Assembly (NCBI GenBank): GCA_021604505.1
Contig: BQJC01000006.1
Location: forward strand, 1-40,683
Source: Nitrospinaceae bacterium
Lineage (GTDB): Bacteria > Nitrospinota > Nitrospinia > Nitrospinales > VA-1
Reading direction: 5' to 3'
Length of the DNA: 40,683 bases
Under the pieces are notes generated by a model. It made no database searches. It had not been told where the DNA came from and worked only from the letters and a program-made list of their open reading frames with translations. Of this stretch, positions 1-40,683 are shown piece by piece. The translations under genes were made by a program, and so were the position numbers. Position 1 is the first letter of the stretch. Every line of letters starts with the position of its first letter.

Positions 1-45
1 ATTTTTTGCTTTGCTTATTCTTCCCTTTTTTAATATCTTTTTCAT
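1..45 (-). CDS. 5' end of an unidentified gene running off the window
   Basis: On the minus strand an ATG (43-45) follows a strong Shine-Dalgarno sequence (GGAGG, complement of 53-57) at about 7 nt. The frame stays open for 15 codons to the window edge and starts MKKILKKGRISKAK, a very basic peptide. Only the start is visible, so no function can be given. It reads in the same direction as the integrase remnant behind it. The start signal is convincing; the gene identity is unknown. Confidence 0.45.
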   Translation of the reverse strand, partial: MKKILKKGRISKAKN

Positions 46-127
46 GATATGGCCTCCTTACGTTTGATTGTGGTTTCACGCAAAACCATTAATACGCAGG
101 TGAGGTCTGTTGCAATTTCAACTAACT

Positions 128-283
128 TTAGGACAGTTCCAATTTGGCAACCCACATAATGTAGTGCTTTTCGGTTTGCCAGGCATAACCGTTGAGCCTT
201 AACCAAGTGCGGTAACGGTCCAGAAACTTGACGGGTTTAGAATTTAGGGGAATCGGGGTGTCATCGTGACGGTAAATATTCAT
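128..283 (-). pseudogene. intI: Integron-type tyrosine recombinase, N-terminal fragment
   Basis: This 51-aa reading frame starts at the ATG at 281-283, chosen because GGAG lies about 6 nt upstream. Its C-terminal two thirds (FLDRYRTWLRLNGY, then TEKHYIMWVAKLE) follows the pattern of the N-terminal SAM-like core-binding domain of integron integrases, where LDRVR..LR..HYS..TE..Y..WI.RFI is typical. A stop follows almost at once, so the catalytic domain with the R-H-R-Y residues is missing. Further upstream codons in the same frame look hydrophobic and unrelated and were left out. The orientation is what a real integron would show: intI points away from the cassette that begins at 617. A lone phage-type integrase fragment is the alternative, but the attC downstream makes the integron reading better. 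Confidence 0.6.
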
Positions 284-616
284 AAGCACTCCATGCTGGT
301 TATATGTACAGTAATTAAAATAACATAAAAAATCAATAAATAATGTGACAGCAATATAAACGGCGACAGTCGCAAAAACTCCGGGATTATTTGAACCGTA
401 GTTAATACAAGGTATTGAAAAATAAGGGAAAAATAAAACCAAAGAAGGTAAGGTAAATTTCAGGAAAAGCGACAAGTGCCGCTTCTCCTGATAGATTCTT
501 TGTTAATAAAAATAAGTAAGTGCTTGTTTAATAGGTAAAAAAGCATTAGTTTTTGACCTTATCAAACTAAAAATAAAGCGGCACCAGCTTTTGCGACAGG
601 TGTCGTTTAATAAACT
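284..616. other. Region between intI remnant and cassette (attI side)
   Basis: No convincing gene is seen here. In an integron this interval would hold attI and the cassette promoter. Two related pieces are visible: GCGACAAGTGCCGCTT near 467-482 and AGCGGCACC followed by the short palindrome CGACAGGTGTCG near 577-604. The string CAAGTGCCGC occurs again just inside the attC at about 1165. These could be recombination half-sites, but I cannot assign attI with certainty. Confidence 0.3.
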
Positions 617-649
617 GTTATGCGGCACTCATCGAAATGGAGATTGAAA

Positions 650-1066
650 ATGAACAGACTAACTAAACTCATCTTATTCGGGGCGGCTCTAGCTGCGTCT
701 GTAGCTCACGCACAAGATCCGAAAGACATCCCACAAAAATCTGGGGTAACACCTACGGATCTCATAGTACGCGGAGTGGACGGCACAGCGAATCTGGACT
801 TCACAGTCATAGATGTGAAGTACGAGCCAGGTGGTGTCAACCGTCGCCATTTTCATCCGGCGGCGGTCACCTTCTATGTAGTTTCTGGGACACCAGTTTT
901 CCAGCAGGAGGGCAAGGAACCCATTACCCTAAAACCCGGTGACAGCCTACTCGTTCCGGCCGGCACCACTCATTCCCATTGGAACCCTAGTAAGACTGAA
1001 GGTGTTCGATGGCTGGAATTCATCGTGGCTGAAAAAGGTAAAGGAAGATCCATCCGAAAGCCTTGA
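650..1066 (+). CDS. Secreted small cupin-domain protein
   Basis: A 138-aa protein. The ATG at 650 is preferred over an ATG at 620 that overlaps the recombination site, because TGGAGA lies 6 nt upstream and the product then opens with a clean signal peptide (MNRLTKLILFGAALAASVAHA, cleavage before QD). The mature part is one cupin barrel: metal-ligand motif 1 reads RRHFHPAAVTFYVVSG, and motif 2 holds LKPGDSLLVPAGTTHSHWNP, with histidines and glutamine-glutamate between. Cupin_2 proteins of this size bind a metal or small ligand; the substrate cannot be read from sequence. It is a gene cassette, so expression would depend on an upstream promoter. The exported location is an inference from the signal peptide. 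Confidence 0.8.
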   Translation: MNRLTKLILFGAALAASVAHAQDPKDIPQKSGVTPTDLIVRGVDGTANLDFTVIDVKYEPGGVNRRHFHPAAVTFYVVSGTPVFQQEGKEPITLKPGDSLLVPAGTTHSHWNPSKTEGVRWLEFIVAEKGKGRSIRKP

Positions 1067-1172
1067 ATAGAAAGTTTCGCCTCATAATCACGAAAGGAAA
1101 ATGTAACCGCGACCAGCCGCCTTTGGTCGTAAGCAGAAAAGTAGAGGCCCATGAAGTACACAACCAAGTGCC

Positions 1173-1265
1173 GCATAACCATGCGCTGCAGCGAACCCGG
1201 CATGACGTCGTGGTTTGCAATCCACGCGTCCCGTGCGCCGGGTCGCTGAGCTTGGGTCGTTAGCT
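1173..1265 (+). other. attC recombination site
   Basis: R'' is GCATAAC (1173-1179) and R' is GTTAGCT (1259-1265). Between them the strand folds back: GCTGCAGCGAACCCGGC near 1185-1201 pairs with CGCCGGGTCGCTGAGC near 1237-1252 if a G and an A stay unpaired. These extrahelical bases are a hallmark of attC. An inner stem pairs GTCGTGG with CCACGCG around a TTTGCAAT loop. The 93-bp length is within the usual range. IntI would act on the folded bottom strand. Confidence 0.75.
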
Positions 1266-1306
1266 GCCTTTGATACTTTGTGCCGCGTTGGTGAAGGGAA
1301 ACCTTG

Positions 1307-1840
1307 ATGGCTAAAATTTTTCCATGTCTCGAAAACATTGAACGGCTCAAGGTGCCTCCAACGCCTGGCGAGATAGCACTTGCCACGTCCTTGGCCCAGC
1401 GGCTCTCAGACGATTACGAGATCTTCTTCCAGCCGTTTCTGAATGGTGACATGCCAGACATCATCTTGATGCGGAGAGGGGCAGGGGTCGCGATAATCGA
1501 GGTAAAGGACTGGAATTTAAGCTCATATAGTGTTGACGATAAGAATCAATGGCGAGAGCGTGCAGGGAATCATGTGGTTCGATCCCCTTTTAAACAAGTC
1601 TTCGGCTATAAATCCAATATGTTCAATTTGCACATTAACGGGCTGGCCGAGAAGAATGCGCTCAATAATAATTTTTTAATAGAGCCCCGGTGGCCGGGAA
1701 AGCTGAAAACCTGGCTAAACGGGCGGGAATTGCCGTCTGATAAGCTGGATTACGTTACCGGACTGGACTCAAAAGGGCTTTTGTCCTACTTATACTCTAC
1801 TCGTTTTTGCCGATCAATCACTTGCCGGGCGGCTCATTAA
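1307..1840 (+). CDS. NERD-domain nuclease-like protein, C-terminally short
   Basis: 177 aa from the ATG at 1307; AAGGGA lies 7 nt upstream. A TTG three bases earlier is also open. The protein contains an NERD (nuclease-related) domain of the PD-(D/E)xK fold: acidic residue in MPDIILM (D51), then AIIEVKDWN with E65 and K67, followed by the family's conserved QVFGYKSNM segment near residue 100. NERD domains usually head longer proteins with a UvrD-type helicase or kinase. Here the frame stops at 177 aa in an unlikely tail (FCRSITCRAAH), so it is probably a truncated copy. It begins right after the R' core of the attC, which makes it a possible second cassette, but no matching attC is seen after it. 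Activity is doubtful. Confidence 0.6.
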   Translation: MAKIFPCLENIERLKVPPTPGEIALATSLAQRLSDDYEIFFQPFLNGDMPDIILMRRGAGVAIIEVKDWNLSSYSVDDKNQWRERAGNHVVRSPFKQVFGYKSNMFNLHINGLAEKNALNNNFLIEPRWPGKLKTWLNGRELPSDKLDYVTGLDSKGLLSYLYSTRFCRSITCRAAH

Positions 1841-1912
1841 GTCTCAGTAAAATTAGGTGTTTAGACGACCAAAAAGCCTATGGTATAACTGATTCAGATA
1901 TCGGAGGAAAAA

Positions 1913-2083
1913 ATGAGCGAAAAACCGAGAATTCCTAAAAAAGGTGCCGGCAGAAAATGGGCTGAAAAGTTAAAAAAGCTAGGCCGGCAATGGCCGCCGC
2001 AGGGCCTGGTCGATAAGATAAATCGGGACGACAAGAAGAAAGTGGCGTCTCCTCCTCCTGCGCCGAAGGATTTGGAAGCGTAA
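1913..2083 (+). CDS. Small basic protein, candidate antitoxin for the PIN protein
   Basis: 56 aa, starting MSEKPRIPKKGAGRKW and ending PPPAPKDLEA, preceded by GGAGG at 5 nt. The frame is too short to be caught by common length cut-offs, but its strong start signal and the TAATG overlap with the following PIN gene (stop and start share one base) argue that it is real and translationally coupled. It is lysine/arginine rich with a proline-rich end and has no recognisable DNA-binding fold. By position it would be the antitoxin of a VapBC-like pair; that role is inferred from gene order only. Confidence 0.6.
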   Translation: MSEKPRIPKKGAGRKWAEKLKKLGRQWPPQGLVDKINRDDKKKVASPPPAPKDLEA

Positions 2084-2826
2084 TGAAGGTTCTGAGGAGT
2101 TTGGACGACCTTGCCCGGCATTTTCAAGGTTGCGGCAGTCCGCCGAGATATCTCGCCGATACCGGATTCTTGTATGCGCTGGCCTACGACGATGACCGGC
2201 TTTTCAACCAAGCGAACGACGTTCTCGATTTTCTTCATGAGCAAGGGGCTTCGCTCTACGTCAACGTGATCAGCCGAATGGAATTCATTGATCTGATTTT
2301 TCGCAAACAGGTGACTCAGGGATGCATTCAGCTTTTCGGGGTACTCAAACGTGAATCCCAACGTGAGCCGATCTATGGTTTATTGAAAGACATCCGGGAT
2401 AAGGACACGGCTGCGCGAAGACAGAATCACTCTTTCAAAATCGATGAACGCCGCCTTAAAAAACTTCGGCAGAACGTGGAACAAGCCTATGGTGTCGATG
2501 ACTGGAGGGACTTCTGCAAAAAGTTTGTCGGCTCCATGCTGGTCAATGAATGGACATTGCTTGAAGAAGATCTCGGTCTCAATTTTGTGGAAGTCATGGA
2601 AGATGGAGTTTCAGATTTGTTTCACAGCCCTTTGCGATGGAATGATCTAGTTCAATTGATGGGAGATCAGGGCCTCCGGGGAGCAGATGCGATGATCGTG
2701 AACCTGTTTTCTAAAAGCAAGTTTCCGGTTCTAATAACATCCGACAGCGACTTTGAATCCTGTCTTTCTGATCCCTTGGTTTCTTCATCCTCCGAGAAGG
2801 CGATTTTCCTTTTGGCCTATGGGTAG
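2083..2826 (+). CDS. PIN-domain protein (VapC-like ribonuclease)
   Basis: 247 aa. The PIN fold is marked by its acidic residues in order: D26 in YLADTGFLYAL, E67 in SRMEFIDLI, D202 in RGADAMIV, and D221/D223 in ITSDSDFE. These would hold Mg2+ in an RNase active site. At 247 aa it is much longer than the roughly 130-aa VapC toxins; an insert of some 110 residues between the second and third acidic motifs carries a basic helical stretch (RRQNHSFKIDERRLKKLRQ). Start codon overlaps the stop of the 56-aa gene, so the two form one operon. A toxin role fits, but long PIN proteins also act in RNA processing. Confidence 0.7.
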   Translation: MKVLRSLDDLARHFQGCGSPPRYLADTGFLYALAYDDDRLFNQANDVLDFLHEQGASLYVNVISRMEFIDLIFRKQVTQGCIQLFGVLKRESQREPIYGLLKDIRDKDTAARRQNHSFKIDERRLKKLRQNVEQAYGVDDWRDFCKKFVGSMLVNEWTLLEEDLGLNFVEVMEDGVSDLFHSPLRWNDLVQLMGDQGLRGADAMIVNLFSKSKFPVLITSDSDFESCLSDPLVSSSSEKAIFLLAYG

Positions 2827-2899
2827 ATTTGCCCAGGGATGCATGCGGCAAAGATTTCCCCGGCTTCAACGGCGGCTGACAGAGATCAAAAAAGACCAC

Positions 2900-3110
2900 C
2901 TAGCCCCTTTTCATCCGCCCCAAATGCCACTGAATGGTCTCCGGGCTTTTGCCGAAATGCTCTGCCAGCCGCTTGACCGGCCAGTTTTCCGTCCATCTCA
3001 AGCGCGCCAGCTCTTTGAGATTTGTCGTTGTCTGAGCCCATTGAATCGAGTAAGTATTGGTTATCGTTAATGGGTGTTCGACCAGCTTAGGACGTGGGGC
3101 ACCACTCCTT
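2900..3110 (-). pseudogene. Helix-turn-helix reading-frame remnant
   Basis: On the minus strand an open frame with no good start codon ends at 2900. Its last 40 residues read LKELARLRWTENWPVKRL, then AEHFGKSPETIQWHLGRMK, a plausible helix-turn-helix of the sort found near the ends of serine recombinases and transposase-associated proteins. Upstream the frame continues through KERSGAPRPKLVEHPLTI before a stop. The lack of start and its place between two accessory genes suggest the tail of a lost mobile-element gene. Confidence 0.35.
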
Positions 3111-3132
3111 TCCTTAAACCATTACCCAAAAT

Positions 3133-3999
3133 ATGAATCAAGGACCAAAGAGACAACATTGGCTTCCCTGCGCCTATCTTCAATTTTTTTCTATTGATGG
3201 ACAACCGCATGGAAGAGAAACGCAGATTTATTTTACTGATGGGAGGTCCTCCCAAATAACCTCAGTTAATAATCTGGCAGTAGCTAAATATACCTATTCT
3301 AGGACAAATCCTGAGTGTGATTCTGTATTCCATAACATGGAAAAGAATTATCCTCCAATTATTAAAAATATCTTGAAGGGGAACCAGTTAACAAAGAAAG
3401 ATAAATATGGATTGATCATGATGATGTTCGATTTAAACCTACGAAATGTTGTATATGAAAATCGAACTGAAATGGAAAGAATAAAATTGTATGAGGGAAT
3501 TTCAAGAGCCTTTGTTGGCTCAATGTTTGAAGAAACTACTGGAAAAGGAAATGATTTTAATGAAATGGCTAGCCATTTAGAAAAAAACTGGGAGCTAGAT
3601 TCTCTTCGATCAACCAGTGGAGAGAAGTTTATCTCTTCTGATAACCCCTCAATGATAATCGCCGATAAAAATAGTAGCCGACCAGTTTTAGTCTGCCTCC
3701 CTATCCATCCTGACCTTGCAATGATTGCTTACGATAAGAGAACTTCAGAGATTATTAGTAATTCTATAACTGATGATGCCTTGGGAATCCTGAATGGGCT
3801 GCAAATAAAACTTTCAGTGCGGCATACATTTTCCGATCATGACATTATGTTGCCCCCTACAACTTCCAAAAGGGTTCAAGAATTACTAGATCAAGAAAAA
3901 CCCGAAAGATGGATAGATCAGGATTGGTGGCACGATGGGTTTATAAAATTCCACAGCCCTTTTATAGATAGGTTGGAATTTATCAAAAGAGTTGAATAA
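3133..3999 (+). CDS. DUF4238-type protein of unknown function
   Basis: 288 aa. The N-terminus KRQHWLPCAYLQFF matches the (R)xHxxPxxYLxxF opening of DUF4238, and FISSDNPSMII in the middle matches that family's conserved SDNP segment. The family is scattered in bacteria, often in accessory DNA; its biochemical activity is unknown to me. No signal peptide or membrane segment is seen. There is no clear Shine-Dalgarno sequence, but the family motif begins only six residues after the ATG, which supports this start. It stands alone: the neighbouring genes are over 100 bp away or on the other strand. Composition is AT-rich compared with the PIN gene before it. Confidence 0.65.
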   Translation: MNQGPKRQHWLPCAYLQFFSIDGQPHGRETQIYFTDGRSSQITSVNNLAVAKYTYSRTNPECDSVFHNMEKNYPPIIKNILKGNQLTKKDKYGLIMMMFDLNLRNVVYENRTEMERIKLYEGISRAFVGSMFEETTGKGNDFNEMASHLEKNWELDSLRSTSGEKFISSDNPSMIIADKNSSRPVLVCLPIHPDLAMIAYDKRTSEIISNSITDDALGILNGLQIKLSVRHTFSDHDIMLPPTTSKRVQELLDQEKPERWIDQDWWHDGFIKFHSPFIDRLEFIKRVE

Positions 4000-4308
4000 T
4001 TTCTTTTAATAAATTTTGGGAATTATGTTTTCTTCTCTCAATTTAATTTGCCGATTTCATGATTTGAAATTCAATTAAATTTTATCGGCTAGCTTCTTCC
4101 TTCCCGTCAGGCTCAAGGTCACCCGTAGAAGCCGTCAGGGCCACCCGCCGGGAATCATGGCACTGGACAGGATAATTTCTTGTATTCTTTAAGTCAGGCT
4201 GGCGAGAACCCGCCCGCCGTCCGAGCACGCTCCCTGAGCAACCAGAGCGCGGGACTTTCCAGAGGAACCAGTAACGGCAAATTTTTTGAGGGATTCAAAA
4301 GAAATATT
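4000..4308. other. Non-coding stretch, nothing assigned
   Basis: No reading frame with a believable start is seen. The first 90 bp are AT-rich; from about 4090 the composition turns GC-rich, with two related pieces containing CCGTCAGG (near 4107 and 4133). The switch suggests a junction between DNA of different origin. Confidence 0.3.
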
Positions 4309-4482
4309 CTAAAGCCGTTTCAAGGCTAGAGCCTGGCTAATATTTTCAAGACTGGCAAGTGCGTTACGCCGCTCCGGTGTTTCCGATCTGGCCCGGATAA
4401 GAGTTTGGTTCACGATTCCAAACAGGAATCTTAATTCCCCTTCGGACCGGTTTATCAGTTCTGCATTCGTAATCAGTTTCAT
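4309..4482 (-). CDS. Small plasmid-type protein, function unknown
   Basis: 57 aa on the minus strand, starting at the ATG at 4480-4482 with an excellent GGAGG 6 nt upstream. It begins MKLITNAELINRSEGELRFL and ends in ERRNALASLENISQALALKR. Small proteins with a TPERRNALASLENI tail are, to my recollection, common beside conjugation and plasmid genes in Proteobacteria, where they are left as hypothetical. It is predicted to be helical and soluble. It diverges from parA across the 560-bp leader. I am confident that it is a gene, not of its role. Confidence 0.65.
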   Translation of the reverse strand: MKLITNAELINRSEGELRFLFGIVNQTLIRARSETPERRNALASLENISQALALKRL

Positions 4483-5043
4483 TTTTTCCTCCTATTTGTT
4501 TACGGCCCGCCCATCGAGCCTTGTGCCCCCTCACCCACAATCAGCATTTAAGGCACGTGGACGCGAGGTCGAAAATACAGGAGGAATGAGACCAGAATTC
4601 AAAGAATGAACAAACCCGAAGAGGAAGAGAATTAACGGGACCAACGGAACACCTTATGGAAAAAGCTTGCCCTGAAAATCCGGATAAAAAGCCAATGCAA
4701 TAATATACTGTAACGTTATTTTCCTATTACTTTGAAATGAATTTAACCTTAAATCGGCTATCTTTTAATATGGGTTTGAAATCCCTTTAACGTTAATCCA
4801 ACCTTGATCCAAGGTTGGCTCAACCCCTTCCTAATATTGGATTCCATCCGGTTCAAAGTTAATTAAACGTTAATCCCTTCCCTTGCCCAATTCTCCATCA
4901 ATGCGTTTTCATAACTATTTATAAATAAATCGCTTTTGATTTTTTCAGTCTTGATCAATGCTGAAATCTATCTATACTTAATTTTTGAATAACATCACTT
5001 CGATATTGCTTTAACGTTATTCTGATTTCAAAGGGTTTATTCA
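4483..5043 (+). promoter_or_regulatory. parA leader with repeated TAACGTTA palindromes
   Basis: This 560-bp gap has no gene but holds the palindrome TAACGTTA or a near copy at 4711-4718, 4787-4795 (TTAACGTTAA), 4865-4873 (AAACGTTAA) and 5011-5019 (TTAACGTTA). The last lies 25 bp before the parA start. Another copy is inside the end of parA (about 5674-5682). Reiterated palindromes before a small parA suggest binding sites for the RHH protein encoded next, acting as operator, centromere or both. Iterons for replication are the alternative. Confidence 0.5.
4798..4818. repeat. Perfect 9-bp inverted repeat in the parA leader
   Basis: CCAACCTTG (4798-4806) and CAAGGTTGG (4810-4818) are perfect complements around a 3-nt centre, directly after a TAACGTTA copy. 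No T-run follows, so this is more likely a protein-binding site than a terminator. Confidence 0.5.
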
Positions 5044-5739
5044 ATGAAAATTGTAGTCGGAGGAACCAAAGGAGGTTCTGGAAAATCAACAGTGGCAACA
5101 AATTTGGCGGTCCTACGGGCCACAGAAGGCCACGAAGTATTACTGGTGGATGCGGATGACCAGGAAACAGCCGCAGACTTCACGGAACTTAGAAACCAAA
5201 CATTAGAGGAGGGAGCGGGTTATACATGTATAAAACTCACCGGCCCCTCGGTTCGCACAGAAGTCCAACGCTTAGCTCCCAAATATGACGACATCATTAT
5301 TGATACAGGGGGTAGGGACACAACGAGCCAACGAGCCGCCCTCACGGTAGCCGATATTCTTCTGGTTCCTTTCGTTCCAAGGTCCTTTGATGTTTGGACC
5401 TTGGACAATATTTCCAGAATTGCGGATGAAATGAAAGTCGCCAATCCTGATCTCAAGGCGTTTATCTTTTTGAATCGGGCTGATCCAGCCGGTAAAGACA
5501 ATCAGGCCGCCCAGGAATACATACTTGAAGAACTCAAAGATCAGGGAAGGCTGGGAACTTTCGAACTCTTGGACGCTTCCTTAGGAACTCGCAAGGCCTT
5601 TGGGAACGCGCAATCAAAGGGATTGGCCGTCACCGAGCATTACCCTAAAAACCTTAAAGCCGAGCGTGAATTATTAACGTTATATTCATGTATTTTTAAC
5701 GTTTTGGTGAAATCAAATCTCATGGAATTGCAGGCATAG
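5044..5739 (+). CDS. parA: ParA-family partition ATPase
   Basis: 231 aa. The deviant Walker A box GGTKGGSGKST (residues 6-16) carries the signature lysine of the ParA/MinD group; LLVDADDQE near 33-41 is the A' motif and DDIIIDTGG near 81-89 is Walker B. Length and lack of an N-terminal DNA-binding domain put it with short type Ib plasmid partition ATPases. It would bind nucleoid DNA with ATP and move the plasmid or element through its centromere-binding partner, here the RHH gene 4 bp downstream. The C-terminal end contains TAACGTTA again. Expression is probably autoregulated through the palindromes upstream. VirC1-like relatives of ParA help conjugation instead, so a role in transfer is possible. 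Confidence 0.85.
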   Translation: MKIVVGGTKGGSGKSTVATNLAVLRATEGHEVLLVDADDQETAADFTELRNQTLEEGAGYTCIKLTGPSVRTEVQRLAPKYDDIIIDTGGRDTTSQRAALTVADILLVPFVPRSFDVWTLDNISRIADEMKVANPDLKAFIFLNRADPAGKDNQAAQEYILEELKDQGRLGTFELLDASLGTRKAFGNAQSKGLAVTEHYPKNLKAERELLTLYSCIFNVLVKSNLMELQA

Positions 5740-5743
5740 AAAA

Positions 5744-6040
5744 ATGACAATATCAAGAAAACCCAAGCCCTCCTTGGAGGTATCCTCAGAAAAGCAAATT
5801 CTAAAAGAAAAGGAAATCGAAAACCTAATTCATAAAGGAGGAAGCATAGCCTCCCCCGCAAACAGTTCTAAAGGAAAAGATGATCCACAAAAAAACGTTC
5901 AACTGCGCCTTCTAGGGTCTTGGTTAGATCGAATTGATACACTCAGAAATCAGCGGGCGGTAAAAACCCCACGGCATACCTGGTTTTTAGAAGCCATTTC
6001 TGAAAAGCTGGAAAAGGAAGAAACCAAATACAAAACGTAG
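5744..6040 (+). CDS. Ribbon-helix-helix partner of ParA (ParB/ParG-like)
   Basis: 98 aa, starting 4 bp after parA. The first half is charged and looks disordered. The C-terminal half, from KNVQLRLLGSWLDRIDTL to TPRHTWFLEAISEKLEK, fits a ribbon-helix-helix: a short strand, then two helices. This layout (flexible N-tail, C-terminal RHH) is that of ParG and similar centromere-binding proteins of type Ib partition operons. It would bind the repeated palindromes upstream of parA and stimulate the ATPase through its tail. The pairing is inferred from gene order. Confidence 0.65.
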   Translation: MTISRKPKPSLEVSSEKQILKEKEIENLIHKGGSIASPANSSKGKDDPQKNVQLRLLGSWLDRIDTLRNQRAVKTPRHTWFLEAISEKLEKEETKYKT

Positions 6041-6461
6041 GAGGAAATGGTAATTTTTGCTTCCAAAAGGCTACGAGGAGGAAGCCTGCAAATAAAATAA
6101 GGAAATCACTTTCCCCTTTGCGAAGCACTATGCAATGCAGGGTTGTAAATTTAGGGGGATAAGCTATTATGATTTAATAGCCCGTATGGGCGTTTAATAA
6201 ATTTTATTCAGGGCTTGCGATGGATCAAGAATCGCTTCACCATTTTTCTATGGCCCATTTTTAGGGTCGCCACACCAACCAAGGGAGGATACTCGCCAGA
6301 AAAAAGAAAAGCCGAGCAGTGCTCGGCAATTTCATTGGAAAATTAAATTGTGACTGATTTAACTTTCCTACATTTTTAGATTCTTTGCAAGGGTTTCTTG
6401 CAACAATTTTCTATTGCTTTTTTTAGGCGGGTTTTCTCCATCAACCAAAGGAGAAAACAAT
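6041..6461. other. Gap between partition and Rep-like genes; one palindrome
   Basis: No gene is seen. A tight palindrome GCCGAGCA (6311-6318) / TGCTCGGC (6320-6327) with a single central base is the main structure; only a short T-rich stretch follows, so a terminator is uncertain. GCCCGTATGGGC near 6180-6191 is another small palindrome. The Rep-like gene begins after a good AAAGGAG at about 6448. An origin could lie here, but no iterons are visible. Confidence 0.35.
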
Positions 6462-7031
6462 ATGTTTCATGCGCTATCCCATGCTTTGCGTTCCATGCCT
6501 ATGGTCGCCCCCCCATCCTTTAACCCCGATCAACCTCGCCGCAAAACACTAACCCGTATTCCGGACAATGGCACTTTTGTTTTGCCCTTAAAGCAAAGCT
6601 TCATTAAAGATGTCCGGATCATGCCTGGTACCATGCGTATGCTGGCTTTACTTGCCGGATGGTCCGGACGGCAGGATAAAGCGGTCATAGAAACCACTCA
6701 GGGCATACTCGGAAAACATTTAGGCCGATCAGTCCGGCAAATCTACCGCTATTTGAAGGACGCTATGGAGGAGGGATATCTTCTTTATTCCTACACCAAA
6801 AACAGATGGGGCTATATCACAGGGGTTAAAATATGGCTCAATAGTTTGGCAATTCGCCGTAGACCTACACAAAGAAAGGCCGGAATCCGCAGAAATCAGG
6901 ACCGGACATTTGAGTCCGACACTAATGAGAAATATAAAATAATAGGAAGAAAGGATGACAAATTATGGGAACAACTGGAGCGTTTTGCCAAAAGCGTAGG
7001 GTTTGAAATGCCACAAGCCGAACCTACCTAA
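6462..7031 (+). CDS. Winged-helix protein, replication-initiator-like
   Basis: 189 aa from the ATG at 6462, chosen for AAAGGAG 8 nt upstream (the frame is open from 6414). A DNA-binding winged helix is apparent at roughly residues 60-130: TMRMLALLAGWSGRQDKAV, then GILGKHLGRSVRQIYRYLKD as helix-turn-helix, followed by the EEGYLLYSYTK wing. Such HTH_36-like modules occur in plasmid replication initiators and regulators. The C-terminus is short and basic and carries no further known domain, so a complete initiator is not proven. Its place just after parA and its partner supports a maintenance role; a regulator of the element is the alternative. Confidence 0.5.
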   Translation: MFHALSHALRSMPMVAPPSFNPDQPRRKTLTRIPDNGTFVLPLKQSFIKDVRIMPGTMRMLALLAGWSGRQDKAVIETTQGILGKHLGRSVRQIYRYLKDAMEEGYLLYSYTKNRWGYITGVKIWLNSLAIRRRPTQRKAGIRRNQDRTFESDTNEKYKIIGRKDDKLWEQLERFAKSVGFEMPQAEPT

Positions 7032-7179
7032 TCCTAAAACCTACCTTCTGTAAATTCCCAACTGTATTATTATGCTTGGCAAGGGACCTTGGGAGTTCCA
7101 CTTGGCCTTTTAGTCTCCAGCCTAGGAAAAGGGGACATTCCCTCTTGTCAGGCTTGACCGACCGTGCCAATGTTAGAGA

Positions 7180-7431
7180 ATGAAAATCAAACTAACAGGC
7201 CCCATGGACCTCGAACAACTTTCCGAGCGTTTACAAATAGTTATAGCCCAACTTCAGGAAGCCGGGGTCAAACACGTGGACCGATGCAATTTATATCTCA
7301 CGCCGGTAGACGGCGAAGGGGCCGAAGTTCATGTCTGGGGCAACAAGAAAAAGCCCATCAAAGAGATCGCAATCAAAACCGAGACAGACGAAAGGCTCGA
7401 TAAACTGACAATCATCCAAAAGGATCGCTAA
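7180..7431 (+). CDS. Small hypothetical protein
   Basis: 83 aa, MKIKLTGPMDLEQLSERLQ onwards. I do not recognise the family. The sequence predicts alternating strands and one helix, is soluble and slightly acidic, and uses codons like its neighbours. It follows the Rep-like gene by 150 bp and points the same way. An overlapping frame in +1 is less gene-like, because its product is a run of R, G and T. No clear Shine-Dalgarno sequence (only AGAG) is visible. Confidence 0.5.
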   Translation: MKIKLTGPMDLEQLSERLQIVIAQLQEAGVKHVDRCNLYLTPVDGEGAEVHVWGNKKKPIKEIAIKTETDERLDKLTIIQKDR

Positions 7432-7538
7432 TAGAATTGTAACCGGCGACCCTCCTCCGACAAATCTTTCTCTTGAGGAAAAGGTAAAAAAGGTGACCAT
7501 TTACCCCGTTGGAACCATTCTTAAAAACTTGACGGACG

Positions 7539-7554
7539 TTGTCATTTTTGACAA
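7539..7554. promoter_or_regulatory. Palindromic operator candidate before the HTH antitoxin
   Basis: TTGTCA (7539-7544) and TGACAA (7549-7554) are perfect complements around four Ts, 32 bp before the preferred antitoxin start. HigA-type antitoxins repress their own promoters through such palindromes. A site here argues for the downstream start rather than the GTG at 7493. Confidence 0.4.
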
Positions 7555-7585
7555 AATCACAATGCCTAAAGAGACCGAGACGATT

Positions 7586-7921
7586 ATGAACAAAAAACTA
7601 AAAATTGAAGTCGTTCACGGGAGCGGTAACGTTTTCCGCTATACCGGTTATCCCAATCCGGACGTGGAACAAGCCAAGGCTATTTTGAGCGCCGAAATCA
7701 TTAAATCCCTCGATAGCCAGAAATTGTCTGTACGAAAAGCGCAAGCTCTAACCAAAGTACAGGCGGCAGACTTTTCCCGTATCCGAAATGCAGACCTTGG
7801 CCGTTTTACCATTGATCGACTGATTAAGATTTTGAATAAGCTGGACCCAGACGCGGATATAAACATGGAAGTACGTTACTCAAAAAAACGGAAAAGGGCG
7901 CCATCAGCATTGAATGCTTGA
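7586..7921 (+). CDS. XRE/HigA-like antitoxin (HTH_37 type), no toxin partner
   Basis: 111 aa from the ATG at 7586. It matches the pattern of HTH_37 antitoxins: KIEVVHGSGNVFR, the helix pair AKAILSAEIIKSLDSQKLSV, then the very typical VQAADFSRIRNADLGRFTID and a final helix. The frame is open back to a GTG at 7493 with a good Shine-Dalgarno sequence, but the added residues are not family-like and would cover the palindrome at 7539. Antitoxins of this type normally follow a HigB-like toxin gene; the preceding gene is not one. It may be an orphan that acts as a repressor. Confidence 0.65.
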   Translation: MNKKLKIEVVHGSGNVFRYTGYPNPDVEQAKAILSAEIIKSLDSQKLSVRKAQALTKVQAADFSRIRNADLGRFTIDRLIKILNKLDPDADINMEVRYSKKRKRAPSALNA

Positions 7922-8220
7922 ATATTTATTTTTTGGAAAAACCCCAGTACCAAGGAAAAGCGATCCGCATTTCTTGTTTGGACTCCAATAATTCAACTGT
8001 TACAAAAGGGATAAAGATTCTTGCTACGGTCCGCCAAAACTTGAATAATATCGTCAACAAAAAAAGTGCTGTTTCTCTCGAAATCGCCATTAGAGTTTCC
8101 AAGGCTTTTGGCGGAACACCGGGCACATGGTGCAGAACGCAATCCACTTATAACCTTGCCCAGGCCAAGAAAAAAGCAGGAAAATTAAAATTAAAAGCTA
8201 CCCCGACCGGTGGACAGTGA
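7918..8220 (+). pseudogene. HigA-family antitoxin remnant
   Basis: The frame begins at a TTG that overlaps the previous stop and has no ATG near its start. From about residue 37 the sequence follows the second half of HigA/VapI-type antitoxins: RQNLNNIVNKKSAVSLEIAI, then RVSKAFGGTPGTWCRTQSTY and NLAQAKKKAG. The first 35 residues do not resemble the family's usual opening (P.HPGE.L.EE). Loss or replacement of the N-terminal helix would break the HTH, so this is probably a decayed antitoxin. No toxin is next to it. Confidence 0.5.
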
Positions 8221-8262
8221 TGATCACGCGCCACTAAAATTATTATTTCAATTAGGGTTACA

Positions 8263-8844
8263 ATGTCCACCGATAATAGAGATGCAATTTTCAAAGGTTG
8301 GCCTCAAACCACCATCGACAGAAAAAAGAAAGAGGTTGTGATCCATGCTGACTATCTGACCCCTAAGAGAGCGCAAATCAGGGATTTTATTTTAACCACC
8401 TTCGCCATTGTACTTATGGCAGGTTTTTTTATTTCCCCAGAAGAAATAGGATTTATTATTTTTTGGGCATTTTTGACTGCGTATTTACTTTGGATTAGCC
8501 ATCTAAAGGTTTCCGAATACTTAAAAACGAATGTCCGGATTGTTTTTACCGAGAATTCGATCCGTATTCAGATGGGATGGGAAAATGAAGAATATTCCCG
8601 ATCCTTGCCCCACACTTTTCATATTGAATATAGTGAAAAGGTAATAAAGCAGAAAAAAAAGAACAGTACAGAGATCAATTATATTTACAAGAATTCCTAC
8701 CTTGTTTTTATGAAGCATCTTGGTGGTGATGTGTTTTTCCCAGCAATGTATCAAAGGAAAACAGCAGATGCCCTGTTTCAGCGCGTTCTAGCGGTTGACG
8801 AATGGATAACAAATTATAGTCAGGAGCACTGGCATAGTAAGTAG
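8263..8844 (+). CDS. Two-TM membrane protein, paralogue of the TraG-linked membrane protein
   Basis: 193 aa. Two membrane helices lie near residues 41-60 (DFILTTFAIVLMAGFFI) and 64-82 (IGFIIFWAFLTAYLLWI); the remainder is a soluble domain with beta character. The N-terminus FKGWPQTTIDRKKKEVVIHA, then DYLTP, lines up with YTGWPSTRIIPEKKEVQIHA, then RYITP, at the start of the large membrane protein encoded at 26565-28784, and both have a membrane segment next followed by a similar soluble stretch (TNVRIVF against TKVSVVF). I know no family name for this. By analogy with its larger paralogue it may assist the conjugation coupling protein. No close operon partner. Confidence 0.65.
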   Translation: MSTDNRDAIFKGWPQTTIDRKKKEVVIHADYLTPKRAQIRDFILTTFAIVLMAGFFISPEEIGFIIFWAFLTAYLLWISHLKVSEYLKTNVRIVFTENSIRIQMGWENEEYSRSLPHTFHIEYSEKVIKQKKKNSTEINYIYKNSYLVFMKHLGGDVFFPAMYQRKTADALFQRVLAVDEWITNYSQEHWHSK

Positions 8845-9120
8845 AGTCATAAGGTATCATTTACCCTCAAAGACCGATAGGGAATTGTAACCAGCGATCC
8901 TTCTCTTTCAGATTCTATGCGCAAGATTTGCCATTACTACCTTATGCAGATTAATATTAATAAAGTGGCACCGAATAAATTTTCCAGAACCAGTTTTGAT
9001 TACAAGTTCAATATATGCCGAGTCCATTTTGATGCCTTTTAAAAATTGAAACAAATACCGTCCAAAACCGTATCCAAAGGATCCCGTAATATTAAGTGGT
9101 TATTTATGGGAGATTAAAAT

Positions 9121-12100
9121 ATGCCCCGAATTTTTGACAACATCGAGAAGTCTTTATTGCCAGCATTATCTGAAACTCTTGCGGTTTCAGAAAGGGCTGA
9201 TTTTTGTGTTGGATATTTTAATCTGCGCGGCTGGAAGCAAATTGATCAACATATCGAGAAGTGGTCAGGGGGTGAAGGAAATTGTTGCCGCTTGCTTGTG
9301 GGAATGCAAAAGCTACCAGAGGATGAATTAAAATTTTATTTTAGCGTGGCAGACGAAAAGCAAGATTTGGATAATCAAACCGCATTGCGATTGAAAAAAT
9401 CCTTAGCAAATGAATTTAGAAACCAATTAACCTTTGGTGCCCCAAATAACGCCGATGAAGCAGGACTTCGAAATCTCTCCAACCAGATAAAAGATAAAAA
9501 GGTGATCGTCAAATTGTTTCTCCGGCATTCCCTACATGCCAAGCTATATTTATTGTTTCGACAGGACGTTATAAACCCAAAAATTGGTTACGTGGGAAGT
9601 AGCAACCTTACCTTTGCCGGTCTTTCAAACCAAGGTGAATTAAATGTCGATGTAATGGATGAGGATGCGTGCGACAAGCTAGCCAAGTGGTTTGAAGATC
9701 GATGGGAAGATAGATGGTGTATCGATATTTCAGAAGAATTAGCTGAAATAATTGATGAAAGCTGGGCAAGAGAAGATGTCATCTCCCCATATCATATTTA
9801 CGTGAAAATTGCCTACCATTTATCCCAGGAAGCGCGAGCTGGATTAACCGAATTTAAAATTCCAAGAGACTTTGGCAATACCTTATTGGCTTTCCAGAGT
9901 GCCGCAGTGAGAATAGCCGCACGGCATCTCAATAGAAGGAACGGGGTATTAATTGGCGATGTAGTTGGTTTAGGAAAAACCTTAATGGCGGTCGCCCTGG
10001 CCAGGGTATTCGAGGATGACTATGGCTTGGAAACCTTAATAATTTGCCCCAAAAATCTGGTTTCCATGTGGGAAGATTACCGGGATAAATATAGAATGCG
10101 GGCCAAAGTTATTTCCTTAACAAGGGTCCAGGCTGAATTGGAGGAGTTAAAAAGATATAGGCTGGTCATTATTGATGAAAGCCACAATCTTCGAAATCGA
10201 GAAGGGAAAAGATTTAAAGCTATTCAGGATTATATACAGAAAAATGATAGCCGCTGTATTTTATTGTCGGCAACACCATACAACAAAACCTACCATGACC
10301 TTTCCAATCAACTCCGTCTATTCCTGGAGGATGATAAGGATTTGGGAATCCGACCAGAGCGGTTACTAAAGGAGATTGGAGAAACAGAGTTTATAAGAAG
10401 GCATCAGGCCTCGGTTCGCTCTATCGCGGCATTTGAAAAGTCGGATTATGCAGATGATTGGCGCGAACTTATGCGTTTGTATTTGGTTCGTAGAACCCGG
10501 AGCTTTATCAAGGATAACTACGCGGAAACGGACCCAGATACAGAGAAGAAATATCTTCTTTTTGAAGACGGTCAAAAATCTTACTTTCCAGATCGGATTC
10601 CAAAAACAGTCAAATTTCAAATGAAAAAGGGCGATCACAACGATCAGTATGCCAAATTGTACGCTGATGAGGTTATTCATGCCATAGAGGATTTGTATCT
10701 GCCAAGATATGGCATGGGTAATTATGTAGCCCCAAGCCCCCACACGCCTCCAACAACACACGAAACAAAAATTCTGGACGATTTGTCTCGGGCAGGAAAA
10801 CGATTGATGGGTTTTTGCAGAACAAGCCTTTTAAAACGCCTGGAAAGTAGTGGGGAGGCCTTTCTTCTTTCACTGGAAAGACACGCCTTAAGGAACTACA
10901 TCTTTCTTCATGCAATCGAGCAAAACTTGGAAATTCCAATCGGAGCCGCTGATGCTGGCCTAATGGATACACAATCTTTCGATGAAGATTATGATTCTAT
11001 GTTTCAGGATGAAAATAATGAAGAAGATGAAGATGGGCGGGAGGATTTTGAAGTAAACCATAAACTGAAAACCATTGACCAATTTCAAAAAAGAGCAAAG
11101 CAGGTCTACAAAATTTTCAGAACAAAGGGCAAACGGAGATTTCGCTGGCTTAGATCAGAGTTATTCGTAAAGGAATTTGCAGAAGATTTAGAGGAAGATT
11201 CTAAAAACATTATTAAATTGATTAGTTCCTTTGGAGGCTGGGATGCTGAAAAGGATGCAAAGTTAAATGCTCTCCACGATTTGCTAACCAACAAACATCC
11301 TACTGAAAAAATTTTGGTTTTTAGCCAATATGCAGACACAGTTCGATACCTCGAAAGGGAACTAGGCAAACGAGATTTAAATAAATTTTCCGGTGTAACC
11401 GGTGACAATGAAAACCCAACCAGTTTGGCTTGGCGGTTTAGCCCGGTGAGCAATGAAAAAACCGATAGGGTGAGTAAAGATCAGGAATTAAGAGTTCTAT
11501 TAGCCACGGATGTTCTCAGCGAAGGTCAAAACCTCCAGGATTGCTCTATTGTCGTAAATTACGATCTTCCATGGGCAATTATCAGGCTTATCCAAAGAGC
11601 AGGGCGCGTGGACCGTATTGGCCAGAAGTCAGATAAGATTTTTTGTTATTCCTTTCTCCCAGCCGAAGGTATTGACCAAATTTTAAATCTGCGTGGTCGG
11701 GTTCGCCAACGTCTGCGGGAAAATGCTGAAGTGGTGGGTACGGATGAGGCCTTTTTCGAAGATGAGGACAGCCAGGCAGTATTGGATTTATACAATGAAA
11801 AAAGTGGGATTTTGGACGGAGATGATGACAAGGAGGTTGACCTCTCCTCCTACGCCTACCAGATATGGAAGAATGCCATTGAGGCCGATTCATCTTTAAA
11901 GTCTACCATCGAGAAGCTTTCCAACGTTGTTTATTCTACAAAAGCCTATAAGCCGGAACCGGAACGCCCCGAAGGAGCTTTGGTTTATGTTCGCACAGCC
12001 AGCGACCATGACACTCTAGCTTGGGTTAATCAAGAAGGACTGAGCGTTACAGAAAGTCAATTTGAAATTCTTAAAGCCGCCGAATGCGAACCTAAGACTC

Positions 12101-12495
12101 CAGGGTTGCCTCGCCATGAAAAGCACCATGAAATTGTCCAAAAAGGAGCGGAGCATATTGCTCAGGAGGAAAAAAATACGGGAGGGTCACTTGGGCGACC
12201 CACAGGAGCCCGATTTAAAACATATGAAAGGTTAAAAAACTATCTTTCAGCAGTTGAAAATACTCTTTTCGCTACAGACGCTCTCAAACGAACCATTGAC
12301 GATATTTATCGTTTCCCATTGCGGCAAACGGCCACAGACACCTTAAACCGCCAGTTAAAAAGCGGAATTTCTGACGACCAGTTGGCTGAGTTGGCGGTCC
12401 AATTAAGGGAAGAAGATAGGCTCTGTATCATTCATGATGAAACGCATCCCCATGAGCCAAAAATAATCTGTTCCATGGGGTTATGGAATAAATAA
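9121..12495 (+). CDS. PLD-nuclease / SNF2-family helicase
   Basis: 1124 aa. Residues 1-200 form a phospholipase-D-type nuclease domain: [11 protein letters not shown], then HAKLYLL (H139, K141), [10 protein letters not shown] (N162) and E173, one HKD half that would dimerise. A superfamily 2 helicase follows: Walker [10 protein letters not shown] (279-287), DESH (352-355), LSATPYN (382-388), and in the C-terminal lobe [13 protein letters not shown] and [12 protein letters not shown]. The layout resembles NgoFVII-type PLD endonucleases fused to DrmD-like helicases. Together with the methyltransferase 15 bp downstream it should act as translocase and nuclease that reads methylation and attacks foreign DNA. 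Start is preceded by GGAGA. First gene of a four-gene operon. Confidence 0.85.
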
Positions 12496-12510
12496 TCTTT
12501 GACAACGCTT

Positions 12511-15500
12511 ATGACCTTCAATCAAGACAAAGTCCGCACTCATTTAAAAACGGCAAACTTTCAAAAGCTGTTTATTGAGGAATTGGGATGGGATAACCCA
12601 TCTACCGATCAAGAAATTACCGTGGATGGGGAAACAATGCCCCTGAAAGCGGTGGCTCAAAAAAGAGGTCTTGCCGTATTTAAGTGTGACTTTCTCAATA
12701 ATGGCAAAATCCCTGACAGCAATTTCCGCCGCAAAATTGATAATCAATTGACCAAGTATGTCCGTGAGCACCTGATTATTTTCGTTTCTGAAAATAATGA
12801 CCGCCAGGAGTGGCAATGGGTCCGGCGCGAACCCGGCCAAACATCTGCCCTTAGAACAGCCTCCTTTAATCAAAGCCAATCTGGTGAGGTGTTAATCCAA
12901 AAACTTCGCGGGCTCTACTTCAGTCTGGATGAGGAAGAAAAGCTTACCTTGGTGGACGCAACCAGCCGTGTACGGGCGGCTTTTGATGTCGAAAGGGTTA
13001 CCAAACGCTTTTATGACCTTTTCAAGAAAAAGCATGACAAGTTTTTATCATTTATCAAGGGGATTCCTGATGATGAATTTCAGCGGTGGTATGCCTCTGT
13101 AATGCTCAACCGCATCATGTTCATCTATTTTCTTCAAAAGAAGAACTTCCTTGACAACGATCCCAACTACCTCCGTACCCGCCTCAATTTGGTTAAAGAA
13201 AAGAAAAAGGGTGGTTATTACAAAACTTTCTTATGCCCTTTGTTTTTTGAAGGTTTCGCAAAAAAGGAAAAAAACCGTCCTAAAGAGTTCAGGGATTTGT
13301 TGGGCAAAATTCCTTATTTAAATGGCGGGCTGTTTTTGAAGCATCAGTTGGAAGACCTGTATGGGGACAAAATAGACATTCCAGATAAAGCATTTGAGGA
13401 TTTATTCGAATTCTTTGACCAGTATCAATGGCATCTTGATGAAAGGCCTTTACGTCAGGACAACGAAATCAACCCGGATGTTTTGGGATATATTTTTGAA
13501 AAATATATCAACCAGAAACAAATGGGAGCCTACTATACCAAGGAAGATATTACCGATTATATCAGCAAGAACACCATAATCCCTTGGCTGTTCAATACGG
13601 CCAGCAAAAAATGTGAAATAGCCTTCGACAAGGGAAGTTATCTCTGGAATTTGTTACAGTCCAATCCCGACAAATATATATTCTCCGCTGTTCGACACGG
13701 GTGTGACCTAGAACTCCCCTCCAATATTTCTAAGGGTCTTGCCGATGTTTCCAAAAGGACCGACTGGAATAAATCCGCCCCACCTGAATATGCTTTGCCT
13801 ACGGAAATATGGCGGGAAGTGGTAGCACGCCGCCATCGCCATGAAGAAACCAAATCTGCAATAACAAATGGCGAAATTCAATCTATAGAAGACTTCATCA
13901 CCTTTAATTTGGACATTCGGCAGTTCGCTCGCGACGTGATTGATGGGGCCGAGGGCCCGGAACTTGTTCGGGCATTTTGGAAGGCTATAAATGAAATCAC
14001 CGTACTCGACCCGGCTTGCGGATCAGGTGCCTTTTTATTTGCCGCCCTTAACATCTTAGAGGATTTGTATGAAGCCTGCCTGGAACGAATGCAGGGATTT
14101 GTAAATGATTTGGATTCCAATGGAAGTAGAAAGGTAGCAAAGCTAAAGGATTTTAGGGATATCCTTGAGCGAATTTCCAGCCACCCAAATGAAAAATATT
14201 TTGTCTATAAATCAATCATTATCAAGAACCTGTTTGGTGTGGATATTATGGAAGAGGCAACCGAAATTTGCAAACTACGCCTTTTCCTAAAGCTTGCCGC
14301 GCAACTGGAGAGTCCGGATCATATAGAACCCTTGCCTGATATAGATTTCAATATAAAGGCTGGGAACTCTTTAATAGGGTATACATCTGAAACGGACATT
14401 AAAAGATCAAAAACTTTTCAAAATGCTGACGAGCAGCTTGGTTTTGAATTTGACGATAGGTTGGAACAAATTAAGAATAAAAGTGAGGACTTAGATTCAG
14501 CGTTTGTTGGATTCAGAAAACAACAAACCGATATTGGTGGGGAAATCACACTAAAACATAAGGAAGATTTAAAAGCCCGCCTTTATGACTTAGAAGAGGA
14601 ATTAAATACTTATTTATGCCAGGATTATGGGATAGACCCTGATATCCAGTCTTCATATAAAAATTGGAAGGCAAGCCATAAGCCCTTTCATTGGTGGCTT
14701 GAATTTTATGGGATTATGAATAATGGCGGATTTAATGCGTGCATCGGAAACCCCCCTTATGTGGAATACAGCAAAGTAAAAGGAGATTACACCTTAAAAG
14801 GATTCAAATTAATAGGCACAGGAAATTTATACTCAATATTTATTGAAAAATTCAATTCTGTTTTAGAAAAAAATGGCTTATGCGGCATTATTGTTCCTAT
14901 TAGTTCTGTCTCAACCCCCAGGATGGAACCATTAATGAAATTTATGGATCAAGGGTTTTCTTTATTATTTGCAAGCAATTATGCAGTGCGCCCGGATAAA
15001 TTATTTGTTGGGGTTGATATGAATTTAACCATCTTCATAGGGAAAAAAGGAAAGCAGAGCAATAATCAGATTTTTTCAACCAAATACACCCGTTGGTTTA
15101 GTGAATTTAGACCTTATTTATTTCAAAGCCTGGTTTTCTCTAAAACTCATTTTTTAAAGTCTGGGGAATCAGTTGCAATTCTTAAATTAGGCAATCAATT
15201 AGAATTGGGGATCATAGAAAAGATAATGTCATTTCAAAATATTGGTCTTATAGAGCAGAGGTCAGGAGGATCTGAGGTAATTTATTATCACAGCGGTGGA
15301 AGATATTTTAGAAAGGCCATAAAGAAAAAACTTTCCAACGAGTACAAGGAGCTTTCATTAAAGGAAAATTGGGGTGACCCTTTAATTTGTGTCCTTTCCT
15401 CTTCGCTTTATTATTTCCTTTGGCTTGTAACATCAGATACCTATCATGTTACCAAAGGAGATATACATATTTTGACAATACCAGAAACCCTCAAAGAGGA

Positions 15501-15753
15501 TAGGAAAATCCCTAGGCTTTCCAAAAGACTTCTTGATGATTTATGGTCTAATGCAGAAACAAGAAATCGCAACCGTGCTGATGGGTCACAGCAACAAGAA
15601 GTTAATTTTAAAGTAGGAAAATCAAAGGCCATAATTGATGAAATTGATCATATTTTAGGCAAACATTATGGCTTGAAGGAGGAGGAATTAGATTTCATTA
15701 TTAACTATGATATTAAGTATCGATTGGGCCCTTCTGAAATCGAAAAATCCTAA
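12511..15753 (+). CDS. Eco57I-like adenine DNA methyltransferase
   Basis: 1080 aa from the ATG at 12511; a TTG at 12499 is also open and neither has a clear Shine-Dalgarno sequence, which suggests coupling to the helicase stop 15 bp before. The SAM-binding motif DPACGSGAFL is at residues 500-509 and the catalytic NPPY at 747-750, the order of N6-adenine methyltransferases of the Eco57I/type IIG group. GAYYTKEDITDYI near 340 is the segment that usually precedes the methylase core. The N-terminus is helical and unlike a PD-(D/E)xK nuclease, so cleavage probably comes from the PLD partners. It would mark host DNA as self; target recognition likely lies in the C-terminal third. BREX PglX and DISARM DrmMI have similar cores. 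Confidence 0.85.
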   Translation: MTFNQDKVRTHLKTANFQKLFIEELGWDNPSTDQEITVDGETMPLKAVAQKRGLAVFKCDFLNNGKIPDSNFRRKIDNQLTKYVREHLIIFVSENNDRQEWQWVRREPGQTSALRTASFNQSQSGEVLIQKLRGLYFSLDEEEKLTLVDATSRVRAAFDVERVTKRFYDLFKKKHDKFLSFIKGIPDDEFQRWYASVMLNRIMFIYFLQKKNFLDNDPNYLRTRLNLVKEKKKGGYYKTFLCPLFFEGFAKKEKNRPKEFRDLLGKIPYLNGGLFLKHQLEDLYGDKIDIPDKAFEDLFEFFDQYQWHLDERPLRQDNEINPDVLGYIFEKYINQKQMGAYYTKEDITDYISKNTIIPWLFNTASKKCEIAFDKGSYLWNLLQSNPDKYIFSAVRHGCDLELPSNISKGLADVSKRTDWNKSAPPEYALPTEIWREVVARRHRHEETKSAITNGEIQSIEDFITFNLDIRQFARDVIDGAEGPELVRAFWKAINEITVLDPACGSGAFLFAALNILEDLYEACLERMQGFVNDLDSNGSRKVAKLKDFRDILERISSHPNEKYFVYKSIIIKNLFGVDIMEEATEICKLRLFLKLAAQLESPDHIEPLPDIDFNIKAGNSLIGYTSETDIKRSKTFQNADEQLGFEFDDRLEQIKNKSEDLDSAFVGFRKQQTDIGGEITLKHKEDLKARLYDLEEELNTYLCQDYGIDPDIQSSYKNWKASHKPFHWWLEFYGIMNNGGFNACIGNPPYVEYSKVKGDYTLKGFKLIGTGNLYSIFIEKFNSVLEKNGLCGIIVPISSVSTPRMEPLMKFMDQGFSLLFASNYAVRPDKLFVGVDMNLTIFIGKKGKQSNNQIFSTKYTRWFSEFRPYLFQSLVFSKTHFLKSGESVAILKLGNQLELGIIEKIMSFQNIGLIEQRSGGSEVIYYHSGGRYFRKAIKKKLSNEYKELSLKENWGDPLICVLSSSLYYFLWLVTSDTYHVTKGDIHILTIPETLKEDRKIPRLSKRLLDDLWSNAETRNRNRADGSQQQEVNFKVGKSKAIIDEIDHILGKHYGLKEEELDFIINYDIKYRLGPSEIEKS

Positions 15754-15771
15754 ATTTTAGGAACCTCCAAA

Positions 15772-16998
15772 ATGAATAAATGGATTACAAACGAGATTAA
15801 TGGGAACTTAAGTTTTTGCAATTGTATCCTTTCCATCTTAAAGGATGCCTATAGGGTTGATGTTGCAGTTAGTTATGTATTGTTAAGTGGATGGGAGCTT
15901 CTAGAACCAAGACTGAAATCGATGCCAAGAGGTTCAGTGCGCTTGCTTATAACTGATCAACTTAATATTACACAACCAGAAGCATTAAGGCGTGCGCTGG
16001 CATTGGGAATAAATTTACGTAATTTCGATGGTCGTTTTTATCACCCAAAAACTTACATAGCCTATGGGAAAAAAGGTGGCCCTAAAATTGGAATCCTTGG
16101 GAGTGCTAATATTAGTGAATCTGGCCTCACCAAATCTGTTGAAGCGGGGGTAATGACCAAGGACAAGGTATTATTGAATGAAATGAAGCTTTGGTTTGAG
16201 GGTATGTTTACAGATAATACTTTAAGCAAAAAAATAAATAGAAAATGGATTGATAAACTTGAAATTGAGTGGTTGCAAGCGGCGAAAAAGAGGGCTAAGG
16301 GGGTAAAGTTAAGGGCTCCTTCTAGAAAAAGAAAGAGAGCAAAAAGGGCTGTCTCTTTAGAAGAAAACGAAATACTTGAAGATATATTTGCAACCATTCG
16401 ACAGCCTATCGGAAATTTAAGTTTTGACCAAGCGGCTAATAACATTAGAAATCTTGACAGGGCTCATAATGTTTTAAAGCGGTTTCCAAGAGTTAATCCC
16501 AAGGAAAAAAGTGAATTGCACCTATTGGGTTTTATGAATGAAGATGGCCTAACCGAACTTGGGAAAAATGGGAAATTGGCAAAAAATATACAGACGCTAG
16601 CGTTGGCTTGGTGTAAATGGGTTGCCAATCAGACAGATGATGAATTAGCAAAATTTAATATCCGACTTATTAGTTTTAAAAATTCCGCTACTCAATTCTG
16701 GAAACTAAAACCAGAAGTATCTAATTTCTTTTTAGACAATCTTCACTCGCAAAACGATAAGGGCCTTCTTCAAACTATTGAGCTACTTTGCAATGGCAGT
16801 AAGGTTAGCCTTGGGCTTTCTTTGGCTGACTTAAAAGTAATTGCACCTAAAATAATTGAAGGCACCCAATTTTCTGAATTTGTGGGAAAACGAGTACAGG
16901 GTTATTTAAATAATAAAGGAAGCCGGAGTTGGAGCGGAGATGATCGGAAGATCATATTAATTGCTTGGAAAAAGGCTGCCAGTAAGAAGAAAAATTAG
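15772..16998 (+). CDS. Second PLD-family nuclease-like protein of the defence operon
   Basis: 408 aa, 18 bp after the methyltransferase, with AGGAA upstream. The N-terminal 140 residues are a PLD half-domain: VAVSYVLLSGWELL, then YHPKTYIAYG (H91, K93), ILGSANISESGL (S111, N113) and E124. It is followed by a very basic linker (residues 173-192) and a helical C-terminal region of about 200 aa that I do not recognise. DISARM also has a PLD protein (DrmC), though with different neighbours. A second nuclease, or a specificity helper for the first, are both possible. The basic linker suggests DNA contact. Confidence 0.75.
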   Translation: MNKWITNEINGNLSFCNCILSILKDAYRVDVAVSYVLLSGWELLEPRLKSMPRGSVRLLITDQLNITQPEALRRALALGINLRNFDGRFYHPKTYIAYGKKGGPKIGILGSANISESGLTKSVEAGVMTKDKVLLNEMKLWFEGMFTDNTLSKKINRKWIDKLEIEWLQAAKKRAKGVKLRAPSRKRKRAKRAVSLEENEILEDIFATIRQPIGNLSFDQAANNIRNLDRAHNVLKRFPRVNPKEKSELHLLGFMNEDGLTELGKNGKLAKNIQTLALAWCKWVANQTDDELAKFNIRLISFKNSATQFWKLKPEVSNFFLDNLHSQNDKGLLQTIELLCNGSKVSLGLSLADLKVIAPKIIEGTQFSEFVGKRVQGYLNNKGSRSWSGDDRKIILIAWKKAASKKKN

Positions 16999-17557
16999 GA
17001 GGGGAATAGTAACAAAAATTTTTTGGGAGAATAAAACTATTGATATTCGCGGTGTTTCTTCTTTTCTAAAAGGTTTAAAAAGATTAGGGCTATTTTGTTC
17101 CAATAAGTGCCCAGGGGAAATCATTTTAAAATGTCAGGATTGGGCGAATGGATTGTCACCATCAGATGCCGTAGTTATTGGTGGGTTTCATACGCCGATT
17201 GAGAAAGATGTTTTACGAATTTTGTTAAGGAGCAAACATCCTGTAGTGATTTGCCCTGCCCGTTCATTGACCAAAATGCGGTTGTCTGCATCATGGAAAG
17301 AGGCCCTTGAAGCGGGGAACCTTTGCCTTGCTTCCGACTTTCCCAAATCCATCACCCGAGCCACCAAGGAGACCGCCGAACAGCGCAACCATTTCGTGGC
17401 CAGCTTGTCCAATTCGGTTTTCATTCCCTATGCCGCCCCAGGCAGTAAAACAGAAGCCTTGGCCGAAGCTCTTTTAAAGAAAAAACTTTTCGTCTATACT
17501 TTCAACAGTCCCTACAACAAAAACTTGCTAGGTTATGGAAGTAAACCGATACAATAA
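16961..17557 (+). CDS. DprA/SLOG-like Rossmann-fold protein of the defence operon
   Basis: Up to 198 aa. The body matches DNA-processing protein DprA/Smf: VVIGGFHTPIEKDVLRILL, VVICPARSL, the late-strand ASDFPKSI, EQRNHFVASLSN (compare RNRIIAGLS in DprA) and SKTEALAEALLKK. DprA-like SLOG domains bind ssDNA or nucleotides. The start is unclear: the frame opens at a TTG (16961) inside the previous gene, while a strong AGGAGGGG (16997-17004) precedes only ATA, GTA and ATT codons. Translation may begin at a rare codon or by coupling to the PLD stop at 16998. It is the last gene of the operon and meets ietS tail to tail, 13 bp apart. A sensor role in the system is inference. Confidence 0.65.
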   Translation: MLGKRLPVRRKIRRGIVTKIFWENKTIDIRGVSSFLKGLKRLGLFCSNKCPGEIILKCQDWANGLSPSDAVVIGGFHTPIEKDVLRILLRSKHPVVICPARSLTKMRLSASWKEALEAGNLCLASDFPKSITRATKETAEQRNHFVASLSNSVFIPYAAPGSKTEALAEALLKKKLFVYTFNSPYNKNLLGYGSKPIQ

Positions 17558-17570
17558 ATTAATATGAGAG

Positions 17571-20171
17571 TTATCTTGGGCGTGGTGTAACTCGAAGCCT
17601 TTGTTCGATTTCCTCGTATATAGGAATTTCCAATTCAGATTCAATCGTAATTGCGATCCCATAACGAACAGCCTCTTCAATTCCTCCGGCGTCCTCCTTG
17701 CACCATACCTTTAACGACAGGTGCCCATCATCAATAAAAGGAACGGCTCTATTGCCATGATACCGTTCGTGAAAAATTGTACCTTTTTTGACCGAAGCGT
17801 CGGCAGGCTGATCGCCTTTTCTTCTTTCAACACCTAACGCGGTTAAGGGCTCGTCAGGAGATGCTTCTAGTTTTACACATCGATAACTTTGGTGCCCCGG
17901 CTTTACCGGTGAGAACCAAGCAAGGGTGATGTTGAGTGCGCGCGGGTCAGTAACTCGTTCAAGCGAGGAGGGTAGAGGTATTCGGTAATTATGTGCCTGA
18001 TTTGGGGGAAGTTCCCCATAGCCGACGAGAGTAGCCCGGTTGTTAGCACATTCCATGGCCTCAAGAATATTAGGAACCCCAAAACCCAAGAAGCGGGTTA
18101 CATTTTCCGCCCGTTCAACAAATCGCCGACCATCATCAGGCCCACAGATTTCTTTTAAAAGATCAGACTTACCATTCCATTGAGCACGGTGAACTAAAAG
18201 GGTTTTCACAACCACAGCATAAAATTCAGGAGGCATGTCAACCAATAAAGAACCTCCGTCCCGATCCATTAGAGCATCAAAAATTCTGTGTGCTGCACGT
18301 GTGGCCAGGGCCGTTGCCGAACTCGTACCATCACTTAGTGCGGTCTTACCCAATTGCCCTTGGCCAGATGAATCTGGAGTCGCAACGCTCAGTCCATAGA
18401 GCCGTTGCGGTTGACCAAATCGCAATTCAATTCCACCCCCGGAGCTTCCCATCCGCACATGTTCCCTACCTCCCGGAAGAAAGATTTCTGGTTTGACCGT
18501 TCGACGATATCCCAAACCCAAGGCGGAGCTTGCATTGGGTAACTCATGATCGTCAAACGGATCAACGGCGTTCGGTATTTGAGAGCGGGTAACTATGTTG
18601 TCATGGTGTTGTCCTCCTATTGTTAGCACATTGAGAGCCTCCGCCGGAGAAAGGATTGTCCGCTCATGTTTGACTGTATTAAGTGCTTCCAAGACAGCTC
18701 TTTCACGGTCGGTAGCAGAAGCTCTCTCGAAATCACCCCAGGTATTGAAATGATTTAAACGAAGAGGTTCAGGTACATTCCCACCACTTACCAAAAACAG
18801 AATTCCGTATTGATTTGACAAAAAATCTAAAAGCCGGGCAAGGGGACTTACTAGGCGTGTGAACGGTCTGCGAACGTCACCAATTGATAGGTTCACCAAA
18901 AAAACCGTTGGAGCCGCCGCTTCTTCACCTGAACTTCCTTTCATTCTTAGAATGGCGCGATATATCGTATCAATAACCAGCCTGCCACCGTCAGTCCGTT
19001 CCTGGTTATCATTTTCCTGAGCGAACATAATTGGACGAACATAGAGAGAATGATGGAGCGGGGCCTCACCAGCATTTAAGTCTCCATGCAGGATAAGAGA
19101 TGCCATGGCTGTACCATGAATCCGTCTCGACACAATGGCAAGGCTTTCTAAATTATCTGGATCATCGATACTCAGACGTTGGTCTAGTAGATTGTGTCCT
19201 TGAAGGGGTACCCCGTCCAAAAGAGCAGCGATCGGCAGGTTGTTTTCTGGGGCTCCAGTCCGATCTTCCAAATCCTGTGGTTCTATTTCTTCAGGTTCCA
19301 ACTCATTAATCAGCAAGCTTTGAGGACGCAGAAACATTACTTCATCGGCAAGAGCCAGATGGACATCCCTACGTTCCATAAGTGTTGAAACTGCCTGTGC
19401 TGGTATGTCAATCAGCGCACCATGATAAGCAATTTCACTGATTGCCGCTTCATGAACGATTTGCCCTCCAGCTTCGTTAACATGCTCCATGAGCCGATTT
19501 GAAGCTTCTTGCCTTTGGTTTTCCGTTTGATGAAACCAGAGTTCAACCTCTGTCCTTACAGGCCGCGTTGGATCCCTCTGAATCTCATCATTCCAATATT
19601 CTATGGTTTCGTCTAGAATTCTGTCTTCGGCTCCCCAGGGTCTGAGCACACGCAGTTGTGAGAAAACCTTCTCAAAGGGGGTAAATCCTCTCCCAAGCCT
19701 TTCGCCACGTGCCCACCGCTCCCAAAGGCTTAATAGTTCATCGAAAGCACCCCTTGTTGGCATAGCCAAGTAGAAACGACCTGGCACATCCTTGTCTTCT
19801 CTTGCAGTTCCTTCTCGCCCTTTTCGATTATCCTCGACTGCGAATAGATCATCAGGTGGTTCTTTAGTATCGTATTCAGCCATGAACTCAAGCCCAGGAA
19901 CCTTGCTTGCAGCCTTTACGAAGTCATCAACAGAACCAGCAATTTCAAATACGATTACCCGATCCGGTGCAAGACTACTGGGGTCGTCACGAAGTTCCAT
20001 ACCACCAGTGGCATTATCCTGTAGAGTTTGACGCAATCTTTGAAAAACAGGTTGGAACCGCCCGACTTGAGTTCTGCGGTCTGGCTTTCGAATTGGCCCA
20101 CCGCCACCGGCACCGCGTGGTGGTTCAATCTGTTCAGGCGTCGGAAGAATCAGTAATGGTCTTTCTGCCAT
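17571..20171 (-). CDS. ietS: Subtilisin-like serine protease, IetS-type
   Basis: 866 aa from the ATG at 20169-20171, chosen for GAAGG upstream; the frame opens at 20210. The catalytic triad of peptidase family S8 is complete: D319 in AALLDG, H352 in RIHGTAMAS, S617 in SDGTSSATA, with the oxyanion Asn in SGGN (465). There is no signal peptide, so it works in the cytoplasm. The long N-terminal part (about 300 aa) is unlike secreted subtilases and may be the sensor. The start lies 38 bp inside ietA, so they are coupled. IetAS was described from Agrobacterium plasmids as a stability/incompatibility pair and later shown to defend against phage; the protease is the toxic part restrained by the ATPase. 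Confidence 0.85.
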   Translation of the reverse strand: MAERPLLILPTPEQIEPPRGAGGGGPIRKPDRRTQVGRFQPVFQRLRQTLQDNATGGMELRDDPSSLAPDRVIVFEIAGSVDDFVKAASKVPGLEFMAEYDTKEPPDDLFAVEDNRKGREGTAREDKDVPGRFYLAMPTRGAFDELLSLWERWARGERLGRGFTPFEKVFSQLRVLRPWGAEDRILDETIEYWNDEIQRDPTRPVRTEVELWFHQTENQRQEASNRLMEHVNEAGGQIVHEAAISEIAYHGALIDIPAQAVSTLMERRDVHLALADEVMFLRPQSLLINELEPEEIEPQDLEDRTGAPENNLPIAALLDGVPLQGHNLLDQRLSIDDPDNLESLAIVSRRIHGTAMASLILHGDLNAGEAPLHHSLYVRPIMFAQENDNQERTDGGRLVIDTIYRAILRMKGSSGEEAAAPTVFLVNLSIGDVRRPFTRLVSPLARLLDFLSNQYGILFLVSGGNVPEPLRLNHFNTWGDFERASATDRERAVLEALNTVKHERTILSPAEALNVLTIGGQHHDNIVTRSQIPNAVDPFDDHELPNASSALGLGYRRTVKPEIFLPGGREHVRMGSSGGGIELRFGQPQRLYGLSVATPDSSGQGQLGKTALSDGTSSATALATRAAHRIFDALMDRDGGSLLVDMPPEFYAVVVKTLLVHRAQWNGKSDLLKEICGPDDGRRFVERAENVTRFLGFGVPNILEAMECANNRATLVGYGELPPNQAHNYRIPLPSSLERVTDPRALNITLAWFSPVKPGHQSYRCVKLEASPDEPLTALGVERRKGDQPADASVKKGTIFHERYHGNRAVPFIDDGHLSLKVWCKEDAGGIEEAVRYGIAITIESELEIPIYEEIEQRLRVTPRPR

Positions 20172-21165
20172 CGGTTTTTCCTTCTTTTTGATAATTCTTT
20201 GCCTCCGCACGCTCCATCCAGATGTTGATTTGATCGGATACGATGGTCTTTAGAGACTTTTCTCCAAAGGAGAGGACATGACGCCTTTGAACATCAAGAC
20301 AGAATTGTTCAATTTCAGCATAACTGACCTTACCAAGTTTTTTTGCAATGTTGGCGGGAGAGTATCCTAGATTATCGTTAAAACGTTGGGTAAAACTTTC
20401 AATATAACGGCCTAGAGCTTTTTGTGTTGGCATAGGAAGATTAAGGCGAAGCTGAAAACGACGCCAAGAAGCTCGATCCAACAATTCAGGATGATTGGTT
20501 GCCCCGGTGACGATTGTGTAGCTGGGCAAATCATCAACCTGCATTAACAAAGATGTAACAACACGTTTAATTTCTCCAGTCTCGTGAATGTCACCTCTTT
20601 CTTTGCCAATAGCGTCAAATTCGTCAAAAAATAGGACGCAAGGAGTAGTCCGGGCATAGTCGAATACTCTTTTCAAACGGGCGGCGGTTTCTCCAAGGTA
20701 ACTTCCTATCATGGCCTCGTACCGGACCACGAATAGCGGGACCGCGATGGACTCTGCAATTGCTTCGGCCAAGCTAGTTTTACCAGTTCCTGGTGCCCCT
20801 ACTAGCAGAATACGGTGACGTGGCTCCAGTCCATTTGACCTCAATAAATCAGCGCGCTGCTGCTCCTCTATAAGTTGTTCAATGGCGAGAATTACTTTGT
20901 CCGGCAGGATAAGGTCCGTTAATTGCCTTTTAGGCGTAACTTCAGCAATGAAATCACGACTTTTTGCCGATAAATCATTTACTGGAGTCACAGCACGTGA
21001 GTTTACTCCATTTGTCTGAACGGCCCGGGTTAAACGGTCTGCTAAAACGTTATGTTGTTTCGCCCGTTCCTCTGCAATTATCGCTTCAACAGCTTTTTGA
21101 AATCCATGTTTGTCGCCACTCGCGCTTGATTTTACTAAATTTATTAAAAGATCACTTCGCGCCAT
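20134..21165 (-). CDS. ietA: AAA+ ATPase, IetA-type
   Basis: 343 aa. A single AAA+ module: Walker A GAPGTGKT (123-130), Walker B VLFFDEFDAIG (D181, E182), sensor 1 in VTGATNH (N224) and an arginine-finger-like RASWRRF. About 110 residues of helical N-terminal domain precede it. The start has AGGAGG at 7 nt. In IetAS the ATPase controls the partner protease, acting like an antitoxin or loading substrates. The coding order RHH - ietA - ietS with overlaps of 14 and 38 bp implies one transcript. The ATPase class (classical AAA, as in FtsH and spastin) fits remodelling of protein targets. Confidence 0.85.
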   Translation of the reverse strand: MARSDLLINLVKSSASGDKHGFQKAVEAIIAEERAKQHNVLADRLTRAVQTNGVNSRAVTPVNDLSAKSRDFIAEVTPKRQLTDLILPDKVILAIEQLIEEQQRADLLRSNGLEPRHRILLVGAPGTGKTSLAEAIAESIAVPLFVVRYEAMIGSYLGETAARLKRVFDYARTTPCVLFFDEFDAIGKERGDIHETGEIKRVVTSLLMQVDDLPSYTIVTGATNHPELLDRASWRRFQLRLNLPMPTQKALGRYIESFTQRFNDNLGYSPANIAKKLGKVSYAEIEQFCLDVQRRHVLSFGEKSLKTIVSDQINIWMERAEAKNYQKEGKTDGRKTITDSSDA

Positions 21166-21439
21166 TGCCAGTCCTCCTATAATTTAGTCGATGGCCACGG
21201 CGATCCCTCAATTCTGATTCTGGTATTTCAATTCCTATGGCTTGAAGACCACGTAACACCAATGTTCTTATGTTTTCCCCCCGGTCTGCACCCATCATGG
21301 CTACCTGACGCCGAATAGCTTCTGGAACCATTATTTGTATAGGGACCTCTTTGGGCTTTTCCGGTGTACCGTTCCTCCGTTTTTTTTGGGATTTATTCAT
21401 GGTCATTTTCTTTCTCGAGACACTTGTCTGAGTTGCCAT
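21152..21439 (-). CDS. RHH-type regulator upstream of ietAS
   Basis: 95 aa. The first 30 residues are basic and likely disordered; VPIQIMVPEAIRRQVAMMGA followed by ENIRTLVLRGLQAIGI is a ribbon-helix-helix, ending in IPESELRDRRGHR. The same pattern is frequent in small plasmid proteins encoded next to ParA-type ATPases. Its stop overlaps ietA by 14 bp, so it is the leader gene of this operon. The likely role is autorepression at the CATGA boxes upstream. Start is supported by AGAGGT 8 nt before the ATG. Confidence 0.65.
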   Translation of the reverse strand: MATQTSVSRKKMTMNKSQKKRRNGTPEKPKEVPIQIMVPEAIRRQVAMMGADRGENIRTLVLRGLQAIGIEIPESELRDRRGHRLNYRRTGNGAK

Positions 21440-21454
21440 ATCAACCTCTCTTAA

Positions 21455-21485
21455 ATCATGATTTTATAACATCATGAATTCATGA
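21455..21485 (-). promoter_or_regulatory. CATGA-box operator candidate for the RHH-ietAS operon
   Basis: Three CATGA pentamers lie at 21457-21461, 21473-21477 and 21481-21485, within ATCATGAT, ATCATGAA and TTCATGAG. They start 16 bp upstream of the RHH gene. RHH proteins bind short repeated boxes with regular spacing, here 16 and 8 bp, so autoregulation is plausible. Confidence 0.4.
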
Positions 21486-21643
21486 GCAATATTGAAAACA
21501 AAAAAAGGGTTAATATTTATCGTGAAAAAATTGGTGATAATTATCTGGAAAATTACAACAAGTAGGAATTAATTCCTGCGTAATCGAACAATGTATCTTC
21601 TGCAAAATAATCGTTAACCCTCTCTTAATAACGCCATGATATT

Positions 21644-21660
21644 CTCAACTTAGCGTTGAG
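21644..21660 (+). promoter_or_regulatory. Inverted repeat before the 94-aa gene
   Basis: CTCAAC (21644-21649) and GTTGAG (21655-21660) flank TTAGC, 21 bp upstream of the start at 21682. The position fits an operator or a short 5'-leader hairpin; nothing decides between these. Confidence 0.35.
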
Positions 21661-21681
21661 TAATGAAAATAGAGAGGGCAA

Positions 21682-21966
21682 ATGGTAGCAAAAGATCAAA
21701 CAGTAAATATAAAAAACCATTGTGGCCCTATGGTCACTGACTTTTTAAAGGAAAAAATGGGCCTCTGCAAAATGGCCTTTAAGGAAGTTTCTCCCCCACC
21801 TGCAACCTCATCAATCAATCCCAATATGGTCAAATTGGCCGAAGAAACTAAGAACCAACTGGCCAATAACCTTTTGTCCAAAGGCACCGGGGCAGACAAC
21901 CTTGATGAGTTAAGGAAAACTCGTCAGGCCCAATTCGATGCCATCTTCAAGGATGGACCTTCCTGA
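21682..21966 (+). CDS. Small hypothetical protein
   Basis: 94 aa, with GAGAGGG 6 nt before the ATG. I do not recognise it. The N-terminal third contains two cysteines (NHCGPMVTDFLKEKMGLCKM); the rest is helical and polar (EETKNQLANNLLSKGTGA). No membrane segment. It diverges from the RHH-ietAS operon across 240 bp that contain possible operators for both directions, so shared control is possible. It is the first gene of a plus-strand run of accessory genes. Confidence 0.55.
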   Translation: MVAKDQTVNIKNHCGPMVTDFLKEKMGLCKMAFKEVSPPPATSSINPNMVKLAEETKNQLANNLLSKGTGADNLDELRKTRQAQFDAIFKDGPS

Positions 21967-22013
21967 TAAATCCTTCTTTACCTTTTCCAAAGGATATTCT
22001 GCCAGAATGAGGC

Positions 22014-22310
22014 ATGACCTTTTATGCCTATTTGCTCCTTAGCGAAAACGGAAAAACCTATGCTGGCCAGACCAAAAACCTGAAAAACCGTCTGGCTCAT
22101 CACAACAGTCCCAAAAATAAAGGCTACACCAAAGGCCAGAAATGGTATCTCCTAGCCGCCTGGCCATTTGTAACACGGTATGAAGCCCTCGTGTTTGAAA
22201 AAGGCCTGAAATCCACCAAACTCCGCCGCCGGATCATTGAAAACCTCCCCCGTACCCGCATCCTGATAGGGCGGCATGACATTCCCTTTCCGGAAATTTC
22301 TCTGAATTAG
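22014..22310 (+). CDS. GIY-YIG nuclease domain protein
   Basis: 98 aa. The single domain shows YAYLLLSENGKTYAGQT (the GIY-YIG pair in modified form, YAYLL and TYAGQ), NLKNRLAHHN with the usual Arg, a conserved Tyr/His region and an E in ALVFEKGLKS that would bind the metal. This is the short stand-alone form, like UPF0213 proteins, whose cellular role is unclear; DNA repair or mobile-DNA processing are both suggested for the superfamily. Start chosen at the ATG at 22014, 47 bp after the preceding gene. Confidence 0.75.
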   Translation: MTFYAYLLLSENGKTYAGQTKNLKNRLAHHNSPKNKGYTKGQKWYLLAAWPFVTRYEALVFEKGLKSTKLRRRIIENLPRTRILIGRHDIPFPEISLN

Positions 22311-22374
22311 TCTGATATTTTTTTCCCAATGCGGTAAGGATTGGGGAATCATTTCTTCCTGCTTTTGGTCTTCC

Positions 22375-22554
22375 CCTCCTTTGGTGGTTTCTCAAATACC
22401 TCATGCGTTTTATAGCCGCCCGCGCCGCCGCGTCAATGGGCTGGCCCGCTCCATTCGCGTTCCGCTCCCGTGTGGCCCATGACACTGCGGCTTTTTCGTT
22501 CGGCGTTCTTTTCCGCATGTTTTGAGAAAACCATTCACAAAGGAGAGAACAATG
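22375..22554. repeat. ~180-bp leader repeat, copy 1 (before DUF3768 gene)
   Basis: This segment is repeated at 24811-24989. The most alike part is a 37-nt identical block starting CGCGCCGCCGCGTCAATGGG at 22421; TGTGGCCCATGACNCTGCGG, CTTTTTCG and CCGCATGTT are also shared, as is the run up to the Shine-Dalgarno sequence (CAAAGGAG). Both copies end at the start codon of a plus-strand gene. On the minus strand both contain a short open segment reading GQPIDAAAR, in frames that differ beyond the core. A shared promoter/operator is the simplest reading. Confidence 0.7.
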
Positions 22555-22881
22555 AACGACCAAAATAAAATTGCAGAATTGAATGATCTATGCCGTACCG
22601 CACCCGGAATTGCCGGGCAGTGGTATCAGACTCCCGGAATTTGTGCTTTGCCGGAAGAGGATCAGTCCGCCATTCGAGAAAAGGTGGAGCGGTTCAGGGA
22701 TTTCAATGAAGACAATGATCCTTATGGCGAGCGCGATTTTGGAGCCTTCGAATACAAGGGCCAAAAAATCTTTTGGAAAATTGATTGCTACGCCCCGGAC
22801 ATGAAATGGGGAAGCGAAAATCCAGCCGATCCATCTCAGACCGTTAGAGTTCTCACCATCATGTTAGCCGAGGAGTATTGA
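22552..22881 (+). CDS. DUF3768 family plasmid protein
   Basis: 109 aa from the ATG at 22552; AAAGGAGAG lies 6 nt upstream (the frame is open from 22522). It matches the DUF3768 pattern throughout: IAELNDLCRTA, ALPEEDQSAIREKV, DFNEDNDPYGERDFGAFEYK, KIFWKIDCYAPDMKWGSENP, then TVRVLTIMLAEEY. The family is common on plasmids and conjugative elements of Proteobacteria, often near antirestriction genes, but its function is unknown. It shares its leader with ardC, and the next gene follows 3 bp later. Confidence 0.85.
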   Translation: MNDQNKIAELNDLCRTAPGIAGQWYQTPGICALPEEDQSAIREKVERFRDFNEDNDPYGERDFGAFEYKGQKIFWKIDCYAPDMKWGSENPADPSQTVRVLTIMLAEEY

Positions 22882-22884
22882 GCC

Positions 22885-23202
22885 ATGAATACAAATATTC
22901 AGATTTTAGAAATTGTCTGGCGCGGGCTTCAAGTCCGCGTTAGTTTCAATCCAGAATATTCTAAAACTTTTAAAGACCTCTATGGCTATCCCCTCGGCCA
23001 TTTGGAAGTGATGGTCATTTCGCCGGAACGGTTTCCACTTCCCATTTCAGAAACGGGTTACAAATCTTCTTTTCTCTCACCAGAAGATGTTTTGGCCGAA
23101 GGCGGCCCTGCCAATTATGTTCAGGCCTGGCTGGATCACGCCGCCCAATCGCCCACCTGGAAGGAAAAAGAAGAAGCGGCAAAGCAAATGGTCCTCTTTT
23201 AG
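22885..23202 (+). CDS. Conserved plasmid-type hypothetical protein
   Basis: 105 aa, starting 3 bp after the DUF3768 stop, so co-transcribed. Features are IVWRGLQVRVSFNPEYS, HLEVMVISPERFPLPISETG, YKSSFLSPEDVLAEGGPANY and VQAWLDHAA. The ITETGY(R/K)S-F element followed by GGP..YV.AWLD is one I have seen in small proteins encoded beside ArdC and DUF3768; no function is known. Soluble, mostly beta with a C-terminal helix. Confidence 0.65.
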   Translation: MNTNIQILEIVWRGLQVRVSFNPEYSKTFKDLYGYPLGHLEVMVISPERFPLPISETGYKSSFLSPEDVLAEGGPANYVQAWLDHAAQSPTWKEKEEAAKQMVLF

Positions 23203-23217
23203 CTTTTAAAAGACCAT

Positions 23218-23433
23218 TTAAAAAGGCCGCCTAGAAGGGGCTTTTGCCGCTTGAAGTGCTTTTCTTTGTGCGTTCACCGAAATTTTACTTTTCATTAAGC
23301 GTTGTTTTGTAGCCTTTTGGCGAACCTCATCATTGATGAGCAAAAGAAAGAAAATCACGAAGAGATGAGAGAGATCCAAAAAAGACTTTTCCTGAAAACT
23401 GGCATTTGAAAAAGAACGAGATAACGTAGACAT
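23218..23433 (-). CDS. Small single-pass membrane protein candidate
   Basis: 71 aa on the minus strand with AGAGGA 9 nt before the ATG. One hydrophobic segment (LSHLFVIFFLLLIND, about residues 21-36) is flanked by a polar N-terminus and a strongly basic tail (QRLMKSKISVNAQRKALQAA). It is convergent with the previous gene, 15 bp apart. No family is recognised. The start signal and tail look genuine, but its short length leaves room for doubt. Confidence 0.4.
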   Translation of the reverse strand: MSTLSRSFSNASFQEKSFLDLSHLFVIFFLLLINDEVRQKATKQRLMKSKISVNAQRKALQAAKAPSRRPF

Positions 23434-23718
23434 TTTATTTTTCCTCTTTTTTTAGGCCCGATCCATTCAGGCCTTTCTTGAGGACACCGCTCAGCAATAG
23501 AGATGCGCTAAGGCTCCCCACCACATGGGGCCCATGCCTAGCCTAAAGCCGCAGATATGATGCTAAACCGGTGATTGAAAGGTCTTGGATTGGACCTATG
23601 AGGACAAAGGAATGAAAACTCCTCGTATTTTAATAAATCCGTTTGTTTCAATAATGTTAATAATTTTTCGCCAGAATAGAGGGATACAACTTGTGGTTTT
23701 ATACAAAAGGATAGAACA

Positions 23719-24414
23719 ATGAAATTAGAATACGGCAAACGCCGCTCCACCCGCCTCCGTCGTAATAAAAAACAAGAAGAGCCGGACCTTGAAAAGTCTA
23801 CAAAACCAGAACAGGTCTTTAACAAAACTTCTTCTGGTCAAACCCTTGAGGCCGGGTCGAAACCGGATAGTCCTGCCCAAAACCTTACAAAAATAGATAA
23901 ATCACCATTACGATCAGACTTTGATGATAAAAACGTCATTGATCCCATTCTCAAGCTTGAAATGGATATAGAAGCGGCACAGGAAGATCACCGAAACATG
24001 ATCAAGGCCAACCAACTTATCCGCCAAGGTGATATTAAGGGCTTGGAATATCTTTTGGGAAAAGAAAGGGCGGCAGAGCTTCAAAATCCCGGATTTAATG
24101 ACAAACCCGGATTTCCTGAATTCAAATTAAAAGAAAGCTATGCCAGAATTTGCAAAATGAAAATCCATTTGGAAGAACTCCAAGATGGACAAGATTGGGT
24201 CAATATTGATTTCAAGTCTTACGCTGGACACGTTTATGAAGATTTAAAGGAAAACCGTATCCGCATCATCTTTAATAAAAAGCCCCCCGCAGGATTAAGA
24301 GCACGCTTGAAGGCCAACGGCTTTAAGTGGTCCCGCTCCCTTGAAGCGTGGCAAAAGAAATTGACTGAACGCCCCCATCATCTTTTTGAAAGGACCAGAG
24401 GGGAAGAAGGATGA
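23719..24414 (+). CDS. Plasmid protein with C-terminal LPD-like module
   Basis: 231 aa. Residues 1-75 are charged and low-complexity. Residues 85-150 (MDIEAAQEDHRNMIKANQLI onward) and the C-terminus (IRIIFNKKPPAGLRARLKAN, then GFKWSRSLEAWQKKLT) resemble a module found in large polyvalent and antirestriction-associated proteins of plasmids and phages, where a LK..GFKWS...AWQR(Q/K)LT ending is typical. Activity is unknown. The start has AAAGGA upstream (23706-23711). It overlaps the next gene by 4 bp (ATGA). Confidence 0.6.
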   Translation: MKLEYGKRRSTRLRRNKKQEEPDLEKSTKPEQVFNKTSSGQTLEAGSKPDSPAQNLTKIDKSPLRSDFDDKNVIDPILKLEMDIEAAQEDHRNMIKANQLIRQGDIKGLEYLLGKERAAELQNPGFNDKPGFPEFKLKESYARICKMKIHLEELQDGQDWVNIDFKSYAGHVYEDLKENRIRIIFNKKPPAGLRARLKANGFKWSRSLEAWQKKLTERPHHLFERTRGEEG

Positions 24415-24707
24415 ACTATATCCTAATTGACAAAAGACCTATCCCCTGCGCGGATGAAGATTTATGGAAGGCCTGGTGCCAGAACAATGAAAAAGTCCTA
24501 TTAATGGAACACCTTGGATACTACTGCTTTAAAATCGAATTTATGCCCCGTCCCATGGAATTCCCGAATTGCCAGACATTTAAATTCTTCAAGGTAATGG
24601 TTTGTGTAAATAACCTCGTGTCCTTTATTTCATTTCACGCTACCTGGGAAAAGGCTGAAACCCGATTTGACCAATTGAGACAAAAATATCAAAGGACCAT
24701 TCATTAA
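24411..24707 (+). CDS. Small hypothetical protein coupled to the preceding gene
   Basis: 98 aa, MNYILIDKRPIPCADEDLWK onwards. Its ATGA overlaps the stop of the 231-aa gene, and GAAGAAGGA just before the ATG provides a ribosome site, so the two are made together. Central strands (MEHLGYYCFKIEFM, FFKVMVCVNNLVSFISF) and a C-terminal basic helix are visible; there is no signal or membrane helix. The family is not recognised; by context it is a plasmid accessory protein. Confidence 0.6.
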   Translation: MNYILIDKRPIPCADEDLWKAWCQNNEKVLLMEHLGYYCFKIEFMPRPMEFPNCQTFKFFKVMVCVNNLVSFISFHATWEKAETRFDQLRQKYQRTIH

Positions 24708-24810
24708 ATCCCCCTTCCCTTTCCTCCCTCTTCATTTTCCTTCTTTCCCCCGCCCTAGCAACAGGTGATGCGCTAATGGGTTGATCGGCTTTTTTCGGGT
24801 CGATCATGGC

Positions 24811-24989
24811 CCTCCTTTGTTGGTTTTTTCAAGTCTCCATGCATCGTTAGCCGTCCGCGCCGCCGCGTCAATGGGCTGGCCCGCTCCATTCGGTTCCCTC
24901 CCGTGTGGCCCATGACCCTGCGGCTTTTTCGTCCGGCTGTTCCTCTCCGCATGTTGAAAAAACCTTCACAACAAAGGAGTGGAACCATG
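24811..24989. repeat. ~180-bp leader repeat, copy 2 (before ardC)
   Basis: Second copy of the element at 22375-22554, in the same orientation and again ending at a start codon. The 37-nt identical core begins at 24856. Differences are small insertions and deletions (for example GCGTTCCGCTC against GGTTCCCTC). On the minus strand this copy reads GQPIDAAARTANDAWRLEKT and then stops, so it may hold the tail of a small gene. Retention of both copies before two accessory genes suggests common regulation. Confidence 0.7.
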
Positions 24990-25892
24990 AAAAATACGAT
25001 CCCGAAAGCCGACATTTACACCCGCATCACCAATCAAATTGTTGCCGATCTGGAACAGGGTGTCCGGAGCTGGGTGAAACCGTGGCATTGCGACCACATG
25101 GACGGCAAAATCACCCGTCCTCTTCGCCACAACAGCGTCCCCTATACTGGCATCAATATCTTAAGCCTTTGGTCCTCCGCAATGGCACAGGGATTTGCAT
25201 CCCCGACCTGGATGACCTTTCGACAGGCAAAAGAGTTGAATGCCAGTGTACGCAAAGGCGAAAAGGGCTCTCTCGTGGTCTATGCCAACAAAATCACCCG
25301 CACCGATGAAAATGAAAACGGGGAGGAATTGGAAAGAGTCATTCCCTTCCTGAAAGGTTACACGGTTTTTAATGTCGAGCAGATTGACGGCCTGCCCGAA
25401 AATTATTACGAAAAACCCACACTGCGCTTTGACGCTGTGCAACGGATCGACCACGCGGAAGCCTTCTTCAAGAATACCGGCGCAGATATCCGGGAAAATG
25501 GCAATCGTGCTTATTACGCGGTTGAGCCTGACTATGTACGGGTACCGCCCATAGAGGCTTTCACCAACCCCGAAAGCTACTATGCCACCCTGGCCCACGA
25601 GTGCACCCACTGGACGCGCCATCCTTCACGCCTTGACCGGAGTTTCGGTCGTAAAAAGTGGGGCGATGAAGGCTACGCGAAAGAAGAACTCGTGGCTGAA
25701 CTCGGGGCCGCTTTTCTTTGCGCCGATCTTGAATTGACTTTGGAGCCCCGCGATGATCACGCTTCTTATATCGCCTCCTGGCTGAAGGTACTCAAGGACG
25801 ATACGCGGGCCATTTTCCACGCCGCCGCTCATGCACAGCGCGCAATTAATTTTCTCCACAGCTTTCAGGAGGAAACCGTCGGGGCGGCTTGA
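24987..25892 (+). CDS. ardC: ArdC-type antirestriction protein
   Basis: 301 aa from the ATG at 24987, chosen for AAAGGAG 8 nt upstream; the frame is open from 24903 within the leader repeat. The N-terminal ~130 residues form the ssDNA-binding domain (DIYTRITNQIVADLEQGV, RPLRHNSVPYTGINILSLW, WMTFRQAKELNASVRKGEKG). The C-terminal domain is a zincin-like metallopeptidase with LAHECTHWTRHP (H204, E205, H208) and the third-ligand helix EELVAELGAAFL. Full family length. ArdC coats and protects incoming single-stranded plasmid DNA during conjugation, so it is usually expressed on entry. A terminator hairpin overlaps the end of the gene. It shares its leader with the DUF3768 gene. Confidence 0.92.
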   Translation: MKNTIPKADIYTRITNQIVADLEQGVRSWVKPWHCDHMDGKITRPLRHNSVPYTGINILSLWSSAMAQGFASPTWMTFRQAKELNASVRKGEKGSLVVYANKITRTDENENGEELERVIPFLKGYTVFNVEQIDGLPENYYEKPTLRFDAVQRIDHAEAFFKNTGADIRENGNRAYYAVEPDYVRVPPIEAFTNPESYYATLAHECTHWTRHPSRLDRSFGRKKWGDEGYAKEELVAELGAAFLCADLELTLEPRDDHASYIASWLKVLKDDTRAIFHAAAHAQRAINFLHSFQEETVGAA

Positions 25893-25903
25893 CCGCCCCT
25901 TTT
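25881..25903 (+). terminator. Rho-independent terminator of ardC
   Basis: GGGGCGG (25881-25887) pairs perfectly with CCGCCCC (25893-25899) around CTTGA, followed by TTTT. The stop codon of ardC lies in the loop, which is economical and common. Confidence 0.8.
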
Positions 25904-25952
25904 CAACAAAGGGTATTTATATCTCTTTAATGTCTTCCATCTTATTCATTGT

Positions 25953-26117
25953 TCATTTAAATTTTCCCCATTCTTTTAGTTCCACCCAATTTTTATTATC
26001 AAAACACTTGCCCGAACCAAATTTAATCTCTACTAAGATAATGTTGTATCTCTGAATACCATCGTGGCCTATGGGCCGGATGGCAATGTTATGTCCAGGG
26101 TTTCGGCCTAAAACCAT
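25953..26117 (-). CDS. Possible CsrA-like small protein
   Basis: 54 aa on the minus strand from the ATG at 26115-26117, with GAAGG 5 nt upstream. The opening MVLGRNPGHNIAI resembles the first strand of CsrA (MLVL.RK.GE.I.I), an RNA-binding translational regulator that several integrative elements carry as an extra copy. The following IRPIGHDGIQRYNIILVEIK could be the next strands, but the usual V.LGI.AP segment is not seen. Treat as a weak candidate; otherwise the 300 bp between ardC and the next gene hold nothing clear. Confidence 0.22.
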   Translation of the reverse strand: MVLGRNPGHNIAIRPIGHDGIQRYNIILVEIKFGSGKCFDNKNWVELKEWGKFK

Positions 26118-26196
26118 TGCGCCTTCTCGATGGTTTGAGAGGTACAACCGTCCGGCTCACCAAGTCCGGGCGCAATGAACCCAGACTGAGGTGTAA

Positions 26197-26541
26197 ATGG
26201 TAAAAAAAGATTTGAAGGGAATTGACTGTAATGTTGGAAGGAAAATTAGGGAAGCCAGAGAAACGAGGGGAATCTCGCAGTCCAAATTGGCAGAGGAACT
26301 GGAGCTTTCCTTTCAACAAATCCAAAAATATGAGAAGGGAAAAAATAGAGTTTCCGCCAGCCGTCTTTATCAGATTGCAAAAATACTCAATCAGACGGTC
26401 AGTTATTTTTATGAAGAACCGAACCACCATTGGCCGGAAAATAGAGGCCGAGACTTTCATAAATGGCTTAATCTATATGAAAAAACCTCACCAAGTTTAA
26501 GAAATGTCCTATACAAAACTCTCTCAAAGGAAATCTCCTGA
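26197..26541 (+). CDS. XRE-family transcriptional regulator
   Basis: 114 aa; GAGGTG lies upstream of the ATG at 26197. A classic Cro/C1-type helix-turn-helix spans residues 13-70: VGRKIREARETRGISQSKLA, EELELSFQQIQKYEKGKNRV and SASRLYQIAKILNQTVSYFY. The C-terminal tail of about 40 residues is polar (FHKWLNLYEKTSPSLRNVLY). It is like regulators found in phages and mobile elements. It is convergent with the membrane protein/TraG operon (24 bp between stops) and could control either neighbour. Confidence 0.8.
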   Translation: MVKKDLKGIDCNVGRKIREARETRGISQSKLAEELELSFQQIQKYEKGKNRVSASRLYQIAKILNQTVSYFYEEPNHHWPENRGRDFHKWLNLYEKTSPSLRNVLYKTLSKEIS

Positions 26542-26564
26542 AAAGGAACCCTATTATTAATTAT

Positions 26565-28784
26565 CTAAGCTCGCGTAGGGAAAAGCTTTTCTTTAGTTTC
26601 AGAGCTTTGGATAATACATTTATCAACAAACACCACGACAAACCAAATCATAAATATAATTATAACTATTCCTATCCATGGTGATTTTTCGATAATTACG
26701 GTTATTGTATCCATTGACATTACATTGAGAAATTGGGAAATAAGGCCCAGGACTATTAAGGGAGACATGGCAGCAAAACTTCCAACCAAGGACCCTAAAA
26801 TACAATTCCACAAAAGAATGAGAAATAATAAAGATGACTTAAGAGGTCCTTCACTATTTACCCCCGTTCCAAAATAATTATTCCACCAGTTATTTTTGGA
26901 CATGTTGAAAGAGGAAAGGATAATGACACCAATAGGAAGGCAAAAAAACAAACCTTGATGGACCGTATCCTGAACCAAAAAAAAATTTTTAACTTTTAAA
27001 ATCCCCGTATCTCCCCAAATTATTTTTATCACGGTGAAATAACAAAGGCCGCAAAAAACAACAATCGAAGTTGATAACCCAACGCATTTAAACAATATAT
27101 TTTTGTCCGGCCCGCCTTCTCCGATATCAATTGGTTTGGATTTTTCACTATTCATCATGCCCTCCACAATAAAATTTTCAGACTCTCCTTGATTTGGCTC
27201 TTCCCCCAGTCGCCCTGATTGCCCCTTAATCTTCTTTTCTATTTTTTTTAAGAGAATATCGGCAATGATCAAGGCTAAATAAAAGAGTGTTATAGAGTGA
27301 AACCACTTAAACCAAGTTGTATTTTGCCACAAGTCAATCCAGGGACTTCCAAGAAGAGGGTTAATAAAATCTCCGCAGGCAATAAAAATTAAATTAACAA
27401 GAATAAATGAAAATAAAATAAGCCAAAATTGAATGGTTGAAATTTTCCAACGAAAAGGGCTAAAGATTTTATCTGTGATTGAAATTTCCTCTCGATCAAT
27501 ATCATAAAAGGAGAATAGAAAATCCCTGAATCCCAGGTCCCGTTTTCCAAAACGCAATTTCCATGGAAAATCCAGAACGGCTTTATTCAAATTTGCTAGA
27601 TATAGAATTCCCAACCCGCCCAATCCTCCCAGAACAACCCCAGGAACCATACCCTTCAGATCTATTAAAAGAAGTCTGAAACAGGGCCAGTTCGATTGGG
27701 GGTCGCAGGGCTTAAAGATATAGTTCAACGGGTCCGGTGCGAAAGTATAGAAAAGTGGAATAGCAATAAAAAAAGCAATCACCCAATGAATGAGCCCCAG
27801 AATTAAACGGAAATATCCATCCTTTTCCAAACGCCAACCCTGATGGAATCCGGGAACTTTTTCGGATCGGACTGCAAATCGAAAAACCTTAAATAAATCA
27901 AAAACACCCTTGGCTATTACGGCGTAAATAACAAGAAAAGTTGTGCCAACGAAAGCGGGCCAAAAATTTTTTGCGTCTCCCAACCAGGATTCTATATTTC
28001 CTGGTGGATTGATAAAGTCCCAGTGCCCGAGTATTTTATGTAAAAGAGAAGATGAATAAAAAAGAAGATAAACAAATCCTGTTCCTGCAAATATACCGCA
28101 TACAACCACCCATAAAAATTCCTTCAAAGGCCATCTGGCTTTTTCTTTTTCCGTCATGGGCCAGTCAGCCCGGTCCAAGTCTGAAAAGTCCAGAACTTGG
28201 GCGGATGCGCCTTCCCACTCATCAGGAAACCAAACATTCATTTTGTCGCCAATGTCATTTAATCGCACATTGAGCTTATTGGCAGTGATTGCTCCATGGA
28301 TTTCGGGAAAAACAATATAATCCAGGCCATGTGCAAACCGGAACTCAAAACTCTCCGCATACTGGCCTGAAGGTGTTATGTTAAAAACATGGCCCTCACT
28401 TCTGGGAAACTTTTTCCACAGCCCCCAGGGAGGCTTTACCTTAATAAGGTAATGATTAAAAACAACAGAAACTTTAGTCCGCAATAAAAAAGGCAGACCA
28501 TATTTGTAAAATACAATCCAGCCTCCCAGATAAGGCGTAATTTTAATAAATAGAATCCAGAAAATAGATCCAAGTGGAGGGGGCCGGTACGTATATTCCC
28601 AGAGACCCCGAAATTTATATAATATCCAGACAACAATAACCAGACAGCCCACGCGCCCGACTTTCCAACAAAGTTGTTGCATAGCTGGTGTAATATAACG
28701 GGCATGAATCTGTACTTCCTTTTTTTCCGGAATGATCCTTGTAGACGGCCAACCCGTATAGGCAAGTTTTTTAATGATCGCCAT
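26565..28784 (-). CDS. Polytopic membrane protein coupled to TraG
   Basis: 739 aa from the ATG at 28782-28784 (a TTG three bases earlier is open). About twelve hydrophobic helices are visible, among them GCLVIVVWILYKF, FLWVVVCGIFAGTGFVYLLF, LILGLIHWVIAFFIAIPLF, FWLILFSFILVNLIFIAC, LLFLILLWNCILGSLVGSF and WIGIVIIIFMIWFVVVFVD, with a soluble domain of ~120 aa after the first two. The N-terminus (YTGWPSTRIIPEKKEVQIHA) is paralogous to the 193-aa protein at 8263. It overlaps the traG stop by 14 bp, which implies coupled translation. I know no family. One idea is that it supplies the membrane part missing from the coupling protein. Confidence 0.65.
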   Translation of the reverse strand: MAIIKKLAYTGWPSTRIIPEKKEVQIHARYITPAMQQLCWKVGRVGCLVIVVWILYKFRGLWEYTYRPPPLGSIFWILFIKITPYLGGWIVFYKYGLPFLLRTKVSVVFNHYLIKVKPPWGLWKKFPRSEGHVFNITPSGQYAESFEFRFAHGLDYIVFPEIHGAITANKLNVRLNDIGDKMNVWFPDEWEGASAQVLDFSDLDRADWPMTEKEKARWPLKEFLWVVVCGIFAGTGFVYLLFYSSSLLHKILGHWDFINPPGNIESWLGDAKNFWPAFVGTTFLVIYAVIAKGVFDLFKVFRFAVRSEKVPGFHQGWRLEKDGYFRLILGLIHWVIAFFIAIPLFYTFAPDPLNYIFKPCDPQSNWPCFRLLLIDLKGMVPGVVLGGLGGLGILYLANLNKAVLDFPWKLRFGKRDLGFRDFLFSFYDIDREEISITDKIFSPFRWKISTIQFWLILFSFILVNLIFIACGDFINPLLGSPWIDLWQNTTWFKWFHSITLFYLALIIADILLKKIEKKIKGQSGRLGEEPNQGESENFIVEGMMNSEKSKPIDIGEGGPDKNILFKCVGLSTSIVVFCGLCYFTVIKIIWGDTGILKVKNFFLVQDTVHQGLFFCLPIGVIILSSFNMSKNNWWNNYFGTGVNSEGPLKSSLLFLILLWNCILGSLVGSFAAMSPLIVLGLISQFLNVMSMDTITVIIEKSPWIGIVIIIFMIWFVVVFVDKCIIQSSETKEKLFPTRA

Positions 28785-30387
28785 CAAGGAGACCCTTAAA
28801 TTGTAAATAGCCTGGGCTTTCGGGATTATAATGTTCCACTCGTTGAATAACCATTCCTACACCGTCTATAAGAACAAGCTGGCGTTTTAAGTTATCACTC
28901 CGCCCAAAATATCGGGCTGCCTCATCAACGGTAACCAGATCATGATGTTCAATGTGGGGAACAATCGGCTGATGCTCCTTTCCTGACAAGGACGGTTCAT
29001 CACGTTGTCGCTTAATTTCAAGGGCCGTTTTGCCGAGTCTTTTTTGTATATATTCCAGCGTTGTTAAATCATTATTTCCAAAAAACTGGATGACACCGGC
29101 ATTACCCATGAATGTTTCCCACCGATCCCGGTACAAGGATTTTAATTGTCCCAAATCTTGTAAAATGGGCCAAAGCTTTACCCCAAATCCAGCAATCTGG
29201 CCCGCCGCATCTTCAATCTGTTTCATATAGCCCAAGATGGGAAACTCATCTAGACAGAGCAATACCGGTAGGTCGGGTAATGTTTCCACCCTTTCCATCG
29301 CTTCAAGGACAAGATTGACAAAAAGACGAAGCCACCTGTTACATGCCCCCATTCGTCCCGCCGGAAGGCAAAGGTACACTGTCATTCCTTTTGGGTTGGT
29401 TTTAAGAGCGGTCAGGTCAAAATCATGATCCACAAGAACACTTTGCATGGAACCATATCCCAGAAACTTGATGTGCCGTCGGACAGTTGATAACACACTG
29501 TCCCGTTCCCTATCGGGCTTGTCAAAAAAGTCAACTGCCGCCGCTTCCAGGGCATCGGCAATATCATTCAAACGCTCTCCTTCCAATGAGGCTCTTTCTT
29601 TGAGATTTTGGACGTTGGCAAACATATCAAGCTTGAGAGCCTCCAGGGAAGTCACTTCTTCTTCCGGACCGTTTTCTTCTTCCCCGTCCCCCTCACTGAA
29701 TTCCTTATCTTCCCTTAGGCTTTTTTGATTGATGGTCTGGAATACCGTCACCAGATTCCTGGGGCCAAATAAATTGGCTTTTGTAGCCACATGGAGAATA
29801 ACCCCTTCAAGAAAATTCCGGGCACTTTCATCCCAATGGGGATCGGCGTATTGATTACCAATGACAAGAGCGTCAGCAATCAATCCCGCATCTTCTAAAA
29901 AGGTGGGATTATCCATTGTGAGAATGGACAGAGGATTATAGCTGGCCCTGCATTCTTCCAAATCTTTCCGGCACTTTTTAAAGGGATCAAGTATATAAAC
30001 GTCCTGCCCCAGCCCCTTTTTTCTTCTTTGAGCTGTTAGATTGGCAAGCTCCCCCTTGGGATCAATAACAAGGCAACTGCCGCTATAATGAAAAAGATTG
30101 TTGGCAAGATGGACCGACTTGCCTGAACGGGAGCCCGCAACGGTCATGATATGGCGATCATCCTTGATACCCACCAGGTTTGATCCCAAAGCTCCAATCA
30201 AAATACTGTCCGGCTTATAGGGAAATCTTTGACGTATCGTTTCGGTATCCAGCCACTGCGCATTGGGGACCTGATACATTTCAAGGCCCACTCTTTTTTG
30301 CATATCCCGTATAGGAACACCCCTTGGCATGTCCCTGAAAATTTCCGCTTCAATTTTGGAATTATTCATATCCACCCGTTTATCCAA
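28771..30387 (-). CDS. traG: TraG/VirD4-type conjugation coupling ATPase lacking a TM anchor
   Basis: 538 aa (ATG at 30387, or 30369 with a better ribosome site GGGTGG). Walker A is AGSRSGKSV (84-92), followed by SCLVIDPKGELA typical of VirD4/TraG, and Walker B is VLLCLDEFPILG (D380, E381). NPLS and the late QRLVL-type segment (KRQLVLIDG) also fit. Type IV coupling proteins bring the relaxase-DNA complex to the secretion channel and hydrolyse ATP. Members normally have one or more N-terminal membrane helices; here the first 60 residues are polar. An acidic insert (residues 229-245, EFSEGDGEEENGPEEE) is unusual. No other transfer-channel gene is in the window. Confidence 0.85.
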   Translation of the reverse strand: MDKRVDMNNSKIEAEIFRDMPRGVPIRDMQKRVGLEMYQVPNAQWLDTETIRQRFPYKPDSILIGALGSNLVGIKDDRHIMTVAGSRSGKSVHLANNLFHYSGSCLVIDPKGELANLTAQRRKKGLGQDVYILDPFKKCRKDLEECRASYNPLSILTMDNPTFLEDAGLIADALVIGNQYADPHWDESARNFLEGVILHVATKANLFGPRNLVTVFQTINQKSLREDKEFSEGDGEEENGPEEEVTSLEALKLDMFANVQNLKERASLEGERLNDIADALEAAAVDFFDKPDRERDSVLSTVRRHIKFLGYGSMQSVLVDHDFDLTALKTNPKGMTVYLCLPAGRMGACNRWLRLFVNLVLEAMERVETLPDLPVLLCLDEFPILGYMKQIEDAAGQIAGFGVKLWPILQDLGQLKSLYRDRWETFMGNAGVIQFFGNNDLTTLEYIQKRLGKTALEIKRQRDEPSLSGKEHQPIVPHIEHHDLVTVDEAARYFGRSDNLKRQLVLIDGVGMVIQRVEHYNPESPGYLQFKGLLDGDH

Positions 30388-30891
30388 AGCCGGTTTAAGA
30401 CAAAAAAGGCCCCATATTTTACCGATTTTCCCTGAAGTTTTCCTCCCTCTTTTTCGATCCGACGATCATGCGCCATGCCGGAAACCCTTGATGTTTCCCC
30501 ACCCCTGTTCCCTCGGTCCATAAGTGTCCGATCCCTTTAGGCCTCCCCTTGAGATCGACCTGGAACCAGAAATAGCATGTCAAAAAGCGTTCTGATGTTC
30601 ATCTCATAGCGGTCTTCGTTCAATATTTATCCTTAAATTAGCCGCGCCCGGCGGCTCCTCCTTATCTGTCTTTCTAGGACGTGCACCGTTCCCCGCAACA
30701 GCGTCCACCGGTTTTTTTCCCCGTCTGACGACTCCTCGCGCCCGCTTCGCTCCAAAAAAGACCGGTGGCCCTGCTGTCTTCCGCTGACGCTCCAGCCTTG
30801 GCAGGTGCGTGTTTCGGTTTTGCCCGTCCGCTATCGAAATCCATAAGGAGCCGCGATAGGCGAGGCCCAAAAATATTTAAGGAGAAATAAA
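30388..30891. other. Gap between traG and a small plasmid gene; long inverted repeat
   Basis: No supported gene. The main structure is an inverted repeat of CCACCGGT followed by Ts (30705-30718) and AAAAAAG followed by ACCGGTGG (30764-30778), with a 45-nt spacer. From 30640 the DNA is GC-rich, unlike both flanks. A minus-strand frame across 30604-30870 gives an R/G/P-rich product that I judge to be non-coding. Confidence 0.35.
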
Positions 30892-31131
30892 ATGATGAAC
30901 GAAAACACGCAAAACAAGGAAGAAACTCAGAACAAAGGCAACATGCCCACTCATCTGGTCTACCACGTGGTCGATTACGGAGAAGGCCAAAAATCAAAAT
31001 GGGATCAGATCGGAGCCGCTTGGGAACATAAAGACGGTGAGGGAATGAACATTAAACTAAAACTCTTTCCGGTTAATGGGGAATTAACCATTCGCCGCCG
31101 CAAAGAAAAAGAGGAAAACGGGGCCGATTAG
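30892..31131 (+). CDS. Small plasmid-type conserved hypothetical protein
   Basis: 79 aa with AAGGAG 7 nt upstream. After a polar tail, PTHLVYHVVDYGEGQKSKWD, then IGAAWEHKDGEGMNIKLKLF and GELTIRRR, follow a pattern (P.H..Y.V......W..IG.AF.HKDGKG......A.P..G.I.LR) that I recognise from small proteins in plasmid accessory regions near ArdC. Likely a compact beta-rich protein; its function is unknown. It is followed by a stem-loop. Confidence 0.65.
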   Translation: MMNENTQNKEETQNKGNMPTHLVYHVVDYGEGQKSKWDQIGAAWEHKDGEGMNIKLKLFPVNGELTIRRRKEKEENGAD

Positions 31132-31143
31132 GCCCCCCTCAAT

Positions 31144-31178
31144 CCGGTGTAGGCCTTTTTGGTCTGCACCGGAATTTT
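31144..31178 (+). terminator. Stem-loop terminator after the 79-aa gene
   Basis: CCGGTGTAGGCC (31144-31155) pairs with GGTCTGCACCGG (31161-31172), allowing two G-T pairs, around TTTTT, and is followed by AATTTT. A smaller stem GGGGCC/GGCCCC (31120-31136) spans the stop codon just before. Confidence 0.65.
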
Positions 31179-31206
31179 CCCTCAAAAAAAAGAAAGAAAT
31201 AAGGAA

Positions 31207-31638
31207 ATGCCAAAATATAGAATAAAAATTTCCATGATCACGGACCTCGCAGCTTTCATCGAGGCCGAAAATGAAGATCAGGCTTACACCATCGCCAGGG
31301 AAATGGATGGAGGAGAATTCTCAGAAATTTCCAATTCAGGCGACTGGATCATTGATTTTGTCGAACCCGTCGAAGAAAAAGGAGTAAATCAATTTAAACA
31401 TCGCTATGAAGTCCATACTTGGACCCTTTGCCAAGGCTGGGTTAATTGCTGGACTGTAACAGCTTTAGAGGAAACCCCTCACACCTTTAAAACCATTGAG
31501 GCCGCCCAAGCTGAAATTGATGAATTTTTCGCCGATATTGAAGATCAAATCAATTCCGGCGAAAGAGCCTCGGAAGAAGGGTACGATCCGGAAGAATTCC
31601 GAATCTATGACAACGTAAAGAGACAATATGTCGATTAA
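31207..31638 (+). CDS. Plasmid-type conserved hypothetical protein
   Basis: 143 aa from the ATG at 31207 (AAGGA close upstream; the frame is open from 31159). Two parts are seen: residues 1-55 (KYRIKISMITDLAAFIEAEN through IIDFVEPVEE) resemble short strand-helix modules of plasmid proteins with A.IEAEN.D.A...A; residues 60-143 contain YEVHTWTLCQGWVNCWTV, EIDEFFADIEDQINSGE and FRIYDN, a pattern I recall from ArdC-linked hypothetical proteins. Acidic and soluble. Function unknown. Confidence 0.65.
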   Translation: MPKYRIKISMITDLAAFIEAENEDQAYTIAREMDGGEFSEISNSGDWIIDFVEPVEEKGVNQFKHRYEVHTWTLCQGWVNCWTVTALEETPHTFKTIEAAQAEIDEFFADIEDQINSGERASEEGYDPEEFRIYDNVKRQYVD

Positions 31639-31882
31639 TTAAAAATTAATTTTCATAATCTACTATGGGTTATATATCTCGTTCACCTGAGATATTCCTT
31701 ATCTTACTAAGGGAGGGTGCCCCCGCATCCTCTCTTTTCCTCTGTAATGCATAGGAAAACCATCTGCTATTAACCGGTTTTTAAACCAAGCGTTCTACCA
31801 TAGGTTGAGGGGGCTATTTTGCGTCCTCCTCAAAAAATAGACCACTTAGGAGGTAATCGCCGAAATCCTCCTGGTCATTTCA

Positions 31883-31934
31883 AGACCGCCTTGGGGAATT
31901 ACCTTTTTTCTTCCACTGTTCCCCTTGGCGGTCT
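31883..31934. repeat. Long imperfect inverted repeat in the oriT-like region
   Basis: AGACCGCCTTGGGGAA (31883-31898) and TTCCCCTTGGCGGTCT (31919-31934) are complementary except for the central TT/TT mismatch, around a 20-nt loop. The strength of the stem suggests a protein-binding or structural role. Confidence 0.6.
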
Positions 31935-32042
31935 ATTTGTCCGCCAGGCCAATTTTACTTTTGATCCCCTTATTTCCCCCTAAGCAATCCCGAAAATAGC
32001 CATGCGGAGGAAAACGGCCAGCCAGCCCATTTCCTTCCTTTG

Positions 32043-32061
32043 CATTTTGCATCGCAAAATG
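32043..32061. repeat. CATTTTGC hairpin, copy 1
   Basis: CATTTTGC and GCAAAATG around ATC form a perfect 8-bp stem. A second stem, TCCACC/GGTGGA (32063-32078), follows at once. The same hairpin with another loop occurs at 32226-32244. Confidence 0.6.
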
Positions 32062-32193
32062 ATCCACCATCCGGTGGAATAATGAGGACCGTTTTTTGCC
32101 CCATATTTGAGCGCAGGGGCCTATTGGAAAATTTTGGCCAGAAAATACTCTGGCTCGGTTCAGACAGGCTCCACGGGCAAAAAAACGGGCTTT

Positions 32194-32221
32194 GGAGGGC
32201 GTGTTATTTGAAGCGCCCTCC
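32194..32221. repeat. GGAGGGCG / CGCCCTCC inverted repeat
   Basis: GGAGGGCG (32194-32201) and CGCCCTCC (32214-32221) form a perfect 8-bp stem with a 12-nt AT-rich loop. The right arm overlaps the RSF1010-like GCGCCCTCC, which makes it a candidate relaxase-recognition element. Confidence 0.55.
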
Positions 32222-32225
32222 TTAT

Positions 32226-32244
32226 CATTTTGCGCAGCAAAATG
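32226..32244. repeat. CATTTTGC hairpin, copy 2
   Basis: CATTTTGC and GCAAAATG around GCA, the same arms as copy 1. GTCCC/GGGAC (near 32259-32273) follows as another stem. Confidence 0.6.
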
Positions 32245-32374
32245 GGGGGAGGCCCCCTGTCCCTTTTAGGGACTCCCCCGTTATCATGACGAAGCGACAG
32301 GCCTGATCTTTTGGATAAGTTGCTCTATTCAAAAGGATTAGGAATATGTTAAAGTTGCTGAGTTATGATAACTG

Positions 32375-32412
32375 CAAGTTGTGTGTGGTAATACCATTCC
32401 ACACCAAACTTG
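32375..32412. repeat. Inverted repeat near a possible nic site
   Basis: CAAGTTGTGTGTGG (32375-32388) and CCACACCAAACTTG (32399-32412) are complementary at 12 of 14 positions around a 10-nt loop. It lies 120-160 bp before mobC and about 30 bp before GCATCCCTCGG, the spacing order seen in MOBP origins. Confidence 0.5.
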
Positions 32413-32533
32413 GCAAGGGAGTCGCTGTCGCCTCCCATTGCATCCCTCGGACTTTAAGGCGCTTCAGCCCTTAAAAATCCAGACCAGAGTCAGCGTCTCT
32501 GGACACGCTTTCGGCGGGAAATGTGTATTGAAT

Positions 32534-32914
32534 ATGGCCGGCAAAAATAACAATCATCGCCCCTCGCCCTTCACGGTCCGGCTGACCGATGAAGAGCGCA
32601 CCGAACTTGAACACCGCGCCGAACGGGCCGGATTATCCCTGGGCGGCTATTTCAAGTCGGCGGCATTCAATACACCTCCCCCGGCCCAATCGCGCCGCCC
32701 TCCCGTTGACCGGGCGGAGCTTGCTAAGCTCCTGGCCGCAATTGGGCGCATTGGCAACAATGTGAACCAACTCGCCCGTGTTGCCAATGCGGGATCATGG
32801 CCGGAAGCCAAAGACCTCTCACAAGCCTGTTCCGATATCCGGTGGATACGGAAAGCGCTTATGAAGGCCCTCGGGAAAGATACCGATCCAACCCCCCGAG
32901 GACCGGGGCCATGA
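32534..32914 (+). CDS. mobC: MobC-like mobilization accessory protein
   Basis: 126 aa from the ATG at 32534 (the frame is open from 32381 but the upstream part is not family-like). The N-terminal half is a ribbon-helix-helix, FTVRLTDEERTELEHRAERA then GLSLGGYFKSAAF. The C-terminal half carries the MobC signature IGRIGNNVNQLARVAN and a final helix (DIRWIRKALMKAL). MobC proteins bind oriT, help melt the nic region and assist the relaxase. The stop overlaps the relaxase start (ATGA), so they are coupled. No strong Shine-Dalgarno sequence is seen. Confidence 0.8.
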   Translation: MAGKNNNHRPSPFTVRLTDEERTELEHRAERAGLSLGGYFKSAAFNTPPPAQSRRPPVDRAELAKLLAAIGRIGNNVNQLARVANAGSWPEAKDLSQACSDIRWIRKALMKALGKDTDPTPRGPGP

Positions 32915-34449
32915 TCCTCAAAGCTTCCCAACGGTCCGGTGCGCGGTCCTTCGCCACCCATCTCCTCAACAAAAAGGAAAATGACCATGTTGAGGTTTAT
33001 GAAATCCGGGACCTCGCCGCCGGGAAGCTCCATGGTGCCTTTTTGGAAATTGAGGCTGTTTCCCAAGGCACCAGGGCAAAGCAACCCTTCTTTGCCGTCA
33101 CCTTCAACCCGCCTGACCACGCCAATGTCACCCTTGAGGAATTCGAGGCGGCTTTCGGTGATGTGGAACAAAAGCTGGGTTTAACCGATCAACCCCGCGC
33201 CGTCGTCTTCCATGAAAAGGAAGGCCGTCGCCATGCCCATGTCGTCTGGTCCCGCATTGTCCACCATATTGATCAGGAAAAAGGCACAGACAAGCTCAAA
33301 GCGATCAATATGCCTCACTTCAAATCCAAATTGCAGGATGTAAGCCGGGACCTCTACATACAACATGGCTGGGAAATGCCCAGGGGCCTGCAAAGCAAAA
33401 AGGAACGTGATTCCTTGAATTTTGGCCTTGATGTCTGGCAGCAGGCCAAACGCCTGAAGGAAGATCCCCGCGATCTTAAAAAAATCGTTCAGGAGGCCTT
33501 GAAAGTTTCTGACAGCGCCAAAGCATTTTCCAAGGCCCTACAATTGCAGGGGCTCAATCTGGCCTGTGGGGAACGAAGAGGGAAAGCCAATTTTGTCATC
33601 ATCCACCACTCAGGCGAGGTCATGTCCCTGACCCGTTATTCAGGGCTCAAGACAAAAGAATTAAACGCCCTGCTGGGAGACCCGAAAACTTTCCCATCCG
33701 TAGAACAGGTCCAGAAGAAAATCGAGGTCCTCAAAACCGCCGCCCTGACCGAGAAAATCAATAACCTCAAAAAGGGGCAAAAAAAGCAACGCGAACCCCT
33801 CAAGGCCAAATTAATGGCCATGCGCGAAAAACAACGCGCGGAACGGAAGGCCTTAAAAGAAAAACAAGAAAAACGCTGGCAACGGGAGGAGCTCTCCCGC
33901 GCCAAACGTCTTCGCAAAGGCCTGATGGGATTTTGGGACAGATTCACGGGTAAAAGAACGAAAGTTTCACGTCAAAATAAGAAAGAAGCCGAGGAAGGTT
34001 TAAAGCGCGATAAAAAAGAAAAGCAGGCCCTGATTGACCGGCACTTAAAAGAAAGGCGGGCCTTACAGGAAAAATTTAAGGACCTGAAAGCAAAACAAAA
34101 TCAAGAAATGGCCCAGGCCCGCTACGGCATCGGCATTGAGATGAAAAAGCAAAAAGGCAAGCTTAAAAAAGCCTGGCAGGAAAAAGACAATATCCAGAAC
34201 AAAGAAAAACTCTCTGAAACCTGGAAAGAGGCCGCCGGTTCCGGTTCAGGAGATGCCAAGGTCCCTCCCCTGAAAGATACTTTCAAGGAGTCCTCTTCCA
34301 AAAACCTTAAACAATCCTTCAATGAAAAAACTAAAAAAAGCAGGGACAAGGGCAAAGGCCACGTGAGAAAAAATGAACGGGGTCGAGATGACCATAATGG
34401 ACGGGAACGCAAAAGAGATCGTGGGCCTGGTGGCGGTCCAAGAAGGTAA
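32911..34449 (+). CDS. mobA: Relaxase (MobA/VirD2 type, MOBP-like)
   Basis: 512 aa from the ATG at 32911, which overlaps mobC; upstream codons in this frame are the mobC gene read out of phase. The N-terminal ~120 residues are the nuclease: MILKASQRSGARSFATHLLN, KLHGAFLEIEAVSQGT, and the three-histidine metal motif HEKEGRRHAHVVWSRI (H101, H108, H110). From about residue 270 the protein is a long lysine/arginine/glutamate-rich coiled coil ending in a glycine- and arginine-rich tail (GRERKRDRGPGGGPRR). It would nick oriT, stay bound to the 5' end and pilot the strand to the coupling protein. It has no helicase or primase domain. Typical of mobilizable elements. Confidence 0.85.
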   Translation: MILKASQRSGARSFATHLLNKKENDHVEVYEIRDLAAGKLHGAFLEIEAVSQGTRAKQPFFAVTFNPPDHANVTLEEFEAAFGDVEQKLGLTDQPRAVVFHEKEGRRHAHVVWSRIVHHIDQEKGTDKLKAINMPHFKSKLQDVSRDLYIQHGWEMPRGLQSKKERDSLNFGLDVWQQAKRLKEDPRDLKKIVQEALKVSDSAKAFSKALQLQGLNLACGERRGKANFVIIHHSGEVMSLTRYSGLKTKELNALLGDPKTFPSVEQVQKKIEVLKTAALTEKINNLKKGQKKQREPLKAKLMAMREKQRAERKALKEKQEKRWQREELSRAKRLRKGLMGFWDRFTGKRTKVSRQNKKEAEEGLKRDKKEKQALIDRHLKERRALQEKFKDLKAKQNQEMAQARYGIGIEMKKQKGKLKKAWQEKDNIQNKEKLSETWKEAAGSGSGDAKVPPLKDTFKESSSKNLKQSFNEKTKKSRDKGKGHVRKNERGRDDHNGRERKRDRGPGGGPRR

Positions 34450-34496
34450 AAGGACGAGCTAAGCAAACTGACGGAGTGGATTTATTTAGGTCATTT

Positions 34497-36728
34497 TCAC
34501 TTAAGGTTTAAAATCTGTTTAAACCAAATTAAGGAAGCTTCTCCCTCCTTTTTTGTCACGTCATCAACCGTCCGGCTGTGCCTAATTGCATTGCGTAAAT
34601 CGGCAAGTTGTCCAAATTTGGTATTTAAAGATTCTTTGTTCCCAAAAGTTTCCTGAAACAAATTCCAGCATGACTTCCCTGTGATTATGTCCTGCAATTC
34701 CCGTAGGTCACAAAATTCAAATTGACCGGCCAAAGATTGATAAAAATCTGAATCTAAAGCCGGATTTTTTTTAACGGCCTTGGAAAACTTTTCATTTATT
34801 TTTTGCTGAACGTGTGAAGGTAATAGGTTCGCATCGCTGTCAAGCCTTTCAATTATAATCTTTCGCAAGCCAAGTTCCACCTGCTCAGTTGTTTCATCCA
34901 ACTCCCTTAAGGCGGGAGTTAAATCCAAACGTTCCTTTATTAAAAGATTCTCAATCGCATCTTGAAAGGTCTTTTGCCTTTCCGTTATAAAAGCTTCAAA
35001 ATCATCAGGCGTAAATGGATCTCTCAACAAAATTTCTAACGCAAGAGGCGAAATGAAATGGGATTCAAGAATTGCCTTAACAGCTTTTTCTCCGTTATCC
35101 TTTATTAATTGTGGCAAATATTCATTTGGCAATCGGTCGGAAATAACATGTCTATTTGTATCGGCAGTTAATGGTGTTCTATTCAAAATGGTATCTATCA
35201 AATTCCCATTAGGTTTTTCATCCCAAGATTTAGGCACTATATGATGATCGTCTAAATCATCGTGTTGCGGGATATTTCCTGTCATCCAATCCCGCGCCCC
35301 TTTTAAAACTAAAAGGTTAAAAATTCCGTTATAAACTGAGGTCCCTCTTTTGGTTTCCTTTCTTAATTCCAAATTTTTGAAACGATTTTTGAATTCTTGA
35401 AGTAATGAGGGCTCTGACATATCGTCATCAAGCCATGTTTTAATATCTAAAAAGTCCCTGGCACTTGTAGATTCCACAGAGCCGGAATACCGGTTTGTGA
35501 AAACTGAGGCCCAATACCAATGGCGGACTTTTCTTTGGGCCTCTAATCTTTTAATCGCGGGCAGGGATTTAATATGAGCTTGCAAGGATGAAAAAACTGG
35601 CAGTATCGAAACATAAGGTAAATATTCTGATTTGATTGACCCAAATTCTTGAGGATGTCTGAGAATTTTTATAGCGTCTTGGAGAGCCTGAACAGCTTTA
35701 TTCCATAGCTCTTCAAAAGTTTTTAAATCCGGAACCAATATCTCTTTTTTCCGCGTACCATCTTGTTCTCGAACCTGCTTTTCTTGCCCTGGAAGAAGGT
35801 AATATAAATATTTGGGAGAGCAGTAGGCTTGGCATAAAATTGACATTACTTGCAGTATATAAACATTCATTCGTCCCGTATTTACAAAATCCAGTTTTGG
35901 TGAGGCCTCCCGCCACATTTTTTTTAGTTGTAATCCTTTCGGTTTTAAAAGCGCATTGATAAGGTCAAAAACATCTAACTGAATTCCTCGACTATTGATT
36001 TGGGTGAAGATGTCGCAAACCTTATCCACCTCTAAATCCTGATCAAGTTCAATGTATGAGATTTGATATTGCTCAGTAATTCCCTTTAGGTGCTCACCAA
36101 AACTTTTAGCATTGGCTGCATTTTCTTTTGCAAGTTCAGCCCTTGCAGTATCCTCATTGTTTTCAGCCTCAGAAGAAATTCTGTGCCAATATTGCTCATA
36201 ACCTTGGACCCAATTTGGCAAACTCCATCCTCCCGCTCCAATTGTTGAAAAGGGGAAAATATGTTCTTCAAATTGAGTGTCAGGGTTGTCCAAAACCTTT
36301 TTCATTCGTTTTGATAACCAATCATAATGAAATGCCTCATCAAATTGCTCCTCCATAAATTTATCCACCCGCATAAAATAAACAGCCTGTTTTTTCTTTT
36401 TTGGAAGCGGGATTTCTGGGGCAACAAAGCCGTAATAAATCGCAGTTAATCTTTGTTGGCCATCTAAGACAATAAATTCAGAGTTATTTTTTCCATTAAA
36501 TCCGTATATTGGCTCGCAGGAAAGTGCATCAAAATTTTCCTTTTTCCCTTTCCACAATAGAAGGCTACCGATGTAGTAATCGAGAAAAATGGAACGAAAG
36601 AGTTCCCTAATATCCCAAGGGTTCCATTCAAATTCCCTTTGAAAGTCAGGGACTACATACCGCCCCTCCTTTAGCCTCATGATGATTGTATTAAGGCTGG
36701 CATGATCTGGCTTTTGGGCATCTTTCAA
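34497..36728 (-). CDS. GmrSD-like DUF262/HNH nuclease with HEPN-like C-terminus
   Basis: 743 aa. The TTG start at 36728 is preferred, with GGAGAC upstream, because the next ATG would cut into the domain. DUF262 is marked by YVVPDFQREFEW and EFIVLDGQQRLTAI (D89-R93), a ParB-like NTPase fold. The DUF1524-type HNH nuclease has DDLDDHHIVPKSW (H495, H496) and ILNRTPLTADTNRHVIS (N516). These two form type IV GmrSD enzymes that cut modified phage DNA. About 200 residues follow, ending LADLRNAIRHSR, which fits the Rx4H motif (R712, H717) of HEPN RNases. No companion gene is close. The C-terminal HEPN call is less certain than the rest. Confidence 0.75.
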   Translation of the reverse strand: MKDAQKPDHASLNTIIMRLKEGRYVVPDFQREFEWNPWDIRELFRSIFLDYYIGSLLLWKGKKENFDALSCEPIYGFNGKNNSEFIVLDGQQRLTAIYYGFVAPEIPLPKKKKQAVYFMRVDKFMEEQFDEAFHYDWLSKRMKKVLDNPDTQFEEHIFPFSTIGAGGWSLPNWVQGYEQYWHRISSEAENNEDTARAELAKENAANAKSFGEHLKGITEQYQISYIELDQDLEVDKVCDIFTQINSRGIQLDVFDLINALLKPKGLQLKKMWREASPKLDFVNTGRMNVYILQVMSILCQAYCSPKYLYYLLPGQEKQVREQDGTRKKEILVPDLKTFEELWNKAVQALQDAIKILRHPQEFGSIKSEYLPYVSILPVFSSLQAHIKSLPAIKRLEAQRKVRHWYWASVFTNRYSGSVESTSARDFLDIKTWLDDDMSEPSLLQEFKNRFKNLELRKETKRGTSVYNGIFNLLVLKGARDWMTGNIPQHDDLDDHHIVPKSWDEKPNGNLIDTILNRTPLTADTNRHVISDRLPNEYLPQLIKDNGEKAVKAILESHFISPLALEILLRDPFTPDDFEAFITERQKTFQDAIENLLIKERLDLTPALRELDETTEQVELGLRKIIIERLDSDANLLPSHVQQKINEKFSKAVKKNPALDSDFYQSLAGQFEFCDLRELQDIITGKSCWNLFQETFGNKESLNTKFGQLADLRNAIRHSRTVDDVTKKEGEASLIWFKQILNLK

Positions 36729-37132
36729 GGATACGTCTCCGGTTTGACCGCTTTAGGGGCCGGGTTAAATCCAAAAATAAAGCAACGTTTGGAAAAAGTT
36801 GGATTGCATTTTATCATACCCACAATTGCAGACGTTTAAATTACTCCCATCCCATATTTTGATAGACTCTGGTTCACCACCAAAGCAGGCTCTTGCTATG
36901 CTTCCTGGGTCACGTCGCCCGTGTTTTGTGAGGGCGACGGTGACTCCAGACGAAGCAGGCAAAAAAAAGAAAAAAGGTACCTTAATAAGGGAAAGAGGTA
37001 AAATCCCTCAGAAAACGTTTGAGGGGCTTGTATGGGACTAAAAACCGGCCAAAACTTACACAGATTCTTACACATTCACATTTTTAAATACAATAAAACT
37101 TTTAAAAACAATTAGTTATATTCACAATTAAA
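36729..37132. other. Non-coding gap with a bulged hairpin
   Basis: No gene is supported. The clear structure is GTCACGTCGCCC (36909-36920) pairing with GGGCGACGGTGAC (36932-36944) with one extra G, extended by partial pairing of CTTCCTGG with CCAGACGAAG outside. It looks like a REP-type or transcript-end hairpin. Downstream, from 37040, the DNA is very AT-rich up to the tRNA fragment. Confidence 0.45.
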
Positions 37133-37187
37133 GGACTTAAAATCCTGGGAGGGAAACCTCGTGCCGGTTCGATTCCGGCCCTCGGCA
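37133..37187 (+). other. tRNA-Leu(UAA) 3' fragment, probable attachment site
   Basis: The anticodon stem-loop GGACTTAAAATCC (anticodon TAA) is followed by a long class II variable arm (GGGAGG...CCTC), then the T arm GCCGG TTCGATT CCGGC (37163-37179), the acceptor strand CCTCGGC and discriminator A. The 5' half (acceptor GCCGAGG and D arm) is absent: the bases before 37133 are AT-rich and unrelated. Integrases commonly recombine at tRNA 3' ends and leave such copies. This is therefore a candidate attL/attR of the element to its left or right, or a remnant of an older insertion. Confidence 0.75.
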
Positions 37188-37199
37188 TACAAAAAATAA

Positions 37200-37227
37200 A
37201 GGGTTTAGGTCGTTCGACCTTAGCCCT
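37200..37227 (+). terminator. Hairpin after the tRNA fragment
   Basis: AGGTCG (37207-37212) and CGACCT (37215-37220) pair around TT, and the stem continues with AGGG against CCCT at the outside with two mismatches. It follows the tRNA end by 12 bp, so it may be the original tRNA terminator, although no T-run follows. Confidence 0.4.
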
Positions 37228-37280
37228 CCCTCCTGGCAAAATATTTTCTTTGTAATTGTGTCAAGAACACACTCCCCCAT

Positions 37281-37409
37281 GTTTCTTTTTCTATAAACCA
37301 AAAACCGAAAAATTAGGTGTTTGCTAGGGGTTCTGGAGATATTCCCAATTTTCTTAGCGTAATTTAGAACCCGTAATTTTCGTTTAATTTCCCTTTCAGA
37401 TACGGTCAT
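37281..37409 (-). pseudogene. IS481-like transposase N-terminal remnant
   Basis: The minus-strand frame from the ATG at 37409 reads MTVSEREIKRKLRVLNYAKK, then IGNISRT, which follows the opening helix of IS481-type transposases (TE.E...KL..L..A...GNIS..CR.FGISR...YRW). After that the match fails, with only HLIFRFLVYRKRN as a distant echo, and there is no catalytic DDE region. Only a decayed tip of the transposase is left, between the tRNA scar and the Rhs fragment. Confidence 0.45.
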
Positions 37410-37488
37410 GCCATTGTCTCCAGTTGAAAGGTTCTAATTTGACAGAACTTTTCAACCAAAATCGTGACTTTTACACGACGGCAGTACC

Positions 37489-39478
37489 GTGCACGTGCGT
37501 CTCGAGTACGACATCGGCGGCGTCTGGACGCCGCTGGACTATACCTACACCGCGCACACGGCCGCCACAACCACGACCCTCGACATCCGGGTCTCGGCGG
37601 GATTGGATGATGCGGAAGAATGGGCTGGTGGAAGCATATCGCTGACCAGCTCCGATATCGAGATGACCTATTGCCGACGTTACCAACAACATCACCTCCC
37701 GGCCCACGACCACCGCATCCGTGGCCTGGTCTCCGGTTGCCTGGGACACGATTGGTGAGGCCGGACCGGATCAGCGGACCCCCGACATCACTGCGGTCAT
37801 TCAGGAGATCGTCGATCAGGGGGGCTGGGTTTCAGGAAATTCACTGGCGGTTATCATCAGCGGGACGGGTGAGCGCGTGGCCGATTCCTTTGAAGGAGAT
37901 TCAAGCGGCGCGGCACTTCTGCACGTGGTCTTCACGACGGGCGGCACACCGCCAACAGCCAGCGGCGGCGGACCGCATGCGGTCAAGGTGGCGGGACCGC
38001 ACATCTACGGCTATGACGCCAACGGCAACATGACGTCCGGCGGCGGGCGCACGATTGAATACGACATCGAAAACCGCCCGACCAGCATCGTAAGCGGCGG
38101 AACCACGACCACATTCGTCTATGACGGCGACGGCGGCAGAGTGAAGAAAACCGCAGGATCGGCAACCACCGTTTACATCGGTAAACTCTACGTCTGCGAA
38201 AACGGCGCGTGCACCAGGATGATCTTTGCCGGAGGAACACGCGTCGCGCAAAAGGAAGTGACGGGCGGCGCGGTAAGCTTCTACCATCCCGATCATCTGG
38301 GCTCGACCGGGGTCGTCACTAATGCCGCAGGGAACAACGAGCAGGACCTTGCCTACTATCCTTACGGCGATACCTTTCTCGATGTCGGCTCTCAGGATGT
38401 GCGGTTCAAATACACCGGCAAAGAAAAAGACGACAGCACCGGTCTCTATTTTTATGAAGCGCGGTATTACGATCCGTTCCTCGGCCGCTTCATCCAAGCC
38501 GACACGATTGTGCCGGACCCCCTCGACTCGCAATCGTTAAACCGTTATTCTTATGCACTTAATAATCCCATCCTGTACATCGACCCCTCAGGGAACTTTA
38601 GTATCGGTTCCCTGTTTGGGTTTGTGGGTTCCTTTATAGAAACTCTTGTTAATGGTGGAAGCCTTCAAGATGCCTTTATCAACGGAACCATTTCGGGGGT
38701 TGCTTGGGGAGTATCTTTTGGTGTGAGTGGGTTTGTTTCACCGGTAGTGGGTCAATTTGCAGGGGCCATTATTGGAGCTTCCGCAGGGGCCGCGGCAAGC
38801 AGTGCTGTTGCTCGCGCCGCGGGCCGTGATGTGAATATTGGCCAAACGGTTGGCTTTGCCGCTCTGGGTGCCGCCGCGGGAGGCGCAGTTGGTGCAATTG
38901 GCGGCCCTGACGGCCTCCCGTGGGGAGCGGATATTGTGGCAAGCGGCCTTGTGGGAGGGGGAGTCTCTGAAATTGCAGGAGGCAATTTCGCTGACGGGTT
39001 TGGGAGTGCCGCAATAGCCAGTGCTGTATCCCATTATGGGGATATCGCAGATGTAATTTCAGAATTAGTCGAAACCCCCGATGGGACGCCGGGGGCAAAA
39101 GATACAGGAGGTTTTAGGGACCCAAGGAAAGAATTTCCTCAGACATCCAATGAAGGAGGAAACGAAAAGGTTGCTGTATTGCCTGCAGTAATTGCTGCGG
39201 CAAATTTACTACGGAATGGCGCAGCGGCGGCAGCCGTTATTGCAAAATATGGTTCCAAAATATATAAACAGGCCGTTAGAATGAACAAGAGTAGAATTGG
39301 CCTACGTGTTAATAAAAGTACTAGAAAAGCGGCTGAGCAAAGAGCAAGAATGGAGGGAAAAGGAAAGAAACCCATTAACCATGCGAATCCAGCGAATGGT
39401 GATAGACCTCATTTTCATCCCAATGTTCCCAAAAACCACCCGAAGAGACATGATCACTATTATTATCCTAAGAGATAG
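37489..39478 (+). pseudogene. Rhs-family toxin, 5'-truncated and frameshifted, with C-terminal toxin tip
   Basis: The first part (VRLEYDIGGVWTPLDYTYTA on) reads from about 37475 to about 37667 and then continues in another frame (ADVTNNITSRPTTTASVAWS on), so a frameshift lies near 37667-37676; from 37721 to 39478 the frame is open for 585 codons. Rhs core features are YGYDANGNMTSGGGRTIEYD, FYHPDHLGSTGVVTN, YEARYYDPFLGRFIQAD and RYSYALNNPILYIDPSGN, the end of the core. A new domain follows: a hydrophobic, glycine/alanine-rich stretch, then a basic tail with KKPINHANPANGDRP and PHFHP, which could be a nuclease-type toxin. Full Rhs proteins are far longer, so secretion and export parts are missing. 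DNA is visibly GC-richer before the core end than after it. Confidence 0.75.
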
Positions 39479-39488
39479 AGGGTAAAAA

Positions 39489-40265
39489 GTGGAAAAAATC
39501 CATATTGCCGCTCAAATGGGCGAGTTAGAATCTTTAAAAAATCAATTACATTTAGGAGTATCTATTAATAAGCCTGACGAAAACGGGGAAACTCCCCTGC
39601 ATGGTGCCGCTCTTTTTGGACATTTAGAATTGGTTAGGTTTTTGTGTGAGCAAGGTGCAGAAATAAATGCCCTAAATTTCAGAGGAGTTCCGGCAATCGA
39701 CCTCGCTACCCAAGAAGGACATGGAGAAATCGTTAAGTTTCTGATTGAAAAGGGGGCAGATTTAACACACGGGGAGAGGGGCGGTACCCCGCTCCATACT
39801 GCTGCAGCCCAGGGAGAATTAGAAATCGCACGTATACTAATTCAGGCAGGTATTGATCCTAACAGGAGAGAAGAATTCGATGATACTGAGGAGAAAGGTA
39901 GGGCTCCTCTTCATTGGGCGGCTCAAGAGAATCATATCGATTTGGCTCTACTATTGATCGATAATGGAGCAGAAATAGATATTCATTCAGATGGAGGTAT
40001 TACTGCCCTAGAAACCGCTGTGGGGGAAGGGTATACCGAGTTAGTAAAATTTTTAATTTCAAAAGGTGCTGATGTGAACCACATTAGTGATTCAACCCCA
40101 CTACATTTAGCTTGCGCTTATGGATATTTGGAGATCGCCAAAACTTTACTCGAAAATGGTGCAGATCCAAAAATTGTAGATGCTGAGGGGTTATTAGCAA
40201 AACAATTGGCACAAAATAATGGTCACGACGATATAGTTCAGCTAATTGAGAAATACGGAGAGTAA
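39489..40265 (+). CDS. Ankyrin-repeat protein, probable immunity to the Rhs tip
   Basis: 258 aa with a GTG start 10 bp after the Rhs stop and AGAGGG upstream. About seven ankyrin repeats of roughly 33 residues fill the protein, for example NGETPLHGAALFGHLELVRF, GTPLHTAAAQGELEIARILI and STPLHLACAYGYLEIAKTLL. No signal peptide. Ankyrin-repeat proteins are known as immunity partners of polymorphic toxins, and the immunity gene always directly follows the toxin tip, as here. AT-rich composition like the tip and unlike the Rhs core supports arrival as a toxin-immunity unit. Its binding target is inferred. Confidence 0.8.
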   Translation: MEKIHIAAQMGELESLKNQLHLGVSINKPDENGETPLHGAALFGHLELVRFLCEQGAEINALNFRGVPAIDLATQEGHGEIVKFLIEKGADLTHGERGGTPLHTAAAQGELEIARILIQAGIDPNRREEFDDTEEKGRAPLHWAAQENHIDLALLLIDNGAEIDIHSDGGITALETAVGEGYTELVKFLISKGADVNHISDSTPLHLACAYGYLEIAKTLLENGADPKIVDAEGLLAKQLAQNNGHDDIVQLIEKYGE

Positions 40266-40398
40266 TTAAGGGATGATGTAGTAAAGTAAAGAAAGTAAAG
40301 GGGTCAGCCATTAGCAGGCTCCGTGTCAATGGATAAAGTGCGGTAAGAACCATTTGCGTTTACAGACCGGTTTCTCGGTTGCGATATTTTAACAGATA

Positions 40399-40590
40399 TT
40401 ATGCGGCTTGATTTTCCTCCTTTTCTGAGTTTTCAAAGACGTATTTTTGATACAGTATTTTTCCATCCTGGAAAGTCTGTGTTACCAACACTAGGCGCGT
40501 GATGATTTTCTCAATCCTGTCAATCCTGTCCAATTTCTTCTTTAGGGGTTCGCCGCGCCCTTTGCGCCGCCACCCGCTGGCTGTTGCGGT
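40399..40590 (-). pseudogene. Minus-strand reading-frame tail, unknown
   Basis: This frame has no start codon in view and ends LDRIDRIEKIITRLVLVTQT, then FQDGKILYQKYVFENSEKE. The last 40 residues look protein-like (an amphipathic helix and a polar tail), while the upstream part is R/G-rich. It crosses the tandem repeat that encodes DRIDRIEK. It may be the end of a gene broken by rearrangement, or chance. Confidence 0.2.
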
Positions 40591-40654
40591 GAAACCAAAT
40601 CCCCTGGCCTTCCCTCATTAAGAGAGGTGTGTTGGTTCCCTAAAATCCCCCCAA

Positions 40655-40673
40655 CCCCCTTTTGTAAAGGGGG
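40655..40673. repeat. CCCCCTTT / AAAGGGGG hairpin
   Basis: CCCCCTTT (40655-40662) and AAAGGGGG (40666-40673) pair perfectly around TGT. The flanking phrase CCTAAAATCCCCCCAA is of the type repeated many times in some environmental genomes, so this is probably one copy of a dispersed repeat. Confidence 0.5.
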
Positions 40674-40683
40674 AGAAGCTATC

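Follow-up and report, generated by a model that had tools for sequence, protein, structure and literature searches.

A widespread restriction-like operon of a PLD-SNF2 protein, a Type IIG-like methyltransferase and a frequent DprA-like partner, with a putative accessory nuclease in a Nitrospinaceae genome

The operon described here is a real and widespread restriction-like system, in which a PLD-SNF2 protein (g1) and a Type IIG-like methyltransferase (g2) are frequently joined by a DprA-like protein (g4), and the version found in the window (the whole stretch of DNA analysed, 40,683 nucleotides) adds a putative accessory nuclease (g3). As far as can be judged from the model libraries and open papers, the new elements are the recurrent DprA-like partner and a slot for cargo genes between g2 and g4, and no published name for the system was found in a literature search that covered mainly open papers. 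The first-pass annotation had proposed a methylation-guided, restriction-like operon, which the sequence comparisons appear to uphold; a system with two PLD nucleases, also proposed, is not a conserved architecture, since g3 was found in one other genome only.

The operon and its surroundings

The operon consists of four intact open reading frames on the forward strand, with 15 bp between g1 and g2 (counted from the ATG at 12511), 18 bp between g2 and g3, and an overlap of 38 nt between g3 and g4, which agrees with the positions and spacing annotated before. The genes and their main parts are as follows.

9121..12495, forward strand: g1, PLD nuclease-SNF2 helicase/translocase, 1124 amino acids (Pfam, PADLOC, motifs)
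9535..9639, forward strand: PLD motif of g1 (HxK...GSxN...E), residues 139-173
12511..15753, forward strand: g2, Eco57I/Type IIG-like N6-adenine methyltransferase (PADLOC REase_MTase_IIG, Pfam Eco57I, motif IV)
12511..12993, forward strand: N-terminal domain of g2, PD-(D/E)XK-like order of elements (AlphaFold2 model)
14764..15588, forward strand: putative target-recognition region of g2, hypervariable, residues about 756-1030 (pairwise identity)
15772..16998, forward strand: g3, second PLD protein, read as accessory cargo, 408 amino acids (PLDc_2, HPK and GSAN motifs)
16961..17557, forward strand: g4, DprA-like (SLOG-type Rossmann) protein (AlphaFold2 and Foldseek, homologues)

The open reading frame of g2 opens with a TTG at 12499, and the ATG at 12511, where most homologues begin, is its likely start. 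For g4, the TTG at 16961 is the only standard in-frame start ahead of the conserved part, which begins at about 17050; the first 16 or so residues, most of which fall in the stretch shared with g3, are absent from the homologues. A start at 17009, the position from which the structure model and the alignments of g4 begin, was ruled out because the codon there is GTA.

The helicase carries its own PLD nuclease, as had been claimed: Pfam matches of g1 comprise an N-terminal PLDc_2 domain, a weak RE_NgoFVII match, SNF2-rel_dom and Helicase_C. Its PLD residues are kept almost without exception among 89 homologues (H139 in 89, K141 in 88, G159 in 89, N162 in 88 and E173 in 89), and the residues of the PLD, Walker A, DESH and motif VI sites together are conserved in 83 to 89 of the 89. 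The methyltransferase matched the PADLOC model REase_MTase_IIG (PDLC03628) from end to end (E 8e-295, residues 5-1077) as well as the Pfam Eco57I N6-methyltransferase family, and its motif IV, NPPY, is kept in 64 to 65 of 65 homologues. Both proteins have the length of their homologues, and since they also keep their catalytic motifs, the locus is neither a chance arrangement nor a decayed one.

The source genome (G000) is metagenome-assembled, with 3.64 Mb in 14 contigs. Directly downstream of the operon and on the opposite strand, PADLOC identified the known defence pair ietAS, and the window also codes for a relaxase, NikA/MobC, a TraG-type coupling protein, ParA and ArdC, which places the operon on a mobilizable element. 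Scans for promoters and terminators gave nothing above shuffled sequences.

Distribution, co-inheritance and the cargo slot

Homologues of g1 were gathered from plasmids, viral contigs and 85,000 species genomes; one alignment made for structure modelling left out the proteins from plasmid records. The best 80 of the 581 loci confirmed in the species genomes come from at least 25 phyla (about 25), nearly all of them with a g1 identity of 59-68%, and the g1-g2 pair also occurs on plasmids. Wherever there was sequence on that side, g2 directly followed g1 in nearly all loci. An HMM of g4 found 39 homologues in the g1 loci and 0 in 73 viral loci with unrelated SNF2 genes, which as controls from another kind of genome show the specificity of the profile only. 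Among the 63 g1-g2 loci in which g2 was complete and followed by at least 2.5 kb of sequence, g4 was present in 37, from 19 phyla, and absent in about 40%. On the g1 tree the presence of g4 needs 9 changes; g4 is present in most members of the large clade to which the window belongs, and the basal cyanobacterial and plasmid branches have g1-g2 loci without it, so that g4 is not essential everywhere.

The distances of g1 and g4 were correlated (Mantel r 0.64, p 0.0002), and the correlation was 0.54 after thinning of near-duplicates. When g2 was split into a core and a recognition region, and two divergent methyltransferases were left out, r was 0.75 between g1 and the g2 core, 0.65 between g1 and g4, and 0.69 between the g2 core and g4, giving a range of 0.54 to 0.65 for g1 and g4 (p<0.001). 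Among 396 Acidobacteriota genomes, 13 carried g1 and 9 carried g4, with both in 4 (P 8e-5); 5 of the 11 g4 sites in this sample lie beside g1 or g2, among them a divergent locus (L206) with the reversed order g4-g2-g1, and 6 stand alone. Several standalone relatives of g4 were also found in the window's own phylum, which rules out a g4 strictly private to the g1-g2 system. The DprA/SLOG-like gene of the first annotation is thus a frequent, co-inherited partner of g1, not an exclusive one.

The first-pass annotation had made its proposal depend on whether the third and fourth genes are conserved along with the first pair; g4 passes this test and g3 fails it, and the four-gene set was ruled out as a conserved unit. 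The only homologue of g3 found lies in a locus from Acidobacteria (L020, 8490-9704, 44-45% identical), where it stands beside the same three genes in the order g1-g2-g4-g3; this genome is the one carrier among the 396 Acidobacteriota genomes. Within 77 genomes of the window's phylum no g3 was found outside the source genome, and scans for close relatives in the genome and viral collections, as well as a PDB search with g3, returned no match. The protein itself has intact HPK and GSAN motifs, with Pfam matches to PLDc_2 (E 2e-8) and, weakly, to RE_NgoFVII; no domain was assigned to its C-terminal half.

In 14 of 36 g1-g2-g4 loci, g4 follows g2 directly without any cargo, and in the other 22 the two genes are 0.4 to 5.6 kb apart. 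The genes identified in this slot include the following.

L051: Gabija, GajA (695 bits) and GajB (727 bits)
L037: SIR2 (544 bits) and HerA (886 bits)
L017: AAA ATPase and DUF4276 pair (HEC-01-like), and a Macro protein
L045: Schlafen and Fic/RhuM
L032: Schlafen-type protein
L012: MTaX1-HNH, the same protein family being present in L015 and L069
L044: nucleotidyltransferase
L046: NYN protein
L035: DUF433 protein

Since g3 sits where other loci carry unrelated defence genes, the most plausible reading is that it is another of these inserts, accessory to the system and not part of its core. BREX and BREX-related systems embed backup effectors in a similar manner (PMC12839542). The gap between g2 and g4 is a place in which to seek accessory or novel defence genes, and uncharacterised genes are found there too.

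Proposed mechanism and alternative readings

Within the g1-g2 system, only the putative specificity region of g2 is hypervariable. In this region, which comprises some 275 C-terminal residues before the tail, mean pairwise identity is 0.26 in comparison to 0.59 for the catalytic core, and its distances are uncorrelated with those of g1 (r 0.10, p 0.07), in contrast to those of the core, which follow g1 as given above; distances over the whole length of g2 correlated poorly with g1 (r 0.08-0.3). A region that varies independently of g1 would be predicted for a sequence-reading g2 and a generic g1, and the lack of a variable part in g1 suggests a specificity-neutral motor-nuclease. The arrangement is type I-like in two respects, in that a motor-nuclease with intact active-site motifs is conserved beside a methyltransferase, and in that this N6-methyltransferase combines a conserved core with a hypervariable target-recognition region. 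In type I restriction, HsdM and HsdS give HsdR its address.

We consider it probable that the operon performs methylation-guided, ATP-dependent restriction, with g1, g2 and g4 as the core and g3 as an accessory nuclease, and we infer the activities, a g1-g2 complex and the roles of g4 and g3 as follows. Self DNA would be marked by g2, which would place m6A on a short asymmetric site, and DNA carrying the unmethylated site would be attacked by g1 as a generic PLD nuclease-translocase, the cutting being assigned to its PLD domain. The address would most likely come from g2 or from the g1-g2 complex, as it does from HsdM/HsdS for HsdR, since g1 has no variable part and the target-recognition region lies solely in g2. 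The DprA-like protein is a probable DNA-binding protein, with single-stranded DNA arising from translocation or cutting as its most likely ligand, and would gate or restrain g1, and g3 would probably serve as a backup nuclease in the slot that elsewhere holds other effectors.

A homologue of g2 that is 44% identical is encoded on the Synechocystis plasmid pSYSX, with a homologue of g1 upstream at a distance of two small genes, and it is very probably M.Ssp6803IV, which methylates GA(m6)AGGC. Two DNA methylases, IV and V, have been assigned to pSYSX (PMC6604393), and the other one fits slr6095, which is M.Ssp6803V, the methylase of a type I system (PMC7296061); the annotated plasmid likewise shows two DNA methylases, in a gene table that can be incomplete. 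Coming from a homologue with a different specificity region, the GA(m6)AGGC motif may not be that of g2 in the window, and the finding that GAAGGC is not avoided in the source genome beyond the reversed control is for the same reason uninformative.

DprA-like proteins are already known in two settings, natural transformation and toxin-antitoxin defence. By sequence g4 is a weak DprA (Pfam E 0.001, 18.7 against a cut-off of 29.6), but its AlphaFold2 model, built from an alignment of 40 homologues (pLDDT 94), shows a clear DprA-like Rossmann fold of the DprA/SLOG family. Foldseek gave TM scores of 0.75-0.79 to DprA and ShosA (0.76 for H. pylori DprA, 0.78 for S. pneumoniae DprA and 0.79 for ShosA, 9vzo; E 7e-10). 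The predicted protein is single-domain and lacks the additional domains that DprA has at its N and C termini, and its residues R126 and N127, which correspond in the alignment to an RN pair in DprA, are invariant in the 40 homologues. It is not the genome's own DprA, a separate and full copy of which lies on contig 1 (262 bits). In known defence systems DprA-like proteins act as antitoxins or are candidate DNA sensors (PMC9122126), and for g4 we favour a role as a sensor or gate of single-stranded DNA.

It is also possible, and in our judgement on the unlikely side, that g4 is an antitoxin-like brake on g1 or g3, comparable to ShosA, SyrA and RqlI, and that the system acts by abortive infection instead of restriction. 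The best fold match of g4 by TM score is indeed ShosA, PADLOC matched it weakly to PsyrA (E 3e-9), DprA homologues are the antitoxins of shosTA, syrTA and rqlHI (PMC9122126), and many of the genes in the slot resemble toxins (Fic, Schlafen, SIR2, HEPN-MNT-like). However, the 14 loci with g4 right after g2 show that a cargo is not an obligatory partner, and the whole branches that keep g1-g2 without g4 show that g1 can do without a brake in some lineages.

The proposal that g2 works on its own as a Type IIG restriction-modification enzyme, with g1, g3 and g4 as mere neighbours in a defence island, is improbable. It agrees with the PADLOC assignment of g2 and with the model of its N-terminal domain (AlphaFold2, residues 1-345, pLDDT 90), in which we read the order alpha-beta-beta-beta-alpha-beta of PD-(D/E)XK nucleases. 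This model, however, had no significant PDB match in a fold search, and residues 1-165 contain neither a conserved acid pair nor an ExK in 64 homologues, E90 and D163 being the sole acids conserved in at least 80%, so that the domain is probably an inactive nuclease remnant and a catalytic nuclease within g2, as in a true Type IIG enzyme, is unlikely. Moreover, the adjacency of g1 and g2 in nearly all loci and the correlation of g1 with the g2 core argue that g1 is no chance neighbour.

Beyond the preferred reading of a methylation-guided restriction core, we tentatively put forward a wider one, itself rather doubtful, in which the operon represents an apparently unnamed and widespread chassis composed of a neutral PLD-SNF2 motor, a Type IIG-like methylase as director, a DprA-like sensor and gate for single-stranded DNA and a fixed slot where complete defence systems would be exchanged as backup effectors (Gabija, SIR2-HerA, HEC-01-like, Schlafen, Fic, PLD), and in which g4 may link restriction to the effectors in the slot. 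If the operon is indeed such a restriction system, DprA-like proteins would also be standing partners of a restriction system, and DprA-like sensing in non-competent bacteria could be tested in a defined three-gene operon.

Comparison with known systems

None of the models in PADLOC, NCBIfam and Pfam spans the whole set. PADLOC, which had been suggested as a check, assigns g1 and g2 to separate models, g2 well and g1 distantly (HKD+Snf2, 173 bits, as its best match), with weak matches for g4 and for g3 (DrmC, E 2e-4).

The first-pass annotation had noted a likeness to DISARM and the absence of DrmA and DrmB. The likeness stands at the level of superfamilies, with SNF2 (DrmD-like), N6-methyltransferase (DrmMI-like) and PLD (DrmC-like) proteins in common, and fails at the level of scores, g1 reaching 133 bits in comparison to the DrmD cut-off of 610 and g3 19 bits in comparison to the DrmC cut-off of 133. 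DISARM has a DrmA/DrmB core, which the operon lacks: neither was among the PADLOC matches of the operon and its neighbours, save for a weak likeness of g1 to the SNF2 core of DrmA, and MZB (DUF1998) had no match in the whole 3.64-Mb source genome, whereas the search was positive in 8 of 14 control genomes. DUF499 (PF04465) likewise had no match in the source genome, with one control genome positive, and DUF3780 (PF12635) had none in the source genome or in the control genomes, which thus gave no positive control. Membership in DISARM was ruled out by the missing DUF1998 and the scores below the equivalog cut-offs, and membership in the DUF499-type BREX-related systems by the missing DUF499. 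It is hence very improbable that the operon is a DISARM or BREX-related (Hma or Type-2 BR) system minus some components, even though the SNF2, N6-methyltransferase and PLD superfamilies are shared and in Type-2 BR a Swi2/Snf2 helicase that begins with an HKD (PLD) domain is accompanied by an N6-methyltransferase (PMC12839542), as the two- or three-gene set recurs as a unit across phyla.

ShosTA and PsyrTA share the DprA-like fold with g4, but their partners are a phosphoribosyltransferase or a RecQ-like toxin, neither of which is in the operon, and g4 is smaller and single-domain. Type IIG enzymes share with g2 a methyltransferase family matched over the full length and differ in that the N-terminal domain of g2 is without a conserved nuclease site and a separate PLD-SNF2 gene always accompanies g2. 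The DUF499-centred Type-2 BR systems, to which Hma is related as Type-1, also carry auxiliary or backup effectors in their core loci and are close by domain content; they contain DUF499, in contrast to the source genome, and the paper describing them makes no mention of DprA (PMC12839542).

The nearest systems by mechanism are CglI/NgoAVII and SauUSI. CglI and NgoAVII likewise combine a methyltransferase, a PLD nuclease and a helicase-like ATPase in ATP-dependent restriction at an asymmetric site (PMC5737866, PMC4267653), but in these the nuclease and the ATPase are two proteins, the nuclease reading DNA through a domain of its own, while here PLD and SNF2 are fused, the variable region lies in the methyltransferase, and g4 is without a counterpart. 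SauUSI, a Type IV enzyme, resembles g1 in the fusion of PLD to a helicase-like translocase, with ATP-driven translocation leading to shredding of the DNA (PMC7913695). It reads its own target and cuts modified DNA; g1 is paired with a methylase, and the opposite logic, in which unmodified DNA is cut, would thus be expected.

Defence-type and mobilization genes around the operon

The following genes were found in the window outside the four-gene operon:
3133-3999, plus strand: DUF4238 protein (Pfam E 8e-15)
5044-5739: ParA
17571-21165, minus strand: ietAS defence pair (S8 peptidase IetS and AAA ATPase IetA)
24903-25892: ArdC anti-restriction protein
26565-28787, minus strand: 740-aa protein overlapping the TraG gene
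28771-30387: TraG-type coupling protein
32381-34449: NikA/MobC and relaxase
34497-36728, minus strand: GmrSD_N (DUF262) protein, 743 aa

The ietAS pair lies beside the operon in convergent orientation, and both of its genes were matched at full length by PADLOC (E 1e-296 and 2e-150). T7 resistance was conferred by one DUF4238 protein alone in PMC9122126, and the GmrSD_N gene is likely a further defence gene. At another locus, L007, the homologous operon is also adjoined by a DUF262 gene.

ArdC, the coupling protein, NikA/MobC, the relaxase and ParA belong to a mobilizable element, which brings anti-restriction and restriction-like genes together. No Pfam match was found for the 740-aa protein, and no terminal overlap was seen between the two contig ends.

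Neighbours and variants at homologous loci

The loci in other genomes contributed the following features:
L187:468-3388: standalone g4 relative, then a DinG-like helicase gene (750 aa)
L206:265-7492: divergent operon, order g4-g2-g1
L020:9783-10874: DndB/DpdB-like gene (Pfam DndB E 2e-16; PADLOC DpdB E 1e-19)
L051:17633-21404: complete Gabija pair, GajA and GajB
L037:16716-20260: complete SIR2-HerA pair
L005:16924-19545: DUF6527, ThiF, E2/UBC and multiubiquitin genes

Because the DinG-like gene immediately follows the g4 relative, other helicase partners are suggested for this DprA-like family. The L206 version, with frames overlapping or almost so, is possibly a second subfamily. The DndB/DpdB-like gene lies directly 3' of the g3 homologue. 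The Gabija and SIR2-HerA pairs are nested, in tight or overlapping frames, between the g2 and g4 homologues, and the L005 set, which adjoins the pSYSX homologue, is a bacterial ubiquitin-like module.
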